Positions 1 to 64,000 of a stretch of 64,000 nucleotides of DNA are shown piece by piece. The stretch covers positions 1 through 64,000 of the forward strand of contig JAILWG010000003.1 in the NCBI GenBank assembly GCA_025699075.1. Direction: 5' to 3'. This stretch comes from Candidatus Nitrosopumilus sp. (GTDB lineage Archaea > Thermoproteota > Nitrososphaeria > Nitrososphaerales > Nitrosopumilaceae). How positions within the stretch are numbered: the first letter of the stretch is position 1; each line of letters begins with the position of its first letter. The position numbers and the translations under genes were made by a program. A model generated the notes under the pieces. That model ran no database searches. It saw nothing but the letters and a program-made list of their open reading frames with translations, and was not told the DNA's origin.

Positions 1-325
1 CTGTTTACTGTAATGATTGCTTTAGACAAAACAAGCCACAGGATTCAGGAAATGATAGATATTCACGAGATGACAGAAGTTCAAGATATTCACGAGATGA
101 CAGAGGCTCACGAAATAGCAGAGATGAATCTACAACTGTAACTTGCTCTGATTGTGGTACTGAATGTACAATTCCATTTGTTCCAAGAACTAACAAACCT
201 GTTTACTGTAATGATTGCTTTAGACAAAACAAGCCACAGGATTCAGGAAATGATAGATATTCACGAGATGACAGAAGTTCAAGATATTCACGAGATGACA
301 GAGGCTCACGAAATAGCAGAGATGA
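1..325 (+). repeat. 198-bp in-frame tandem duplication inside the zinc-ribbon gene
   Basis: Bases 1-127 and 199-325 are identical, giving a period of 198 bp (66 codons). The unit spans the second half of a zinc ribbon plus the SRDDR-rich linker. Perfect identity at DNA level points to a recent duplication. The array probably continues left of the window. Confidence 0.9.
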
Positions 326-749
326 CAGAAGCTCACATACTTCCTCCCGACGAGAATCTGGTAGAAATAATGTTAGATCTAGTAAACCTCGAAGTGATAA
401 ATTTTTGAGAAAACAAGAAAGTTTCTTTTCAGGCGGTTCAGACAAATTTTATGAAACTATCAAAGAAAAATTATATGAAATTTTAGGTGGAAAAATCTGC
501 TCTAATTGTGGTTTTAAAGATGAAAGAGCATTGGGAATAAGCCCAATTTCTGAAAATGTCACTTCTGATAATTCTGGTCGTGGTGGCGATGCTGCATCAT
601 GGGGAAAATACATCTCATCTCCAGAACTTGCTCGAGAAGAATTAAAGGTATTTTGCTTAAATTGCAATCAAATTAGAGAACCTGTTCCAAAACGAACAGA
701 AGATAGATCAAGACCAAAATCAAAAAAGAGTAAATATTTTCCTAGATAG
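3..749 (+). CDS. Zinc-ribbon repeat protein with C-terminal degenerate HNH-like domain (5' partial)
   Basis: The reading frame is open from base 3, so the gene starts upstream of the window. It encodes a CxxC-x17-CxxC zinc ribbon (CSDC then CNDC, exactly 17 residues between), the end of a previous identical ribbon, and Arg/Ser/Asp-rich linkers (repeated SRDDR). The last 100 residues read CSNCGFKDERAL, then a Gly-rich loop, then VFCLNCN. This is the layout of an HNH endonuclease zinc fold, but the usual DH of the active site is SP, so catalysis is unlikely. Known: CxxC-x17-CxxC ribbons are a recognised small domain of unknown role. Inference: a nucleic-acid-binding protein. A start at 405 is possible but would discard the ribbons. 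Confidence 0.75.
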   Translation, partial: VYCNDCFRQNKPQDSGNDRYSRDDRSSRYSRDDRGSRNSRDESTTVTCSDCGTECTIPFVPRTNKPVYCNDCFRQNKPQDSGNDRYSRDDRSSRYSRDDRGSRNSRDDRSSHTSSRRESGRNNVRSSKPRSDKFLRKQESFFSGGSDKFYETIKEKLYEILGGKICSNCGFKDERALGISPISENVTSDNSGRGGDAASWGKYISSPELAREELKVFCLNCNQIREPVPKRTEDRSRPKSKKSKYFPR

Positions 750-811
750 ATAGTAAAATCATCTTTGAGAATTTGTTAACACTTTAATTATAATTATTTT
801 AAAATAAATTC

Positions 812-895
812 ATGAATAGTGATTTCAAGGCATTAGGGATATCTCTGATTGTTGTTGTTGGAATTGTAGTTGGATATACTATATTTGGTCCATAG
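812..895 (+). CDS. Possible 27-residue single-span membrane peptide
   Basis: A short ORF of 27 codons starts at ATG 812. It encodes a polar N-terminus (MNSDFKALG) followed by a hydrophobic stretch ISLIVVVGIVVGYTIF that would form one membrane helix. It lies in the gap between the zinc-ribbon gene and a convergent gene. An AT-rich promoter-like stretch lies just upstream. Function unknown; supported only by its membrane-helix composition. Confidence 0.4.
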   Translation: MNSDFKALGISLIVVVGIVVGYTIFGP

Positions 896-896
896 A

Positions 897-1178
897 TTAC
901 TCTTTGACTATTTCTACAACATTTTCGATGATTTTAGTTGAAATTAACTCATGCTCTTTGTCTATGACTGATTGAATGAAATCGGCAAAATTTTCTACCG
1001 TTTCTTCGTTTTGTAGTAATATACTATGAGCAGATTTATCCTTTAGTGATATTACCAATTCATTTTTGACGACATTGAGAATTCCTGAAATGTATGTCTC
1101 TTTTCCGTTCTGGACGAAAATGAGACTAGCTAACTTTTGAGCCTCATATTTGTCGTCACATGCGATGCTGATTTTCAT
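897..1178 (-). CDS. Conserved-looking 93-aa protein downstream of trpS
   Basis: I do not recognise this protein. It is a 93-residue alpha/beta protein: a strand MKISIACDD, a helix, two strands, then a long C-terminal helix ending VVEIVKE. Its ATG overlaps the trpS stop by 4 nt (bases 1175-1178), so it is translationally coupled and co-transcribed with trpS. The strand-helix-strand-strand-helix order resembles small Pcc1-like folds, but no family motif supports that. Confidence 0.7.
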   Translation of the reverse strand: MKISIACDDKYEAQKLASLIFVQNGKETYISGILNVVKNELVISLKDKSAHSILLQNEETVENFADFIQSVIDKEHELISTKIIENVVEIVKE

Positions 1179-2287
1179 TTGTTCTCGAGTAGAAACTGCT
1201 GTATCTGATTTTTAGCTTTTTCTCTGTTTTCTTGATGAATTGCAAGAAACTCGTTAATTTTTTCAATCAATATTGCTTTTAATTCGCCTGAAAGTAATTT
1301 TCCAGATTTGTAATCTTCATAAATTTTCTTTAGTTTGTTATCATCTGGTTCAAAAAATATTCTAAGGTATTGATATGAAACATCGATGTCTGGATTGCCA
1401 CCTATCTTTCTATGTTGTTCAATATCTGGTTGCCCTCCTGAAAATGCATGTTTGTTAATTTTCTTTTTCACCTCTGCTGGAGAATCTGTTGTGTATATTG
1501 TTCCATTTTCAGCCGATGCTGACATTTTTCCCCCTGGTCCTTCTAAACTAGGAATCATGATGTTGTGAATTAATGCAGGTTTTTGCTTTCCAATTTTTTG
1601 TGCTATGTCCCGTGTTAATCTAAAATGAGGATCTTGATCTACTCCTAATGGAATTAAAACTGGCTTATCCTCAATAAAACAAGGAGCTGATTGCAATGAT
1701 GTATAAAAAATCATCCCGATGTTTGTATCATTTGTAAATCCGAATGTGGCTTTTGTATTTGAAAAATTTATTTTCTTTGCAACTTGAGCCGCAATTGGAT
1801 AAAGCGTTTGAATATTTTTTGTATTGATGATGATTTTTGTTTTTTCTGGTTTGAATCCTAATGCGATAAAATCTAAAGCATTTTCATATGCAAATTTACT
1901 TGTTTCTTCCAATGTAAGATTTGGTTTTGAGAAAAATTTTTCATCATCTGTGAGCTGAAAGTACATGTTAACATCAAATTTTTCTTGTAACCATTTAGCA
2001 AACATCCATGGTACTAAATGTCCAATATGGGTGTGTCCAGATGGCCCTCTTCCTGTATATAGAAAGAATTTATTGCCTTTTTCATATTCATCTAATATTC
2101 TATTCATTTCTCTGTGTGAGAAGAAAATGCCCCTTCTAAGCATAAAATGGTCTTCTCCAGTGATTCTCTTGATTCTTTCCAGTAATTCGCTTGAAATTTT
2201 TTCTGTACCGAATTGCTTGATTAACTTGTCATAGTCGATATCTCCCTCAACGTGCCAAGGAGTTACAATAAAGTCATCAGCTGACAT
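1175..2287 (-). CDS. trpS: Tryptophanyl-tRNA synthetase
   Basis: Class I synthetase charging tRNA-Trp with tryptophan. The HIGH signature is at residues 87-90 within GPSGHTHIGHLVPW, the archaeal/eukaryotic TrpRS form, and the KMSKS-type loop is GGKMSAS at about 252-258. Length 370 aa is normal for archaeal TrpRS. It starts at ATG 2287, 45 bp from the divergent pheS start. The cognate tRNA-Trp lies at 10016-10089 on the same strand. It is followed in the same operon by an unknown 93-aa gene overlapping by 4 nt. Confidence 0.96.
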   Translation of the reverse strand: MSADDFIVTPWHVEGDIDYDKLIKQFGTEKISSELLERIKRITGEDHFMLRRGIFFSHREMNRILDEYEKGNKFFLYTGRGPSGHTHIGHLVPWMFAKWLQEKFDVNMYFQLTDDEKFFSKPNLTLEETSKFAYENALDFIALGFKPEKTKIIINTKNIQTLYPIAAQVAKKINFSNTKATFGFTNDTNIGMIFYTSLQSAPCFIEDKPVLIPLGVDQDPHFRLTRDIAQKIGKQKPALIHNIMIPSLEGPGGKMSASAENGTIYTTDSPAEVKKKINKHAFSGGQPDIEQHRKIGGNPDIDVSYQYLRIFFEPDDNKLKKIYEDYKSGKLLSGELKAILIEKINEFLAIHQENREKAKNQIQQFLLENK

Positions 2288-2332
2288 TCATCTTGACTTA
2301 GGTTAAGGTTTAAAAAGTCTTTTTCGAATTCT

Positions 2333-3727
2333 TTGCTGTTGTCGCAAGTTTTTCATGAAATTGAAAAAAAAATTATTGTATCTCTAAAAGATAATCCAAA
2401 ACAAACTCCTGAATCTCTTGAAAAATCTACACAACTTTCGCCTGATCAAATTAGACGAGGGATTGAATGGCTTAGATTAAAAGAATTGGCAATTGTTAAT
2501 GAATCTAAATCAAGTATGATTAGTTTAGGTAAAAATGGGATTGAATCCCTTCAAAAAGGATTACCTGAAAGAAGATTGTTAGATTTACTAAAGAATGGCC
2601 CCAAAAAATTATCTGATTTACAAAAAGAACTGGGTTTTGTCTTTGGACCATCAATTGGTTTAGCTAGAAAAAATAATTGGGTTGAAGCGTCAGGTGATGA
2701 AATTATTCTTAAAAATTCTCCATCAGAATTGCCTGGAGAAAAAACTCTCAAATTAATTGGAAATGAAAAATTACCTAAAGATAAAATTGATCTAGATGAT
2801 TTGTCTGGACTTTTAAAAAGACCTGATTTTATTATTGAAGATGTCTTAAAAACTCAAGAAATTTCTTTGGCTGAATCTGCAAAAACCCTTACTCTTTCTA
2901 ATTCTGTAGGCGGAATTGATGTTGAAGCTAAAGTTCCAGAAGTTTTTGTTGCTAGAACTCATCCTCTTAAAGATACAATAGATGAAATTAGAGAAATATT
3001 TGTCACACTTGGTTTTTCTGAAATTCTTGGCAATATGACTCAATCAAGCTTTTGGAATTTTGATGCCCTCTTTACTCCTCAAGATCATCCTGCAAGAGAA
3101 TTACAAGATACATTTTATCTTGACCGAATTAATGCTAAAAAAATTGGAACGCCAGAACAAATCAGAAAAGTTTCCGACTCTCACAAAAAGAACTGGAGGT
3201 ATCAATGGGATATTAACGAAGCAAGAAAGATGGTTTTGAGAACTCATACTACTTGTGTAACCATCAAACATTTGGCTGAAAACAAACCAGATGAAGCACG
3301 AATTTTCTCATTAGGTCGAGTATTCCGTAACGAAAAAGTTAGTTACAAACATCTTGTAGAGTTCAATCAAATTGAAGGTGTAGTTGTTGGAAAAGATGCC
3401 AATCTGAGAAATTTAATGGGTATACAACGAGAATTTTACAAACGAATTGGAATAACAAAAATAAAATTCTGGCCAACATTTTTCCCATACACTGAGCCCT
3501 CTCTTCAAACGATGGTGTATAATGAAAAATTAGGAAAATGGATTGAATTATTTGGAATGGGAATCTTCAGACCTGAGGTAACTAAACCTCTTGGAATTAC
3601 TAAACCTGTTTTAGCTTGGGGTGGTGGCATTGAAAGAATTGCAATGCTAAAATATGATCTAGATGATGTAAGGGAATTTTACAATAATAATTTAGGCTGG
3701 TTAAGGAGTGCAACAAAATGCCAGTAG
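2333..3727 (+). CDS. pheS: Phenylalanyl-tRNA synthetase alpha subunit
   Basis: Class II catalytic subunit of the alpha2beta2 PheRS. Residues 1-160 form the winged-helix N-terminal region typical of archaeal/eukaryotic PheS. The catalytic core follows, with motif 2 around FRNEKVSYKHLVEFNQIEG and motif 3 AWGGGIERIAML near the C-terminus. 464 aa is close to archaeal homologues. No ATG is available at the N-terminus. TTG 2333 or TTG 2339 is the start, and the TATA-like tttaaaaag at about 2309-2317 suggests a leaderless mRNA. It overlaps pheT by 10 nt. Confidence 0.95.
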   Translation: MLLSQVFHEIEKKIIVSLKDNPKQTPESLEKSTQLSPDQIRRGIEWLRLKELAIVNESKSSMISLGKNGIESLQKGLPERRLLDLLKNGPKKLSDLQKELGFVFGPSIGLARKNNWVEASGDEIILKNSPSELPGEKTLKLIGNEKLPKDKIDLDDLSGLLKRPDFIIEDVLKTQEISLAESAKTLTLSNSVGGIDVEAKVPEVFVARTHPLKDTIDEIREIFVTLGFSEILGNMTQSSFWNFDALFTPQDHPARELQDTFYLDRINAKKIGTPEQIRKVSDSHKKNWRYQWDINEARKMVLRTHTTCVTIKHLAENKPDEARIFSLGRVFRNEKVSYKHLVEFNQIEGVVVGKDANLRNLMGIQREFYKRIGITKIKFWPTFFPYTEPSLQTMVYNEKLGKWIELFGMGIFRPEVTKPLGITKPVLAWGGGIERIAMLKYDLDDVREFYNNNLGWLRSATKCQ

Positions 3728-5358
3728 TTGAACTATCTTATTCTCGCTTACAAAAATTAGTTGGCAAAGTATCAAAAAAACAAATTTCTGATTTTTTGCC
3801 ATTTCTAGGACTTGACATAGAATCTGAAGATAAAGATCTTATTAGAATTGAATACAGTCCAAATAGGCCTGATTACTCTACTGATTTTGGAATTGCCCTT
3901 GGTTTGCAAGGGTTACTTGGAATTAAGACTGGAGCAGTAAAACTTAATGTAAAAAAATCTAACAAATATTCTATTTCTGTAAAACCTGCCGTATCTAAGA
4001 TACGCCCTTTTGTTACTGGAATTGTGGCAAAAAATGGAAAAATTGATGATAAAACAATCAAACAATTAATGACCATGCAAGAAGATCTTCATTTTGGCAT
4101 AGGTAGAAAAAGAAAAAAATCTTCTATTGGCATTCATGATTTAGATAAAATTTCATTTCCTCTAGTTTACACGACAGCAAACAGAAATCACAAATTCATT
4201 CCATTAAACTCTGAAAAAGAAATCACAATCTCAGAAATCTTAGCAAATACTGATGTTGGAAAAGATTATGGTTCTCTGCTTGGACAATCTTCTCAAGTGC
4301 CACTTATTTTAGACAATGATCAAAATACTGTTTCCTTTCCTCCAATTATCAATGCAGCTATTACAACAGTTACGACCAAAACAAAAAATCTCTTTGTTGA
4401 AGTCACTGGAATCAATAAAGAGGATGCTGAAGATATGCTTGCTGTTGTAGCCACAATTTTACAAAGTGCTGGATTCACATTAGAATCAGTAAAAATATCT
4501 GGCGCAAAAAATTCTTCACCAAAATTAGATCATAGAAAACTTATTGTCAATTCCTCATTAATCAACCAGACACTGGGTTTGGATCTTAAAATTCCTAAAA
4601 TTATTTCATGTTTGAAAAAATCTCGTTTAGATGCTTCATCTAAAGGAACTAACATAGTTTGTACAATTCCTGGGTATCGTTTTGATATCTTTGGACCTAT
4701 GGATTTAGTAGAAGAAGTTGCCTTGGGATATGGAATTCAAAATCTTGAACCCACCATATCGCCTTCACAAACAATAGGAGAAATAAATTCAATATCTCTA
4801 CAACTAAAATCCTTAGATAAAACAATGATTGGATTAGGTTATCTTGAAGCTTTGAACTCAAGTTTAACAAGCAAGAGAGTACTATATGATATGACGAACA
4901 GAGACTCAACAAAAATTATTTCTGTACTGGATTCAAAAAGCCAGGAACATACAATTTTACGTGATTCTATACTTCCTGGCTTGCTAGAAAATCTTTCTAA
5001 AAATATACATGAATCATATCCTCAGAAAATGTTTGAAACTGGAACTGTTTTTGTTACTGACAATCCAATAACAGAAAAAATTAATTTTTCTGCCATCAGC
5101 GCTCATAAGGATGCTAATTTTACAGAAATAAAGTCTATTATTCAATCTGCACTAAATATTGGATTTGGGATTAAAGTTGAAACAAAAACTTCTGCACATC
5201 CCACTTTTGAAAAAGGTCACTGTGCATCAGTAATTCTAAATAATATTCCAATTGGTATTATTGGAAAAATTGACTCAAAGATTATAGAAAATTATAAAAT
5301 TCGTGTTCCTGTAGTGGGATTTGAGATATCCTTATCTGAATCTATTCTTAAAAATTAA
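3718..5358 (+). CDS. pheT: Phenylalanyl-tRNA synthetase beta subunit
   Basis: Beta subunit of PheRS, 546 aa, the compact archaeal/eukaryotic form without the bacterial EMAP/tRNA-binding N-terminal extension. It has the B3/4 editing-type region in the first half, a B5 domain (about 260-350) and a pseudo-catalytic class II core in the last 200 residues. ATG 3718 lies within the 3' end of pheS, so the subunits are translationally coupled. It is followed by a structured RNA candidate rather than another protein gene. Confidence 0.95.
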   Translation: MPVVELSYSRLQKLVGKVSKKQISDFLPFLGLDIESEDKDLIRIEYSPNRPDYSTDFGIALGLQGLLGIKTGAVKLNVKKSNKYSISVKPAVSKIRPFVTGIVAKNGKIDDKTIKQLMTMQEDLHFGIGRKRKKSSIGIHDLDKISFPLVYTTANRNHKFIPLNSEKEITISEILANTDVGKDYGSLLGQSSQVPLILDNDQNTVSFPPIINAAITTVTTKTKNLFVEVTGINKEDAEDMLAVVATILQSAGFTLESVKISGAKNSSPKLDHRKLIVNSSLINQTLGLDLKIPKIISCLKKSRLDASSKGTNIVCTIPGYRFDIFGPMDLVEEVALGYGIQNLEPTISPSQTIGEINSISLQLKSLDKTMIGLGYLEALNSSLTSKRVLYDMTNRDSTKIISVLDSKSQEHTILRDSILPGLLENLSKNIHESYPQKMFETGTVFVTDNPITEKINFSAISAHKDANFTEIKSIIQSALNIGFGIKVETKTSAHPTFEKGHCASVILNNIPIGIIGKIDSKIIENYKIRVPVVGFEISLSESILKN

Positions 5359-5435
5359 AATTGCTTCTTCAGAAATCCTTTTTGCTAAACAATTTCCTCA
5401 ATGGTTTTTAGTAGGAGTAATTCTATAATTAATCG

Positions 5436-5600
5436 CCCAAGAGCAGGCATGCAGACGGATTAGGATGAGTCGATCGTGATGATACCAGTGATTTCTAATT
5501 CACCCAGGTGTGCTACATTATGGGCAACCCCGGTTTTAGAACGCGAGGAGGCGTATGGCTATGACCAATGATTTTGTGCGAGTCAGAACCGGGGAACATA
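5436..5600 (+). ncRNA. Candidate two-hairpin H/ACA guide RNA
   Basis: This is a GC-rich island in AT-rich DNA with no ORF. Hairpin 1: lower stem AGCA (5442-5445)/TGCT (5511-5514), an internal loop, and upper stem GGATTAG (5457-5463)/CTAATTC (5495-5501). It is followed directly by ACA (5515-5517), 13 nt below the upper stem. Hairpin 2: lower stem CCCCGGTT (5528-5535)/AACCGGGG (5587-5594), upper pairing CGC (5542-5544)/GCG (5578-5580), then ACA at 5596-5598, 15 nt below the upper stem. A pocket followed by ACA at about 14-16 nt is the H/ACA pseudouridine-guide layout. I did not identify RNase P, SRP or 5S motifs. The kink-turn is not clear. Confidence 0.55.
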
Positions 5601-5646
5601 TCCATTTTCAAAACCATTAAACCATGATAATTACATAGAAAATAAA

Positions 5647-6066
5647 ATGGTGAATTACTGGTTAGCAAAACAAGAACCAAGTGGCCCTAGAGGATATAAT
5701 TTTGAACAACTAAAAAAAGATAAAACTACAGTATGGGATGGCGTCCACAATAATCTTGCATTAAAACACATGAGAGAAATGAAATCCGGCGATCTGGTCC
5801 TATTTTATCATACAGGTGATGAAAGACAGGCCGTAGGAATTATGCAAGTCACCTCAAAACCATATCCAAATCCTAAGGAAGATGTAGAACGCTTTATTGT
5901 AGTTGATGTAAAATATAAAAAATCATTGAAACGCCCAGTAACTCTTGATGAGATGAAAAAAGAGAAAAAATTCAAAGATTGGGAACTAATTAAAATTTCT
6001 AGATTATCAATAATGCCTGTTCCAAAGCCTATTTGGGATGCTATTCTAAAGATTTCTCAAACCTAA
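5647..6066 (+). CDS. EVE (PUA-like) domain protein
   Basis: A 139-residue single-domain EVE protein, opening with YWLAKQEPSGPRGYNFEQL and containing the conserved WDGVHNNLALKHMREMKSGD and VLFYHTGDERQAVGI segments. EVE domains are PUA-like folds that read modified bases in RNA or DNA, and in some organisms they work with nucleases. Here no nuclease domain is attached and no defence gene adjoins it, so a housekeeping RNA-related role is more likely. ATG 5647 is the only sensible start. Confidence 0.88.
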   Translation: MVNYWLAKQEPSGPRGYNFEQLKKDKTTVWDGVHNNLALKHMREMKSGDLVLFYHTGDERQAVGIMQVTSKPYPNPKEDVERFIVVDVKYKKSLKRPVTLDEMKKEKKFKDWELIKISRLSIMPVPKPIWDAILKISQT

Positions 6067-6109
6067 CAATAATCGGTTTATTGATATAGTCGATTTATTT
6101 AATTTCTGT

Positions 6110-6349
6110 ATGGCAACAGCTTATGTTTTAATAAACTGTGAACTAGGCTCTGAAGAAGCTATTATTCAGCAACTAAAGGGCTTAGAAGGTGTTAAGGAAG
6201 TTCATGGAACTTTTGGCGCATACGATATTTTGGCCAAGATCGAATCTGATACTGTTGAGAAGCTTAGAGAAACAATTACTTGGAAAATCAGAAAAATTGA
6301 GAAGATTCGTTCAACTCTAACCTTAATGGGTATTGAAGGTCAAACATAA
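6110..6349 (+). CDS. Stand-alone Lrp/AsnC ligand-binding (RAM) domain protein
   Basis: 79 residues that form only the alpha/beta RAM ligand-binding half of an Lrp/AsnC regulator: YVLINCELGSEEAII, VKEVHGTFGAYDILAKI and IEKIRSTLTLMGI. The DNA-binding helix-turn-helix is absent. Such single-domain proteins are numerous in ammonia-oxidising archaea and probably sense amino acids by oligomerising or pairing with full regulators. A similar protein lies at 56265-56507 next to a TFB. Confidence 0.88.
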   Translation: MATAYVLINCELGSEEAIIQQLKGLEGVKEVHGTFGAYDILAKIESDTVEKLRETITWKIRKIEKIRSTLTLMGIEGQT

Positions 6350-6367
6350 ACACCCTTTTTTCTTATT

Positions 6368-6937
6368 ATGATTCTACATTTTATTTTTGTAGTACCTGAA
6401 GAGGATCGTGAAAAACGACAATTTGAATTTGAATATGTCAAAAAGATGAGTAAGTTTTATCAAGTTTGGTTAAAAGAAAAATTTGGTCAAGAATATGAAA
6501 TTAAATGTGATGAGATGATCACAAAACCTCGAAGCATTCTTCAACGTCTTGACACTCATACTTTAGTTCGTGATCATCAACAACGAGGAAAAGACACTTA
6601 TCATTTCTACCTCACTCATTTCAAGCCTTGGTGGACTGATTGCACTTGTGAAGGATATCATGCTGAAAATTTTGGAATGGTGTTTTGGCAAACTCCAAAA
6701 GAATCTAATGATACTTTATTTCTTGCAGAAAAAAACTGTACTACGGTATCACATGAATTGCTTCATGAAATGTTGAGAATTAGAGGGCATAAGAAATTCA
6801 TTCAAGACGTTCATGATGTATGGACTAAACATCTTTTTGAACAATTGGAATTTGAACAGTATGGTGAAGATTTTCAAAAAACTGATGGCAAACCTATGTT
6901 TTTAACAATGGATACTTCACAATTTAGTTTACAATGA
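6368..6937 (+). CDS. Putative zinc-dependent peptidase-like protein (HELLH)
   Basis: A 189-residue soluble protein of no family I can name. The sequence SHELLHEMLRIRGHK contains an HExxH zincin signature (H129-E130-x2-H133) with further histidines at 141 and 149 that could complete a zinc site. A Cys/Trp/His cluster WWTDCTCEGYHAENFGM precedes it. No signal peptide is visible, so it would act in the cytoplasm. The protease assignment is inference from the motif only. It starts 18 nt after the Lrp-like gene, probably in one transcript. Confidence 0.72.
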   Translation: MILHFIFVVPEEDREKRQFEFEYVKKMSKFYQVWLKEKFGQEYEIKCDEMITKPRSILQRLDTHTLVRDHQQRGKDTYHFYLTHFKPWWTDCTCEGYHAENFGMVFWQTPKESNDTLFLAEKNCTTVSHELLHEMLRIRGHKKFIQDVHDVWTKHLFEQLEFEQYGEDFQKTDGKPMFLTMDTSQFSLQ

Positions 6938-6948
6938 AATTTTTCTAG

Positions 6949-7581
6949 TTAACACTTTGTAACTGAATAAATATTATTTTCAAAATTTGCAGTTTTGAAA
7001 TCTAATTTGTTTTCAGGATCATCATCTCTTGATTTGCTTAATGTTTCAAGTTCCACTAATGCATCTCCTCTAAATCCTACTGAAGAACCATAGATCCCAT
7101 CAGTTAGCATTGTTCCATGATCTCCTTTTTTGATATCGTCTACCATCTCGTAAAATCTGGCTGTTTCTTTTTTATTCACTGGATTTCCAGTTGCTTTATT
7201 GAATGCAACTGCAATGTACATACCATTATTTTTTACTGCAACAGGAACTTTGTGATTCTTACCTGATACTCCTGGTATTGTATCATTTACTATTACTTCA
7301 CATTTGTGATACATGCTAGATACATATGCATAGAATCTGTATTGGGCATATTTTCCTGCAGCATCCTCTTCACACCCAACAAAGACTTTGTGTAGTAATT
7401 CTAAAGCGTCATCATTCATACTTTGTAATCTATCATCTATTCTTCCTCTTTCCAAAAGTTCAGACTTGCATTCTTTTGCAACTAAAACTAAAATGAAATC
7501 CGGTAAATTATAATTTTTAAGAGCAGCAACAAATGCACCTGCTTGTGACATCCCAAATTTTGGGAATCCTTTATTGACCAT
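6949..7581 (-). CDS. Unrecognised 210-aa soluble protein
   Basis: I do not recognise this gene. It encodes a soluble alpha/beta protein of 210 aa with an N-terminal helical part (AGAFVAALKNYNLPDFILVLV) and a strand-rich second half (HKVPVAVKNNGMYIAVAF, then FYEMVDDIKKGDHGTML). It has five cysteines, without a CxxC ribbon. It is convergent with the HELLH gene (11 nt between stops) and divergent from acn, with a promoter region of about 155 bp. Confidence 0.72.
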   Translation of the reverse strand: MVNKGFPKFGMSQAGAFVAALKNYNLPDFILVLVAKECKSELLERGRIDDRLQSMNDDALELLHKVFVGCEEDAAGKYAQYRFYAYVSSMYHKCEVIVNDTIPGVSGKNHKVPVAVKNNGMYIAVAFNKATGNPVNKKETARFYEMVDDIKKGDHGTMLTDGIYGSSVGFRGDALVELETLSKSRDDDPENKLDFKTANFENNIYSVTKC

Positions 7582-7736
7582 AGTTACACCTCATTTTAGA
7601 AAACCTTCTCCTGCCTAACACTGTTTTAAAAAGCTGCTTTTGGCTTATAATTGTTAAGAATTTACATGCCTATTGAAACAATTTTCTTAATTTTTTAATT
7701 GTAAATATTAAATTCGGGACCAATTCATCTGATATT

Positions 7737-10004
7737 GTGAAAACCGATACTACTCCTGAACTTGTTTCTAATGTTTATTTGAAGTTAAAAGAAAATATTG
7801 AAAAATATAGAAATGTAGTTGGAAGACCCCTAACCCTTTCTGAAAAAATCTTATCTGGTCATCTCAATGAAATCGACGATACTGTTTTTACTGGTGGCAA
7901 AGACTATGTTTTTCTAAAACCCGACAGAGTTGCATTACAAGATGTCACAGGCCAAATGGTGATGCTTCAATTTATGCAAGCAGGACTCAAACAAACATCT
8001 TTACCTACAACTGTGCACTGTGATCACCTCATCAGAGCAGAAGTTCAAGGGGATATCGACATGAAAGTTTCTCTTGATGAAAACAGTGAAGTTTTCAAAT
8101 TCCTACAATCCGCTTGTGCAAAATATGGATGTGGATTTTGGAAACCTGGCGCTGGAATTATTCATCAAGTTGTTCTTGAAAATTATGCATTCCCAGGTGG
8201 ATTAATGATTGGTACAGATTCTCACACTCCAAATGCTGGAGGTCTAGGTATGATTGCTATTGGTGTTGGCGGATTAGATGCCGCTGAAACTATGGCTGGC
8301 CTACCTTGGGAATTACTATATCCTAAAAAAATCGGTGTAAAATTAACTGGGGAACTAAATGGATGGACAGCACCAAAGGATATCATTTTGAAAGTTGCTG
8401 ATGAATTAACAGTATCTGGAGGTACAAATGCAATCGTTGAATATTTTGGACCTGGAACAAAATCTATCAGCTGTACAGGTAAAGCTACTATTACTAACAT
8501 GGGTGCAGAAATCGGAGCAACATGTTCTATTTTTCCATATGATGAAAGAATGGAAACTTATCTAAAATATACAAATCGTGGTGATATTGCTGAATTAGCA
8601 AATCAAAATAAAGAATCGCTAGTTGCAGATTCTGAAATAGAAAATAATCCTGAAAAATTCTTCGATAAAGTTATTGAAATTAATCTCTCAACATTAGAAC
8701 CACATATTGTAGGACCACATACTCCTGATTTAGCAAGAACAATTTCAGAATTGTCTGATGATGTAACGTCTAAAAATTATACTGATCCAATTTCTGTTGC
8801 ACTAATCGGAAGTTGTACAAATTCTTCTTATGAAGACATGTCTAGAGCAGCAAGCTTAGCTGAACAAGCCAAAGCTAAAGGAATTAAATCAAAAATTCCT
8901 CTACTTGTAACTCCTGGTTCTGAACAAATTCGTGGAACAATTGAAAGAGATGGACAAATGGATTCTCTAAAGGACATTGGTGCCACTGTTTTAGCAAATG
9001 CATGTGGTCCTTGCATTGGACAATGGAATAGACCAGAATTAGAAAATGATGAACAAAATACTATCGTTACAACATTTAACAGAAATTTTCCAGGAAGAAA
9101 TGATGGTCATAGAAGCACGCTTAACTTTATTGGCAGCCCAGAAATGATAATCGCATTAGCGTTGGGTGGAAAGCTTTCCTTTAACCCATTAAAAGATGAT
9201 TTAATCGCATCAGACGGGACAAAATTCAAACTTGAACCTCCTAAACCTGCACCTGAAGTTCCGGCAGAAGGTTTTATGAGGCCAGAAGGAATTTTTATTG
9301 CCCCTCCTGAAAATTCTGATGAAGTTGAAGTCATTATTGATCCTAACAGTAAAAGGCTCCAACGCTTAGAACCATTTTCAAAATGGGATGGTAAAGATTT
9401 TGAAGAAATTCCAATTATGGTAAAAGCTAAAGGAAAATGTACTACTGATCACATATCTCCTGCAGGAGCATGGCTTTCTTTACGTGGTCATTTGGATAAT
9501 CTCAGTGATAACATGTTACTTGGAGCAGTAAATGCATTTAATGATAAAGTCGGTGAAGGCAAGAATATTCTAAATGGCAACACTGAATCTTTCTCAAAAA
9601 TTGCACGACAATACAAAGAAAATCAAATGAGATGGGTAATAATTGGTGATAACAATTATGGTGAAGGTAGTAGCAGAGAACATGCTGCAATGACTCCTCG
9701 TTATTTAGGATGTGCAGCAGTGATTACAAAAAGTTTAGCTAGAATTCACGAAACAAATTTGAAAAAACAAGGAATACTTGCATTAACATTTGATAATCCT
9801 GATGATTATGAAAAAATCTTAGAAGATGACAAAATTAGTTTACTTGATCTAAATAATTTACAACCTGACAAACAAGTCAAATGTGTAATCTTTCATGCTG
9901 ATGGAAGTAAAGATGAGATTTTGTTAAATCATTCATACAATAAATCTCAAATTGAATGGTTCAAGTCTGGATCAGCTCTTAATGTGTTGAGAAATAACCA
10001 ATAG
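7737..10004 (+). CDS. acn: Aconitate hydratase
   Basis: Interconverts citrate and isocitrate in the TCA cycle. It is 755 aa and of the mitochondrial-type aconitase family. The [4Fe-4S] cysteines are C360 (GSCTNSSYEDM), C423 and C426 (ANACGPCIGQW). The swivel domain contains GDNNYGEGSSREHAA. Start is GTG 7737; no in-frame ATG fits the family N-terminus. It is a single gene with its own promoter, followed convergently by tRNA-Trp. Confidence 0.96.
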   Translation: MKTDTTPELVSNVYLKLKENIEKYRNVVGRPLTLSEKILSGHLNEIDDTVFTGGKDYVFLKPDRVALQDVTGQMVMLQFMQAGLKQTSLPTTVHCDHLIRAEVQGDIDMKVSLDENSEVFKFLQSACAKYGCGFWKPGAGIIHQVVLENYAFPGGLMIGTDSHTPNAGGLGMIAIGVGGLDAAETMAGLPWELLYPKKIGVKLTGELNGWTAPKDIILKVADELTVSGGTNAIVEYFGPGTKSISCTGKATITNMGAEIGATCSIFPYDERMETYLKYTNRGDIAELANQNKESLVADSEIENNPEKFFDKVIEINLSTLEPHIVGPHTPDLARTISELSDDVTSKNYTDPISVALIGSCTNSSYEDMSRAASLAEQAKAKGIKSKIPLLVTPGSEQIRGTIERDGQMDSLKDIGATVLANACGPCIGQWNRPELENDEQNTIVTTFNRNFPGRNDGHRSTLNFIGSPEMIIALALGGKLSFNPLKDDLIASDGTKFKLEPPKPAPEVPAEGFMRPEGIFIAPPENSDEVEVIIDPNSKRLQRLEPFSKWDGKDFEEIPIMVKAKGKCTTDHISPAGAWLSLRGHLDNLSDNMLLGAVNAFNDKVGEGKNILNGNTESFSKIARQYKENQMRWVIIGDNNYGEGSSREHAAMTPRYLGCAAVITKSLARIHETNLKKQGILALTFDNPDDYEKILEDDKISLLDLNNLQPDKQVKCVIFHADGSKDEILLNHSYNKSQIEWFKSGSALNVLRNNQ

Positions 10005-10015
10005 AATTTTTTAAG

Positions 10016-10089
10016 TGGGCCCGATCGGATTTGAACCGACGATCGATGGTTTTGGAGACCATCGCCCTACCAGGCTAGGCTACGAACCC
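10016..10089 (-). tRNA. tRNA-Trp (CCA)
   Basis: The reverse strand folds as a full cloverleaf. Acceptor GGGTTCG pairs with CGGGCCC and the discriminator is A. The D stem is GCCT/GGGC, the anticodon stem ATGGT/ACCAT with loop CTCCAAA (anticodon CCA), and the T loop TTCAAAT. No intron is present, whereas many archaeal tRNA-Trp genes have one. CCA is not encoded. Confidence 0.96.
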
Positions 10090-10165
10090 ACAAGAATCGA
10101 AATATTTTGCTTGAATTTTAACTATTACTAAGATTTATTTGCAAATTGGCAATATCTGCAGTAAA

Positions 10166-10699
10166 ATGGTAAAACCAATTTACATTGTGATGGGTGCTAT
10201 TCCTGTCATTGCTGCTCTTTTACTTGCCACTCCATTATTGTTAAAAAATGAAATTCCAACATCTGCAGCAAATTATACTGATAATGTTGAAATTGAATAT
10301 ACTAAACATCAATTAAAGAAAATTTCTTATGGTGTTACGGAAAGAACCGGCGCACAAAAAACTGAAATTCTCTACATCAAAAATGATGGTGATTTAAAAT
10401 ACTCAGTAACTGAAAATGGATATCTCAAACCTGACGTACGATCAAAACTAGACGAAGCCAAACTTAACAAAATTAAAGCCTTGATAAAAGAAACTGGTTT
10501 TATTTCCATCCCTTCCGAATCTTTTAGGGTAATGGACAATGTAACTGAATATCAAAAATCCAATGTCAAAGTCACTCTTAATGGACGTGTCAATCAAATT
10601 CATTGGCCACAACAAAATGTTACAGAAGATTTTATTCCTCCAATAATTACTATGGTTGAATCTGAACTAGATCAGATTATGTCTGAATTTAGTGAATAG
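10166..10699 (+). CDS. Membrane-anchored exported protein of unknown function
   Basis: I do not recognise the family. The protein begins MVKPIYIVMGAIPVIAALLL, an N-terminal membrane anchor or signal, followed by about 145 soluble residues predicted to lie outside the membrane (beta-rich, with the segment KVTLNGRVNQIHWPQQNV). I chose ATG 10166 because it puts the hydrophobic segment directly after a positive residue. An upstream TTG at 10139 would add nine residues. It stands alone between tRNA-Trp and pdxS. Confidence 0.7.
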   Translation: MVKPIYIVMGAIPVIAALLLATPLLLKNEIPTSAANYTDNVEIEYTKHQLKKISYGVTERTGAQKTEILYIKNDGDLKYSVTENGYLKPDVRSKLDEAKLNKIKALIKETGFISIPSESFRVMDNVTEYQKSNVKVTLNGRVNQIHWPQQNVTEDFIPPIITMVESELDQIMSEFSE

Positions 10700-10729
10700 A
10701 TACAAATAGTCTTTAGGAAAAATTAGGAC

Positions 10730-11698
10730 ATGCTTCCATTACATGGTGAACGACAAGATGCTAAAGGAATTATTTCTGACAAAATAAATTCTATTGAAAC
10801 TTTACGTGGCTCATCTACTGTAAAACGTGGTTTTGCACATATGTTAAAAAATGGAGTTGTAATGGATGTTACAACTGTAGAACAAGCTCAAATTGCTGAA
10901 GAAGCTGGTGCTGTTTCTGTTATGGTTTTAGATAAACTCCCATCTGAAGTTAGAAAAGCTGGTGGTGTTGCACGAACTGCAAGTATTAGAATTATTGAAG
11001 AAATTATGGACTCTGTAACTATTCCCGTGATGGCTAAATGTAGAATTGGACATGTCAATGAAGCACTTGTTTTACAAGAAACTGATGTTGATATGATTGA
11101 TGAATCTGAAGTTTTAACACCTGCAGATGAACTTCGCCATATTTGGAAATGGGACTTTACTACTCCTGTTGTAAATGGTGCAAGATCATTGGCTGAAGCT
11201 TTGAGAAGAATTGAAGAAGGTGCATCAATGATTAGAACAAAAGGTGAACCTGGAACCGGAAATGTTGCAGAAGCTATCAAACATATCAAAAAAGTTAATG
11301 ATGAATTAAGAACTATAAAATCAATTTTTGATTCTGGAGATAATCAAGATTTAGTTAGAATGGCAAGAGAATTCAAAGTATCTTATGATATTGTTGAACA
11401 GACTGCAAAGCTAGGACGATTACCTGTTGTGAATTTTGCTGCTGGTGGAATTGCAACACCTGCTGATGCAGCATATTTGATGTCTTTAGGATGTGATGGA
11501 ATTTTTGTAGGCTCGGGCATTTTTAATTCCGATGATGCAAAAGAGAGAGCACGAGCAATTGTCTTAGCCACTACATTTTGGAATGAATCAGATAAGGTCA
11601 AAGAGGCACAAAAAATGATTGATGAAAGACAATCTATGATTGGTTTGGACGTTAACACTCTAGAATTACGTATGCAAGATCGTGGTGGTTCAGCATGA
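10730..11698 (+). CDS. pdxS: Pyridoxal 5'-phosphate synthase, synthase subunit
   Basis: Makes PLP from ribose 5-phosphate, glyceraldehyde 3-phosphate and ammonia supplied by PdxT. TIM-barrel of 322 aa with the SNZ-family segments [27 protein letters not shown] (catalytic lysine region) and [18 protein letters not shown], which carries the phosphate-binding loop. Length is slightly longer than the roughly 295-residue bacterial norm. It overlaps pdxT by 4 nt (ATGA), fitting a PdxS12:PdxT12 complex made from one transcript. Confidence 0.97.
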
Positions 11699-12312
11699 GT
11701 CTTACTGTTGGTATATTATCTATTCAAGGAGATGTTCAAGAAAATCACTTGTCTGCAAAAGCTGCAATTGATGAACTAGGAATTGATGTACAAGTAGTAG
11801 ATGTAAGAACACCTGAAGAAATTTCAAAATTAGATGGTTTGATTATCCCTGGTGGTGAGAGTACCACAATTGGACAATTATCACTTGTAAATGGCTCTCT
11901 AAAAGTTCTAAAAGAAAAAATCCAAAACGGAATGCCTGTACTTGGGATATGTGCTGGTATGATAATGCTATCTAATACTGCCAATGATCGTGTTATTGGT
12001 AAAACTGAACAACCCCTGTTGAATATTCTTGATATTAAATTAGAAAGAAATTCTTTTGGAAGACAAAAAGAGTCATTTGAATCCGATGTTTCGTTAGATT
12101 CAATAAATATTCCAAAATTTAATGGAGTGTTTATTCGAGCACCTTCTGTTTCTGATGTTGGTTCTGATGTGGAAATTTTATCAAAGTTCAATGATCGTAT
12201 AGTTGCAGTCAAAAAAGGCAATGTTATTGGTACTGCATTTCATCCTGAACTTACTGAAGATACTTCGTTACACAAATATTTTATTAATCTTGTAAACACA
12301 TCCAAAAATTAA
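11695..12312 (+). CDS. pdxT: Pyridoxal 5'-phosphate synthase, glutaminase subunit
   Basis: Class I glutamine amidotransferase that releases ammonia for PdxS. The oxyanion loop GGEST, the nucleophile elbow GICAGM (Cys) and the His-Glu pair in AFHPELTED are all present. 205 aa is typical. Start ATG overlaps the pdxS stop, so it is translationally coupled. Confidence 0.96.
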
Positions 12313-12372
12313 TCTAATACACGATGAATCCTGAGCAATTCTTTTTAACCATTATCTGGTCGAGCTTTTAAA

Positions 12373-13554
12373 ATGAACAAAAATTTTATCTTATTTGGTA
12401 TTTTAGCCTCAATTTTGATGGGTGGTTCTTTTGGTTTATTTTCAATTAACGATTCTTTTGGAGATGATGATCCATTTGTGAGTAGGGAAGACTCTGATGA
12501 TTACAAAAAACAATTAGAAAAAGATGATGAACAAAAAGAGAAATCTGAAGAACGACGTAAAGAACTAGAGAAAAAGAAAAATGAACAAAAAGAGAAATCT
12601 GAAGAACGACGTAAAGAACTAGAGAAAAAGAAAAATGAACAAAAAGAGAAATCTGAAGAACGACGTAAAGAACTAGAGAAAAAGAAAAATGAACAAAAAG
12701 AGAAATCTGAAGAACGACGTAAAGAACTAGAAGAAAGAAAAATACAATTAGATTCTGATAGAAAAGAACTTGAGAAAAAATTATCTGAAAAATTAAATGA
12801 ACATGAAAAAAAATTAAATGAGATTAAAGAAAAATATCAAAATAAAATTGAATCCGGTTTTATGGATGATGTTGATAAACTTTCAAAAAAAATGGGGAAA
12901 CTTGAAAATGAATTTAATAAAAAATCTGAAGAAATTCGTAAAAAATTATTAGAAAAGCAAGAAAAATTAGACTCTAGAACTCAAAAAATCCTTGAAAAAA
13001 TCACCAACGGTGAATATTTGGGTGATAAATTAAGCTCTTCTAGTGTTATTGAAACTTATGAATTGACATTTGACTCAGTTACTGCAACAGGAATCCATGA
13101 TAAAACACAATCCTCTACTCTTGAGGGTTTTATGATTTTCAAAACCTTTGACAAAGGCAAATCTAATTTGAAATTAGAATTACAAGAATGCACAATTGTT
13201 GTAGATGATGTGCCTTTTAATTGTGGTTTTGGAAAAGCTAGAACAACATCTTCTGGAGATTCAGGTTCAAAAGATTCTCTTGTTATTCTTGCATTTTTGG
13301 AAGATGATATTCTTGAAGAAGTACACTCTACTCTCAAAATTTCATTAAATTCTGATTCTCCTATACGTGAAATTGATGGTTCATCACAAGTTTCAATTCT
13401 CACTCCTCAAAGTAAAATTTCTGGTATGTGGTTTCTAGATGGAACAGGTACATTATCTAAAACTATTTTACCAACAGACGAAACAACAGACAAAACAACG
13501 GGTAATCAATTCACAATAGAATTATCTGAAGAAATTGGTATAACAGGGAATTAA
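12373..13554 (+). CDS. Secreted coiled-coil protein with 18-residue tandem repeats
   Basis: A signal peptide or anchor (FILFGILASILMGGSFGLF) is followed by about 170 residues of highly charged coiled coil. This contains nearly four tandem copies of EQKEKSEERRKELEKKKN. A C-terminal beta-rich region of about 180 residues has the look of a carbohydrate- or metal-binding surface domain. It is exported, probably a stalk-like envelope protein. The stop is 2 nt before the next gene, another secreted protein, so they form an operon. No enzymatic motif is visible. Confidence 0.8.
   Translation: MNKNFILFGILASILMGGSFGLFSINDSFGDDDPFVSREDSDDYKKQLEKDDEQKEKSEERRKELEKKKNEQKEKSEERRKELEKKKNEQKEKSEERRKELEKKKNEQKEKSEERRKELEERKIQLDSDRKELEKKLSEKLNEHEKKLNEIKEKYQNKIESGFMDDVDKLSKKMGKLENEFNKKSEEIRKKLLEKQEKLDSRTQKILEKITNGEYLGDKLSSSSVIETYELTFDSVTATGIHDKTQSSTLEGFMIFKTFDKGKSNLKLELQECTIVVDDVPFNCGFGKARTTSSGDSGSKDSLVILAFLEDDILEEVHSTLKISLNSDSPIREIDGSSQVSILTPQSKISGMWFLDGTGTLSKTILPTDETTDKTTGNQFTIELSEEIGITGN
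12529..12731 (+). repeat. 54-bp tandem repeat (3.8 copies) coding the coiled coil
   Basis: Copies start at 12529, 12583, 12637 and 12691. The first three are identical at DNA level over 54 bp and the fourth matches until 12731. Such identity suggests recent slippage or unequal exchange, so copy number probably varies between strains. Confidence 0.93.
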
Positions 13555-13556
13555 AA

Positions 13557-14240
13557 TTGATTCAAAAAAATTCTTTCTATGTTCTATCTCTCTTTGCAAT
13601 TATCTTCCTTCCCTCACTCTCTATTTCATATGGTGATGTTGGAACTGTTTCTGTTGATTCATTTGATGTTAATTATAAAATAGAAAATGGAGTACTAGAC
13701 ACAATTTTTTTGGATCCTGATTTTATTGAATTAATTATTACTATGGATACTACTTCTGATGGTACTGTTGAAATCACAATTCCACGTTCACTATTAGATG
13801 CAAAATTTGACACATTTGATGATGTCTTTTTTATTTTAGTAGATGGATTTGAAACTGATTATGTAGAAATTGATTCAACCGCTGATTCTAGAACTCTTGT
13901 GATTCCCTTTTTTTCTGGTGACTCTGTAATTGATATTATTGGTACCAATGCACTAAATCCATTCTCTATGGAACCTGAAATTCCATCTTGGATTAAAAAT
14001 AATGCAGGATGGTGGTCTAATGGACAAATCGATGACACGGCATTCATTCAAGGAATTCAATATCTGATTACTGAGGGAATAATGAATATTCCTCAGACCG
14101 AATCAGGAGAATCTTCTGAAAATGAAATTCCATCTTGGATTAAAAATAATGCAGGATGGTGGTCTAATGGACAAATCGATGACACGGCATTCATTCAAGG
14201 AATTCAATATATGATAACAAATGGCATTTTGCAGATATAA
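13557..14240 (+). CDS. Secreted protein with two IPSWIKNNAGWW repeats
   Basis: An N-terminal signal peptide (FYVLSLFAIIFLPSLSISYG) is followed by a beta-sandwich-like region (about 25-135). The C-terminal half carries two copies of a short Trp-rich module beginning IPSWIKNNAGWWSNGQIDD and ending GIQYLI/GIQYMI. This module is abundant in secreted thaumarchaeal proteins; its function is not established. TTG 13557 is the start, 2 nt after the preceding gene's stop, so the two secreted proteins are co-expressed. Confidence 0.82.
   Translation: MIQKNSFYVLSLFAIIFLPSLSISYGDVGTVSVDSFDVNYKIENGVLDTIFLDPDFIELIITMDTTSDGTVEITIPRSLLDAKFDTFDDVFFILVDGFETDYVEIDSTADSRTLVIPFFSGDSVIDIIGTNALNPFSMEPEIPSWIKNNAGWWSNGQIDDTAFIQGIQYLITEGIMNIPQTESGESSENEIPSWIKNNAGWWSNGQIDDTAFIQGIQYMITNGILQI
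13977..14210 (+). repeat. Two identical 87-bp direct repeats
   Basis: Bases 13977-14063 and 14124-14210 are identical (offset 147 bp) and encode the two Trp-rich modules. The 60-bp linker between them is not repeated. The lack of silent differences indicates a recent duplication or gene conversion. Confidence 0.93.
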
Positions 14241-14246
14241 TTAGCC

Positions 14247-16565
14247 TCAATCTAACAAATTATGCATGGATTTCAAGTCTTTTTTGAATGGTTCTAATGA
14301 TTTAGGAATTTCTATTTTGATTGAATCCTTTAAGGAAAGATTCTGAGATTTTTTCTCATTCCATACTTTTGAATTAAATTCAGAAATTTCTTTTGTAACA
14401 TTACTTTTATCTTCTATATTTTCAGATTCTACTTGTTTTTCTTTATGAATACTATTCTTTGAGTACAATTCTTTCCAAAGATGTTCTGTAATGAATGGAG
14501 TAATTGGCGCAAGTAGTTTTAAAATTGTTGATAATGTTTTATGCAATGTGAATATTGCACCATCTCTTTCTTCATCAGAGAAATCAATTCCATATGCTCT
14601 TGCTTTAACCATTTCAATGTAATGAGCAGCAAAAACATTCCATGTGAATTCCCTTATTGCAATTGCTGGAATGAAAAAGTTGTATACTTCGTATCCTTTC
14701 TTACATTCTTTTACTAGCTTGTCTACTTCTGCCAAAATCCATTCATCTGATGCTGAAAGTTTCGCCGATTCAATTACTGGGAAACTGGACAAAAATCTTG
14801 AAACATTCCATAATTTACTAAGGAATTTTTTTGTCGATTCAATTTTTTGTTCATTACATCTAAAATCATATCCATGATTAATTTCACTTGCACTCCAAAA
14901 TCTAAAAGTGTCGGCACCTAATTTTTCAATTACAGGTAAAGGATCTATTGCATTTCCTTTACTTTTACTCATCTTCATTCCCTTTTCATCTAGACCATAT
15001 CCCATAATCCAAGCTTCAGACCATGGTTTTTCTCCAGTTAACTGCTCACATCTAAGTAGTGTATAGTATAACCATGTTCTAACAATGTCTTTTGCTTGAG
15101 GTCTAATTGAAGCAGGGTAAACTTTTTTGAAAAATTCATCATCTCTCTTAAATTTACTAATGTAAAGTGGAGATACACTAGAATCCATCCATGTATCAAA
15201 AGTTCGTTCTTCCCCTACAAATTCAGTAGAGTCACATTTACTACAATTAGTTATGGGACATTTTTCTTCCCAAGGTCTGTAATACTTTCCAGGCTCGGGA
15301 ACATGTGGTTCTGAGCACTTTTTACAGTACCATATTGGGATTTCAGTACCATAGTATCTTCTTCTTGATATTGGCCAGTCGATATTGATTGAATCAAGCC
15401 AATTCATCAAAATTTGCTTGTGCATTGATGGATGAAATGTAATTTCTTGACCTAGTTTTTTGATTTTCTCAACTGCTTCTTTTTGTTTAAGATAATATTC
15501 TTCCATTGGGATTATTTCAATTGGGGTTTTACTTCTTTCAGAAACTGGAGTTCTGTGAACAATGTCCTCCACCTTGTCTAACAATCCCTCTGTCTCCAAG
15601 TCTTCGATGATTTTGGTTCTTGCCTGTTTTGGTTTTAATCCTGCATATTCTCCTGCAACTTCAGTCATTCTTCCATCTAATCCGATTGCAACAATTTCTT
15701 CTAGCTTTAATTCTCTAAATAATGACACATCATTTTGATCACCATAACTACACACCATAACTGCACCTGAACCAAATTCTTGTTGGGCAGAATGATGTGT
15801 TCTTAACTCTACTTCTGCATTAGTTATTGGGACAATTATCTTTTTTCCAATATACTTTGAATATCTTTCATCATCTGGATTCACAATGATTGTTCTACAT
15901 GCACAAAGCAATTCTGGTCTTGTACTTGCAATGATTATCTCTTGATCTGTATCCTTAATTTTAAATTTCATGTAAACTAGTTTTGTAGCCAAGTCTTCAT
16001 AGATTATTTCTGCATCGGCAATTGTTGTACCTGATACCCAATCGTAATTGTTAGGTCTATTTGCTAGATACACTTGTCCTTTTTTCCATAATTCGATAAA
16101 TGTTGATTGTGTAAGTGCTCTGTATTCTTTTGAATCTGTTCTGTAATAGTTTGCAAAATCGCCACTAATGCCCAAACTCTTCATAATGAGAATCATTTCA
16201 GCTTCTAAATCGTCTAGAGCCTCTCTGCAAAGATTTAGAAATTCACCCCTTTCTGTTTCCCTCATTCTGATTTTGTGTTTCTTCTCAGTGTACAGTTCGA
16301 CAGGCAGTCCATTTCTATCGATTCCTATTGGAAAATACACATTTTTTCCTGCCATTCTTGCAGTACGTGCAATCATATCAATTTGTGAATAATGTGCTGC
16401 TGCACCTATGTGCCAAGGCCTGCCTGAAGGATATGGTGGCGGTGTATCTATAGTGTAATTGTCATCTTGTGGCGTGAAATCGTAAATTTTATCTTCTTCC
16501 CACTGTTGAAGAATCTTCTTTTCTAACTCTGGATTCCATGCTTTTTCAGATATCTTAGGTTCCAT
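14247..16565 (-). CDS. valS: Valyl-tRNA synthetase
   Basis: Class I synthetase for tRNA-Val, 772 aa from ATG 16565 (MEPKISEKAWNPELE). The HIGH signature is PWHIGAAAHY, the KMSKS loop KMSKSKGN, and a CP1 editing domain lies between (GSGAVMVCSYGDQNDV region). The ORF remains open upstream to 16649, but that would overlap the previous gene and add no conserved residues. A zinc-type segment (CKKCSEPH and CSKCDSTEF) is present. It follows a PTPS-like gene by 7 nt, likely the same transcript. Confidence 0.95.
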   Translation of the reverse strand: MEPKISEKAWNPELEKKILQQWEEDKIYDFTPQDDNYTIDTPPPYPSGRPWHIGAAAHYSQIDMIARTARMAGKNVYFPIGIDRNGLPVELYTEKKHKIRMRETERGEFLNLCREALDDLEAEMILIMKSLGISGDFANYYRTDSKEYRALTQSTFIELWKKGQVYLANRPNNYDWVSGTTIADAEIIYEDLATKLVYMKFKIKDTDQEIIIASTRPELLCACRTIIVNPDDERYSKYIGKKIIVPITNAEVELRTHHSAQQEFGSGAVMVCSYGDQNDVSLFRELKLEEIVAIGLDGRMTEVAGEYAGLKPKQARTKIIEDLETEGLLDKVEDIVHRTPVSERSKTPIEIIPMEEYYLKQKEAVEKIKKLGQEITFHPSMHKQILMNWLDSINIDWPISRRRYYGTEIPIWYCKKCSEPHVPEPGKYYRPWEEKCPITNCSKCDSTEFVGEERTFDTWMDSSVSPLYISKFKRDDEFFKKVYPASIRPQAKDIVRTWLYYTLLRCEQLTGEKPWSEAWIMGYGLDEKGMKMSKSKGNAIDPLPVIEKLGADTFRFWSASEINHGYDFRCNEQKIESTKKFLSKLWNVSRFLSSFPVIESAKLSASDEWILAEVDKLVKECKKGYEVYNFFIPAIAIREFTWNVFAAHYIEMVKARAYGIDFSDEERDGAIFTLHKTLSTILKLLAPITPFITEHLWKELYSKNSIHKEKQVESENIEDKSNVTKEISEFNSKVWNEKKSQNLSLKDSIKIEIPKSLEPFKKDLKSMHNLLD

Positions 16566-16572
16566 TTTTTTA

Positions 16573-17388
16573 CTATCTTTCAATGTTTGAGATAATATGA
16601 GATCCTTTGTTATAACCTTCATAGATGTAAACACCAACTGCTTCAACATTTGATGGCATTTTTGGAGCTAATAGTTTTATGATTTCACTTGAAAGATTCT
16701 CAACTGTAGCCTCTCCTTCTAGTAGATATGTCGTATTTTTAGGCACTTGTAAATCAAACATTCCTTTAGGACCTTCAAATTGAATTTGATAATGTGAATC
16801 ATCTTCTTTTTGTAAATATTTTTTATTGATGAAAAATTTATGATCAAAAACATTTACAACTTCTTTGATAATTTTCTTGGCTTCACCAAAATCTAAAAGA
16901 AGATTATCCTTCATTTGTCCTACCAATTCCACCATCACAGAAGATGTATGTCCGTGTAGGATAGAGCATTTTTCAACTAATGGTAGTATGTGTGCATAAT
17001 CAAATGAGAATGAAGCATCCTCTAAAAATATGGAACCAGTTTGTGGAGTCTTATCATAAAATACAATATCTTGTAGTTCTTTGATTTGTGCAACATATTT
17101 TGCATGTCCAATTGCCATGATTTTGTTTTCAGGAAAGTCTTCTTTGACCTGCTTGTATTTTTCAATATCTTCATCTGTATCAATGACTTCAATCAATCCC
17201 TTTTCTGTTTTGAAATCCACTGTAACCTCAGTTCCATTCTTTAATGTAACTTTGTGATTGTATTCATAATCTTGTTCAAGAAATGCAAGCATTTGAGCTA
17301 CTGTTAACTCTGTTCTAGTTTTGAGTAAATTTCCCTTTTTATCGATATATCTAAAATCTGAATCTAAAATTGTAGGACTTGAGGCCAT
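16573..17388 (-). CDS. 6-pyruvoyl-tetrahydropterin synthase/QueD-like protein with extra N-terminal domain
   Basis: Residues about 120-271 are a PTPS/QueD-family domain: FSFDYAHILP, then CSILHGHTSSVMVEL (zinc histidines and catalytic Cys in CxxxHGH), LLLDFGEAK and YIYEG near the end. Family role: 6-carboxytetrahydropterin or pterin synthesis, feeding archaeosine/queuosine or folate-like pathways. Residues 1-115 are an unrelated domain; its pattern TVDFKTEKGLIEVIDTDED followed by a helix resembles a PD-(D/E)xK nuclease core, but the lysine is missing. A pterin carbinolamine dehydratase gene lies just upstream on the same strand. Confidence 0.85.
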   Translation of the reverse strand: MASSPTILDSDFRYIDKKGNLLKTRTELTVAQMLAFLEQDYEYNHKVTLKNGTEVTVDFKTEKGLIEVIDTDEDIEKYKQVKEDFPENKIMAIGHAKYVAQIKELQDIVFYDKTPQTGSIFLEDASFSFDYAHILPLVEKCSILHGHTSSVMVELVGQMKDNLLLDFGEAKKIIKEVVNVFDHKFFINKKYLQKEDDSHYQIQFEGPKGMFDLQVPKNTTYLLEGEATVENLSSEIIKLLAPKMPSNVEAVGVYIYEGYNKGSHIISNIER

Positions 17389-17453
17389 TTGAAGTCAAAT
17401 GACTATGGATATAATATAAATTCTGTAATGGATGAGCCTGAAATTCTTCAAAA

Positions 17454-17735
17454 TTACTGTTTTAGAGAATCTAGAATTTTGGCTAAATTGACATCATTTT
17501 TTGTAATGCCGCCTGCATCATGGGTTGTCAATTCTACTGTGATTCTATTGTACACATTAAACCATTCTGGATGATGATTCATTTTCTCAATCTCCATTGC
17601 TGCTCTGGTCATAAAACCAAATGCCTGGTTAAAACTAGCAAATTCAAATTCTTTGTGTAGTTTTTCATTTACAATACTCCACCCTGGGAGATTCTTTATC
17701 TCTTCTTCTATGTCTGATTGGGATAGTCGCATCAT
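17454..17735 (-). CDS. phhB: Pterin-4a-carbinolamine dehydratase
   Basis: A 93-residue DCoH/PCD-family protein with the motif [20 protein letters not shown] and a conserved THDAGG. It dehydrates 4a-hydroxytetrahydropterin; in archaea without aromatic amino acid hydroxylases the role is less clear, with tetrahydropterin recycling or molybdopterin-related functions proposed. It precedes a PTPS-family gene, which supports a pterin context. Two adjacent ATGs (17735, 17732) could serve as start. Confidence 0.92.
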
Positions 17736-17804
17736 GTTGTATCACATTTATTGTTAAATTAAAAGATTGATTCATTACCCTTTGTGGAATATGTTGTGTA
17801 AGAT

Positions 17805-18560
17805 ATGGATGAGATGAACAGAAAATTACTTGAGGAAATCAAAAGTTCCATTTTTGAAACTGTAAAAGTAAAGAAAATTGGAATTGCTTTTTCTGGAGGT
17901 GTTGACAGTACATTAATTTCACAAATTTGCTCAGACATGGATTTTGATGTTACATTACTTACTATTGGGTTCTCAGAATCTCATGATATTTTGTTTGCAA
18001 AACATGTAAATGAATTTTTAAAATATCCTCATCATATTCTAGAAATTGATCCCGATACTTTTCCAGATGTCTCTTTGAAAATCAATCAAACAATAAAGAC
18101 TGACAATCTATCTTGGAATGAAAATTGCATTGCATTTTATTATGTCTCCAAACTTGCAAACTCTCTGGGACTTGATACCATAATCACTGCAAATGGAATT
18201 GATGAATTGTTTTGTGGATATAATGCGTACAGAGAAGCATTTTCTGGAGGAGAATCCAAAGTCAATGAAGTGATGCTTACCAAGTTAGATAATGAACTGA
18301 AAATGATGAAGGCAGTTAATCTAGTTGCATCTGAATTTGGTGTGAAAATACTTCAGCCATTACTTTCACCAAAATTCATCGAATATGCAAAAACTGTCCC
18401 CATGTCTGAAAAAATTCATGACTCTGAGGATCTATATCGCAAGCACATTATTAGAAAATTAGCCAGAGAAGTTGGTGTTCCAGAACTCTCTTGTACTAAG
18501 AGAAAGAAAGCATTACAGTATGGTTCTAAAATTCACAAGGCTCTGCTGAAAACTAGATAA
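17805..18560 (+). CDS. Asparagine synthase-related PP-loop ATP pyrophosphatase
   Basis: 251 aa matching only the synthetase half of asparagine synthase. The PP-loop IAFSGGVDST binds ATP, and TANGIDELFCGYNAYREAF is the AsnB active-site signature. There is no N-terminal glutaminase domain, so it would need free ammonia or an amidotransferase partner, or may adenylate a different substrate. It could be a small asparagine synthetase or a tRNA/antibiotic-like amidating enzyme; the sequence does not decide. Its 3' end overlaps purB convergently by 8 nt. Confidence 0.85.
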   Translation: MDEMNRKLLEEIKSSIFETVKVKKIGIAFSGGVDSTLISQICSDMDFDVTLLTIGFSESHDILFAKHVNEFLKYPHHILEIDPDTFPDVSLKINQTIKTDNLSWNENCIAFYYVSKLANSLGLDTIITANGIDELFCGYNAYREAFSGGESKVNEVMLTKLDNELKMMKAVNLVASEFGVKILQPLLSPKFIEYAKTVPMSEKIHDSEDLYRKHIIRKLAREVGVPELSCTKRKKALQYGSKIHKALLKTR

Positions 18561-19914
18561 ACTTCTGAACTGTTTTCTTTACTGATTTCTCTACATTACT
18601 AATGATTGCAGGTGATGCCCCAAGGTGTTTTTCTGGTGAGAAAATTGCGTCGATTTCTTTGTCTGTTAGTTTTGAGGAAAATGCTTTATCATTTTTAATT
18701 GCATCTTTATAGAACATTCCTTTGTCATTTGCCTCAAATGCAACTCTCTGAACATCTCTATATGCGACAAATCTTGGTATTCCTTTTTTGATTAGTGCTT
18801 CTAAAACAAACTCTGCAAAGATTTGTCCCTTTGTAATGTATAGATTGTCCACAATTCTTTTTTCATTTACAAGTAAATTGGAAACAATTCTAGTCATTGT
18901 TTCTAACATCTCATCTACTAGAATGGACACAGTTGGAATAACGAATCTCTCATTTGCTGAATTTGAAAGATCTCGTTCATGCCATAATGGGATATTTTCA
19001 AATGCTACTGCAACTTGACTTCTTACTAGTTTAGATAATGATGATACACGTTCACTCTTTATTGGATTTCTTTTTACTGGAACCGCACTGCTTCCCATCT
19101 GCCCCTTCTTGAACTGTTCTGCAACTTCACCAATTTCTGTTCTCTGTAAATTTCTAATCTCTACTGCAATTTTTTCTAGTGTTGCGCCAATTAATGCCAA
19201 CTCAAACACATATTCAGCATATCTTTCCCTAGGGACAACTTGTGTTGTAACTTCTGCTGGGAATAATTTTAATCGTTTTGCAGTTCTTTTTTGTACTTCA
19301 AGAGACTTTGCACCCATAAGTGAGCCTGTACCGACAACTCCTAATGTTTTACAAATCAAAATCCTTTTCTTAATTTCCTCAATTCTCTCTACGTGCTTTG
19401 CCATCTCTGCTGCCCAGTTTGCAAACTTTAATCCAAATGAAATAATACTTGCATGCTGACCATGTGTTCTGCCTACTGCTGGAATCTTTGCATGCTTTAC
19501 TGCTTTATTTGCAAGAATTGTTGCCATCTTTGCAACTTTGGGCTCGATAATTTCTAATGCATCTCGCATCTGCATTGAATTGCTTGTATCAACTAAATCA
19601 TTACTTGTAAGACCATAGTGAATCCATGGTCTTGCATTTTTACTACATTTTTCACTAAGTGATTCTACTAGTGCTGCAGTGTCATGATCACTTTTTGCCT
19701 CTAATTGCTTGATTCTCTTTGCGGTAATTTTTCCTGACATTGCAGCTCTGTGAATTTCTTTACCTATGCTTTTTGAGATCATCCCTATCTCACTTTGTGA
19801 GATGGCAGCTGCTCCCTCAATTTCCAATTGATAATCTACTTTCTTTTGTTCACTGAAAATATCCATCATCTCTTTTGTACCATAACGACCATTATCGATG
19901 GGTAAAATTGCCAA
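18553..19914 (-). CDS. purB: Adenylosuccinate lyase
   Basis: Acts twice in purine biosynthesis, on SAICAR and adenylosuccinate. 453 aa, fumarase/aspartase superfamily. The signature loop GSSAVPVKRNPIKSERVSSL is present, as is the catalytic His segment GRTHGQHA. An ATG lies at 19914. The partner enzyme PurA is encoded at about 37.5 kb in this window. Confidence 0.96.
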   Translation of the reverse strand: MAILPIDNGRYGTKEMMDIFSEQKKVDYQLEIEGAAAISQSEIGMISKSIGKEIHRAAMSGKITAKRIKQLEAKSDHDTAALVESLSEKCSKNARPWIHYGLTSNDLVDTSNSMQMRDALEIIEPKVAKMATILANKAVKHAKIPAVGRTHGQHASIISFGLKFANWAAEMAKHVERIEEIKKRILICKTLGVVGTGSLMGAKSLEVQKRTAKRLKLFPAEVTTQVVPRERYAEYVFELALIGATLEKIAVEIRNLQRTEIGEVAEQFKKGQMGSSAVPVKRNPIKSERVSSLSKLVRSQVAVAFENIPLWHERDLSNSANERFVIPTVSILVDEMLETMTRIVSNLLVNEKRIVDNLYITKGQIFAEFVLEALIKKGIPRFVAYRDVQRVAFEANDKGMFYKDAIKNDKAFSSKLTDKEIDAIFSPEKHLGASPAIISNVEKSVKKTVQKFI

Positions 19915-19965
19915 TGTTTCTTGTGATTATGCATCAAAAATAAATCTACTCATCAAGTCTAAAAC

Positions 19966-20076
19966 TTAATTTATTCTGTCACGTAATTGGTGGCAATCAC
20001 AAAGACAACCTTTTTGACAATTCATTCTTTTGCAATCTGAACAAACTTTTTTTCTCCAGTATGGTGCTGTATTCAT
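19966..20076 (-). CDS. 36-aa cysteine-rich zinc-finger-like microprotein
   Basis: A short ORF starting at ATG 20076, one base after the stop of the membrane protein gene at 20078-20299. It encodes NTAPYWRKK followed by seven cysteines: VCSDC, MNCQKGC and LCDCH. The spacing looks metal-binding. Tight spacing with the upstream gene and the CBS gene suggests a three-gene operon. Function unknown. Confidence 0.6.
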   Translation of the reverse strand: MNTAPYWRKKVCSDCKRMNCQKGCLCDCHQLRDRIN

Positions 20077-20077
20077 T

Positions 20078-20299
20078 TCAGTATCTCTGCTTTATCCTGA
20101 AGGTTCTTTTTTTGACTTGAAGAAGAATTTTAATCAAATACAATGTCCAAATCACCATCAAAATATAATACAAAATACTCACATCTGGTTCCTCTGGGAT
20201 CTCTTTGGGCTCTTCCTCCACTGGCATATCAAATGGCGGCATGTATACAATCCCGAGAAAAACAGGGATTGCTACTAGAACGATAATTGGTAGTACCAT
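20078..20299 (-). CDS. Small two-span membrane protein
   Basis: 73 residues with a hydrophobic N-terminus (LPIIVLVAIPVFLGIVY), an acidic/proline loop MPVEEEPKEIPEEPD, a second span (ILYYILMVIWTLYLIKILL) and a basic tail. It begins 5 nt after the CBS protein stop, so it is likely co-expressed with a cytoplasmic CBS sensor. No recognised family. Confidence 0.7.
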   Translation of the reverse strand: MVLPIIVLVAIPVFLGIVYMPPFDMPVEEEPKEIPEEPDVSILYYILMVIWTLYLIKILLQVKKRTFRIKQRY

Positions 20300-20304
20300 G
20301 ACTC

Positions 20305-20766
20305 TTAATTATATGGGCTGTAGTTTGCATAAATTTTTGCCACTGAATGAAAATACATGTCTCGAACATCTTCTTCAACAGATACTGCTAACAAGTTAAC
20401 AATGTCTGTTGCAGTAATTATTCCTATTACCTTTCCATCATCTATTACTGGCAATTTTCTTATTTTTCTTTCATGCATCAAATCAGCTGCAATTCTCACT
20501 GGCTCATCTGAGTTGATTGATAATAGTGGGGATGACATAATTTTTTTTATAGGTTCTGTAATTTGATATGCGTGAGCTGCAACTTTTACTGAAAAGTCTC
20601 TGTCTGTGACAATTCCTACAGGTAGATTATTTTCCATTACGATAACTGCTCCCACTTTTCCATCTTCCATCATCTTTGCAGTTTCATTTATGGTCAATTC
20701 TGAATCTACAGAAATAACGGATTTTGTCATTACATCACCAATAGTGATTGTTTTTCCATCAGCCAT
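20305..20766 (-). CDS. Two-CBS-domain protein
   Basis: 153 aa comprising a Bateman pair: CBS1 about 8-65 (DVMTKSVISVDSELTINET, IVTDRDFSVKV) and CBS2 about 75-135 (LSINSDEPVRIAADLM, IITATDIVNLL). CBS pairs bind adenine nucleotides and regulate partner proteins. It is the first gene of an operon with a two-span membrane protein and a Cys-rich microprotein, so those are candidate partners. Confidence 0.92.
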   Translation of the reverse strand: MADGKTITIGDVMTKSVISVDSELTINETAKMMEDGKVGAVIVMENNLPVGIVTDRDFSVKVAAHAYQITEPIKKIMSSPLLSINSDEPVRIAADLMHERKIRKLPVIDDGKVIGIITATDIVNLLAVSVEEDVRDMYFHSVAKIYANYSPYN

Positions 20767-20881
20767 CTTACAAGTTAATTGTGGCTAATTCCATATTTTA
20801 TAGTCTTCTAGAATATCAAGGATGAAAATCATCATAGATAATCTCAATAGACTTTTAATTAAAAATTGGATTGCTATTATC

Positions 20882-21307
20882 ATGGCACTTCAAATTAAGA
20901 AAATACTTGTTCCTTTAGATGGTTCTTCTAATTCTTTTAGAGGACTTGATGTTGCAATTCATATGGCTCGAGAATCACATGCGACTATTACTGGTCTTTA
21001 TGTAGCAGGTATTGTAAAACCTAGAACTAATGACCCGATTACTCCTTTGGAGAAAATTTTGTTAGGACACGCACAAAAAATTATGAAAAAAGCTAAACTA
21101 AAGGCAGCTAAAAAAGGGATTCTATTTTTTGATAGGGTAACATATGGTGATGATGGTAAAAGAATTGTTGAGATTGCCGATAAACAAAATTTTGATCTTG
21201 TTGTGATTGGTTCTAGAGGAATGAGTGCCGCAAAAGAAATTTTCTTGGGAAGTACATCAAACTATGTACTTCACAAATCCAAAAAGCCTGTACTTGTTGT
21301 AAAATAA
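20882..21307 (+). CDS. Universal stress protein (UspA family)
   Basis: 141 aa starting MALQIKKILVPLDGS. The ATP-binding signature GSRGMSAAKEIFLGSTS (G-x2-G-x9-GS) is intact, so it should bind nucleotide. The frame is open to an earlier ATG at 20822, but those residues are outside the family. It is followed one base later by a 102-aa gene, likely the same transcript. Confidence 0.93.
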   Translation: MALQIKKILVPLDGSSNSFRGLDVAIHMARESHATITGLYVAGIVKPRTNDPITPLEKILLGHAQKIMKKAKLKAAKKGILFFDRVTYGDDGKRIVEIADKQNFDLVVIGSRGMSAAKEIFLGSTSNYVLHKSKKPVLVVK

Positions 21308-21308
21308 C

Positions 21309-21617
21309 ATGATGGAATTAGATCAAAAATCATTAAATCATTTGGAAGATTTACTTAAAAAGACACAAGAGTCTTTTGATGGATTATTCTCTAGGTGGAA
21401 TGAATTACGACCAAGTAAACAATTTGATGTAAAAATGTCTGAGGATTTTCATTTAGGATTTGTGTTTGGAAAATTAGAAGATGATTTTGTTGGATGGTTT
21501 TATTCAGAGTATGGGCGCTCTATGACTGATCATGAGTATAGAAAATTTTGGATGAAATGTCGTAAACTGGTAAGATCATTACATGAAAAATATGATGTTT
21601 TTTATTTCCAAGAATAA
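21309..21617 (+). CDS. Unrecognised 102-aa helical protein
   Basis: Soluble helical protein with conserved-looking aromatic segments (FDGLFSRWNELRPSK, WFYSEYGRSMTDHEYRKFW). No known motif. It starts 1 nt after the Usp stop, so it is probably a Usp co-transcribed partner. Function not assignable. Confidence 0.7.
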   Translation: MMELDQKSLNHLEDLLKKTQESFDGLFSRWNELRPSKQFDVKMSEDFHLGFVFGKLEDDFVGWFYSEYGRSMTDHEYRKFWMKCRKLVRSLHEKYDVFYFQE

Positions 21618-21663
21618 TTCACAATAATTACTCTTTTAATGCTGGTTTGTGTTTTTTGGAAAT

Positions 21664-21864
21664 CTAACTTCTTGTTCTCTTTTTAACTGCTGCAACTTTC
21701 TTTGATGATCTAGCTTCTTTTGTTTTTGCAGTTGATTTACTAACTTTTCCTTCTGTCTTCATACTTTTACCACTTCTTCTAGCTGCGCGAGAAGCCTTGG
21801 CTCTGATTGCCTGTTCTTCTTTTTGTTTTTTAATTTCTTCATCGGTTAGTTGTTTTCTTACCAT
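21664..21864 (-). CDS. Small Lys/Arg-rich protein
   Basis: 66 residues with about one third Lys/Arg: KASRAARRSGKSMKTEGK, then STAKTKEARSSKK and a basic end KKRTRS. The low-complexity basic tail resembles histone-like or nucleic-acid-binding tails. It is convergent with the 102-aa gene. No domain is recognised; nucleoid or ribosome association is inference from composition. Confidence 0.62.
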   Translation of the reverse strand: MVRKQLTDEEIKKQKEEQAIRAKASRAARRSGKSMKTEGKVSKSTAKTKEARSSKKVAAVKKRTRS

Positions 21865-22027
21865 GAATAATGGATAATTTTATCCTAGATAAATTAGATC
21901 ATTAATACCATTTCTGATTTTTCTTTATCAGAATACCTTTCGATTACGGTTCTTGATTAATTTAAAATTATTTTTAGAATTCTTCTGATGATTTAAATTG
22001 GATTGAACGGAATTTTTACCGGTACTC

Positions 22028-23476
22028 ATGTCTTCTACTAATCCAAGAAAAATTGGAGAAAATCAATACCAAATTGATGTGGATCCTAATTTTGGAATGA
22101 AAGTTCCTGTGAGGATTTATGCTGATGAACCATTGATGCAGAAAATGTTGTCTGATAGAACAATCATGCAGGCACGAAATGTCGCTTCAATTCCCGGCAT
22201 TGTGGGACATAGTGTTGTGTTACCTGATGGACATGAAGGATATGGCTTTCCTGTAGGTGGAGTTGCTGCCATGGATGCAGAAGAAGGAATGATCAGTCCT
22301 GGGGGTGTTGGATATGACATTAATTGTGGAGTTAGATTACTCCGTTCAAATTTAACAGAACATGCAGTTCGCTCAAAACTCAAAGAACTTGTAACTGATC
22401 TTTTTAGCTCTATTCCCTCGGGTGTTGGCTCTAAAGGTGCCGTAAAACTTTCTCATTCAGAACTTGATGAAGTATTAGTAAATGGAGTTAATTGGGCAAT
22501 TGATCATGGATATGGTTCATCTGATGATGCAGATGTTTGTGAAGAAAATGGTCAAATAAAAAATGCTGATCCAAACAAAGTTTCAGATAAAGCACGAAAA
22601 AGGGGAGCTCCTCAACTTGGTAGTTTAGGTTCTGGAAATCATTTCCTTGAAGTCCAAAAAGTTGCAGAAATACATGATGAGGAGGCAGCAAAGAGAATGG
22701 GAATTGAAGAAGGAACTATTACAATTTTAATTCATTGTGGTTCTAGAGGATTTGGACATCAGGTGTGTAGTGATTATCTTAGAGTTTCAGAACAAGCCAT
22801 GGAAAAATATGGTATACATTTACCTGATAGAGAACTTGCGTGTGTTCCAAACACTTCTGAAGAAGGAGAATCTTATAGGAAGGCAATGTTTTCGGCATTA
22901 AACTTTGCATGGAGTAATAGACAGATGCTAACTCATTGGACTAGAAATTCCTTTCAACGTGTTTTCAATCAATCTGAATCTGATCTTGATATGAAATTAG
23001 TTTATGATGTTGCTCACAATATTGCTAAAGTAGAAAAACACAAAGTTGATGGAAAAGATCGTAACCTTGTTGTTCATAGAAAAGGTGCAACAAGGGCATT
23101 TCCTGCAAATCGTGATGAAATTCCTTTAAAGTATAGAGATTTAGGACAGCCCGTATTGGTTCCAGGTTCCATGGGAACTGCAAGCTGGATTTTGCTTGGT
23201 AAACCAAATTCTATGAATTTGAGTTTTGGGTCTACTGCCCATGGTGCTGGAAGAACTATGTCTAGATCTAAGGCTAGAAAAAACTATACTGAGGAGAATG
23301 TGAAAAAATCCCTCACTGAAAAGGGGATTTTTATCAAAGCATTGACTAGAGATGGCGTTGTGGAAGAAACTCCTCAGGCCTACAAAGATGTTGATTCTGT
23401 AGTTAACGTATCTCATAATTTGGGAATTGCCACAAAAGTTGCAAAATTGATACCTATTGGTGTGATTAAGGGTTGA
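22028..23476 (+). CDS. rtcB: RNA-splicing ligase RtcB
   Basis: Joins 2',3'-cyclic phosphate and 5'-OH RNA ends, mainly spliced tRNA halves, with GTP and Mn2+. 482 aa. Signatures: PDGHEGYGFPVGGVAA, GGVGYDINCGVR (metal Cys), GSLGSGNHFLEV and HRKGATRAFPA, the latter close to the GMP-accepting His region. It overlaps the next gene by 4 nt (TTGA). No intein is present. Confidence 0.97.
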   Translation: MSSTNPRKIGENQYQIDVDPNFGMKVPVRIYADEPLMQKMLSDRTIMQARNVASIPGIVGHSVVLPDGHEGYGFPVGGVAAMDAEEGMISPGGVGYDINCGVRLLRSNLTEHAVRSKLKELVTDLFSSIPSGVGSKGAVKLSHSELDEVLVNGVNWAIDHGYGSSDDADVCEENGQIKNADPNKVSDKARKRGAPQLGSLGSGNHFLEVQKVAEIHDEEAAKRMGIEEGTITILIHCGSRGFGHQVCSDYLRVSEQAMEKYGIHLPDRELACVPNTSEEGESYRKAMFSALNFAWSNRQMLTHWTRNSFQRVFNQSESDLDMKLVYDVAHNIAKVEKHKVDGKDRNLVVHRKGATRAFPANRDEIPLKYRDLGQPVLVPGSMGTASWILLGKPNSMNLSFGSTAHGAGRTMSRSKARKNYTEENVKKSLTEKGIFIKALTRDGVVEETPQAYKDVDSVVNVSHNLGIATKVAKLIPIGVIKG

Positions 23477-23886
23477 GCGAAGAAGATTCTGAACTTGAAC
23501 GATTAAAGGCAAAACGACTTGCAGAGATGCAGAAAAATATTTCTACAAAACAAGAAATTGAAAATAAACCGACAAAAGAAACAGTTTCTGAAAATCCACG
23601 CGATTCTTTAATCAAAATTCTTGGATTTCGTGGTTTAGAAGTCTTAGAAAATGCTGAATCTCAATTTCCTAATGAAACAAAAATGATTGTAAACAAATTA
23701 TCTGAATTAATAAAAACTGGCGAAATCAATGAAAGTATTGATGGGGGAAAATTGTTGACATTATTTAGATCTGTTGGATTGAATGTTAGGATGGAAACAA
23801 AAATCAATGTTGAACAAGATGGAAAATTTGTATCTCTAAGTGATAAGCTCAGTAATCAATCATCAAATGATGGTGATGAAGAATGA
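23473..23886 (+). CDS. PDCD5-like DNA-binding protein
   Basis: 137 aa. The N-terminal helix SEEDSELERLKAKRLAEMQ matches the PDCD5/archaeal DNA-binding family start, and the middle part (RDSLIKILGFRGLEVLENA) fits the three-helix core. The C-terminal portion (SIDGGKLLTLFRSVGLNVR) is unlike the standard family end. TTG 23473 overlaps the rtcB stop; the following gene overlaps by 4 nt. Family members bind double-stranded DNA; the role in archaea is not established. Confidence 0.7.
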   Translation: MSEEDSELERLKAKRLAEMQKNISTKQEIENKPTKETVSENPRDSLIKILGFRGLEVLENAESQFPNETKMIVNKLSELIKTGEINESIDGGKLLTLFRSVGLNVRMETKINVEQDGKFVSLSDKLSNQSSNDGDEE

Positions 23887-24194
23887 ATATTGTTTTAGAA
23901 ATTGGAACAAAGAATTATGCTGATGATCTTTTACTGATCAAGAAAGCATTATCTCATATGGAAAGTCTTGTGAATGGGTATAATGGATACATTCTAAGTG
24001 AACCTTCCTCAAAGTTTGGTTGGACATTTTTTAAATTAGCATTTAAATCAAATTTACAAAATGGAATAGAGGAAAAATTTTCAGATATGATCATAAAATA
24101 TCAAGCAAATGATCAACCAGAAAAATTTGCAAAATTTATGACTGATTATTTTATTTCTAGAGGTTGTGACGTTAAGATAAAAATATCTGACTAG
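23883..24194 (+). CDS. Unrecognised 103-aa protein, third in rtcB operon
   Basis: A small alpha/beta protein (strand NIVLEIGTK, helix [11 protein letters not shown], strand GWTFFKLAF, helix [13 protein letters not shown], strand DVKIKIS). It overlaps the PDCD5-like gene by ATGA and converges with rps11 by 4 nt. The position in the rtcB operon is the only clue; an RNA-related role is inference. Confidence 0.7.
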
Positions 24195-24697
24195 ACTCTT
24201 CTTCCTCTTTTTCCACCTTTCTTTCTGGTGGTATCATGAGGAATAGGTGTAACGTCATCAATTCGTCCAATTTTAAATCCGCCTCTTGCTAAAGCTCTGA
24301 TTGCAGCTTGTGCACCTGGACCCGGTACTCTGGAACCAACTCCACCAACAGCGCGAACTCTGATATGAAATCCTGTAAATCCTTTAGTTCTTGCAGATTC
24401 TACCACTGCGTTTGCAGCTTTCATTGCAGCAAATGGGGATGACTCATATCTGTCTGCATTAACATGAATTCCTCCTGAACTAATGGAAACTGTTTCTCCG
24501 CCAGTTAGGTCAGTCATGTGAATAATTGTATTATTGTAACTACTGTAAATGTGGGCAATTCCCCATTTTTCGGGACCTTCTTTCTTTGTTTCTGGTTGAG
24601 GTTTTGCTTCTTCAACAATTTCGGATTCTACTTCCTCGACTGCTGCTTCAGTCTCTTCGACTGGTACTTCTTTTACCTCAGCTTCGACTTCTGACAA
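24191..24697 (-). CDS. rpsK: 30S ribosomal protein S11
   Basis: Component of the small-subunit platform. The S11 core begins at about residue 40 ([20 protein letters not shown]) and ends [18 protein letters not shown], with the conserved [21 protein letters not shown] 40-residue Glu-rich N-terminal extension precedes it, longer than in most archaea. It is not in the usual S13-S4-S11-RpoD cluster here. Confidence 0.96.
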
Positions 24698-24815
24698 TGT
24701 CTAATCAGACCTTAAAGGGTTTAAAATACATTGATTTTCAAAACTTGCCTTGTTTTGGGCCTCTTGGCTAGAATTTAATGACTATTCATATATTGCTTAG
24801 GTATTTTTGCAATAA

Positions 24816-25130
24816 ATGGCATCGATTATCTTCTTGGCAATTGGAATAGCCATAGCAACTGCCTTAATGGCTTCAGCAGTGATTCAGTTCTTGACTCCTG
24901 ATGGCGGTCTCTCTCCATTGGAAAAAAATTGTCAACAAATTGCTAATGAGGGATATAGAATCCATGCCACTTATCCTGATTCAAATCCTGATGAACTTCC
25001 CAATGATGATTTTGATCGCTTAATGTATCTAGATAAATTATGGATTACCGAATGTGTTAATGTACTACCTGCAGAATCTGTTTTCAGTATTGTAAATAAT
25101 GTTGAAAGGGATTTTTCTTATGGTGAATAA
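24816..25130 (+). CDS. Membrane-anchored 104-aa protein
   Basis: An N-terminal membrane helix (IIFLAIGIAIATALMASAVI) is followed by about 75 soluble residues with two cysteines (EKNCQQI, ITECVNV) that could form a disulfide outside the cell. No known family. It is convergent with thiL (2 nt between stops). Confidence 0.7.
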   Translation: MASIIFLAIGIAIATALMASAVIQFLTPDGGLSPLEKNCQQIANEGYRIHATYPDSNPDELPNDDFDRLMYLDKLWITECVNVLPAESVFSIVNNVERDFSYGE

Positions 25131-25132
25131 TC

Positions 25133-26080
25133 TCAGAAATGTTTCCAACCTGCATCTTTCAAATGACTGAACCCGTTATTTTTTTTAATATAGACTCCTT
25201 TACCTGAAGTGACATAACCAATTTCAATAACTTGTATTTTTGACAATGCTGCATTTTTTTCAATAGTTTTTCTATGCCTGGGTGGCACTGTGAATATAAA
25301 TTCATATTCTTCACCTCCGTTGAAAACCAAGTTATTCAAATTTAATTTGTAAGATTTTACATGTTCTTCCAAATCTCTAAAGGCTGGAATTTTATTTATT
25401 ACAAATTTATTTTTACTTTGTTTTGACATTTCATTTAATGTAGTTGATAATCCATCACTGGAATCCATTGATGATGAAAAATATTTTTTATTTTTTAGTC
25501 CAAAATCAAGATGTGGCTTTGGCTTAATGACTGAATTAATAGCTTTTTTGACAAAAGCCTCTTTTCCTTTTTTCTTATCTAGAATCATACTTAATCCAAC
25601 AGATGTATATCCAAATGGACCAGTCACAAATATCAAATCTCCTTTCTTTGAACCTTTTCTTGTAACTATTCTATTTGTTATTCCAAAAAGACATACGTTG
25701 AATACTATTTCTTTACCTCCGTTAGTATCTCCGCCAATGATGGAAATATCAAATTCTTTACATGCTTTTTTAAAACCTGAGACAATTTCATTAATTTTTG
25801 AGCGTGAAATTGTTTTTGGTAGATTGACTGAAATCATTCCGTATTTTGGTTTGACGCCTTTTGCAGCAAAATCACTTACACATGCCACAACACTTTTTCT
25901 AGCAGCATCAGATAATTTCATTTTCGATGGAATATCTGTACTTTCTACCAACGTGTCTGTTTTTGTCACAATTTTCGTCTTATTCAAATTCAAAATTTCA
26001 ACATCTTCTGATTCAAAATTCTTCTTTCCAAAACCTTTTTGAAAAATTTTGATTATTTCAAACTCATCTAACTTTTTCAT
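25133..26080 (-). CDS. thiL: Thiamine-monophosphate kinase
   Basis: Phosphorylates TMP to the cofactor TPP. 315 aa, PurM/ThiL fold. Key segments are IIGGDTNGGKEIVFNV (metal/ATP site), SSMDSSDGLSTTLNEM and FNGGEEYEFIFTV. The ATG at 26080 lies 17 nt inside the upstream phosphohexomutase gene, so translation is coupled. Confidence 0.93.
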   Translation of the reverse strand: MKKLDEFEIIKIFQKGFGKKNFESEDVEILNLNKTKIVTKTDTLVESTDIPSKMKLSDAARKSVVACVSDFAAKGVKPKYGMISVNLPKTISRSKINEIVSGFKKACKEFDISIIGGDTNGGKEIVFNVCLFGITNRIVTRKGSKKGDLIFVTGPFGYTSVGLSMILDKKKGKEAFVKKAINSVIKPKPHLDFGLKNKKYFSSSMDSSDGLSTTLNEMSKQSKNKFVINKIPAFRDLEEHVKSYKLNLNNLVFNGGEEYEFIFTVPPRHRKTIEKNAALSKIQVIEIGYVTSGKGVYIKKNNGFSHLKDAGWKHF

Positions 26081-27362
26081 AACTTTGATTCACTAATTCC
26101 ATTGTGTCTTTAACGATTTTCTTGCATTTTTCTTCATTATTTGATTCTGCTGAAACTCTAATGATGTCTTCTGTGTTTGATTTTCTTATCAAAACCCAAC
26201 TGTCTTCATCTATAATTCCTTTAATTCCATCTAGTGAAATAGTTTCAGAATAGTTTTTAGAAAATTTTGTTTTTATTTCATCAATAACTTTATCATGAAA
26301 TTCTGAATCAATTTTGGTTTTGTCTCTTATTTGATAATAATTTTCCATATAGTTTAGAATTTCATTAAATTCAGAAGTTCCTAGCATTGATGCAATCAAA
26401 CCACTGGTTAGAATTCCTTCTCTACAGTAATTGAATTCCGGTAAAATAAAACCACCACTGCTTCCTTCACCTCCAGCTTGTGCATTGTTATTTAACATGA
26501 GATCTATCACATTTGCTTCTCCAACTTTGGATCTCTGAACAGTTCCACCTTTTTCTTTGATGAACTTTTCAATTGAAACACTTGTGTCAATACTCAGAAC
26601 AAATTTTTTGTAACCTAGTTCTAATGATTTTGCTACTCCTAAACCAAGTGTGACATCTGGTGCTTGCTTTTTGCCCTTTCTCACAACAACCAATCGATCT
26701 CCATCCAAGTCAAATGCAAACCCTATGTCTTTTTTGTTGGTTGATGTGGCTAAATCTGACAAGTCGTCTGATGTTGGATCAGGACCTCTGGTACATCCAG
26801 AAAGATTCTCGTTTAGTATTTCGACATTACATCCAATTTTCCTTAATAGTTCTGGGGCAAATCCCTTAGCAGCTCCACCCCCTATGTCTACTACAATTTC
26901 AGGGTTGTTTACTACGCTCCCTATGATTTTTTTTGCATCTTCGATGTAATTTGATGATAAATTTGTCTCCATCCCAATCTTTGTTTTTAAAATTTCTTGA
27001 TGTTGAATTATTTGAGGAAGTTCTTTTTCATTAATCCCTCTTCCCTCTATGATGAATTTCATCCCATTCCATTCCAATGGATTGTGGGATGAAGAAATTA
27101 TTAATCCTGCACCATAATTTCTTGCCTCTCTAAAAACTACGGGTGTTGGAACTGTTCCTAAGTTGAAAACATCTATTCCATTTTTCATCAAAGTTGCGCT
27201 TGCTGTATCCTTTATCATTTGACCTGATGGTCTAGTGTCTTTTCCAATTACACATTTCTCAGATTTTATTAACGATGAAAAATTATTACAAAATTCTAGA
27301 ATGTCTTTTAGGTTTAGATCTTCTCCAAATATACCTCTAATTCCAGAAATAGTTTTTTTCAA
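26064..27362 (-). CDS. glmM: Phosphoglucosamine/phosphomannomutase family protein
   Basis: Alpha-D-phosphohexomutase, 432 aa. The phosphoserine loop is ISSSHNPLEWNGMKF, the metal loop DLDGDRLVVV and the sugar-binding loop GGEGSSGGFI. In archaea these enzymes make glucosamine-1-P or mannose-1-P for N-glycans and other envelope sugars; the exact substrate is not readable from sequence. It starts with TTG 27362, close to the tRNA-Thr promoter. Confidence 0.88.
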   Translation of the reverse strand: MKKTISGIRGIFGEDLNLKDILEFCNNFSSLIKSEKCVIGKDTRPSGQMIKDTASATLMKNGIDVFNLGTVPTPVVFREARNYGAGLIISSSHNPLEWNGMKFIIEGRGINEKELPQIIQHQEILKTKIGMETNLSSNYIEDAKKIIGSVVNNPEIVVDIGGGAAKGFAPELLRKIGCNVEILNENLSGCTRGPDPTSDDLSDLATSTNKKDIGFAFDLDGDRLVVVRKGKKQAPDVTLGLGVAKSLELGYKKFVLSIDTSVSIEKFIKEKGGTVQRSKVGEANVIDLMLNNNAQAGGEGSSGGFILPEFNYCREGILTSGLIASMLGTSEFNEILNYMENYYQIRDKTKIDSEFHDKVIDEIKTKFSKNYSETISLDGIKGIIDEDSWVLIRKSNTEDIIRVSAESNNEEKCKKIVKDTMELVNQSYEKVR

Positions 27363-27415
27363 TTAGTCCATTTCGGAAAGGCTTTTTATTAACTCTGATG
27401 GATTTATCCAAACGT

Positions 27416-27489
27416 GCCTTGGTAGCTCAGCCTGGTAGAGCGAACGCCTCGTAAGCGTTAGGTCGCGGGCTCGTATCCCGTTCAAGGCT
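27416..27489 (+). tRNA. tRNA-Thr (CGT)
   Basis: Cloverleaf: acceptor GCCTTGG/TCAAGGC with discriminator T, D stem GCTC/GAGC, anticodon stem AACGC/GCGTT with loop CTCGTAA (anticodon CGT), T stem GCGGG/CCCGT. The T loop reads CTCGTAT instead of the usual TTCRANT, so positions 54 and 58 are non-standard. No intron; CCA not encoded. Confidence 0.95.
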
Positions 27490-27521
27490 TTGATAAATTT
27501 TTAAAAATTTCTAGGTAATTG

Positions 27522-27605
27522 TTAGTTTGATTCATAGGAGGTTTCAATATCTGTCTCTAGTTCTTTTCCTAAACCTTCCCACCATTGTTTTGTTTGTTCT
27601 GTCAT
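27522..27605 (-). CDS. Possible 27-aa acidic peptide
   Basis: ATG 27605, preceded by aaggggagt, opens a 27-codon ORF beginning MTEQTKQWWEGLGKELE and ending ESN. Amphipathic helix with tandem Trp. It lies between tRNA-Thr and a small membrane protein gene on the same strand. No homologue known to me; coding potential rests on the purine-rich upstream site and composition. Confidence 0.4.
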   Translation of the reverse strand: MTEQTKQWWEGLGKELETDIETSYESN

Positions 27606-27686
27606 ATACTCCCCTTACAATTTCCTTGGAATTGTCCTTTATAGATCTGTCGGTTGATTAACACTTGATCAAAAACTAACAAATTG

Positions 27687-27872
27687 TTAATTTTCTTCTT
27701 CTTGTTTTCTTTTCATTTTTCTATAGATGATTATCATAAGAGTTGCACCAGCACAACCCCAAAATAATTCTGATGTTCCATTTTTTATTCCGTATGATTG
27801 GAAAATTCCCATATACCCTAATGTCATGATTGCAACAAGAACTATTCCTATTATTTCAAGTATTTTGGCCAT
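27687..27872 (-). CDS. Small two-span membrane protein
   Basis: 61 residues: helix ILEIIGIVLVAIMTLGYMGIF, short loop YGIKNGTSE, helix LFWGCAGATLMIIIY, then a charged tail RKMKRKQEEEN. No motif beyond topology. It is divergent from the next small membrane protein with about 60 bp between. Confidence 0.68.
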   Translation of the reverse strand: MAKILEIIGIVLVAIMTLGYMGIFQSYGIKNGTSELFWGCAGATLMIIIYRKMKRKQEEEN

Positions 27873-27933
27873 GTTTCTTTATGCTCATTTTGTAAAATCA
27901 AAAAGATATATGGTTTTGTAAAACAACTCATTT

Positions 27934-28146
27934 GTGGACAAATACCTGCTAGTAATTTTGATTTTTATGGTTGTGACTATTCCAATTGCATTCTTTGAAC
28001 CATCTACTGGGCAGATTAGAGAACAACCTTTTTTCACATTGATGTGGGCAGCAATCGCAGGAATAATTATCATTGTTCTTTATAGCTCTTACAAAGAGAG
28101 AAAAGAACGACAAGCAGCTAATGCAAAACGCAGATCTAGAAAATAG
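27934..28146 (+). CDS. Small two-span membrane protein with basic tail
   Basis: 70 residues from GTG 27934: span LLVILIFMVVTIPIAFF, loop EPSTGQIREQP, span TLMWAAIAGIIIIVLYS, then a strongly basic end KERKERQAANAKRRSRK that would stay in the cytoplasm. Function unknown. It is convergent with the winged-helix gene (3 nt apart). Confidence 0.65.
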   Translation: MDKYLLVILIFMVVTIPIAFFEPSTGQIREQPFFTLMWAAIAGIIIIVLYSSYKERKERQAANAKRRSRK

Positions 28147-28149
28147 ATT

Positions 28150-28431
28150 TTAAAGTTCTAATCCAAATGATTCAGCAATACTTGAAAAGTTGACATAAGA
28201 ATCCAAATATTGTCTACCTTTTGAAGTAATTACAAAAGTGTTCTTTCCGTCAAATTCTATTTTATTGATTAGACCTGCACCGGTCAAATTCTCTAAGAAT
28301 TTTGATAATCTGGAATGAGATAGGTTTGCTTTTGTAAGGAGTGATGTTGTCTTGATGCCTTCTTGACCAGACTGTTGAGTAGCAGTTAGTAAATCTGCGA
28401 CAATTTGCATGCTGGTTCTATAGGAAGCCAT
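28150..28431 (-). CDS. Winged helix-turn-helix regulator
   Basis: 93 aa with a single winged-helix domain: TTSLLTKANLSHSRLSKFLENL is the HTH and FVITSKGRQYLDSY the wing and following helix. It is of the small archaeal HTH_45-like type, ending with a conserved SFGLEL dimerisation tail. A close paralogue is at 35312-35599. Target unknown; it has its own promoter and is divergent from the 194-aa zinc protein. Confidence 0.88.
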   Translation of the reverse strand: MASYRTSMQIVADLLTATQQSGQEGIKTTSLLTKANLSHSRLSKFLENLTGAGLINKIEFDGKNTFVITSKGRQYLDSYVNFSSIAESFGLEL

Positions 28432-28515
28432 ACGTAACTTATTCCAAACCTATGATATAAGGGTATTACCACTAATTCAGATCAGATAAATAAGCTCTAG
28501 CCAGATTTTTGTGCG

Positions 28516-29100
28516 TTGCCTTCACAATCATCTATTCCCTGGTTTGATGACTTTGTAGGTGTTGCATATAGATACTATGATTTGAGAATGAATATTGTTC
28601 CGTTATTTACTGACAGAAAGGACGCGGCTTCACTTTGGCATGATACAATTCATTCATGGGTAGATCCATCAATTAAAATTCGATTTTTAGAGATGGGTGA
28701 TAAATATTGGTTCATCATGGGTGCTGACTCGCAGAAACCTGATACAAATCTGTCTTTTTTTAAAGAATTAGCAAAGTCTGAAAACTATGAACGATTCAAA
28801 AAAGGTCACGGCGGAGAGGCATATCTTAGATTGGGTGTATATGCAAAAAAATCTCTTGATGATGTAAAGAAAGATGCAGTATGTGATTGCAGTCATGAAG
28901 CACAAGATCATGATGAAGGTGATGGAGACGTTTGTCTCTTCAACAAATGTTCTTGCAAAAAATTTTCTAGTTTTCAAGTAAATTTATTGAAAAAGAAAAA
29001 AATCATTACTGACATCAAGTTTTTAGAAGAAAAAGATGTAAAAAGTGATCCACTTGTTTGGAATTGTATTAATGTAAATAAATTTTCAAAATCAGAATAA
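28516..29100 (+). CDS. Zinc-binding protein of unknown function (194 aa)
   Basis: Residues 1-120 form an unrecognised domain (WFDDFVGVAYRYYDLRMNIV start). Residues about 122-150 have a metal cluster VCDCSHEAQDHDEGDGDVC then CSCKKF, a CxCxH...H...C...CxC pattern seen in several small prokaryotic zinc modules. TTG 28516 is the start. It is divergent from the winged-helix regulator, about 85 bp between, so it is a possible target of it. Confidence 0.72.
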   Translation: MPSQSSIPWFDDFVGVAYRYYDLRMNIVPLFTDRKDAASLWHDTIHSWVDPSIKIRFLEMGDKYWFIMGADSQKPDTNLSFFKELAKSENYERFKKGHGGEAYLRLGVYAKKSLDDVKKDAVCDCSHEAQDHDEGDGDVCLFNKCSCKKFSSFQVNLLKKKKIITDIKFLEEKDVKSDPLVWNCINVNKFSKSE

Positions 29101-29102
29101 AA

Positions 29103-29270
29103 CTAATCTAAATGTTTGTTTACTCTGATGTGATCTCCAGGATAATGCTCATCAACTTTTTTTGAATAACATTTACCACATAATGTGCCATCTATTCCCC
29201 ATTCATCCATTGCCTTAAAACGAAATCCCACTATTTCACTACAAATGACACATTTTTCTTTTTTACCCAA
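29103..29270 (-). CDS. 55-aa zinc-ribbon microprotein
   Basis: A TTG start at 29270 gives MGKKEKCVICSEIVGFRFKA, then LCGKC in the middle of the protein: a CxxC-x20-CxxC zinc ribbon. The tail is basic/aromatic (EHYPGDHIRVNKHLD). A TATA-like tataaaaaac lies about 20 bp upstream. Convergent with the 194-aa protein gene (2 nt between stops). Probably a real small nucleic-acid-binding protein; function unknown. Confidence 0.6.
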   Translation of the reverse strand: MGKKEKCVICSEIVGFRFKAMDEWGIDGTLCGKCYSKKVDEHYPGDHIRVNKHLD

Positions 29271-29432
29271 AGTGCTTTAGCTCTTTTTAATCGATATAAA
29301 AAACATACTGGAATTACCCTTCTTAGAAAAATTATGTTAAATATTACTGGTTTATACTGAATTTAGGTAGGCAGTCTGACCAATGTAAACCTCCTGCAAG
29401 ATTTTTACTTGGTTGGACTACTACCCTTGAAA

Positions 29433-31184
29433 TTAAAATAAACTAGTTACAAGTTTTTTCAGTGCTAAAATTTCGTCTTCTTCTTGCCTAATTTTCTTAT
29501 CAATTACTCTAAGCATTGAATCATTCCAAACATGTTGAGAGAAGAAATTGTGCTTAGTATTTGCTAATTCTATCTCATCATCTACAACTGTATCTTCAAG
29601 AAATTTTGTCACAACTACATCTGTGATTTTTAAAATTCTTGAATTGAGTTTAAAACTACGGAAAATAGGTTCAAGTTTTCTCACATCTCCTTTAAAATCT
29701 CCTTTGGATTCAAGAATTTTTTTATGAAGAATTCTAAAATACACTGCAACAAAAAATAATGTTGCATATCTTTTTGTTTTATGACCTCCTTGTTTTCCAT
29801 ATTTCAATGATTTTTTTGCATATTCTTTGACAAGGTATGGGTATAGTAAAATTCTATAATCATCTTTTAGATTGTCGTTGAATACGTCATCATACTTGCT
29901 TCCTCTTGGAAGAAATTGAGCTGGTGAACTATATGCTTCAGTTGGTCTTTGTTCAATTCCTGCAACTAGTGCTTGTATTGCATCTTTGGCAACAATGACT
30001 TTTTTATGATTATCTGGAAGATAATTATTGTAAGTTGCATCTCCATCATATTCACATTGTTTTGATTTAGTCTTTGTATCAAAAGAACCTGCTTGAATTT
30101 CATAAAAATAACCAGAATTTTTTAATTGTGATTTGACTGATTTATGAAAATCCATTAATGAAACAAGATCTTTACCTCTAACCGAATTTTGAGAATTCCT
30201 GTATTTTGTAATGTTATTTTGTTCTTGTTCATCATCTGCTTTGATAATTGTAACTGTCATAGAACCATCCATATTTTTTGTTCTTTTCGAATGATCAAGA
30301 ATAGAGTTTGATGTTTGTGCACCATTAACAATTTGTGGGGCGTGAAGTTCAATCATGTTTTCACCTAACTCTGAAAAATCACTGACAACAATGGTAATTC
30401 CATTATTGTAAAAGAAAAATTTTCCTGGATTACTCTGTAATGTTTCTCTTAATCCTTTATTCACTGTAGTCTTAAATTGCATCCATTGTCTAATGTTTGA
30501 TTCAAAAACATAGTCTCTATTTTTACTGACAAATTCAGTAAGCTCACGTAATTTCAAAATCCCCAAAATTGTATTTTCATGCCTTAACATCTTCTCTAGT
30601 TTAATAGATGATTTTTTTCCCGCTGCTGGCTTTTTAATTCGATCCCATAATTTTTGAATTATTACTTTTTGATCTATAATTTCAACTATCTCATCATGAT
30701 AATCTACTTCTTGATCTGTTACATAGCAACATTTTATTTTTAGATTTTTTTCTTTTATTTTTGTAACAAGCTGTGCCAGTTCCGGTCTCATTTTTACTAC
30801 ATCTTTTGCTAGTAGTCTTTTTGCATCTTCCTTGAATTTAGCAATAGCTTCTAGTGAATGGGATGTCCCATATTTTGATTGAAATAATCTGATTGTGTTA
30901 TCTGAAAAATCAACTGGAAGATATGCATCAATTCCAAGATCATTTGCCCCGTCTACAATAGCGTCTGCAGCGTCATCTTCTGTAGCCTCAAAAACTCGTG
31001 TTAAAACCCATTGAAGAAAGTTATTCCCTTTCTCCACTTCACTCTTTGAATTTTCTGCATATTCATGAATACTTTCTTGAATATTTTCTGCAAATCCTTC
31101 TAGAGGTTGACTAGAATTTTTTTGAACAAGTAATGTATGTGATCCAGGTATGTATTCTAATAATCCATTTCCATTTTGAGCCAA
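29433..31184 (-). CDS. AIPR-family (abortive infection phage resistance) protein
   Basis: 583 aa. The AIPR core is clear: FFYNNGITIVVSDF, then PQIVNGAQTSNSI, and later the NSQNSVRGKDL segment. The N-terminal part has DGANDLGIDAYLP (78-90) and FQSKYG (101-106), a D...QxK arrangement of a restriction-endonuclease-like fold often found in this family. Known members protect against phage by abortive infection or accompany restriction systems. Here it stands alone, without a methylase or toxin partner, between housekeeping genes. Start ATG 31184. Confidence 0.87.
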   Translation of the reverse strand: MAQNGNGLLEYIPGSHTLLVQKNSSQPLEGFAENIQESIHEYAENSKSEVEKGNNFLQWVLTRVFEATEDDAADAIVDGANDLGIDAYLPVDFSDNTIRLFQSKYGTSHSLEAIAKFKEDAKRLLAKDVVKMRPELAQLVTKIKEKNLKIKCCYVTDQEVDYHDEIVEIIDQKVIIQKLWDRIKKPAAGKKSSIKLEKMLRHENTILGILKLRELTEFVSKNRDYVFESNIRQWMQFKTTVNKGLRETLQSNPGKFFFYNNGITIVVSDFSELGENMIELHAPQIVNGAQTSNSILDHSKRTKNMDGSMTVTIIKADDEQEQNNITKYRNSQNSVRGKDLVSLMDFHKSVKSQLKNSGYFYEIQAGSFDTKTKSKQCEYDGDATYNNYLPDNHKKVIVAKDAIQALVAGIEQRPTEAYSSPAQFLPRGSKYDDVFNDNLKDDYRILLYPYLVKEYAKKSLKYGKQGGHKTKRYATLFFVAVYFRILHKKILESKGDFKGDVRKLEPIFRSFKLNSRILKITDVVVTKFLEDTVVDDEIELANTKHNFFSQHVWNDSMLRVIDKKIRQEEDEILALKKLVTSLF

Positions 31185-31259
31185 TTATGTCTTCTAATAT
31201 CTTATATATTTAGAGAATTTGGTAATTATGTAATAACTCTCCATAGGATATGATGTGAA

Positions 31260-31670
31260 TTGATAAAAAAAATTACTATTATTGCAATAATCACAGTTAT
31301 CATTTTAGTAACAATTGGTTTGATTCTTTCTAATGATTCAACTGAGAAAAACTCTGAAGAGTCTGAATTGATTGTAAAAGGTGATGTAATAATGCCTACA
31401 AAAGTATCTCGTCCTGGGTGTGAAGAGATTGATAGATGCTACATTCCATCTGTAATTGTAATTGATTCAGGAAAACAAGTTACATGGGTAAATCAAGATT
31501 CTGCGTTTCATAGTGTCACTTCAGGATTTTATGGTGAGCCTACAGAATTGTTTGACAGTGGACATTTAGATCCGTTTGAATCATACACTGTTGATTTTGA
31601 TGAAACTGGTACATATGATTATTTTTGCACTCTCCATCCATGGATGAAGGGACAAGTAATAGTAGAGTAA
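31260..31670 (+). CDS. Membrane-anchored blue copper (plastocyanin-like) protein
   Basis: An N-terminal membrane anchor (ITIIAIITVIILVTIGLIL) is followed by one cupredoxin domain. Type 1 copper ligands are H84 (SAFHSVTSG), C123, H126 and M129 in YFCTLHPWMKG. An extra Cys pair (C54, C60) may form a disulfide. It should carry electrons outside the cytoplasmic membrane, as thaumarchaea use copper proteins in place of cytochrome c. The same C-terminal motif recurs in the multicopper oxidase at 62068. TTG 31260 start; monocistronic. Confidence 0.93.
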   Translation: MIKKITIIAIITVIILVTIGLILSNDSTEKNSEESELIVKGDVIMPTKVSRPGCEEIDRCYIPSVIVIDSGKQVTWVNQDSAFHSVTSGFYGEPTELFDSGHLDPFESYTVDFDETGTYDYFCTLHPWMKGQVIVE

Positions 31671-31741
31671 GGTACCCGAGGGAGTCGAACCCCCTTGTAT
31701 AAGCTTTGCAGGCTCACGCATAACCGTTCTGCCAGAGTACC
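31670..31741 (-). tRNA. tRNA-Cys (GCA)
   Basis: The reverse strand folds with acceptor GGTACTC/GGGTACC, discriminator T, anticodon stem TGAGC/GCTTA with loop CTGCAAA (anticodon GCA) and T loop TTCGACT. U73 is the normal Cys identity base. The 3' end shares one base with the stop codon of the copper protein gene on the other strand. Confidence 0.96.
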
Positions 31742-31780
31742 ATTTTAAAAAACACAAAATGAATAATTAAACTCTTTAGA

Positions 31781-32002
31781 TTAGAATTTGTTAAATGGTT
31801 TTGACGCCAACTTTACATCTTCACCTTTTACGGTCTTTCTACTTGCATGTGAAGCCATGTCGACTGCACTTTTAGCAATATTGTCTGCAATCTCTTCGAT
31901 GATTCTTCTTAATTCATCTGCTGATTCATCACTGACTCTTTCTGCTCCTGCTTTCTTCAAAATTCTATACATCGCAGATAATCCTAATTCTGATGATTTC
32001 AT
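31781..32002 (-). CDS. Archaeal histone
   Basis: 73-residue single histone fold: [39 protein letters not shown], and the C-terminal [15 protein letters not shown]. The RKTVKGEDV segment is the canonical L2/alpha-3 DNA-binding portion. It has no tail, and the length is a few residues above the HMf type. It packages DNA as dimers or multimers. Confidence 0.96.
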
Positions 32003-32097
32003 GAATTTTGATTTAATTTTTTCCGAAAAAAGATAATGAGTGAAAAAATATCACTAAGGAATCGATTTATACAGACTATTTTAAGAATTGATAAAGA

Positions 32098-32853
32098 ATG
32101 ACATGGTATTTTGATTCCCATATTCATTTGTCAGATCCTGCATATGCATCTGATATGCAATTTATCCTAAAACAAATGGAATATTTGAAAATCAAAGCAT
32201 GTTGTGTATCGATGGATTATAACAATTCATTAAAAACTCTGGAACTTGCAGAAAAAAGTGATCTTGTTTTACCTTTTATTGGAATTCATCCTGAGTGTGC
32301 ATCTGAAGAAATAGAAAATATTTCTAAATTAATTGAAGATAATTATAATCGAATTTCTGGAATTGGCGAGATTGGATTAGATCCAACATATGTAAAAAAT
32401 AATGATGATATCAAAAAACAAAACCAAGTTTTTGAAACTCTGTTATCATATGCAGAAAAATATAACAAACCAGTCTCAATTCATTCTAGAAAAAGTCTTG
32501 ATGAAGTATTACAAATTATGACATCATATAATACAAAACATGCCTTACTACATTGGTTTGATGGAAGTAAAAAACAACTTCAAAGAGTCATGGATATGGG
32601 ATTTTTTGTATCATATGGGCCTGTAATGATCTACGCAAGTGATAAACAGACTTTGCTGTCTAAAACTAATGAATCTCAAATTCTTGTTGAGACTGATGGA
32701 CCTGTAAGGTTTTCCAGATGTTTTGAAATGAAATCTGGCCAAATCAGCTTTATACCTAGCGTAATTTTTTGTGCTTCAACAATTCTTGGAAAATCCTTTG
32801 ATGAGATGGCCTCTCTATTAGAAAAGAATTCAAATTCATTTCTTGGAATATAG
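32098..32853 (+). CDS. TatD-family metal-dependent hydrolase
   Basis: 251-aa TIM-barrel hydrolase with DSHIHLSD metal site, GIGEIGLDPTYV, SIHSRKS, LLHWFDGS and ETDGPVRF (replacing the usual ETDaPyl). Family members are DNases or related phosphodiesterases. It overlaps the following gene by 11 nt. Confidence 0.9.
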   Translation: MTWYFDSHIHLSDPAYASDMQFILKQMEYLKIKACCVSMDYNNSLKTLELAEKSDLVLPFIGIHPECASEEIENISKLIEDNYNRISGIGEIGLDPTYVKNNDDIKKQNQVFETLLSYAEKYNKPVSIHSRKSLDEVLQIMTSYNTKHALLHWFDGSKKQLQRVMDMGFFVSYGPVMIYASDKQTLLSKTNESQILVETDGPVRFSRCFEMKSGQISFIPSVIFCASTILGKSFDEMASLLEKNSNSFLGI

Positions 32854-33232
32854 GTATAAAATACCCCCTTCCTTTACACGTTTAGTGGATAGAATAAAAC
32901 GACTCTCATACGAAGTTCTTGGCGAACACAAGTCAAAGTTTGGTGAAGATTTCATTGATAATAAAAAAGCCTTAGATCAAGTTTCTATTGTTCGCTCAAA
33001 AGGATTGAAGAATGAAATTGCTGGTTACATTACAAAATATATCAAAAAAGAGATTCGTGAAGAAAAAGCAAAACAGGCCAGAATTGATGCGTCAAAATCC
33101 GAACAATTATCTCAAGAATCTTCTGAAATAGAATTGACTGAAGATTCTGTCACTGAAGATACATCTGAAATTGTAGTTGAGACAACTTCTGAGGACGAGC
33201 CTTCAGAGATTGTTGAAGAAAAATCTGAATAA
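32843..33232 (+). CDS. Unrecognised protein with acidic tail
   Basis: 129 aa. Residues 1-75 are basic helical (IPPSFTRLVDRIKRLSYEVLG and KKEIREEKAKQARI); the rest is a Glu/Ser/Thr-rich acidic tail probably disordered. TTG 32843 lies within tatD. It precedes the MoaD-Cgi121 gene. Function unknown. Confidence 0.68.
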   Translation: MEYRYKIPPSFTRLVDRIKRLSYEVLGEHKSKFGEDFIDNKKALDQVSIVRSKGLKNEIAGYITKYIKKEIREEKAKQARIDASKSEQLSQESSEIELTEDSVTEDTSEIVVETTSEDEPSEIVEEKSE

Positions 33233-33271
33233 TCAATTAAATATTATTTCTAGATTTTAAATTAGTTAGAT

Positions 33272-34045
33272 ATGTTTACTGTAAAATTTGTAGGTGGTGC
33301 AAAAAAATCATTTCCAGATGAGCAATTGAAAATTGACAAATCTGATATCTCAATTCAAGAATTAATTACAATATTGACGGAACTAAAATCTAAAGATACC
33401 CCTGAACTTGATACTGACAATGTTTTAATTGCAATTAATGGGGCTGATTCATCGGCAATGGATGGAAAGTCTACAATAATAAAAGACAATGATCTTGTGA
33501 GTATCATTCCTATAATTCATGGTGGTGCTTCCAAAAGACTTACCTTTGAATTTTCTAAAAAACAAATTCAAGTGATTGAAATTAAAGGACAAGAATCAAT
33601 TAATGTAAAATTCATAGATGATCTCAGAATAAAATATCCTAAAATTCTCATTCAAGCTGTGTCTAGTAATTTCATTCTAAATAAATACCACTTGAAAAAA
33701 ATTGTTTCATTATCAATTGAATCTCAAAAAAATAATGTGTTACTTTCAAACAAACTTGAAACAGATATACTAATGAGATTTGCTTTAACGACACAAATTT
33801 CTGATGCAATAAAAAATGTTGGAATTAAATCTAAAACTAATTTTATCTTGATTGCAATAGGAAACAAAAAAATTCTAGATTTGTTATATGCAGAATTAAA
33901 ACCATTATCTGTAAATTTATTTATAAAAAATAATGAACAATATCTCAAAAAGCATTTCAAAATTACAAAAAAACACTTTGATTCAATTTATTCGAAAAAC
34001 CCCCTGGCTGATATTTTAGTAGAAAAAGCAGCAGTGTTATTCTGA
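33272..34045 (+). CDS. Fusion: MoaD/ThiS-like ubiquitin fold plus Cgi121 (KEOPS subunit)
   Basis: Residues 1-85 form a beta-grasp domain: FTVKFVGGAKKSF start, LIAINGADSSA, and the end LVSIIPIIHGG with the diglycine at 84-85, as in MoaD, ThiS and archaeal SAMP modifiers. Residues about 88-257 match Cgi121, with QAVSSNFILNKYHLKK, then SNKLETDILMRFALTTQISD and FILIAIGN. Cgi121 is the tRNA-binding subunit of KEOPS, which makes t6A. Here it lies two genes from sua5, the first t6A enzyme, on the opposite strand. The GG falls at the domain junction. The single ORF has no frameshift. Confidence 0.82.
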   Translation: MFTVKFVGGAKKSFPDEQLKIDKSDISIQELITILTELKSKDTPELDTDNVLIAINGADSSAMDGKSTIIKDNDLVSIIPIIHGGASKRLTFEFSKKQIQVIEIKGQESINVKFIDDLRIKYPKILIQAVSSNFILNKYHLKKIVSLSIESQKNNVLLSNKLETDILMRFALTTQISDAIKNVGIKSKTNFILIAIGNKKILDLLYAELKPLSVNLFIKNNEQYLKKHFKITKKHFDSIYSKNPLADILVEKAAVLF

Positions 34046-34558
34046 CATACTTCGTTTAGTTTTTTCGGTACTCAATATATCTGATTTTTTCAGAATGGAG
34101 ATTCCTGTTTTATTCCCTAAAATTTCAATTAAGAGAATTTTATCTGGAAATTCAAGTGACACTTTGTTTTTTATTTTCTCTGCTATTTTTGTAATTATCT
34201 CCTTACTTGACAAGTCAGAATTTCTTTTTTCAATTGATATTCTGTATGTTTCTTCGTCTGAAATTTGATTAGATAATTCTTGAACGCTTTTTTCTATTTC
34301 TTCTATTTTTGATTCAATAACTCTCTGTATTGGTATAACTCTTTTACAATATCTAATACTCCATGGCTCATCTAAGAGCATTTCTTTAATTTTTCTTACA
34401 ACTTCTACGGGTTCTAATTTTGTTTCAGCTGTCAAAATTCCTGACATGTTGGTAATCGTGACTTTAAGTTCTGAATCTCCAAACTCTTTTAAAATATCTC
34501 TTAATTCATCCTCAGTTTCTGGCTCAAGGTGTCTCGGGCAAGTAATTATCAGATTCAT
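34037..34558 (-). CDS. THUMP-domain tRNA-binding protein (Tan1-like)
   Basis: 173 aa with a THUMP fold: LIITCPRHLEPETEDELRDIL start, YCKRVIPIQRVIESKIEEI, then YRISIEKRNSDLSSKEIITK and ISILKKSDIL. THUMP-only proteins of this size resemble Tan1, the adaptor for ac4C at tRNA position 12. It overlaps sua5 by 4 nt, so two tRNA modification factors share an operon; it also overlaps the Cgi121 fusion gene convergently by 9 nt. Confidence 0.85.
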   Translation of the reverse strand: MNLIITCPRHLEPETEDELRDILKEFGDSELKVTITNMSGILTAETKLEPVEVVRKIKEMLLDEPWSIRYCKRVIPIQRVIESKIEEIEKSVQELSNQISDEETYRISIEKRNSDLSSKEIITKIAEKIKNKVSLEFPDKILLIEILGNKTGISILKKSDILSTEKTKRSMSE

Positions 34559-35151
34559 GTTTCTAAAATTTCCTCTTTAGTTAGACTACCCTCTCGGATA
34601 ATTTTGATCTCTTCATTTACTATTTCAATGATTGTTGATTCTCCCTGGCTTTGAATCAATCCCCCATCAACAAAGACATCATAGTTTTGAATATTTTTAA
34701 TACAATTTTCTGGATTTGTATGTGGCAAACTTCCTGAAATATTTGCGCTAGTTCCAACAAGAAAATTACATCTTTTTAATAATTCCAATGTACACTTGTG
34801 ATTGGGAACTCTAATTGCAATTTTATTTTCTAAATTTAATGATTCTTTAATTTTTTTATCTGTCACTTTTAAAATAAATGTTAGTGGACCTGGCCAAAAC
34901 TTTTCAACTAATTTTCTAGAAATTTTATCAAAATTAACAATTTTTTCAGCTGTTGCAATAGAATATGTTAGTACTGGAACTGATTTTGAAATATCTCTTG
35001 ATTTTATTTCATATATTTTTTTTACTGACATTTTATTATAGGGATCACATCCTATCCCATAAACCGTATCTGTAGGAAATATTACTATACCACCATCATT
35101 GATTATCTGAGAAGCTTTTTCAATTCCTTCTTTATCACAATTCACTTTCAA
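34555..35151 (-). CDS. L-threonylcarbamoyladenylate synthase (Sua5/YrdC)
   Basis: Produces threonylcarbamoyl-AMP for t6A37 in tRNA. 198 aa, only the YrdC-like catalytic domain: GIVIFPTDTVYGIGCDPYN, FWPGPLTFIL, AIRVPNHKCTLELL and VGTSANISGS. The Sua5 C-terminal domain is absent. It is operonic with the THUMP gene and neighbours the Cgi121 fusion. Confidence 0.93.
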   Translation of the reverse strand: MKVNCDKEGIEKASQIINDGGIVIFPTDTVYGIGCDPYNKMSVKKIYEIKSRDISKSVPVLTYSIATAEKIVNFDKISRKLVEKFWPGPLTFILKVTDKKIKESLNLENKIAIRVPNHKCTLELLKRCNFLVGTSANISGSLPHTNPENCIKNIQNYDVFVDGGLIQSQGESTIIEIVNEEIKIIREGSLTKEEILET

Positions 35152-35231
35152 TGTTTTCTAGTGAGTTTTTTCTTTAATTACCATTTACTTTTGAATACGT
35201 TTTTAACAGTTCACAATTTAACTTGAAAAGA

Positions 35232-35315
35232 ATGTCATCTGCTGATTATGAGGATACTGATTTTGAAGATGATTTTGATGATAATTTAGACGAATTTGAT
35301 GAAACAAGTGATTAG
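35232..35315 (+). CDS. Possible 27-aa acidic peptide
   Basis: ATG 35232 opens MSSADYEDTDFEDDFDDNLD and ends DETSD, with 14 Asp/Glu of 27. It is preceded by an AT-rich promoter-like region and a purine run (gaaaag). Its stop overlaps the stop of the winged-helix gene on the other strand. Function unknown; could be a disordered DNA mimic or a spurious ORF. Confidence 0.42.
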   Translation: MSSADYEDTDFEDDFDDNLDEFDETSD

Positions 35316-35599
35316 ATACTTAATCCAAAATTATCTGCAAAGTTTGTAAATGTATAATATGCTTGTAAGAATTCTCTTCCTGGTTGACTAATTTTATATT
35401 TATTTGAGCCTTGATTGTCCACTTTCTCTAAAAGACCTTGTGAAACTAATGTTTTTAGAATTGCTGAAATTCTTGAATGTGAAATGTTTGCTTTTCTAAT
35501 TAGATAAGTGACTGATGCTCCATCTTCATCTTGTAGATCATCTCTTGTTGTTGCTAAAATATCTCCAATAATCTTCATGTGGGTTCTATATTCTGCCAT
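35312..35599 (-). CDS. Winged helix-turn-helix regulator
   Basis: 95 aa, paralogue of the regulator at 28150-28431: same layout (AEYRTHMKIIGDIL, SHSRISAILKTLVSQGLLEKV, KISQPGREFLQAYY, ending NFGLSI). A small archaeal winged-helix family protein binding DNA as a dimer. Target unknown. Confidence 0.88.
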   Translation of the reverse strand: MAEYRTHMKIIGDILATTRDDLQDEDGASVTYLIRKANISHSRISAILKTLVSQGLLEKVDNQGSNKYKISQPGREFLQAYYTFTNFADNFGLSI

Positions 35600-35715
35600 T
35601 TCTCTATCACTGATTATTAGAATTTCTATGAGAGGACACTGATATTTTCCAATATACTAAAAAGATAAAAGAATTTGACAAATTTTTAAATTTTCTAAAT
35701 TTTGAGCCTGATGTA

Positions 35716-36360
35716 TCATTTACCAAAATCTTCATCGAATTTTATCTTAGTCAAAGGTACTTTGCTTACTGGTATGAACAATGCTATCAGTCCTCCAATT
35801 TTAATAATCATTGATGCTGGATATAGGATTGATTCTGGGAATACAAATGAGTACCATCCTAAAAATTCGCCCAGTGCTAAAAGTGCTAATCCTACTGAAA
35901 CTGAAATTGCTCCTTTGTTCCTGTTCTCAAAATATGATAGCATTGTTTCAATTGCACCATATGCCAACAAGATAAAAGAAACAGATCTGAAAATGTGTTC
36001 TAATTGAACAGAAGATACTAGGAATAAAGGAAATATTCCAACTGATCTAAAGTAGCTAGATTTTGGGAAAAATGATTTTATGCTATGTGAAAATGCAATA
36101 AAAAAATATCCTACTGTTTGAATTGCAATTCCCAAAGTCTGAATCCATCTTTCAATATTACCTGATTTTGTGACAAAATCTTCTACCATGTATCCTGACC
36201 ATATCACAAAAAATCCTAAACTAATTGAGAAAAATGCAATTGTTAATCTAAATAGTGTTGGACTTCCGGTATTTCTAAATCCAATAAATGACATTATTCC
36301 AATTGCAAGTCCTACCAAAAATCCTACTAAATTAAGAATATTTTCTAATAAAAATTCCAA
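35716..36360 (-). CDS. Seven-span integral membrane protein
   Basis: 214 aa with about seven hydrophobic segments, for example LVGLAIGIMSFIGF, AFFSISLGFFVIWSGYMV and SVGLALLALGEFLGW, and a short C-terminal cytoplasmic tail. No catalytic or sensor motif seen. Topology recalls sensory 7TM modules (MASE/HisK-type) without an output domain. It is preceded by a small zinc-ribbon gene on the same strand. Confidence 0.72.
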   Translation of the reverse strand: MEFLLENILNLVGFLVGLAIGIMSFIGFRNTGSPTLFRLTIAFFSISLGFFVIWSGYMVEDFVTKSGNIERWIQTLGIAIQTVGYFFIAFSHSIKSFFPKSSYFRSVGIFPLFLVSSVQLEHIFRSVSFILLAYGAIETMLSYFENRNKGAISVSVGLALLALGEFLGWYSFVFPESILYPASMIIKIGGLIALFIPVSKVPLTKIKFDEDFGK

Positions 36361-36420
36361 TGATGAATAGAAATCTGTTTAACTAATTATTTTAATCTGA
36401 TGAATGTTTACACTCTTTTG

Positions 36421-36636
36421 TTAATCCCATTCATCTAATGATCCTGAAGTATGCCCTTCTGTACTACTTGCATAATCCCCCAAAATATCTGAATATTTTG
36501 ATTCATTATGGGCTACAAATTTTACGTATTCTCCATAGCTCATATCCAAATCACAAGAACCACATTTGACTACAGAATAATCCATTGCCAAATCTGCATC
36601 TTCTTTGCATTTTGGGCATTTTATCTTCATGTCCAC
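36421..36636 (-). CDS. 71-aa zinc-ribbon protein
   Basis: N-terminal ribbon IKCPKCKEDADLAM then VKCGSCDLDMSYGEY (CxxC-x15-CxxC), then a polar C-terminal tail rich in Ser/Asp/Glu. It probably binds zinc. Role unknown. Confidence 0.8.
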   Translation of the reverse strand: MDMKIKCPKCKEDADLAMDYSVVKCGSCDLDMSYGEYVKFVAHNESKYSDILGDYASSTEGHTSGSLDEWD

Positions 36637-36709
36637 ATAGTTCTTTGATAATTATTATTGTTTTACATTCAAAAAAAGATAAAAGGAGTTCTTAATCCTT
36701 AATTTCTAT

Positions 36710-36991
36710 ATGAGTCGGACTTGTACCAAATGTAAGAATTCTATTCCTGACAGTGAAGAACTAGGAGTTGTCGCTGCAAAATACCCTACATGTAACAAAT
36801 GTTGGGCTGAATGGAAAGAATATCAAATCATGGTCATGAATGAGATGAAACTTGACATGTCTATGTTAGATCATAGGAAATTATTAAAAAAACATGAAAA
36901 AATCTTTGTAGGTGTTTTGTCTCCAGAAGGGGAAGTAATTGATTACACAAATGAAGATAACAGAAAACCTGACGAGCCTACAAAGGCCTAA
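36710..36991 (+). CDS. Zinc-ribbon protein with YggX-like (Fe2+-trafficking) segment
   Basis: 93 aa. The N-terminus has two CxxC pairs (TCTKCKNSIPD and TCNKCWAEW). The following stretch CWAEWKEYQIMVMNEMKLDM matches the core of the YggX/Fe(2+)-trafficking family (W-x2-W...M-NE-x-L). In bacteria YggX limits oxidative damage to Fe-S clusters. The extra CxxC pairs are atypical. A role in iron or Fe-S handling is inference. It is convergent with the next gene (4-nt overlap). Confidence 0.7.
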   Translation: MSRTCTKCKNSIPDSEELGVVAAKYPTCNKCWAEWKEYQIMVMNEMKLDMSMLDHRKLLKKHEKIFVGVLSPEGEVIDYTNEDNRKPDEPTKA

Positions 36992-37449
36992 AAATTCAAA
37001 TGTTTTTTTGCATTTTCTGGCACAACTATCATAATTCGTCTTTTTGAATTTTCATCCAAATTATTGATTATTTTTTTAATTGTATTTGCAAGAATTTCTC
37101 TCTCATTTTCATCTAATGTCAAAAATATCTCTAAAATTCCATCAATATTGAAAGTGATTAATTTTTGTGGTGAACGTGCAACCTCTGTAATGTATGCTGA
37201 AAATAATCCTTCTCTTTGCTCTTCAGATAATGTTGTTAAAATTTTAAGCCAAGTTTTGAAAAGTTTTGAGAAATTAGGAAAAGGAATTGTAGGACCTGCT
37301 TCTAATGCGTTGTTAATTACTTCCATCTTTTCAGGTTCTGATAATGAAAAGAATTCGACCATCCTCTTTTTCAAAATTGGACTTCTTAGAAAATCAGGTA
37401 AATTAGCCAAGTTAATAATTATATTTCCAGCAAAATTTTCTCCAACCAT
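36988..37449 (-). CDS. Unrecognised all-helical 153-aa protein
   Basis: Helical protein with leucine/isoleucine-rich amphipathic helices (EKMEVINNALEAGPTIPF, EEQREGLFSAYITEVARS, DENEREILANTIKKIINN). The repeated D/S-E-x-E-R-E-x-L-x2 pattern suggests two or three homologous helical repeats. No family recognised. Confidence 0.7.
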   Translation of the reverse strand: MVGENFAGNIIINLANLPDFLRSPILKKRMVEFFSLSEPEKMEVINNALEAGPTIPFPNFSKLFKTWLKILTTLSEEQREGLFSAYITEVARSPQKLITFNIDGILEIFLTLDENEREILANTIKKIINNLDENSKRRIMIVVPENAKKHLNF

Positions 37450-37529
37450 CGATCTAAATCAATTATTGCTGAATATAAAATCATGTGAAAACACTTTAGC
37501 TTAAATAAACGAATCAAAAGTTGAACAGT

Positions 37530-38531
37530 GTGACATCTACTGTTGTCGTTGGAGGATTTTTTGGTGATGAAGGTAAAGGAAAAATTATCTCATATTTGGC
37601 AATTAAAGATAATCCAAAAATAATTGTACGCGGTGGAGCTGGTCCCAATGCCGGTCATACAATAAGGGATGGCGACAAAGTATACAAAGTAAGAATGCTT
37701 CCAAGTGGATTTTTAAATAAAAATGCCAAAGTGATGATTGGACCTGGCGTTGTGATTAATCCTGATGTTCTCAACAAAGAAATTCAAGATTTTGATGTTC
37801 AAGGACGTGCATTTATCGATAAACATTGTGGAATCATTGAAGAGACTCATCTAACTAGAGATTCAAAAGGTGAATTAAAAGAAAAAATTGGAAGTACGGG
37901 TTCAGGTACTGGTCCTGCAAATGCTGACCGTGCTATGAGAGTTTTAAAGCTGGCAAAAGACTTTGATTCCTTATCTTCATTAATTGTGGATGTTCCTTTA
38001 GAAGTAAATTCTGCACTTGACGCAAATGAGAATGTCTTAGTAGAAGGTACACAAGGGACTTTTCTTTCATTATGGCATGGAACATATCCTTTTGTTACCT
38101 CCAAAGATGTTACTGCTTCTGGAATCTGTGCTGATATTGGTCTAGGTCCTACCAAAGTTGATGAAGTAATTGTTGTTTTCAAATCATATGTAACTCGTGT
38201 AGGTACAGGACCTCTTGACAAGGAACTATCTCTTGAAGACGCAGAAAAAAAAGGTTGGTCTGAATTTGGCACTGTCACTGGTCGTCAAAGAAGAGCTGCT
38301 GATTTTGATTTTGATTTAGCTAGGCGTGCAATCATGCTTAATGGTGCCACACAAATATCTATTACAAAACTAGATGTACTCTTTACAGAGTGTGCAGGAA
38401 AAACTTCTTACGATGAACTCTCTGATGAAGCAAAAGCATTCATTACAAATATTGAAAAAGAATTAAACACGCCTGTCACAATAATAGGAACTGGCCCAGC
38501 TGTTAATGATGTCATTGATAGAAGAAACTAG
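37530..38531 (+). CDS. purA: Adenylosuccinate synthetase
   Basis: Converts IMP and aspartate to adenylosuccinate with GTP. 333 aa, the short archaeal form. P-loop-like VVVGGFFGDEGKGK, GAGPNAGHTI, and the signature TGRQRRAADFDFDLARRA are present. I favour GTG 37530 because the TATA-like taaata at 37502-37507 sits about 26 nt upstream, fitting a leaderless mRNA; an in-frame TTG at 37521 is the alternative. Confidence 0.95.
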   Translation: MTSTVVVGGFFGDEGKGKIISYLAIKDNPKIIVRGGAGPNAGHTIRDGDKVYKVRMLPSGFLNKNAKVMIGPGVVINPDVLNKEIQDFDVQGRAFIDKHCGIIEETHLTRDSKGELKEKIGSTGSGTGPANADRAMRVLKLAKDFDSLSSLIVDVPLEVNSALDANENVLVEGTQGTFLSLWHGTYPFVTSKDVTASGICADIGLGPTKVDEVIVVFKSYVTRVGTGPLDKELSLEDAEKKGWSEFGTVTGRQRRAADFDFDLARRAIMLNGATQISITKLDVLFTECAGKTSYDELSDEAKAFITNIEKELNTPVTIIGTGPAVNDVIDRRN

Positions 38532-38580
38532 GCTCCTATATTTTGGATAAGTTTAATTTGATAACCTGCATCTAATCCCT

Positions 38581-39261
38581 GTGGACAAGTTACAACCTGT
38601 TGATAAATTACCACGTTACATTCAAGTTCATTCAACTTTAGAATTTACTAGGCTCGTTTGTGCATTAGAGCGTGCTCCACGTGTTTCCTTTTTACATGAT
38701 TATGATGGAAAAAAAATTCTTTCAGTACAAATGGATGTTTTAAAAGAAAAACCAATTGTATACTACACACATCTAGAAAATAATGGTCACTATCTTTGTT
38801 ATGGATTAAAGGGAGGAAAAGAAGAATCTGCAATTGTAGATACAACTTCTGATGCTAGTAAGCTATATTCTCCTATTGTTAGAATAAAATCCCTGCCTAA
38901 AACATTACAGCCTGGTAATGGTACTCTTGATAGATATCAACCTATTCAATTAGAAGATATGTCAAGTTTGGCAAAATTGACTTGGGGAATTGAAGAAATG
39001 CCTTTTCCTTTGTTTTTATTTCCTCATAATGATAAATGGCTTATTGGAGTTTTCATGAATTTTAATGATGAAGGAACTTCTTATTTTTGTCATGTAGTGT
39101 TGGACTCTGATCCGTTAAAACCGTTCTTAAAATTCTCTACAGTTAATAGTGCCGAACCTACATTTGTAGAAAATCCTTCTGAGCATGGTTATTCGTATAT
39201 CAAAATAATAAAATTAAAAGACACTCATCCACTTGTAGATTATGGCCACCTTCAAAACTAG
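38581..39261 (+). CDS. Unrecognised 226-aa soluble protein upstream of pyrF
   Basis: Starts at GTG 38581. An alpha/beta protein with no signal peptide. Visible segments: YIQVHSTLEFTRLVCALERA at the N-terminus, LAKLTWGIEEMPFPLFLFP and FVENPSEHGYSYIKIIKL near the end. I do not recognise the family. It overlaps pyrF by 20 nt, so it may be coupled to pyrimidine synthesis, but nothing in the sequence shows enzymatic function. Confidence 0.75.
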   Translation: MDKLQPVDKLPRYIQVHSTLEFTRLVCALERAPRVSFLHDYDGKKILSVQMDVLKEKPIVYYTHLENNGHYLCYGLKGGKEESAIVDTTSDASKLYSPIVRIKSLPKTLQPGNGTLDRYQPIQLEDMSSLAKLTWGIEEMPFPLFLFPHNDKWLIGVFMNFNDEGTSYFCHVVLDSDPLKPFLKFSTVNSAEPTFVENPSEHGYSYIKIIKLKDTHPLVDYGHLQN

Positions 39262-39982
39262 ACTTTCTCAGATCTCAAAAACTAATGGCAAAGTGATCCT
39301 TGCCAACGATTATGATTCATCTGTTAAAAATTTAGAATCTAAGACTATCAAAAACATCAAACAATTACATCCATTTCTATGTGGAATCAAACTAAATTTT
39401 CATTTATTACTTCCTTTGAGTGGAAAAGAAATTCAAAAAATCAACAAAACAGCTCATCAATATGGGTTACAAACAATTGCAGACATCAAACTCAATGATA
39501 TAGGAAATACAAATAGAGTAACCACTGAACATTTGTGGGATATGGGATTTGATGCAGTTATTGCAAATCCGATAATGGGTCTAGATAGTCTAAAAAATCT
39601 AGTAAAATCTGCTCATAAAAATGGAAAAGGCGTTATCACTTTATGTCATATGAGTGCACCAGAGGCAAAATTATCTTATGATATGGAAATCAAAATGGGT
39701 AAAAAACAACAATTATACCAACTATTTTTGAATTGGGCTCTTACTGCAAAGGTTGATGGGATTGTGGTGGGTGCTACTTTTCCAAAAATTATTGAATTTT
39801 GTTCTAAAAAAGCCAGAAATAATTTGAGTATTTTTTCACCTGGTGTTGGTACCCAAGGTGGGAGTGCAAATGAAGTGATCTCATCTGGAACAAATTATTT
39901 GATTGTCGGTAGAACTATTTTGAATGCTAAAAATCCAATTGAGGTTGCAAAGGAATTACAACTACAGAGTTTTGGAAAGTAA
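39242..39982 (+). CDS. pyrF: Orotidine 5'-phosphate decarboxylase
   Basis: Last step of UMP synthesis. 246-aa TIM barrel with the catalytic charge network in ILANDYDSS, CGIKLNF and ADIKLNDIGNTN (Asp-x-Lys...Asp), and phosphate-binding SPGVGTQGG and YLIVGRTI. It overlaps the upstream unknown gene by 20 nt and the convergent Nudix gene by 21 nt. Confidence 0.94.
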   Translation: MATFKTRLSQISKTNGKVILANDYDSSVKNLESKTIKNIKQLHPFLCGIKLNFHLLLPLSGKEIQKINKTAHQYGLQTIADIKLNDIGNTNRVTTEHLWDMGFDAVIANPIMGLDSLKNLVKSAHKNGKGVITLCHMSAPEAKLSYDMEIKMGKKQQLYQLFLNWALTAKVDGIVVGATFPKIIEFCSKKARNNLSIFSPGVGTQGGSANEVISSGTNYLIVGRTILNAKNPIEVAKELQLQSFGK

Positions 39983-40381
39983 CATCTGTGCTTTTGTTAA
40001 AACAGTTTTTGCATTATCGAATGTAGTTTTTTCCATTGCTGTATTATAATCCATCCAAGTATAATCTAGGTGTTCATGTGAAATTTTAATATCTCTAGTT
40101 TTTGTTTCAGCTAGGAAAAATACAACTTTTTTATGAACCAACTCTCCTTGATATTGAAAATTATATTCAATCCATTCTTCAAAATTTTCTATAAATACTA
40201 TGTCTGTAATTCCAGTTTCTTCTTGTGTCTCTCTAATAGCGGTCTCTTGAAATGACTCTCCTTTTTCCATTTTGCCTTTCACAAAATCCCAATGACCTGA
40301 AGGATAATGCAACAATAAAAATAATTTTTTAGAATCTTCTTTTCTAAATAACACAATTCCTGCTGATGTTTCTTCAATCAT
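39962..40381 (-). CDS. Nudix hydrolase (Ap4A hydrolase-like)
   Basis: 139 aa with a complete Nudix box GKMEKGESFQETAIRETQEE followed by TGI. The N-terminal ETSAGIVLFRKED and YPSGHWDFVKG pattern fits the diadenosine tetraphosphatase (NUDT2-like) group. It overlaps uppS by 4 nt. Confidence 0.92.
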   Translation of the reverse strand: MIEETSAGIVLFRKEDSKKLFLLLHYPSGHWDFVKGKMEKGESFQETAIRETQEETGITDIVFIENFEEWIEYNFQYQGELVHKKVVFFLAETKTRDIKISHEHLDYTWMDYNTAMEKTTFDNAKTVLTKAQMLLSKTL

Positions 40382-41139
40382 TTACCTAATCTTCTCTTCC
40401 TTTCTTGATATGTCCTAATTGCCCTCATTAAATCTATTTTTCTAAATTCAGGCCAAAAAATATCCATAAAGACTAATTCACTATATGCACTTTGCCACAT
40501 GAGAAATCCACTCAATCTTTTCTCTCCTGAAGTTCGTAATATCATGTCTGGTGATGACTGTGGTAAATGTGAAGTGTATAGATTTGATTCAATCTCTTTT
40601 TTATCAATTTCTTTTACGTCTAAAGATCCGTCTTTGATTTTTTCACCAATTTTCTTTACTGCATCTACTAATTCATTTTGGCCTCCATATGCCAGTGCAA
40701 TATTCAAAAAATGGTTGTCATAATCTTTTGTTGCATCATCTAATTTTTTTAGAATTACTTTAATCGATTCTGGAAGTAGTTCAATTCTACCAATCCCTTT
40801 TACTCTCATTTTACTTCTGTGAATTCTCGGATCTTTGAATAACTTCTCTAGTCTCATTCGAATTAACTCGTATAGGTATTCCAACTCTTCATCTTCTCTA
40901 TCTAGATTTTCTGCTGAAAGTGCATAAAGAGTGACAATTTTTATGTCAAACTCCTCACACCAATCAAGAAGGTTTTCTACTGCATCTGCTCCCTTCCAAT
41001 GTCCTTTTTTTGGCATAGATAGATGTCGTTTAGCCCATCTTCTATTGCCATCTAAAATTAATGCCACATGATTTGGAATGTCTCCGTTTTGAATCTCACT
41101 TTCCAGTCTTTTCCCGTATATCTTATAGAGCCCAGACAA
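40378..41139 (-). CDS. uppS: cis-Prenyltransferase (polyprenyl diphosphate synthase)
   Basis: Extends geranylgeranyl or farnesyl diphosphate with cis-isoprene units to make the lipid carrier for glycosylation. 253 aa. Signature LILDGNRRWAKR with the catalytic Asp, LYALSAENLDR, and RTSGEKRLSGFLMWQSAYSE. The archaeal product is usually a dolichol-type carrier. It is coupled to a Nudix gene. Confidence 0.94.
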   Translation of the reverse strand: MSGLYKIYGKRLESEIQNGDIPNHVALILDGNRRWAKRHLSMPKKGHWKGADAVENLLDWCEEFDIKIVTLYALSAENLDREDEELEYLYELIRMRLEKLFKDPRIHRSKMRVKGIGRIELLPESIKVILKKLDDATKDYDNHFLNIALAYGGQNELVDAVKKIGEKIKDGSLDVKEIDKKEIESNLYTSHLPQSSPDMILRTSGEKRLSGFLMWQSAYSELVFMDIFWPEFRKIDLMRAIRTYQERKRRLGK

Positions 41140-41254
41140 CTGAAAAATTACATCTTTAATTTTGCTAATTATTAATCACCACTGGATAATTCGAGTATGA
41201 TTGAAGATATCAGTGTTATTCAGAAATCGCATTTATTGAGAATTTTTTAAATAT

Positions 41255-42400
41255 TTAGTCTGAAACCATCTCTTGATCTTTATGTTTTCTGTATTTTTTG
41301 AACAGAATCGTGGCTGAAATTAAAGTTGCAGCTAGCCCTCCTAATAACGGTGGAATCAAAGTAAGTGATGGTTCATCAAACATCATGATATTAGTAAATT
41401 GGAAAACAGTTGGATAAAGTGCAACCAAAACAATTATTCTCAGAGTGTCACTAATCTGTCTTGGAATACCTCCAATCCAATTACTTAGTAGTGTTCCTGC
41501 AAATATGGCTCCCATTCCAATCCATAAAATTGGTAAAACTCCTGACACAAATTGTCCTACTATTACCTTATCTGTAATTATTTTGATCAATTCAATGTCT
41601 GTTTCAATCAATTCTGAATCAACTGTACTTACACCAGCTGGCACTGATGACAAAATTAGTAAAACACCTGCAACCATTGTAAACATTCTGATAAAACCCA
41701 TCGGTGTTGGCTTTGACCAACTTGACCAAATTCTGTCAATATCAAATGCTCTAATTAAAAATGCTCCACCCAAAATACTTACCAACACTGCAAATATTTC
41801 TGCAGTGTATCCAAATACTGTAGCTACTCCTCCAATTAGCAAAAGAATTCCTGGAACACCTAAAAAGAATTTTGAATATTTTGAATCATATGCCAACATT
41901 TTAAGATATTTTCCAAAAACTGCATAGGAGTATTCTACACTTCTACTTACCTTCATTACAACTCTTTGTACTGATACCACTGGCAACACATTTTGAATGA
42001 CAGGAATAACACTTTCATCATCTTCTCCGTCAGAAACAATTACGGCTCCATTTGCAGAAAATTTATCCAAAACTTTCCTAGTTTCAACTAGAATTTTTTC
42101 ATCAGCTTGAACTCCCCTATCTTTAACTCCTGCAACAGTAACTACTTCTACTTCGTACCCTTTACTGATTAAATCTTCATATGTTTTAATTGCTGCAAAA
42201 ATAGAATTTGAATCTGCATCTTCAGGATCTTCTAAAGCTAATCTTTGAGCTGCCTCAATACATGCATCTCTACCTACCACAGGTGTTAGAATGCCTGCTT
42301 TTTCACCTACATCATTATCTCTGTCAATACAAATTACAAGTAATTTGTTGGCAGTAGATGCATTAACATCTTTTTCTACTTTACCTGTTCTTTGAGACAT
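41255..42400 (-). CDS. DUF373 family membrane protein
   Basis: 381 aa. The N-terminal 150 residues (LLVICIDRDNDVGEKAGI, VAGVKDRGVQADEKI, VIVSDGEDDESVIPVIQ) are the soluble DUF373 domain, an archaeal family of unknown function. The C-terminal half holds about six membrane spans. Own promoter; widely conserved in archaea. Confidence 0.9.
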   Translation of the reverse strand: MSQRTGKVEKDVNASTANKLLVICIDRDNDVGEKAGILTPVVGRDACIEAAQRLALEDPEDADSNSIFAAIKTYEDLISKGYEVEVVTVAGVKDRGVQADEKILVETRKVLDKFSANGAVIVSDGEDDESVIPVIQNVLPVVSVQRVVMKVSRSVEYSYAVFGKYLKMLAYDSKYSKFFLGVPGILLLIGGVATVFGYTAEIFAVLVSILGGAFLIRAFDIDRIWSSWSKPTPMGFIRMFTMVAGVLLILSSVPAGVSTVDSELIETDIELIKIITDKVIVGQFVSGVLPILWIGMGAIFAGTLLSNWIGGIPRQISDTLRIIVLVALYPTVFQFTNIMMFDEPSLTLIPPLLGGLAATLISATILFKKYRKHKDQEMVSD

Positions 42401-42471
42401 TCTAATTTTTAATACAGAATTACTTTTTAACGATTTCCAACCAATATGAATAGTAAAATTGGGTTTTGAGG

Positions 42472-42972
42472 CTAGCCTGGTCTTGACTGATCAGAGATTT
42501 TGACAAATTCTCTTGATTCTAATTTCAATGATTCTATTTTTTCTAAAATTTGATTCATTTCCTCTTCTGTACTTCCACTTTCAATCATGTTGGCTAAAAC
42601 TTTGGTTTCCATAATATACGAGTTAAATGACTTCATGGCTTCCATGTAGTTGATATAACTTGATTGCCATTCTTCTGATGGTTTTGATGTCACAAATTCA
42701 CTAATTTGGGTGGTTACCTGTGACGATGTGACCTCTGTTATGGCTATGTACTCTTGTGGGGAAATTTTTCCACTTTGTAAATTCTGATATTCTAGGTCCA
42801 TGGATTCCTCTAAAACTTCGTGGATGTTTTTAACTCCATTCAGATAATTTTCATAATCTATCACCACGAAAGTAGTTTCTACATCTTGAGGAATAATCCA
42901 CATTAAAAAACTGGCACCTGTAATTGCAGCTAAAATTATTGCTGTAGTTGCTATTCCTTTTTTTGATGCCAT
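42472..42972 (-). CDS. Membrane-anchored helical protein
   Basis: 166 aa: an N-terminal span IATTAIILAAITGASFLMWI followed by about 130 residues of helix outside the membrane (VKNIHEVLEESMDLEYQNLQ and SGSTEEEMNQILEKIESLK). No recognised motif. Likely envelope protein. Confidence 0.72.
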   Translation of the reverse strand: MASKKGIATTAIILAAITGASFLMWIIPQDVETTFVVIDYENYLNGVKNIHEVLEESMDLEYQNLQSGKISPQEYIAITEVTSSQVTTQISEFVTSKPSEEWQSSYINYMEAMKSFNSYIMETKVLANMIESGSTEEEMNQILEKIESLKLESREFVKISDQSRPG

Positions 42973-43221
42973 TTTGTAATTTTATTATCAAGTAGCTTAT
43001 AATTGGTAATATTTGAAAAAATCTTTTTTTATAAATAATTATTGAAAAAAATAGATTTTTTATAACCTTGTACATGATTTTTTACAAAAATACTTGCATT
43101 TTTTATTTTTTTTTAGAAAATCCCTTTTTTGATGCCTAAAAAAATTTGCGCACATCTAGTCTATAGTGAAATAATTTTCACAGCCTCTGCCTAAATACCA
43201 CCAAGTTTGACAAATTTCATA

Positions 43222-43368
43222 ATGGTTCAAGCATATTGCGTAAAATGCAGAGCAAAAAGGGATATCAAAGATCCCAAAGAAACTACACTAAAGAACGGAC
43301 GTCCTGCTGTAAAAGGTACATGTCCAACATGTGGTACAAACGTCTTCCGTATCGGTAAGATGGATTAA
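43222..43368 (+). CDS. DUF5679 zinc-ribbon protein (48 aa)
   Basis: ATG 43222 encodes VQAYCVKCRAKRDIKDPKET, then LKNGRPAVKGTCPTCGT and VFRIG. Two CxxC pairs form the zinc ribbon. This is the DUF5679 family, conserved in thaumarchaea and some bacteria; function unknown. The upstream 100 bp are very AT-rich with a TATA-like taaatacc at 43192-43199. Confidence 0.88.
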   Translation: MVQAYCVKCRAKRDIKDPKETTLKNGRPAVKGTCPTCGTNVFRIGKMD

Positions 43369-43422
43369 CCTCAAAAAAGGTCCACACGATTTCTCTTTTT
43401 CAAAACCCATATAGGGTCAACC

Positions 43423-43860
43423 ATGCACTATTTTTTAGTGACCAAAACAGATTACGAAAACCTACTCAAACGTATCCAGGATAAACTGGGTGATACTGAT
43501 AAAGAATCTAAAACTAGATTTGAACTTCCAGTTGTGGATGTAATGTGGGAAGGCCAAAAGACCTTTTTAAGAAATTTTTCAGAATTTCCAAAAGTTTTAC
43601 GTAGAGATCCTGATAAAGTCCTTCAATACCTTTCAAAGGAATTTGCAGTTCCTGCAGAGAGACTTGGAGACAAAGCAATGTTTGTTGGAAGGAGGGCTCC
43701 TGATGATTTTACACGACTATTTCAGATTTATGTCAAAGACTACCTTGAATGTCCTACGTGTAAAAGTCCTGATACAAAGATTCTCAAAGAAAATAGAATA
43801 TCTTTTTTGATTTGTGAAGCATGCGGTGCAAAATCTACTTTGAAAGGTAAATATGCGTAA
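43423..43860 (+). CDS. Translation initiation factor aIF2 beta subunit
   Basis: 145 aa. Core TRFELPVVDVMWEGQKTFLRN and LQYLSKEFAVPAERLGD is the eIF2-beta/eIF5 fold; a C-terminal zinc ribbon is present (ECPTCKSPDTKI, ICEACGAKS). It is part of the ternary complex delivering initiator tRNA. It overlaps the DUF424 gene by one base. Confidence 0.94.
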   Translation: MHYFLVTKTDYENLLKRIQDKLGDTDKESKTRFELPVVDVMWEGQKTFLRNFSEFPKVLRRDPDKVLQYLSKEFAVPAERLGDKAMFVGRRAPDDFTRLFQIYVKDYLECPTCKSPDTKILKENRISFLICEACGAKSTLKGKYA

Positions 43861-44156
43861 TGCAATTCGCAGTTCGAACTACTAACTACCAAAAACAATC
43901 AATGTTGAACATTTGTGATGCTGAGATATTGGGGAAAAAAATTATCGAAGGAGAATTAACTATGCACATAAGTGAAAATTATTATGGTGAAAGATTTGTT
44001 GAAAAAGATGAAGCTGAATCTTTACTAAAAACTTCTTCAATTATAAACATGGCTGGAAAAGAAACTATATCTTTATCTCTAAAACTTGGAATTGGTTCTG
44101 AAAAAGCTGTAAAAACAGTTTCTGATGTTCCTTTTTTAATAATATTTAACATGTAA
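43860..44156 (+). CDS. DUF424 domain protein
   Basis: 98 aa matching the small archaeal DUF424 family: MLNICDAEILGKKIIEGELT, YYGERFVEKDEAESLLKTS, VKTVSDVPFLIIF. The function is unknown, but the family commonly neighbours aIF2-beta, as here, suggesting a translation link. Confidence 0.85.
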   Translation: MQFAVRTTNYQKQSMLNICDAEILGKKIIEGELTMHISENYYGERFVEKDEAESLLKTSSIINMAGKETISLSLKLGIGSEKAVKTVSDVPFLIIFNM

Positions 44157-44236
44157 AATTGTTTGATTTGATTTTTAATTTGCGTTTTTTGTTTTTAATA
44201 GCAACCTCTTTTATCTAGTGTGGGCATCTTTCTATA

Positions 44237-45016
44237 TTGACTGACACAATTAGTAAAAAATTAGAATCTAAATTGGATAATAAACTGATTTCCAAACAAA
44301 AACGAACTCAGTTAGAAGATGGTTTCAAAAAAGGAAAAGTTGTCAATGAAGTTTTGGATAAGCCTACTGTTATGACTCTTTACAAAATGATCACTGATCA
44401 TGTTATTGCATATGTCAATGGCTCTGTAAGTGCTGGAAAAGAATCTGTTCTTTTTTGGGGTGTTGATGATGATGGCATTGATGTTGCACTAAAAATTTAC
44501 TTGGTAAGTACTTCAAATTTTAAAAAACGTGAACCCTATATTCTTGGAGATCCTAGATTTTCTCATCTAAAAAAAGGAACTAAAAATCTTGTTTATCTAT
44601 GGGCAAAAAAAGAATATCGAAATTTATCTCAGTGCTATGAGGCGGGGATTCCAGTTCCAAGGCCGTTATATGTTACAAATAATGTTTTGGCAATGGAATT
44701 CATAGGGAATAATGGTGCCCCTGCAAAATCTTTGCTAACATCACAAGTTGATGAGAATGATTATGCACAAGCTATTTCAATTCTTGGAGATCTTTACAAA
44801 AAAGCAAAACTAGTACATGGTGATTTTTCAGAATATAATATTTTTAAAACTGAAAATGGTTTGGTGGTTTTTGATCTGGGTTCTGGTGTTGATCTTAGAC
44901 ATCCAAATGCTCAAGAGTTCCTTAAACGAGATATTAATAACATCGGAAGATTCTTCAAAAAAAGAGGAATCCCTGTAGATGATTCAGATAAAATATTTGA
45001 GGATATTACAAAATGA
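44237..45016 (+). CDS. RIO1-type serine kinase
   Basis: Atypical kinase/ATPase of small-subunit maturation. 259 aa. Catalytic loop LVHGDFSEYNIF and metal loop VVFDLGSGVDLRHP; the N-terminal VLFWGVDDDGIDVALKIY contains the ATP-binding lysine. TTG 44237 start. It overlaps the KH gene by 4 nt; RIO1 and Dim2 act together in 40S/30S assembly. Confidence 0.93.
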   Translation: MTDTISKKLESKLDNKLISKQKRTQLEDGFKKGKVVNEVLDKPTVMTLYKMITDHVIAYVNGSVSAGKESVLFWGVDDDGIDVALKIYLVSTSNFKKREPYILGDPRFSHLKKGTKNLVYLWAKKEYRNLSQCYEAGIPVPRPLYVTNNVLAMEFIGNNGAPAKSLLTSQVDENDYAQAISILGDLYKKAKLVHGDFSEYNIFKTENGLVVFDLGSGVDLRHPNAQEFLKRDINNIGRFFKKRGIPVDDSDKIFEDITK

Positions 45017-45585
45017 GCTTTGAAAAATTAATCCGTATTCCAAATGATAGAATTGCAGTTTTAATTGGGAAATCTGGAAGTGTTAAATCAAAAATTGAAG
45101 AATCTTGTCATGTCACTTTAGATATTGATGGTGATACTGGTGAAGTTTTTATAAAAACCCATGGTGATGTTGAGAAAATCCAACCATTCAAAGCTATGGA
45201 GATTGTTACTGCAATTGGTAGAGGGTTTTCACCTGAAAATGCAATGACATTGCTAAAAGGTGAAAATGCATTACATGTGATAGATCTTAGAGAATTTGCA
45301 GGAAAATCTAATGCTAATGTTGAAAGGATAAAAGGGAGGATTATTGGAGAAGGTGGTAGAGCAAGACGAAACATGGAAAATCTTAGTGGCACTCATATCT
45401 CAGTTTATGGAAAAACTGTTTCAATAATTGGCGATTCAAGTAAACTACGTTTAGCAGTAGATGCAATCTCTTCAATTTCAAGTGGTAGCATGCATGGTGC
45501 TGTGTATACTAAATTAGAAGCTGCTAACAGAAAAGAAAAGCAAGAACGAATGAAATTGTGGGAAGATCAAGATGTCTTCTATTAA
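45013..45585 (+). CDS. KH-domain ribosome assembly protein (Dim2/Pno1-like)
   Basis: 190 aa with two KH domains. KH1: RIAVLIGKSGSVKSKIEE. KH2: GRIIGEGGRARRNMENLSG, the conserved GxxG loops being GKSG and GEGG. Archaeal Dim2 binds the 3' end of 16S rRNA and aIF2. The operon with RIO1 and aIF2-beta matches that role. It overlaps the topoisomerase VI B gene by 14 nt. Confidence 0.92.
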   Translation: MSFEKLIRIPNDRIAVLIGKSGSVKSKIEESCHVTLDIDGDTGEVFIKTHGDVEKIQPFKAMEIVTAIGRGFSPENAMTLLKGENALHVIDLREFAGKSNANVERIKGRIIGEGGRARRNMENLSGTHISVYGKTVSIIGDSSKLRLAVDAISSISSGSMHGAVYTKLEAANRKEKQERMKLWEDQDVFY

Positions 45586-47443
45586 GGAAAAATTCAATCA
45601 GATTTCTCCAAGTGAGTTCTTTTACAGTAATCGTGATTTAGCTGGATTTAGTAATCCTACAAGATCTCTATATACAGCAGTAAGGGAATTTGTTGAAAAT
45701 GCATTAGACGCATGTGATCAAAAAGGAATTCTTCCAGACGTTCATTTGACTATCAAGGCTGTTGACACTGAAAAACCAGATCCAAAGCCGTATATTTTGA
45801 CTGTAAAAGACAATGGTCCAGGAATAGATGCTGAACATATACCACTAGCTTTTGGAACTGTACTTTATGGTTCTAAATTTGGACTAAAACAAGCAAGAGG
45901 AATGTTTGGTCTGGGAGCAACCATGGCAATTCTTTATGGTCAAATTACTACCAATAAACCTGTTACAGTAAAAAGTTCTGTTGATGGTGTAACTCAGCAT
46001 ATGTTTGAATTACTACTTGATATTCAAAAAAATAAACCTGTGATAGTACAACACACCACCAAAGAAGTATCAAAAAAGGGACTAACAGTTAGTATTTGTT
46101 TAGAGGGTGATTATTCCAAAGCAGGAAATAAAATTCGAGATTATGTCTATGAAACTTCTTTGATCACACCATATGCTTCAATTACTTTTGATGATCCAAA
46201 AGGACAAAAATTTAGTCATCCTAGATTTGTCAAAGAAATCCCACCTCCACCAACTATTATTCGCCCTCATCCACATGGAATTGATGTAGAAAGAATTAGA
46301 AGGATGATTGTAGAGTCTCAATTTGAAATCCCTACTATAGATGATGCAATGATTGAAAAAGTAAGAAAGGATTTGGGATTGTCTGCAAAAAATCTTAGTT
46401 TTACAGCAATTATGGATAAAGCAAAGAAAAAATGGAAAACACTTCCACGTCAAGTAAGAGTTGTAATTGCTTTAATGTCCTTTCTAAAAATGGATTTTGA
46501 AAAATTAATGAAAATACGAATCGAAGATATTGATATGTCAAATAAAACATTATCTTATTGGGATTTTGGTGATTCACAATCAAAATCAGTTGACATGGAT
46601 CCTGAAAGTCCATATTACAAACAACTGACTAATACAGTTCAAGGCGAACCACTTACAACATTTCTTACAAAGAGGTTTCAAAGAATAGGTCCGACAACTG
46701 CTGTTAAATTTGCAGAGTTTGCCAAATTCAAACCAGAGAAACGAATGGGAACCTTGACAAATCAGGAATTAGTTCAATTGAGTGATTCTCTTCAAAAATT
46801 TGATGATTTTATGGCGCCTGATTCAAGTTGTCTGGCTCCATTAGGGGAAGAACCTTTGGAAAAAGGAATCAAGAAATTTTTTAATCCTGATTTTACTGCT
46901 GTGGTTCAGCGTCCACCTTCAGCTTACTCTGGATTTCCATTCATTATTGAAATGGGTATTGCATATGGTGGAGATATCAAGTCAGGAGGACCACATGTTT
47001 ACAGATATGCAAATAGGATTCCTTTACTTTATGATGAAGGAAGTGATGTTGTTCTAAAAGTGGTTAATGATACTGATTGGGGAAGATACAAAGTAAAAGG
47101 TGATCCTCCTTTCATTATTGTATCTCATATTTGTTCTACTAGAATCCCATACAAAACAGCAGGAAAAGAAAATGTTGCTGACAGACAAGAAATCGAGAGA
47201 GAATTGAGACTGGCGTTACAATTTTTGTCAAGGAAATTGGCTGCATACATGTCAAAAAGAGGTCAAGCAGATATGGCAAAAAAGAGGGCAAATCTTTACG
47301 CAAAATACATTCCATTGATTGCCCAGTTTTGTACAGAGCTTGCTGGTAAGAAAAAAGAACCTAATTATCAGAAAATATTAGATGATAATGCAGTTGAATC
47401 TAAACAACCTATAGAGGAGGAAAAAGAAATTGAAAACAACTAA
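45572..47443 (+). CDS. top6B: DNA topoisomerase VI subunit B
   Basis: ATPase subunit of the type IIB topoisomerase, 623 aa. GHKL motifs: REFVENALDACD, TVKDNGPGID and ARGMFGLGAT. The helix-two-turn-helix and transducer domains follow. It works with Top6A, encoded immediately downstream with a 14-nt overlap. Confidence 0.96.
   Translation: MSSIKEKFNQISPSEFFYSNRDLAGFSNPTRSLYTAVREFVENALDACDQKGILPDVHLTIKAVDTEKPDPKPYILTVKDNGPGIDAEHIPLAFGTVLYGSKFGLKQARGMFGLGATMAILYGQITTNKPVTVKSSVDGVTQHMFELLLDIQKNKPVIVQHTTKEVSKKGLTVSICLEGDYSKAGNKIRDYVYETSLITPYASITFDDPKGQKFSHPRFVKEIPPPPTIIRPHPHGIDVERIRRMIVESQFEIPTIDDAMIEKVRKDLGLSAKNLSFTAIMDKAKKKWKTLPRQVRVVIALMSFLKMDFEKLMKIRIEDIDMSNKTLSYWDFGDSQSKSVDMDPESPYYKQLTNTVQGEPLTTFLTKRFQRIGPTTAVKFAEFAKFKPEKRMGTLTNQELVQLSDSLQKFDDFMAPDSSCLAPLGEEPLEKGIKKFFNPDFTAVVQRPPSAYSGFPFIIEMGIAYGGDIKSGGPHVYRYANRIPLLYDEGSDVVLKVVNDTDWGRYKVKGDPPFIIVSHICSTRIPYKTAGKENVADRQEIERELRLALQFLSRKLAAYMSKRGQADMAKKRANLYAKYIPLIAQFCTELAGKKKEPNYQKILDDNAVESKQPIEEEKEIENN
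47413..47419 (+). promoter_or_regulatory. Ribosome binding site for top6A
   Basis: A gaggagg motif lies 10 nt before TTG 47430. It is internal to top6B and decides the non-ATG start of top6A. SD sites are less frequent in this genome than leaderless starts, so it probably drives internal initiation. Confidence 0.7.
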
Positions 47444-48548
47444 AGAACAAAAGAAAATTAATGCACGAAGCAAGAAAGCTGATGAAAAGCAAAAAAATAT
47501 TCTTGAAATGCTCAAAAGTCATGGTGCAAAAATTTACGATGATCTAGATAACGGTCAATTCCCAAAATTTTCTATTCCTAGCAGATCAGTCAGTAACATA
47601 GTTTATGATAAAAAACTCCGACAGTATATTTTGGGAAATAATGCAGCTGTGAGAAGTTCCAGAAATTCTGCACAATTAAGATCCTTCACACAATTAATGT
47701 GGTTAGCATTTTTTGCAAATAGATTAACTCATGAAAAAAAATCATCAACATTAAGAGATGTCTATTATTCATCTCAGGCTTTCGCCATTGAATTTGAGGA
47801 TCAATCAGAATCTGATAATATTATTGTGGATTTAGAAGCTGTAACTTCAAAACCCAGAGAGGATTTTCATATATTTCCTGAAGAGAGAAGTTCTATTTTT
47901 GGTGATTTGAACATAGAATACACTATTCCCGGCTATGAGGGAAAAACTATGAATTTGTCTAATCACCCTGATGGATATTCAATTGGACCTAGCTTGACAA
48001 CTGCTGAATTGGTAGATACTAGTGCCGAAATTGTTATTGCCATAGAAAAAGGTGGTCTTTTTACAAGATTTGTTGAAGAACAAATTGATAAAAAATTCAA
48101 ATCTATCATTATCAATACTGGTGGACAAGCACCTCGTTCAACACGAACATTGCTGAAAAGATTGCACGATGAAATGAACTTGCCTGTAATTGTTCTTACT
48201 GACGGAGATGTGTATGGAGAACATATTGCAATGGTTATAAAATCCGGTTCTGCAAATGCTGCTCATCTCAGAGAACTAACAGTTCCTGATGCAAAATGGG
48301 TAGGGGTTTGGGCTACTGATATTGAAAAATACAAGTTACCGACAATTCCAATGACTGAGTCAGACATCAAAAGATGTTATGATCTTCAAAAGGATCCTAG
48401 ATATCAAGATGGAATTTGGAAAAAGGAACTTGATGTATTTCTAAGATTAAAAAGAAAAGCTGAGCTGGAGGCTTTCTCAAAATACGGTTTAACCAACATT
48501 ACTGAGAAATATTTACCACAAAAGTTAGAATTAGCAAAAAGTCTTTGA
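47430..48548 (+). CDS. top6A: DNA topoisomerase VI subunit A
   Basis: Spo11-like DNA-cleaving subunit, 372 aa. The catalytic Tyr is in LRDVYYSSQ, and the Toprim motifs are IAIEKGGLFTRF and VLTDGDVYGEH. TTG 47430 is the start; a strong Shine-Dalgarno-like gaggagg (47413-47419) sits 10 nt upstream within top6B, which supports it. Confidence 0.96.
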   Translation: MKTTKEQKKINARSKKADEKQKNILEMLKSHGAKIYDDLDNGQFPKFSIPSRSVSNIVYDKKLRQYILGNNAAVRSSRNSAQLRSFTQLMWLAFFANRLTHEKKSSTLRDVYYSSQAFAIEFEDQSESDNIIVDLEAVTSKPREDFHIFPEERSSIFGDLNIEYTIPGYEGKTMNLSNHPDGYSIGPSLTTAELVDTSAEIVIAIEKGGLFTRFVEEQIDKKFKSIIINTGGQAPRSTRTLLKRLHDEMNLPVIVLTDGDVYGEHIAMVIKSGSANAAHLRELTVPDAKWVGVWATDIEKYKLPTIPMTESDIKRCYDLQKDPRYQDGIWKKELDVFLRLKRKAELEAFSKYGLTNITEKYLPQKLELAKSL

Positions 48549-49031
48549 TTATTTTATTCTAAGAGTTAGTACGCCATTTCTATATTTGAAATCAAATATT
48601 TGCATTTCATTAACGCCTTCAATAGGAACTTCTTTTGAGAATCCTCCTGTACCTCTAATGTATAAAATTCCGTCTACTAATCTTACCGCAATTTTATCTT
48701 CTGGTCCGGGAACTTCTGCAACAAAAACAAATTCTCCTTCTCCTTTGATCAAATCATATACCCAATTCTTTGTTTCTTGTTCTCTTGATTGAGTGTATGT
48801 TGGTTTTTGACTCTTTGCCATTTTCTTTAGAACTTTAACCCAATAAAACATTGTAAGTGCGGCGGCGCCAATTAGAATAAAACTCACAAAACCTGAATCT
48901 GCTCTTTGTGTCATAATGTAGATAATTCCTAAAAATAAAATCACAATTATGGGAATTACAAAATTTAATGATTGTTCATTTGAATATGTTCCCTTGTAAC
49001 TTGCCAAACAGTCAAAATTAAGGTCTACCAA
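48549..49031 (-). CDS. Membrane-anchored Hsp20/alpha-crystallin-like protein
   Basis: 160 aa: two N-terminal membrane spans (NFVIPIIVILFLGIIYIM and FVSFILIGAAALTMFYWV), a linker, then about 70 residues with an Hsp20-type fold (FVFVAEVPGPEDKIAVRLVD, ILYIRGT, NGVLTLRI). Soluble small heat-shock proteins lack spans, so this one would sit on the membrane surface. Whether it is a chaperone is inference. Convergent with top6A, touching stop to stop. Confidence 0.78.
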   Translation of the reverse strand: MVDLNFDCLASYKGTYSNEQSLNFVIPIIVILFLGIIYIMTQRADSGFVSFILIGAAALTMFYWVKVLKKMAKSQKPTYTQSREQETKNWVYDLIKGEGEFVFVAEVPGPEDKIAVRLVDGILYIRGTGGFSKEVPIEGVNEMQIFDFKYRNGVLTLRIK

Positions 49032-49098
49032 ATATAAAGTATCTTTGGTTTTGAGAACATAATGTCCTTTATCTATACTTTAATTCCATACTATACCA

Positions 49099-50490
49099 AT
49101 GGAGATTCGTCCTGATGAGATCACAAAATCAAAGAGCAAACCATTAGAGTTATTCTATTCATCAATTAGGGCAGAAGCTACAAGAAAAGATTACGAGCGT
49201 AAACTCAAAAAAGTACTATGTGAATTCTTTGCTCCAATATTGAAAGGTGATCCAAAACTAGTCCAAGAGGACAAAACTAGGTACAAAACAAAGTCCAGAG
49301 GCGTAAAAAGGACATTTTCTGATGCTGATTTTGAGGCAAGGGCAACAGAATTTGTAAGAAGAGCAGCAGAGAATCCTGATTGGGCCGAAGATCTGATGCT
49401 AAAGCTTGGTGAGAAATTCAAAAAACGCTCAGAATTACCAAAGACTGATTCAAACTATATCAATCCAGTTTCATTGAAAAATTATTTTGTTCCGATTCAA
49501 AAATTATTGGAAATGAATCGTGTAACTCTATCCTGGAAGAGAATTCGTTGCACATTGCCAGAACTAGATCATCAGGATGATACCAGAGAATACACATACT
49601 CTGAAATCCAAAAGATGCTACACCATTCAAAACTAATTGACAGAGTTTTGATTTTGCTTGCAGCATCTTCAGGAATCAGGGCAGGTGCATTTTCAATAAA
49701 ATGGAAACATCTTGTCCCAATTTACCTATACAATGAAAATTATCTTTGGGATGTTCAAGATGTTACAGAATCCGTTCAAAAAGAAGGAAAAGTAGTTGCA
49801 GCAATGATTCGAATCTATGCCAATTCAAGCTCTGAATATGTGGCCTTTATCACCCCTGAATGCTGGCATACAATAGAGTCTTACAGACAATTGTGGAGGC
49901 AAGAAACTAACAAGGAACCAAAACCTGATGATCCTTTCTTTAAGCGAAGTGGACCGTTCCCACGAGAACTCACTGAGATGGGAATCAGAAAGAGATTGGA
50001 GAGAGTCCTAAAAGAATCAGGAATTAGAACACCGTTACCTCAAGGAAAGAGACGTTATGATGTTCCAACCTTTAATGGGTTTAGAAGATTCTTCAACAAG
50101 GCAAACAAAAAGTCTCTTTCTAAAAATTCTGTATTGGCATCATTGATTCTAAAAGAAACAATGATGGGGCATGCAGGATTGATCAAGCTAGACAAAAATT
50201 ATTTCAAGGCCCACGTTAGTGAGCTAATTGAAGAGTATCTTAATGCCGTCCCAAATCTGACCATTTCAGACGAATTTAGGCTCAGAGCAGAGAATTCTAG
50301 GCTACAACAAGAGAGGGATTCAAACAAGACAGATGCTGAAACAATTGACAAACTCTGGGATAATATCCTGGAGTTGCAATTTGAGGTAAAATCACTACGT
50401 GCATCTGCGCAAACAAAATCAAACGATGAATTGCAAGAAAGGATTCAAAATCTAAAAAGCAAGAAAGAGAAACTTGATTCTTTGAAATAA
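49099..50490 (+). CDS. Tyrosine recombinase/integrase family protein
   Basis: 463 aa. Catalytic residues: R194 in SSGIRAGAFS, box II FNGFRRF (R329, with Asn326 where His is usual), GH at 357-358 in MMGHAG, and nucleophile Y368 in LDKNYFK. The N-terminal 150 residues would be the core-binding arm, and the last 70 are a coiled coil. It resembles the archaeal integrase-like group that is frequent in thaumarchaea. It starts at ATG 49099 after a gap of about 65 bp and is followed by 1.1 kb of repeat-rich non-coding DNA. Composition is visibly less AT-rich than its neighbours. No tRNA target is adjacent. Confidence 0.85.
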   Translation: MEIRPDEITKSKSKPLELFYSSIRAEATRKDYERKLKKVLCEFFAPILKGDPKLVQEDKTRYKTKSRGVKRTFSDADFEARATEFVRRAAENPDWAEDLMLKLGEKFKKRSELPKTDSNYINPVSLKNYFVPIQKLLEMNRVTLSWKRIRCTLPELDHQDDTREYTYSEIQKMLHHSKLIDRVLILLAASSGIRAGAFSIKWKHLVPIYLYNENYLWDVQDVTESVQKEGKVVAAMIRIYANSSSEYVAFITPECWHTIESYRQLWRQETNKEPKPDDPFFKRSGPFPRELTEMGIRKRLERVLKESGIRTPLPQGKRRYDVPTFNGFRRFFNKANKKSLSKNSVLASLILKETMMGHAGLIKLDKNYFKAHVSELIEEYLNAVPNLTISDEFRLRAENSRLQQERDSNKTDAETIDKLWDNILELQFEVKSLRASAQTKSNDELQERIQNLKSKKEKLDSLK

Positions 50491-50504
50491 TACTTTATAC
50501 TTTT

Positions 50505-50790
50505 AAAAAATAATTTATACATTATTTAATTTATAAATAATTTAAAATAATTTATAAAAAACTACGCGTGGAAATATTTTTGTAAAAAATCTTTATACAC
50601 AAAATTTATTCCTAAAAAATAATTTATAAAAAATCTCAATTAATTTATACATTAATTTAATTTATAAAAAATTACACGTAACAACAAAAACTAAATTGCT
50701 AATTTGGGAATGAACTCTTATTCCTAAAAAATAATTTATAAAAAATTCTAAATAATTTATAAATTAAATTTATTTATAAATAATTAATTG
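50505..50790. repeat. AT-rich array of AATTTATA repeats
   Basis: A non-coding stretch directly after the recombinase gene. AATTTATA occurs at 50512, 50528, 50549, 50621, 50642, 50659, 50733 and 50754, with one more at 51062. A longer unit, attcctaaaaaataatttat, occurs at 50609-50628 and 50720-50739. Local base composition is about 85% A+T, which would melt easily. No ORF of interest. Confidence 0.8.
50695..50708. repeat. 14-bp direct repeat, left copy
   Basis: ATTGCTAATTTGGG at 50695-50708 recurs exactly at 51537-51550. The two copies flank the CATG array. They could be recombination core sites, a target duplication, or remnants of a longer repeat. Confidence 0.6.
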
Positions 50791-50802
50791 CTTTATGGTT
50801 TC

Positions 50803-51331
50803 CATGTTTTCTCAAAGATGAAAACTTTACAGGCACAAAGAATTTCATGTTGATCAAACATGAAAAAACATGGATAACATTAACTATCTTTTTTCATGTT
50901 GTTGATGGGTAAAAAACATGAAATCCTATGTTCAACATGAAAATTCCATCTTTTTTGCATGATATGAAAAAACATGCACATGTCATGCAAAACATGAACA
51001 AGATTTTCCATCATATGATATTTGCACATGCCTGTGTTTTTTGTTTTTATTTTCTAAAAATAATTTATAAATTATTTTTTCATCCTTTGTCATGGTTTGT
51101 AAAAACATGAAACCATGTTAGGCACAAGCAATTTCATCTTGCATTTTCATGGTATACATGGCCCATGTTTTTCCATGGTTGGTGCATGTTTTTCATGGTT
51201 TGACGTTATCTGAAATCGAGGCTAATTCAGCATATCATGAACATGTTTTCCATGTATTTTCATGTCATGTACAACATGAAATTTTTACAGGCACAAAAAT
51301 TTTCCATCATTATTTCATCTTGTAAAACATG
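50803..51331. repeat. Dense CATG-centred repeat array
   Basis: About 30 CATG tetramers in about 530 bp; fewer than two are expected at this base composition. Most sit in AAACATG, TTTCATG, CATGAAA or CATGTTT context, so the region is full of overlapping inverted repeats. A second motif occurs three times: ttacaggcacaaa near 50828 and 51286 and a ttaggcacaagc variant near 51118, each followed by ATTTCAT or TTTTCCATCAT. No convincing coding sequence (an apparent ORF at 50928-51110 is made of the repeats). Function unknown. Confidence 0.82.
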
Positions 51332-51508
51332 GAAAATCTTGACAAAATCCAAATTTTTCATCTCACAATTTTAGAAATTCTAGATTTTAATTGAAAAGAA
51401 TTAGGATATTTGGAACCAATTTTCTACACAAAACATCTTGGAATCGTAATATTGAAAATATTTGCTGTAAAATAATTGCAAACAAACCTTCAGATGTAAG
51501 CTAGAAGC

Positions 51509-51557
51509 AACAGTACGGTACCACATTTTATTATGTATTGCTAATTTGGGTACTGTT
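51509..51557. promoter_or_regulatory. Inverted repeat AACAGTAC...GTACTGTT upstream of membrane protein gene
   Basis: AACAGTAC (51509-51516) and GTACTGTT (51550-51557) are perfect inverted copies with 33 bp between. GGTACC follows the left arm and GGGTAC runs into the right arm. This may be an operator for the gene at 51613 or arm sites for a recombinase. No protein is assigned. Confidence 0.4.
51537..51550. repeat. 14-bp direct repeat, right copy
   Basis: Second copy of ATTGCTAATTTGGG, 842 bp from the first. It lies inside the loop of the inverted repeat at 51509-51557, just before the unknown membrane protein gene. Confidence 0.6.
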
Positions 51558-51612
51558 ACCTTGATGGGACAAAATCTACCTGTTACCAATCGGGACATAG
51601 GTATGAGAGGCT

Positions 51613-52647
51613 ATGATCAACTTATTAGAAAATCAACCCACAAAACAAAATGTGAAATTAAGACAAGGAATTCTGTATCTAATCAGTACATTAGCGGGTT
51701 GGATTCTTACTCGAGTATTCGATTCCTTAGAACCTGCCATTATAACATCTGCCACAAACATTACACATATTCAGATACTGATGATTATTGATTTTGTCTT
51801 TATCGGCATATCGATATTTGGTGTTTTCCTTATTTTGAATGGAAAACGTAAATGGATAAATCTGTCTTTCAAATCTGAGGATAAAAAATCTAACTTCAAA
51901 TATGATTCAAAAAAACTCAATAACGAAGTATTCAAAAAGTTAATGAGAGTTATTTGTTTGGAATCACGTCTATTTTTTAAAAATAGATTTGGATTTTGTA
52001 TTCCAGTAAATCCAAAAATGTTTGAAATACCTGTAGATTCAGCACAAATTGCTTGGTATATCGATTTAGAAAAACCAGAAGATTTTGAACGAGATTTTAA
52101 GAGTATTGGTGAGGCTATACCTACTCTCAAAATTGGTGAAAAATATCTTGAAACAAACTATGTTGAAATTTACAAAATATGGAAGAATATTAAAAATGAT
52201 TTAGAAAAAATCAATAAAGATAGGGATAGTTTTTTTGCTGCTGTCGCCAAAGATGTAGGAAAACAGTTCAAAAAGACTCTAAATTACAAATCTAAATTTT
52301 TACTTGATCCCTTTGGTGATGAAATAGTATTTTTTGAAGAAAATATTTCTTTCATTATTCCTTTGTTATTTAAGACACGTTTAGTCAATTTATCAATTGA
52401 ACAGATAGCTGATAAACAATACTATGTTAGATATGGTGACAGTTACAACATTATTGGAAGCAATAAAGAAGAAAAAATCAATTTAAGTGGAATCAAGCAT
52501 ATTTTTGATTTAATATTGTGGAATGAAAATTTTAGTGAACAATACTCTGATTATCGTTATCAACTAATCGAATTAAACAAAAGAATTACTATATTTTGTC
52601 ATAAACTTGAGAAAGAGGTAGTTAATGATATTGAAAATATTGTTTAG
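51613..52647 (+). CDS. Unrecognised membrane protein of the island
   Basis: 344 aa. Two N-terminal spans (ILYLISTLAGWILTRVF and MIIDFVFIGISIFGVFLIL) anchor about 260 cytoplasmic residues, helical and Lys/Glu-rich, with no motif I can name (IKNDLEKINKDRDSFFAAVA, YYVRYGDSYNIIGSNKEEK). It lies in the accessory island and converges (4-nt overlap) with a ribbon-helix-helix gene. Two-span anchors with a cytoplasmic body occur in several defence effectors, but nothing specific supports that here. Confidence 0.7.
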   Translation: MINLLENQPTKQNVKLRQGILYLISTLAGWILTRVFDSLEPAIITSATNITHIQILMIIDFVFIGISIFGVFLILNGKRKWINLSFKSEDKKSNFKYDSKKLNNEVFKKLMRVICLESRLFFKNRFGFCIPVNPKMFEIPVDSAQIAWYIDLEKPEDFERDFKSIGEAIPTLKIGEKYLETNYVEIYKIWKNIKNDLEKINKDRDSFFAAVAKDVGKQFKKTLNYKSKFLLDPFGDEIVFFEENISFIIPLLFKTRLVNLSIEQIADKQYYVRYGDSYNIIGSNKEEKINLSGIKHIFDLILWNENFSEQYSDYRYQLIELNKRITIFCHKLEKEVVNDIENIV

Positions 52648-52804
52648 TTTTTCCTTAAATATTCACTAAGGATAACTCGGATCGTTTCAGGCACAGTTTC
52701 TAACAACCTTTCCTTGCGTTCTTTCTCTAATGCCTTTTCCATTTCAACAGGAACGGACACCATGTATTTTTTGGTTCTGTTACCTCTTAGGTTGTTTTCT
52801 TCAT
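52644..52804 (-). pseudogene. Frameshifted ribbon-helix-helix (CopG-like) regulator
   Basis: Reading from ATG 52804 gives MKKTT and a stop. One extra base in the A4 run would restore a 53-residue protein: MKKNNLRGNRTKKYMVSVPV, then EMEKALEKERKERLLETVPE and TIRVILSEYLRKN, a typical RHH fold. A TATA-like box precedes ATG 52804. As written, translation could still begin at ATG 52763 (39 aa), keeping most of the strand and both helices. Either a real frameshift or a homopolymer sequencing error. Confidence 0.6.
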
Positions 52805-52836
52805 GTTACCTATCGGTTGATAAAAAGATCGGGTAA

Positions 52837-53079
52837 TTACTTACCCACAATACGATATACTGAACCATCTTTTCTAACAAGCATTTTGTTTTTATGTTCT
52901 GTGAACTTCTCCTGTTTTATTCCAGCCTTGATGTAAGGCATACCATTCCAACCACCCTCGACGTATCGAGTTTCTTTAATGATGGATGATGATCCTCTGA
53001 CATCACTCGGTGAAATAACACTGCGTGGATTTACTGCATGTAAGAAACGGTTTGCTTTTCGTGTTATTTTCTTTGCCAT
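52837..53079 (-). CDS. Small basic protein of the island
   Basis: 80 aa from ATG 53079 (MAKKITRKANRFLHAVNPRS); an ATG two codons earlier (53085) is possible. Basic N-terminus, strand-rich C-terminus KNKMLVRKDGSVYRIVGK. Not recognised. It sits just upstream of the frameshifted RHH gene on the same strand, so both may belong to one mobile cassette. Confidence 0.6.
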   Translation of the reverse strand: MAKKITRKANRFLHAVNPRSVISPSDVRGSSSIIKETRYVEGGWNGMPYIKAGIKQEKFTEHKNKMLVRKDGSVYRIVGK

Positions 53080-53126
53080 GATCAATACAGAAAGTCATAG
53101 TATTTGAGAATTTATTTGTCAAATAA

Positions 53127-53744
53127 TCATACAGGGAGAATTACACTTGTACAAATTAAGAAATCAATAACACTTTCAAGTGAATCTCTAAATTCACGCC
53201 ATTTCATTTTGATTAATTTATTATGATGAATTATACCATCACGTAACTCAAACATCTTTTCAAATTTTTTCCAATTTTTATGCAATGGCGAGGCATACGG
53301 AATATGTACGTCATCATCATATGAAAAACCTCCACCTGTTTCACTTTCATATTTGATTTCATCAAAAAATCTTTTGTTAATAATATGTGAAAATAAAATA
53401 TTGATGTCTTTAAGATTCATAAAACTATAAGATGATATAATTTGTTGTTCCAATGGAACTTCTGAATTAATATTTTTAAGGATTTTTGATGTATCAATCT
53501 GATATGATTTAAAAATTCTCAATGCAGAATTTAACAAATAATTCTCAAAAATTGAGATGATTCTAACAATCAAATAATTCATAAGATAAATTCTAATCTC
53601 ATCTGATTCTTTACGAGATTTTATTTCATTAAGAATAGGTCTCATTTCAGTTTTTACAAATTTTCTGACAATTATCCAAAGCGGATCTTCATTTATTGCA
53701 TTTAATTTTCGCTTACTGAAAGACGCATTTCTTTTCTTGGACAA
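53127..53744 (-). CDS. Putative HEPN-domain protein
   Basis: 205 helical residues. RDGIIHH at 168-174 fits the HEPN RNase signature R-x4-H (R168, H173), and the long helix IYLMNYLIVRIISIFENYLL at 52-71 fits the first HEPN helix bundle (as in RiboL-PSP-HEPN/MAE_28990 proteins). HEPN proteins are commonly RNA-cleaving toxins or defence effectors. Start is TTG 53744, directly after the stop of the transposase remnant, so its native 5' end may have been altered. No MNT antitoxin is adjacent. Assignment moderate. Confidence 0.62.
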   Translation of the reverse strand: MSKKRNASFSKRKLNAINEDPLWIIVRKFVKTEMRPILNEIKSRKESDEIRIYLMNYLIVRIISIFENYLLNSALRIFKSYQIDTSKILKNINSEVPLEQQIISSYSFMNLKDINILFSHIINKRFFDEIKYESETGGGFSYDDDVHIPYASPLHKNWKKFEKMFELRDGIIHHNKLIKMKWREFRDSLESVIDFLICTSVILPV

Positions 53745-53924
53745 TTAATTAGATCTCTTGGTATTTTGAATTAAAGTTAACCACTTGTTATTACCTTTTA
53801 TTTCAATTCCACAGGCTTCGGCAGGCGTCTTGCCGTCTAGCCCCATGTGTGGTCTAACGTAATTATGATAAATTTGGTAGCCGTCAATGATTGCAATTAT
53901 TTTATTAAAAATGAGGGTACCAAA
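53745..53924 (-). pseudogene. 3' remnant of a DDE transposase (IS6/IS240-like)
   Basis: About 59 codons are open after a TAG. They encode IIDGYQIYHNYVRPHMGLDG followed by KTPAEACGIEIKGNNKWLTL, the typical C-terminal tail of a DDE integrase-type transposase. The catalytic domain is missing, so this is a truncated insertion sequence. It ends one base before the HEPN gene start. Confidence 0.82.
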
Positions 53925-53994
53925 CTAAATAATTAAAGTCTAAATTTACGACAATATTGTATAACGTATTCTTAAAATTAATCAAAAAAGACCT

Positions 53995-54333
53995 TTAGGA
54001 ACGCATATTTTTCATATTATGAAACCAGTCGTTTGAATTCTTAATATCTTTGATGATGTTTTGAACTTTACTTATTTTACTTTTTATAATATTTGCAATT
54101 TGTATTCGTTCTTCCTCCACCATATCTCTTCCTAATACACAACGAGCTGTGGCAAACGCAATCCCCTGAAGTTCTCCCATAAAGTACCCTTGAATGAAAT
54201 CCTGTGGGTTCTCTATGTCTCCAAACTGCATAGTAAATTTTTTCAAATTATTTTCTGTAAGTTTAATTCCGCTGTATGCTTTTATTGATAAATCAAGAGT
54301 ATCGTCTATGGTTTTTCTGAATTCTTCCTTCAT
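53995..54333 (-). CDS. Unrecognised 112-aa helical protein
   Basis: Soluble helical protein (EFRKTIDDTLDLSIKAYSGI, FIQGYFMGELQGIAFATARC, IQIANIIKSKISKVQNII). No known motif. It lies between the transposase remnant and an RHH gene in the island. Confidence 0.62.
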   Translation of the reverse strand: MKEEFRKTIDDTLDLSIKAYSGIKLTENNLKKFTMQFGDIENPQDFIQGYFMGELQGIAFATARCVLGRDMVEEERIQIANIIKSKISKVQNIIKDIKNSNDWFHNMKNMRS

Positions 54334-54494
54334 TATGTTTTCACTTTTAAAAAATCATAACAACTGAATTTCCCCATGATTAAATTTCTTTTCATAAATT
54401 TCAATAAAAGTATTCATCTCAAATACAATTTTTATAATTTGATTCTTTTTTTGTGTCACAATGTATTACAAAAGATTTTTCTAGACTGGGTATG

Positions 54495-55040
54495 TTATTT
54501 TACATTTTTTGATTTAATCTCTAACATGATGGAATTTTCAGTGTATTCTGATTGAACATTTGTCCCCATTTCAAAGAATACTGTGTTGTAATAAGTCTCA
54601 AAAAATAAAGACCATTTTTCTCCCATGTCGTGATACAACACCAATCGTATGGTGTCCTTTTCTAGGTATTCCTTGATGGAAAAATTAGAAGATTTTGCTC
54701 TGTTTTTTAATATGGAAATCCATTCGTCAATACCGTGTTTTCCACGCATGGATAATGCAATTTCCTTTGATCCGCTCTCAGCTGAATTTTTTGCAATTTG
54801 AATAATTGTTTCATTGTCTAAATTTTTAATGATTTCCTTCATCGCAGATTTCAACATGACCACCCATCCTACTTCGGGTGCCAAAAGATTCCAGTTTAAG
54901 TGAGAATCAAAAATGCGATTAACATATGTGTTAAGACTAAGATGTTCTTCTCTTGAAACTGTCTTTAGTGAGTCGAGAACCTTCTTGTCAATTCTAAAAC
55001 TTACATGTTCGGTAGGCAGTTTTTTTCTTGCATTTGTCAC
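54495..55040 (-). CDS. Ribbon-helix-helix DNA-binding protein with C-terminal domain
   Basis: 181 aa from GTG 55040 (MTNARKKLPTEHVSFRIDKK). The RHH lies at the N-terminus (VSFRIDKKVLDSLKTVSREE then LSLNTYVNRIFDSHL), followed by a 140-residue C-terminal domain of unknown type (GWVVMLKSAMKEIIKNL; IRLVLYHDMGEKWSLFFETY). The frame is open to a TTG at 55124. I prefer 55040 because residues before it look non-conserved. A near-palindrome upstream may be its own operator. Confidence 0.7.
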   Translation of the reverse strand: MTNARKKLPTEHVSFRIDKKVLDSLKTVSREEHLSLNTYVNRIFDSHLNWNLLAPEVGWVVMLKSAMKEIIKNLDNETIIQIAKNSAESGSKEIALSMRGKHGIDEWISILKNRAKSSNFSIKEYLEKDTIRLVLYHDMGEKWSLFFETYYNTVFFEMGTNVQSEYTENSIMLEIKSKNVK

Positions 55041-55115
55041 ATTTGATTTTGTATGTGTAAGCGATTTTAATCTATTGAAAAAAAGTTGATTTTTTTGACT
55101 GGTTAAAAAACCATT

Positions 55116-55132
55116 GTGGAACAATGTACCAC
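55116..55132. promoter_or_regulatory. Near-palindromic operator candidate
   Basis: GTGGAACAATGTACCAC: arms GTGGxACA and TGTxCCAC match except for one base per arm. It lies upstream of the RHH gene start at 55040 and about 150 bp before the divergent TFB gene. RHH proteins bind such palindromes, so autoregulation is plausible. Confidence 0.45.
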
Positions 55133-55166
55133 ATAGTATACCAATTAATTAAATTCATGAAAAAGG

Positions 55167-55259
55167 ATGGACTTTATGAACAGATGCTATTTTGAAAAGA
55201 ATGCAAAATTAGACTGTCCTGAAAATTTTACACGGATTATTGAAAACGCAAAAAAATAA
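55167..55259 (+). CDS. Possible 30-aa peptide upstream of tfb
   Basis: ATG 55167 encodes MDFMNRCYFEKNAKLDCPEN and ends RIIENAKK, five bases before the TFB start. It has two cysteines. There is a purine-rich aaaagg just upstream. Coding status uncertain. Confidence 0.3.
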   Translation: MDFMNRCYFEKNAKLDCPENFTRIIENAKK

Positions 55260-55264
55260 GATAA

Positions 55265-56263
55265 GTGAAAATGAATATGGATTCAACATTAAATTATGAT
55301 TTTAAATTCAAATGTCAGAGATGTGGTAAAAAACAAATCATTTCTGATTTTAATTTAGGAGAAATTTTCTGTGGGCATTGCGGATTTGTATTCAATGAAA
55401 AATTAGAAAATTTAGGATATGGGTCTGGTATTGTAGATAATAACAAAGACACTCGTCGAACAGGCATACCTGTCACATTATCAAGAAATGATTTTGGTCT
55501 TTCTACTATAATTGGATCTGAAAATAAAGATGTACATGGAAAACCTATTCCCAATTCAGCCTTCTCGACAATTAAACGAATTCGAATCCAAGACAACAGA
55601 AGTCAATTAGGAAAACATTCGGATTCAAACTTTAAAATTGCATTTGAATTTCTTGATGGAATTCAAGATAAATTAGATGTACCCGATAGTGTAAAAGAGA
55701 CTGCTGCGTATATTTACAGAAAAGCAGTAGAACAAAAAATCACTATGGGCAGATCCATTTATTCAGTGATTGCCGCATCGATGTACATTGCATGTAGAAA
55801 TATGCATATGCTTCGAAATCTAAGTGACATATCTGAAATTACTAATATTAAAAGAAAGAAAATTGCTCAAAGTTACCGTGCAATTGTAAAACAATTGGAT
55901 ATGAAAATACCTGTAGTCAATCAAATTGACTATGTTTTAAAAATTTCAAATACTTTGAAGGTATCTGTAGGAACAAAAAATCTTGCATTAAAAATTCTAA
56001 AAATGGCTGAAAAATTAGACATGATGGCAGGACGTGATCCTGCGGGCATGGCTGCAGCTTCTGTTTATTATTCTGGTTTGATAAGGGGAAAAAGAATCTC
56101 TCAGTTACATATAGCTGATGCAACAGGAATTACTCCTGTTACAATAAGGAATAGGTTCAAAGAAATAAAACAAAAGATACCTCTTCAAAACGAAGAAGGG
56201 AAAAAGAAAATTTTGGACATATATCCTCAAGCTGATTCCGATTTTAGTTTTGGAGATAAATGA
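55265..56263 (+). CDS. tfb: Transcription initiation factor IIB (TFB)
   Basis: 332 aa. Zinc ribbon C17-C20/C36-C39 (FKCQRCGKK, IFCGHCGFV), B-reader/linker (GIPVTLSRNDFGLSTIIG), and two cyclin-like repeats (SDSNFKIAFEFLDGIQDKL; IDYVLKISNTLKVSVGTKNL) ending with an HTH (GITPVTIRNRFKEI). It recruits RNA polymerase with TBP. Thaumarchaea carry several TFBs; this one adjoins an Lrp-like gene and precedes the ectoine cluster, suggesting a condition-specific paralogue. Start GTG 55265, or ATG 55271. Confidence 0.95.
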   Translation: MKMNMDSTLNYDFKFKCQRCGKKQIISDFNLGEIFCGHCGFVFNEKLENLGYGSGIVDNNKDTRRTGIPVTLSRNDFGLSTIIGSENKDVHGKPIPNSAFSTIKRIRIQDNRSQLGKHSDSNFKIAFEFLDGIQDKLDVPDSVKETAAYIYRKAVEQKITMGRSIYSVIAASMYIACRNMHMLRNLSDISEITNIKRKKIAQSYRAIVKQLDMKIPVVNQIDYVLKISNTLKVSVGTKNLALKILKMAEKLDMMAGRDPAGMAAASVYYSGLIRGKRISQLHIADATGITPVTIRNRFKEIKQKIPLQNEEGKKKILDIYPQADSDFSFGDK

Positions 56264-56264
56264 C

Positions 56265-56507
56265 ATGGGAAATTCCAGTGTCGCATTTGTGTTAATAATG
56301 TGTAAATTCGAATCAATTTCTGAGATTCTTCAACAGATGAATGAAGTAGATGTTGTTGCAGAAACTGCCATTGTTGTAGGCCCATGGAAAATAATTGTAA
56401 AACTAGAAGCAACAGATCTAGATCATATTAGAGAAGCAATAAGATGGAAACTTCGTAAGATGACTGGAATAGAGTCGACATTAACGTTAGTAGAATATAT
56501 GAGTTAG
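56265..56507 (+). CDS. Stand-alone Lrp/AsnC ligand-binding protein
   Basis: 80 aa from ATG 56265, one base after the TFB stop; the frame extends to TTG 56250. RAM fold: VAFVLIMCKFESISEILQQM, VVGPWKIIVKLEATDLDHI, GIESTLTLVEYMS. No DNA-binding domain. The coupling to a TFB gene suggests that it modulates that factor (inference). Similar protein at 6110. Confidence 0.85.
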   Translation: MGNSSVAFVLIMCKFESISEILQQMNEVDVVAETAIVVGPWKIIVKLEATDLDHIREAIRWKLRKMTGIESTLTLVEYMS

Positions 56508-56563
56508 ATGATGAATTGCCAAAAATCAAAACCAGTCGTAAGTGTGGAGGGATTATTCAAAAC

Positions 56564-56653
56564 ATGAAAAAGTGTATTGTTTGCGGTAGGGAATTTGATC
56601 ATTGGTGTGACGATGTTTGTTCTACAGAGTGCTCAAGTAAATTAGAAAATTAA
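56564..56653 (+). CDS. Small zinc-finger peptide (29 aa)
   Basis: ATG 56564: MKKCIVCGREFDHWCDDVCS then TECSSKLEN, with five cysteines in the CxxCgk.F...CS.eC arrangement of short treble-clef fingers. An in-frame TTG at 56516 would add 16 residues. It lies just after the Lrp-like gene. Confidence 0.5.
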   Translation: MKKCIVCGREFDHWCDDVCSTECSSKLEN

Positions 56654-57038
56654 AGATTGATGGATCAGTCCAATACTCTGACTGACAATATTTTATTAAA
56701 AATATGATTTCTAAACATCATGGAACTAGAATTGATTATAACTCACATTTGACCTTAACCGTGCACAGGTGCAGTTTTTTCTGCAAAATCAAAAGATAAT
56801 TCTTTTGAAGTAACCACAATATTGTAATTATTTCAGGACAAATCTATTTTCACAATCTTGTATAGGGTTATGAAGAAATTTTTGGCAACTAAAGTAAGAA
56901 TTTACATAATCTATCTAACGATGACGAATAAGAAAGGGTATCAAAAAAGGACGATCGAAAAAAATTCAAATAACATTGACCATAAACGAATGAAAATATA
57001 ATTTGTTCATCTCTTGTATCTAAAGTCTATTTAAAATA
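56654..57038. other. Intergenic region without a convincing gene
   Basis: 385 bp. Only tiny ORFs such as 56922-57002 (26 codons, Lys/Asn-rich) are present and I see no coding signal. It presumably contains the 3' end of the TFB transcript and of the opposing MscS-like gene. Confidence 0.5.
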
Positions 57039-57527
57039 TCAATTTGTGCCTTTTTTTATTCCCTTTGCTTTTGTATTGCTAACTATAGAAACCTCTTCAT
57101 CAAATTTTTTGTTTGGAATTAACATCAATCTTGAATCATCCAGCTCCACAATTGTTTTCGTTAGTCCGATTTGAATGATTTTTCCCCGTTTTCCGTCAAA
57201 TTCGATACTGCTTTCTACGTTAATTCTTCTTCCTAACGCTATACTCATACCAGATATTGCGTTTTGTAGTTTATTCAGATAGATAAATGTGAAAAATAAT
57301 AGTATAGCACTTAGTGATGCAACTACTTCTATTGCTGGAGATAATATCTTCAATGTTACTGAAAGATACATTATTTCGGCAATTGCAATTATTATAAAAA
57401 TCACACCTGTTGCTTTGCCAGATCCTAACAATGTCTTAAATTTTGTAATTTCTATCATTTTGATAATGGTAAAAACTGATGCAGTAATTGCAATTGAAAT
57501 AATCGCATAAAATATGTTATCTTCCAC
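57039..57527 (-). CDS. Small MscS-type mechanosensitive channel protein
   Basis: 162 aa. Three spans (about 5-22, 38-58, 65-85) then the pore-lining segment and MscS beta domain: NAISGMSIALGRRINVESSI, GKRGKIIQIGLTKTIVELDD, LMLIPNKKF. It lacks the large cytoplasmic cage of E. coli MscS. It adjoins ectABCD; a channel gene beside ectoine genes is known in Nitrosopumilus relatives and would release solutes after hypo-osmotic shock. Confidence 0.88.
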   Translation of the reverse strand: MEDNIFYAIISIAITASVFTIIKMIEITKFKTLLGSGKATGVIFIIIAIAEIMYLSVTLKILSPAIEVVASLSAILLFFTFIYLNKLQNAISGMSIALGRRINVESSIEFDGKRGKIIQIGLTKTIVELDDSRLMLIPNKKFDEEVSIVSNTKAKGIKKGTN

Positions 57528-57635
57528 ATTTTCAACTAATTTAAAAAAAGAATAAAAAAACCTGTATCGTTAGAAGCTTAATTTAATAATATTTGTTGAC
57601 AAAACATTAACTAATTATTTTTGTAAGAATTCACA

Positions 57636-58013
57636 ATGACTGAAAATGAAGACATGGTAAAAAATTTGGCAGAGTGTTTTCAAACTAAAGGATTACAAGT
57701 TCTGACTGCAAAATGTGGTGATTTTGACGAACCTCCTGAGATTCAAGGTGTTAAGCCAGATGTAATAGGTTGGGATTCGGAAAATGAAGTATATCATTTG
57801 GCAATTGTTGCTGATTCTGATACTATTGATAACGATTCTACACAAGAAAAAATAAATGTATTATCAAAACAAGCAATGGGTACTGGCCCTTCTTGTGGCA
57901 AACGTTTGCCATTTTATGTTGGAACTACAAAAGATGCAGATGCTGTTGTTGATAAAAAATTAGAAGGAATAGATAATACATCCAGAGAAAACACACAAAA
58001 AATTCTGATTTAA
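57636..58013 (+). CDS. 125-aa protein, possible restriction-endonuclease-like fold
   Basis: MVKNLAECFQTKGLQVLTAK, then VKPDVIGWDSENEVYHLAIV. A PD followed by a beta hairpin recalls PD-(D/E)xK folds, but the second acidic/lysine pair is not obvious. It starts the cluster with ectA 5 nt downstream, so it may be co-transcribed with ectABCD. Function unassigned. Confidence 0.68.
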   Translation: MTENEDMVKNLAECFQTKGLQVLTAKCGDFDEPPEIQGVKPDVIGWDSENEVYHLAIVADSDTIDNDSTQEKINVLSKQAMGTGPSCGKRLPFYVGTTKDADAVVDKKLEGIDNTSRENTQKILI

Positions 58014-58018
58014 GAGAT

Positions 58019-58522
58019 ATGACTTCTATTATTTTTAGAGAACCTTTAGTTAGTGATGCTAACTCTATTTGGAATCTGGTAACCTCTAATAAGCCTCTTG
58101 ATGAGAATTCTAAATATCTTTATGTCTTACTTTGCCATCAATTTTCAAAAACATGTGTAGTTGCAGAACACGATTCTAAAATTGTTGGATTTCTTTCAGG
58201 CTTTATTTCTCCAAAAAATCCAGACACACTTTTTGTTTGGCAGGCAGCTGTAGATGATAAATTTAGAAACAAAGGCATTGCAAAAGAACTTGTCTTTAAG
58301 GCATTATCTCAAACAGAGCCCTCTGTGAGATTTGTTGAGGCGACTGTAACTCCTTCTAACAAAGCTTCGTTGAAATTTTTACAGAATTTTGCCTCTCAAC
58401 TAGATGCCAACTTTACAAAAATGCCCCTATTTTCAACAGAAATCTTGGGAAATGGTCACGAACCTGAAGATCTTGTTAGAATTGGTCCAGTTCAAAAAAA
58501 TCTATTGGAGGTTACAGCATGA
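58019..58522 (+). CDS. ectA: L-2,4-diaminobutyrate acetyltransferase
   Basis: GNAT-fold enzyme forming N-gamma-acetyl-diaminobutyrate. 167 aa. EctA features: REPLVSDANSIWNLV, KYLYVLLCHQFSKTCVVAE, FVWQAAVDDKFRNKGIAKEL (acetyl-CoA loop). It overlaps ectB by 4 nt. Confidence 0.95.
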   Translation: MTSIIFREPLVSDANSIWNLVTSNKPLDENSKYLYVLLCHQFSKTCVVAEHDSKIVGFLSGFISPKNPDTLFVWQAAVDDKFRNKGIAKELVFKALSQTEPSVRFVEATVTPSNKASLKFLQNFASQLDANFTKMPLFSTEILGNGHEPEDLVRIGPVQKNLLEVTA

Positions 58523-59814
58523 AACAAATCAATGCTATTGAATCTCAAGTAAGATCTTATTGCAGAGCATATCCTGTAATGTTTGAAAAAGCGAAAGGTC
58601 CATTCCTTATTGATGAAGATGGAAAAAAATACTATGATTTTCTATGTGGTGCTGGATCTCTAAATTATGGTCACAATAATCCAATTCTTAAAAAAGAGAT
58701 TATCAATTATCTTAACCAAGATGGAATAACACACAGTCTCGATCTTGCCACAAAGTCTAAAGAAGAGTTCTTAGATTCTTTCTCAAAAAATATTTTGGCT
58801 CCTAGACATATGAGCTATAAAATCCAGTTTACTGGGCCTACTGGAACAAATGCAGTGGAAGCAGCACTAAAGATTGCAAGAAAAGTTACAGGTCGAACTC
58901 ATATAATCTCATTCACAAACGGTTTTCATGGTGTAACACTAGGTTCTGTAGCTGCTACAGGAAACAAACATCATAGAGGTGGTGCAGGAACATCTCTAAA
59001 CGATGTTACATTTATGCCATATGATGGTTATATGGGAAAAAAAATCAACACTGTTGATTACCTGCGACGTGTTTTGGAGGATAATAGTAGTGGAATAGAT
59101 GTTCCAGCTGCTGTTATTTTAGAAACCGTTCAAGGTGAAGGTGGTATTAACATTGCAAGCTCCAAATGGCTTCAATCTTTACAAGATCTTTGTCATGAAT
59201 TTGGAATCTTGATGATTGTAGATGATATTCAAGTAGGTTGTGGTCGTACTGGTACATTTTTCAGTTTTGAAAATTTGGGTATTGAACCTGATCTAATAGT
59301 AATGTCAAAATCTCTCAGTGGATTTGGATTACCTTTTTCATTACTTTTACTAAGACCTGAACTTGACAAATGGAAGCCTGGGGAACACAATGGGACCTTT
59401 AGAGGAAACAATATGGCATTTCTTACTGCCAAGACTGCAATTGATCATTTTTGGACTACGCAGGAATTAGAAGCAGAAATTGCAATTAAATCTAATATTT
59501 TACAAACTAGGCTTGAAAAAATTACTAAAGAAAATCTTTCTTCTGAGATTGAAGTTCGTGGAAAAGGCATGGTTTATGGAATTGATTGTATTTTAGAAGA
59601 TTTGGCAAGTGCAATTAAACAAAAATGCTTTGAAAATGGATTAATTCTTGAAACATGTGGATCTGATGACCAAGTTGTAAAACTTCTTCCTGCTTTGACT
59701 ATTGCTGAAAATGACTTGAGAGAAGGATTGAATATTTTGGAGAAAAGTGTCAAACAAGTAATGAGTCAATCTGATTTTCAGAAAAAACTTGAAGATTGGG
59801 TAGTTCAAAAATGA
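58519..59814 (+). CDS. ectB: Diaminobutyrate-2-oxoglutarate transaminase
   Basis: PLP class III aminotransferase supplying diaminobutyrate from aspartate semialdehyde. 431 aa. FTGPTGTNAVEAALKIARK, FTNGFHGVTLGSVAATGN, VDDIQVGCGRTGTFFSFE and the PLP lysine in VMSKSLSGFGLP. It is in the ectABCD operon; the stop overlaps the ectC start. Confidence 0.96.
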   Translation: MKQINAIESQVRSYCRAYPVMFEKAKGPFLIDEDGKKYYDFLCGAGSLNYGHNNPILKKEIINYLNQDGITHSLDLATKSKEEFLDSFSKNILAPRHMSYKIQFTGPTGTNAVEAALKIARKVTGRTHIISFTNGFHGVTLGSVAATGNKHHRGGAGTSLNDVTFMPYDGYMGKKINTVDYLRRVLEDNSSGIDVPAAVILETVQGEGGINIASSKWLQSLQDLCHEFGILMIVDDIQVGCGRTGTFFSFENLGIEPDLIVMSKSLSGFGLPFSLLLLRPELDKWKPGEHNGTFRGNNMAFLTAKTAIDHFWTTQELEAEIAIKSNILQTRLEKITKENLSSEIEVRGKGMVYGIDCILEDLASAIKQKCFENGLILETCGSDDQVVKLLPALTIAENDLREGLNILEKSVKQVMSQSDFQKKLEDWVVQK

Positions 59815-60200
59815 TAGTACGTAATATTGAATCTCTTCGTGAAACAGAACGACAAATTGATTCAAAAAATTGGTCAAGCACCAGACTTATTCTTAAAGAT
59901 GATGACATGGGTTTTTCATTTCATGAAACTGTTCTTTATCCTGACACGGAAACCAAAATTTGGTACAAAAATCATCTTGAAGCAGTATATTGTATTGAAG
60001 GAACTGGTGAAATTCAAGAAGATGATGGAACAAAACATAACATTAACCCCGGAACCATTTATGCTTTAGACAAACATGACAAACATGTTCTTAGAGCATT
60101 TTCAAAAATGAGGATGATTTGTGTATTTAATCCTCCATTGGTTGGACCTGAAAAACATGACGCAAATGGAGTTTATCCTTTAATTAATCCAGGATCTTAA
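59811..60200 (+). CDS. ectC: L-ectoine synthase
   Basis: Cupin that closes the tetrahydropyrimidine ring. 129 aa from ATG 59811 (MIVRNIESLRETERQI); an upstream in-frame start (59796) would lie inside ectB. Metal and substrate residues in WYKNHLEAVYCIEGTGEIQE and DKHDKHVLRAF. ATGA overlap with ectB. Confidence 0.95.
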   Translation: MIVRNIESLRETERQIDSKNWSSTRLILKDDDMGFSFHETVLYPDTETKIWYKNHLEAVYCIEGTGEIQEDDGTKHNINPGTIYALDKHDKHVLRAFSKMRMICVFNPPLVGPEKHDANGVYPLINPGS

Positions 60201-60202
60201 TT

Positions 60203-61123
60203 ATGTCTGACAATAAAACTGAAATGGATTTTTATCCTACTCGAACTAGTTCTAAATCAAGTGTTCTTCCAAGAACAGATCCTGTTACATATTGTGATTC
60301 TTGTGATGAATTAACTAAAGACCAAGTTGAATTCTTTGAAAAAAATGGATATATTATTTTTGAGAATTTGTTTTCTTCTGATGAGGTTGGTAAATTATTT
60401 GATGAACTTACTTTACTTTCTAATGATGAAACAAAAAAAGATATGCCACAATTTATCTTAGAAGAAACACAAAGAGATGTACGATCTATTTTTGAAGTTC
60501 ATAAAATTAGTACATTATACAATCGACTTTGTAGAGATAAGAGAATTTTAAAAATTGTACAACAACTTTTGGGAAGTAAAGTCTACATTCATCAATCTAG
60601 GGTAAATCTTAAACCTGGATTTGATGGTAAAGAGTTCTATTGGCATTCTGATTTTGAAACCTGGCACTCTGAAGATGGCATGCCAAATATGCGTGCCATA
60701 TCTTGTTCAATTAGTCTGACTAAAAATTATGAGTTTAATGGGCCACTAATGGTGATTCCTGGTTCACACAAGGATTTTGTATCTTGTAGTGGGAAAACTC
60801 CTGATGATCATTACAAACAATCTCTAAAAAGGCAAGAAATAGGCACTCCTCCAAAAGAAATTCTAGAACAAATGGTTGAAAAAAGTAAGATTGTGTCTGC
60901 AAAAGGCAGTGCTGGCTCAGTAATATTTTTTGATTGTAATATTATGCATGGTTCAAATGGAAATATCACGCCTTATCCTAGAAGTAATGCATTTTTTGTT
61001 TATAACAGCATTTGTAATACTTTGGTAGAACCATTTTGTGGTTTGAAACCTAGGCCAAATTATATTGCCTCGCATGATTTTAACCCTCTTGAATCTGTAG
61101 ATAGTTTCTTACATTCAAAATGA
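60203..61123 (+). CDS. ectD: Ectoine 5-hydroxylase
   Basis: 2-oxoglutarate/Fe(II) dioxygenase (phytanoyl-CoA hydroxylase family) converting ectoine to 5-hydroxyectoine. 306 aa. Iron ligands in YWHSDFETWHSEDG (HxD) and IMHGSNGN (distal His). It has the signature of EctD rather than a generic PhyH enzyme. Two bases separate it from ectC. Confidence 0.95.
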   Translation: MSDNKTEMDFYPTRTSSKSSVLPRTDPVTYCDSCDELTKDQVEFFEKNGYIIFENLFSSDEVGKLFDELTLLSNDETKKDMPQFILEETQRDVRSIFEVHKISTLYNRLCRDKRILKIVQQLLGSKVYIHQSRVNLKPGFDGKEFYWHSDFETWHSEDGMPNMRAISCSISLTKNYEFNGPLMVIPGSHKDFVSCSGKTPDDHYKQSLKRQEIGTPPKEILEQMVEKSKIVSAKGSAGSVIFFDCNIMHGSNGNITPYPRSNAFFVYNSICNTLVEPFCGLKPRPNYIASHDFNPLESVDSFLHSK

Positions 61124-61230
61124 TGACTATGACTCTGTACACAAAACTAAACACAGAATTAAAACAATTTCAAAAACATGGCAATGCTATTGTGTTTTTT
61201 AAAAATATTTCAAAAGTATTGGTAAGCTGA
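61120..61230 (+). CDS. Possible 36-aa peptide after ectD
   Basis: ATG 61120 overlaps the ectD stop (ATGA) and reads MMTMTLYTKLNTELKQFQKH then GNAIVFFKNISKVLVS. Coupled position supports it, but the sequence has no recognisable feature. Confidence 0.32.
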   Translation: MMTMTLYTKLNTELKQFQKHGNAIVFFKNISKVLVS

Positions 61231-61305
61231 ATTTTTTACTGTATATTTTATTCCACAATTCTATGTCTATGTAAATTTGAAAACATAAAAAAGAAAAAAT
61301 TAGTT

Positions 61306-61488
61306 TTAATGCATTTGTTTTGCTAAAACCATGTTATTAAGATCAATTACCATACATGCTGGATGTGCAATTTTTTCTACCATTATTCCACAAGTATGAC
61401 AAAATAATCTTGTTGGTTCATTACAAAATTTGCATCTGTGTTCTACTTCTAATTTTGAATCACATATTTTACAAGATTTGTTTTGCAT
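61306..61488 (-). CDS. 60-aa multi-CxxC zinc protein
   Basis: MQNKSCKICDSKLEVEHRCK, FCNEPTRLFCHTCG and a final HPAC: three CxxC pairs plus His, enough for two zinc sites in a B-box/ribbon-like arrangement. Function unknown. Confidence 0.72.
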   Translation of the reverse strand: MQNKSCKICDSKLEVEHRCKFCNEPTRLFCHTCGIMVEKIAHPACMVIDLNNMVLAKQMH

Positions 61489-61605
61489 GATGTTGAATAG
61501 AAAAATTGATTTAAAAATAATACTAAAATTAGAAGCAGCTAATTAGTCTAAGCTATATTTCTGATTCTATATGATGAGAATTACTTTTATTTAATTTCCC
61601 CTCTT

Positions 61606-61719
61606 ATGCCTTTGCTTGTTCATATTCACATGCTTTTAGAAAAACCTGAATTAAATGAAAAACAAAAAAGTCATCTTACTCTGATAAAAAATAACCTGTT
61701 ATCTGGCATGAATCTATGA
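61606..61719 (+). CDS. Possible 37-aa peptide
   Basis: ATG 61606, after a TATA-like ttttatttaat. Sequence MPLLVHIHMLLEKPELNEKQ then KSHLTLIKNNLLSGMNL, an amphipathic helix pair. It precedes the structured leader of the copper oxidase operon. Coding potential modest. Confidence 0.35.
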   Translation: MPLLVHIHMLLEKPELNEKQKSHLTLIKNNLLSGMNL

Positions 61720-61761
61720 CAAAAAATTCACAGTTTTGAACTGGTCTGGGGTGACCGCATA

Positions 61762-61915
61762 TTCTCGCATAGTTATATTATTTCTGAGCATGACCTCTAG
61801 TCAGCTATTTAGCTGACCATCCCTTATCATCTCCTACATAGTATCTATAATCATGCGAGAACAACATTTCCCTAGACACGAAAGCCATTGTGAGTTTTTT
61901 TCACAATGTTCTCGC
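61762..61915 (+). promoter_or_regulatory. Structured leader with competing inverted repeats
   Basis: TTCTCGCAT (61762-61770) is complementary to ATGCGAGAA (61853-61861). The latter's core GCGAGAA also pairs with TTCTCGC (61909-61915). Between them lie perfect hairpins GTCAGCT-attt-AGCTGAC (61800-61817) and CATTGTGA/TCACAATG (61886-61893/61901-61908, T-rich loop). The two pairings of 61853-61861 exclude each other. It sits 24 bp before a small membrane protein gene and the multicopper oxidase. It could be an RNA switch, a DNA operator array, or a small RNA gene. Confidence 0.5.
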
Positions 61916-61938
61916 TTTACACTAATGGAGATAATCTC

Positions 61939-62055
61939 ATGAATTTAGCACTAAAACAAAAAGTAAAACTTACAATGCCTCGCCACAAAAAGGCATTTTA
62001 TGGATTCTATATCATTACAGCTGTTTCTATAGTGGTACTATCATTGGTGTTATAG
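61939..62055 (+). CDS. 38-aa membrane protein upstream of multicopper oxidase
   Basis: ATG 61939 with GGAG 8 nt upstream. Basic N-terminus (MNLALKQKVKLTMPRHKKAF) then a single span GFYIITAVSIVVLSLVL. The oxidase ATG follows 12 nt after its stop with its own AGGAG, so they form an operon. It may anchor or assist the exported copper protein (inference). Confidence 0.65.
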   Translation: MNLALKQKVKLTMPRHKKAFYGFYIITAVSIVVLSLVL

Positions 62056-62058
62056 GAG
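62054..62058 (+). promoter_or_regulatory. Ribosome binding site of the multicopper oxidase
   Basis: AGGAG 9 nt before ATG 62068, partly overlapping the stop of the preceding 38-aa gene. It supports ATG 62068 as start and translation from a polycistronic mRNA. Confidence 0.7.
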
Positions 62059-62067
62059 AAAAATAGG

Positions 62068-63402
62068 ATGAAACAAAACACAACAATGTTTGTAGTAGTG
62101 GGAGTAATCATTGGATTCAGTATTGCATTTGCAGCATTTATTCAATCACCAGAAATTCAAACAACCATTGCCGACTCATCTGAGATTTATCCAAAATTTA
62201 CAAATCCTAATCCTAAGACATTATCTTATACGTTAATTGCTCAAGACGCTGAAATTGAAGTGTCACCTGGCATACAAGCTAAAGTCTGGACGTACAACGG
62301 AACAGTTCCTGCACCAACTTTGAGATTTTCAGAAGGTGATGATGTTACTGTAAAATTTGTAAACGAAACTCCTTATGCACACACAATCCATTTTCATGGA
62401 ACACATGATTCTACAAATGACGGTGTTTTTCCACAGATAATGCCTGGTGAGGAGTACACGTATCGTTTTGTTGCACATGAAGCTGGCATGTTCATGTATC
62501 ATTGTCATGCATTTCCAACATCAGAGCATGTAAGAATGGGAATGTTTGGTGCAATGATAATTGATCCTGCCATACGTCCAATGGAGCCAGCACGAGAATA
62601 CTTTTTCACTCTAAGTGAGTTTGATCCTAATAATGCATTAGAATACTTTACAGAATTTTATCCAATTAACGGCTATGCAAATCAATACATGGACAATCCA
62701 ATCAGAGTTGTTTCAGGAGAGTTAACTCGATTCTATGTGGTTGGAATTGGAGGAGTTTTGCAATCTCCCTTTCATGTTCACAGTACAATAATGAAAGTAT
62801 ATCCTTCAGGAATTTTATGGAACGAGCCATACTTTGCACAGACACATCTGATTGGAAACGGTGATACGGCAATTATTGAGGCAACATGGGATACTCCAGG
62901 AAAATATTTGTTCCATGTGCATGGAATTCAGGAAGAACGTGGCTCCATGGCAATAATTGAGGTGTTAGAAGATGCATCATCATTATCTAAGATTCAAACT
63001 CCTAGTAACAACAAAGGAAGCTATTCCATGATAGAGTGGCAAGAAGATTTGATAAAATCATTGGAACAACCACAACTAATCTCGTATGATAACCTGGGAG
63101 AAGTAAAAGTTAGTGATGTTCCTAAAGTAAAGACAGACAAAGTAGACATTGTAAAGGATTCATGGAATCCAGATATTGTGGAATCATATGATCCTCTTGC
63201 AATCGAAATTGAATCAGGAACAACTGTTACATGGACAAACCAGGACTTTGTTGTACACACTGTAACTGACAAGGAAAATTCATTTGATTCAGGATTCATT
63301 CAGGCAGGAAAAACTTGGTCATATCAATTTGAAAATAAAGGAGAATTGGATTATTTCTGCACTTTACACCCTTGGATGCAAGGAACTGTCACAATAACCT
63401 AA
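62068..63402 (+). CDS. Two-domain multicopper oxidase with C-terminal cupredoxin domain
   Basis: 444 aa, signal/anchor at residues 7-24. Domains 1 and 2 (about 50-300) contain four HxH pairs: H108/H110 (HTIHFHG), H145/H147 (YHCHAF), H236/H238 (FHVHS) and H283/H285 (FHVHG). These are the eight ligands of a trinuclear copper cluster. Type 1 copper in domain 1 uses H105, C146 and probably H154 and M159. Copper nitrite reductase would have Asp where H108 is, so a laccase-like oxidase is favoured over NirK. Residues 375-444 are a plastocyanin-like domain (H397, C431, H434, M437). Confidence 0.88.
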   Translation: MKQNTTMFVVVGVIIGFSIAFAAFIQSPEIQTTIADSSEIYPKFTNPNPKTLSYTLIAQDAEIEVSPGIQAKVWTYNGTVPAPTLRFSEGDDVTVKFVNETPYAHTIHFHGTHDSTNDGVFPQIMPGEEYTYRFVAHEAGMFMYHCHAFPTSEHVRMGMFGAMIIDPAIRPMEPAREYFFTLSEFDPNNALEYFTEFYPINGYANQYMDNPIRVVSGELTRFYVVGIGGVLQSPFHVHSTIMKVYPSGILWNEPYFAQTHLIGNGDTAIIEATWDTPGKYLFHVHGIQEERGSMAIIEVLEDASSLSKIQTPSNNKGSYSMIEWQEDLIKSLEQPQLISYDNLGEVKVSDVPKVKTDKVDIVKDSWNPDIVESYDPLAIEIESGTTVTWTNQDFVVHTVTDKENSFDSGFIQAGKTWSYQFENKGELDYFCTLHPWMQGTVTIT

Positions 63403-63415
63403 ACATAAAACTGAA

Positions 63416-63799
63416 TTGAACATCTCAAAGTTCTTAAACATTGCAACAATGGCGGTTGTCTTGTTGTTTTTTATTGGAATAATTTCATTTGAATACAAAG
63501 TAATAGGTCTTGCAGAACCACTAATCAGTTTACCCACAGAATGGAAACCATTTTTTGACATTCTATTATGGCCATTAATTATACTGTTAGTGTCTGATTT
63601 AGTTATAAAATATAGAAAAGTCAATGATCCAAAAAAATTCGTAAAAAAATATTGGATTGATATTGTAATGTTGGTTTTGATTCCAATTTTTTCGGCATTC
63701 AAATTTTTGAAGATAGGAGTAAGTTTGGTTAAGAAACTAAAAACATTAAAAATGGGTACAAAAGTTATTCATAAAACAAGAAAATCATTAAAAAAATAA
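63416..63799 (+). CDS. Membrane protein downstream of the multicopper oxidase
   Basis: 127 aa from TTG 63416. Two or three spans (IATMAVVLLFFIGIISF; ILLWPLIILLVSDLVI; WIDIVMLVLIPIFSAF) and a strongly basic C-terminus. No motif. 13 nt after the oxidase stop, probably in the same transcript. Resembles the first half of voltage-sensor-like membrane bundles only in topology. Confidence 0.68.
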   Translation: MNISKFLNIATMAVVLLFFIGIISFEYKVIGLAEPLISLPTEWKPFFDILLWPLIILLVSDLVIKYRKVNDPKKFVKKYWIDIVMLVLIPIFSAFKFLKIGVSLVKKLKTLKMGTKVIHKTRKSLKK

Positions 63800-63961
63800 T
63801 TCTCTTGCTTTGTTCAATAAAGTACAAAAAATCAGATAAGAATTGGACAATATTTTCTGACTAATCTTTGGAATGTATTTTTGATGGACTAAATTATCTC
63901 CAATAATGGTTCAAGCCTTATAGGATTCAATTTTGAATCTCATTTTCTTCTCCAAAAAAGT

Positions 63962-64000
63962 TTAAGTCTCTAAGGATTTGATAATTTCAAAAACTATCTT
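63962..64000 (-). CDS. Possible C-terminus of a gene running off the window
   Basis: The last 39 bases read on the reverse strand as KIVFEIIKSLET then stop. Too short to identify; could be the tail of a gene starting beyond the right edge or chance. Confidence 0.25.
   Translation of the reverse strand, partial: KIVFEIIKSLET

What the first reader, a model, noticed from the sequence alone, without database searches (positions are those of the whole stretch)
50491..51612. Tyrosine recombinase followed by a 1.1-kb non-coding array of AATTTATA and CATG repeats
Directly after a complete recombinase gene lie eight AATTTATA copies (50512-50761) and about 30 CATG sites in about 530 bp, where under two are expected. 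The CATG sites sit in AAACATG/TTTCATG contexts forming overlapping inverted repeats, with three ACAGGCACAAA-type motifs interspersed. An easily melted block next to an iteron-like block resembles a replication origin or a recombinase accessory-site array. No known family explains both blocks with this recombinase.
Basis: partly seen in the sequence, partly recalled or inferred. Interest (0 to 1): 0.72.

Follow-up and report, generated by a model that had tools for sequence, protein, structure and literature searches.

The report
Recombinase tail-linked, word-switching DNA arrays
Next to a DNA-rearranging enzyme gene in a marine archaeon lies a non-coding stretch built from one short word repeated many times, and related genes in other archaea carry the same kind of stretch with a different word, apparently inherited together with the enzyme's tail; its job is unknown.

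Summary
The array is real: 29 CATG in 536 bp (dinucleotide shuffles 5.9, maximum 12) and 8 AATTTATA (0.36, maximum 3). It follows the first gene of a 40.7-kb integrated element bounded by 12-bp repeats. It belongs to a class of non-coding arrays 3' of tyrosine recombinases with dissimilar cores in Nitrosopumilus and relatives. Modules of about 150-400 bp share boxes (AT box, AGGCACAAA, ATCGAGSCTAAT), but iterate different words: CATG, AAGATCT, AAGCTTA, ATCGAT, AACAGCT, CCAACC and others. Array type goes with the recombinase's C-terminal coiled-coil tail rather than its catalytic core: cores 85-88% identical with different tails carry different arrays, and two expectations from tails were borne out at loci fetched afterwards. 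Among 91 recombinases picked by protein similarity, 10 have arrays; same-tail pairs share them more than chance (of 103 pairs 6 both, 2 one, 95 none; permutation p 0.005). RNA-structure, restriction-decoy and lambda-like arm-site readings are disfavoured. Function is inferred only: most likely an element-specific nucleoprotein-assembly locus (iteron- or centromere-like) whose word can change.

The parts
49041..49052 (.). attL core ATCTTTGGTTTT; the same 12 bp recur at 89781-89792 of the same contig (attR), outside the window; between them lies a 40.7-kb integrated element
   Evidence: split match of an empty-site locus, sequences printed, empty sites
49099..50490 (+). tyrosine recombinase (integrase), 463 aa, first gene of the element
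   Evidence: invariant R194, R329, H358, Y368 in an alignment of 40; AlphaFold2 mean pLDDT 82.9, pTM 0.55; Foldseek best match XerA 5hxy, probability 1.00, E 1.1e-5
50323..50490 (+). variable C-terminal tail (residues about 409-463), part of one long helix, that co-varies with the array type
   Evidence: helix 391-462 in the model; conservation drops after residue 400; tail comparisons
50494..50790 (.). AT block: 8 AATTTATA copies in three clusters, 12% G+C
50791..51055 (.). module 1: iterated word AAACATG; R box CAGGCACAAA at 50830-50839; boundaries set by eye
51056..51080 (.). AT box AATAATTTATAAATTATT between the two CATG modules
51081..51345 (.). module 2: CATG words; R boxes at 51120 (variant) and 51288-51297; boundaries set by eye
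51215..51226 (+). C box ATCGAGGCTAAT, found in other type A arrays and, as ATCGAGCCTAATACAGGG, in type B arrays
51453..51556 (.). conserved right flank, 91 of 104 positions identical to the 3' side of the array at L375
   Evidence: blastn
51613..52647 (+). next gene, 344-aa protein, apparent membrane segments by eye, no Pfam match; not shown to belong to the array

Best explanation
Shown: the array is part of an integrated element and one of a class of modular non-coding arrays at the 3' end of recombinase genes. Modules have a conserved framework (AT box, R box AGGCACRAA, central C box, not every box in every type) and arms made of a short word iterated in both orientations; words differ between elements, between close orthologs and often between modules of one array. 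Array type goes with the recombinase's C-terminal tail. Inferred: the words are binding sites for a sequence-specific protein, and the array nucleates a multi-protein DNA complex that the element needs when it is excised or replicated (iteron- or centromere-like), with the recombinase tail as a docking or oligomerising part. A changing word would give each element its own specificity, as incompatibility determinants do for plasmids.
For: Repeat excess and module-specific words: each of 21 modules reaches p 0.005 at one or more of k 5-7, 200 shuffles. Shared framework of four modules from four genomes, 71% mean column identity. The C box occurs once in the 40.7-kb element, at the array. An ortholog keeps the framework and changes the word. 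Tail-array coupling: 85-88% identical cores with different tails have different arrays; dissimilar cores with similar tails (L086, L087, L088/L089) have type A; expectations from tails met at L375 and L395; permutation p 0.005. AT block at or near the stop codon.
Against: No reader protein is identified, and different words inside one array would need different readers. The element has a ParB_N protein, a weak ribbon-helix-helix resemblance (E 0.02) and several winged-helix regulators, none next to the array; no ParA was found and no clear Rep (one winged-helix protein, 88236-88748, also matches RepL barely above cut-off, far below its other helix-turn-helix matches). Tail and array are neighbours, so joint exchange could be mere linkage. 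81 of 91 recombinases show no such array at the cut used, though some of these (L295, L301, L307, L374) look like short arrays by eye. One tail group is mixed (G030 z 15.8; G033 3.9; L374 6.6). R-type and AT-type boxes also occur singly elsewhere in the element.
Confidence: 0.4

Rival explanations
1. Accessory (arm-type) sites of the recombination reaction, as in lambda attP: the recombinase or a partner binds the words to set direction or topology of excision.
For: Arrays described here lie 3' of the recombinase (one exception, L090) and go with its tail; in three type B modules the words are inverted about the central box, left GCTGT 8 / ACAGC 3, right 0 / 8.
Against: The array starts about 1.45 kb from attL and is not next to attR; recombinases with similar cores go with different words, and one recombinase with modules of different words.
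Confidence: 0.2
2. A structured non-coding RNA or single-strand hairpin, with palindromic words pairing within the module.
For: Four module sequences (five folds, four as DNA and one as RNA) are more stable than dinucleotide shuffles, z -3.2 to -5.7.
Against: Palindromic words give this for free. Consensus folding: covariation term +3.0 with 4 of 64 pairs compensated in type A; only 5 pairs in type B, 4 of them with a two-sided change; four sequences each, so low power. Rfam found only three tRNAs in seven loci, none in the arrays.
Confidence: 0.13
3. A by-product: slippage and template switching amplify whatever short palindrome sits in an AT-rich, weakly constrained region; only the boxes (or nothing) matter.
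For: L089 has extra tandem AATCTTACC-like units relative to L085, L087 and L088; words change fast between orthologs.
Against: CATG copies are irregularly spaced and words lie in both orientations rather than in tandem; they arise repeatedly in the same framework; ordinary 3' flanks rarely show the like (2 of 116 at z>=10).
Confidence: 0.17
4. Decoy or marker sites for restriction or methylation, since several words are restriction palindromes (CATG, AGATCT, AAGCTT, ATCGAT).
For: Several words are palindromic.
Against: Words are not clearly avoided elsewhere: in 107.9 kb of the own genome CATG 418 seen / 471 expected, AAACATG 21 / 20.5; AGATCT 14 / 13 in G063; AAGCTT 6 / 6.3 in G092; ATCGAT 2 / 1 in G086, all on small samples. 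Other words (CCAACC, TCCTCA, AACTAAC) are not palindromes.
Confidence: 0.04

Closest known systems
Cryptic integrated elements of Thaumarchaeota (Krupovic et al. 2019, PMC6563490; passages read)
   Same: Tyrosine recombinase, short direct-repeat att sites, intergenic or tRNA targets, auxiliary metabolic genes such as multicopper oxidase
   Different: In the passages read, no 3' word arrays or recombinase tail exchange are described
Iteron origins and heptad-type plasmid centromeres (recalled)
   Same: Short words iterated in both orientations beside an AT-rich block; element-specific sequence
   Different: Word often differs between modules of one array; no adjacent initiator or ParA/ParR pair found; linked to a recombinase tail
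lambda attP with arm-type sites (recalled)
   Same: Recombinase gene near repeated sites around a central box
   Different: About 1.45 kb or more from the att core; arms vary while the recombinase core stays similar
Integron attC cassette arrays (recalled)
   Same: Tyrosine recombinase followed by modules separated by a constant repeat
   Different: Modules carry no obvious ORFs; attC signatures were not looked for

Membership tests
Tyrosine recombinase | Catalytic R...HxxR...H...Y | tested here: met
   R194, R329, H358, Y368 invariant in an alignment of 40; the usual HxxR histidine is N326, also invariant; residue roles assigned from recalled family knowledge, catalytic Lys not assigned
Tyrosine recombinase | Catalytic fold | tested here: met
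   Foldseek to XerA, XerH, Cre, lambda Int at probability 0.97-1.00; TM-scores low, 0.24-0.31 by query length
Tyrosine recombinase | Pfam Phage_integrase match | tested here: not met
   No Pfam match at E<=0.01 for this protein; of array-bearing L085-L088, two match above cut-off (L085, L087), L088 below it, L086 not
Thaumarchaeal cryptic integrated element | Integrase next to att direct repeats, empty site in relatives | tested here: met
   12-bp repeats at 49041 and 89781; empty sites in relatives
Thaumarchaeal cryptic integrated element | No viral, casposon or conjugation signature genes | tested here: met
   None among Pfam matches of all 45 listed ORFs of 80 aa or more (one scanned without its last 20 residues); many have no Pfam match
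Iteron replication origin | AT-rich block plus iterated words | tested here: met
Iteron replication origin | One iteron sequence per origin | tested here: inconclusive
   Met in the window (CATG in both modules) but not in L086, L294, L299 and L372
Iteron replication origin | Cognate initiator gene on the element | tested here: inconclusive
   No clear initiator among 45 ORFs; one winged-helix protein at 88236-88748 matches RepL at 21.4 bits (cut-off 20.3), behind HTH_24 at 61.2
Iteron replication origin | Autonomous replication or binding by initiator | not testable with these tools
   needs experiment
Plasmid centromere | ParA-type ATPase with centromere-binding protein | tested here: inconclusive
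   ParB_N protein at 63994-64806, about 12.6 kb from the array; no ParA among the Pfam matches
lambda-type attP arms | Sites flank the att core within about 250 bp (recalled) | tested here: not met
   Array begins about 1.45 kb from attL
Structured RNA | Compensatory base-pair changes | tested here: inconclusive
   Little support, with four sequences each

The most novel reading that the evidence does not exclude
A new kind of specificity system: the recombinase's exchangeable C-terminal tail and a 3' array form one unit, and the array keeps a fixed framework while its reading word is rewritten wholesale within close lineages, so that related elements in one host tell self from non-self.
Probability: 0.27. 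Interest if true: 0.87.

Novelty: new variant of a known kind. Interest (0 to 1): 0.7.

Why it matters
Element-borne tyrosine recombinases carry much gene flow in ammonia-oxidising archaea, and how integrated elements without recognisable replication genes are maintained is open. A recurrent cis-acting locus that travels with the integrase tail gives a concrete candidate, and its word-switching makes a testable question of how a whole set of sites can change at once.

Tried and rejected
AT-box-to-R-box pattern in the order: 8 of 400 genomes matched; 3 (G063, G086, G097, all in the genus) hold modules by box scoring, the other 5 do not. The pattern also missed the window itself, so it is no census. 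Helical phasing of CATG: no clear period. A second CATG-rich stretch at 62395-63027 lies in a multicopper oxidase gene. Exact 13-mer copies of the tRNA end beside L085, L088 and L089 were not found within those loci, so their att sites stay undefined. C box exact: 16 places in 14 of 95 genomes; 4 (L104, L109, L112, L117) lie in arrays, the other 12 have no R box within 700 bp. Cdc6_C: no match in the own, incomplete genome; the control genomes that rang were not thaumarchaeal, so the test is weak. L414 and L420 share a tail (score 163) and both have arrays, but their arrays do not match each other by blastn, so I do not call them one type.

Weak points of the statistics: the cuts z>=10 and tail score>=120 were chosen after looking; pairs and labels are not independent of descent. 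The 39 recombinases were chosen by hand, mostly the longer matches, from the list. The background (116 flanks) comes from a few loci and includes some recombinase flanks. L085-L090 were found by array similarity and are left out of the 91. The tail expectations for L375 and L395 were formed before fetching but were not logged. Short type C modules (L295 and L307 z 2.9, L374 6.6, L301 7.0) are called by eye and do not pass the cut. Module boundaries were set by eye; in several modules some word lengths are not significant (for example L299 second module k 5 p 0.07, G030 k 7 p 0.095).

Full report
1. The observation. The counts stand: 29 CATG in 50800-51335 and 8 AATTTATA in 50512-50761, both far above dinucleotide shuffles. 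Two CATG modules (50791-51055, 51081-51345) are separated by an AT box (51056-51080); each module's word is in excess on its own.

2. The setting. In relatives the neighbouring 160-aa gene is followed by an unbroken site. Of 30 loci, 17 could be anchored by my pattern; 5 of these show AGTATCTTTGGTTTTTATTACC exactly, 3 a near variant, 2 (the own genome and G033) are occupied, and 7 differ otherwise. In the own genome the site is split between 49052 and 89781, with ATCTTTGGTTTT at both ends. So the recombinase is the first gene of a 40.7-kb integrated element. Cargo includes ectoine synthase beside acetyltransferase, class-III aminotransferase and PhyH genes (58019-61123), a multicopper oxidase, two TFIIB-type factors, a ParB_N protein and two MscS-type channels. 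All 45 listed ORFs of 80 aa or more were scanned with Pfam: no viral, conjugation or clear replication gene. One winged-helix protein matches RepL marginally. The array lies 1.45-2.3 kb from attL.

3. The recombinase. No Pfam match, but 365 homologs at E<=1e-5, some of the 120 listed named integrase; invariant R194, R329, H358 and Y368 in an alignment of 40; and a model whose best solved matches are XerA, XerH, Cre and lambda Int. Residues 391-462 are one long helix, and this tail is poorly conserved.

4. A class of arrays. A DNA search of 95 genus genomes led to AT-bounded arrays at L085-L090. L085-L089 follow recombinases with cores unlike or only distantly like the window's; L090 has none next to it. 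Type A has AT box, R box AGGCACAAA and C box ATCGAGGCTAAT or a near form. Type B (L296, L298, L299) has lead box GATGTCTTATAATATACG or similar and centre ATCGAGCCTAATACAGGGTAAAA, with a strongly conserved stretch of about 80 bp in four modules, partly missing in L298. Type C (L294, L301, L395, G030, and by eye L295, L307, L374) has AGGCACRAA-like boxes and ATATAGGGAA-like centres. L414 and L420 are further arrays. Leading words of the modules tested: AAACATG, AAGATCT, AAGCTTA, CTTCAA, AAGTCAT, ATCGATA, CAATGA, ATCATC, ACCTTG, AACAGCT, CCTAAA, CCAACC, AACTAAC, GTTACA, TCCTCA. The own genome holds a second array, type B, at G000:C5:9640-9939 (L298).

5. Framework fixed, word free. Homologous modules of L085, L087, L088 and L089 align at 71%; AAGATCT leads in L085, L088 and L089, ATCGATA in L087. 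L372 (Nitrosarchaeum MAG), with an 86% identical recombinase and the same tail (49 of 64), has AT box, R box and two C boxes after the stop codon, matching the window by blastn over the AT-to-R part (79% over 124), but its words are AAAGATG and AATCTTG.

6. Array follows tail. L085 and L299 cores are 295/346 identical, tails differ, arrays A and B. L088 and L294 cores 326/370, arrays A and C. Window and G030 cores 281/378, arrays A and C. Dissimilar cores L086, L087 and L089 share tails (L086-L087 47/72, L086-L089 43/67) and have type A. From tails I expected type A beside P0070 and an L294-like array beside P0027. L375 (core about 47% identical) has TTTATAAA-rich blocks, ATCGAGGCTAAT at +644 and the window's right flank at 91 of 104; no exact R box or AT box was found there. 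L395 matches the L294 array at 73% over 219 positions, E 6e-24.

7. Controls. Of 91 recombinases picked by protein similarity (39, 48, and G030, G033, L372, L374), 10 have z>=10 in the 250-bp repeat test, against 2 of 116 ordinary 3' flanks (Fisher p 0.005). Same-tail pairs: 103, of which 6 both with arrays, 2 one, 95 none; permutation p 0.005. Against the reading: 81 of 91 have no such array at this cut, and the G030/G033/L374 group (tail scores 125-127 to G030) is mixed.

8. What it might do. RNA folding has little covariation support (four sequences each). Words are not clearly avoided in the genomes sampled. Distance from att argues against lambda-like arms. I prefer a nucleoprotein-assembly locus whose word is element-specific; no reader protein is known, so this is inference. 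Linkage without function remains open, since tail and array are neighbours.

9. Literature. The listings, and passages of PMC6563490 and PMC8371274, show no such arrays; other papers were seen only as listings. Lambda, iteron, centromere and integron comparisons are from recall. That the own genome is a Nitrosopumilus is inferred: the contigs of G033 and G030 have the lengths of records named Nitrosopumilus sp..

Noticed in passing
49041-64000 (element continues to 89792 of the contig): A 40.7-kb integrated element carries ectoine synthase with neighbouring acetyltransferase, class-III aminotransferase and PhyH genes, MscS-type channels, a multicopper oxidase and two TFIIB-type factors.
   Followed up: partly
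G000:C5:9640-9939 (L298:1941-2240): A second, type B array after another recombinase in the same genome, word CAGCTA/ACAGCT.
   Followed up: partly
L090:8400-8900 (G092:C86): A type A-like module (word ACCTTG) with no recombinase next to it; two recombinases lie about 16-18 kb away on the contig.
   Followed up: partly
1-700: Strong repeat signal (z 18): a nearly exact duplicated stretch in what looks by eye like a coding region for a zinc-ribbon-like, arginine/serine-rich protein.
   Followed up: no
12251-14400: Two further repeat-rich 700-bp windows (z 6.9 and 6.5), not examined.
   Followed up: no
own genome, 107.9 kb examined: GATC is under-represented (308 seen, 465 expected by the Markov estimate).
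   Followed up: no
L399 (G199:C15), first 200 bp after the recombinase: Repeated GAACTATTC and ACTTTC/GAAAGT words, z 8.1, possibly another array type.
   Followed up: no
50695-50708 and 51537-51550: The 14-mer ATTGCTAATTTGGG occurs inside the AT block and again in the conserved right flank.
   Followed up: no
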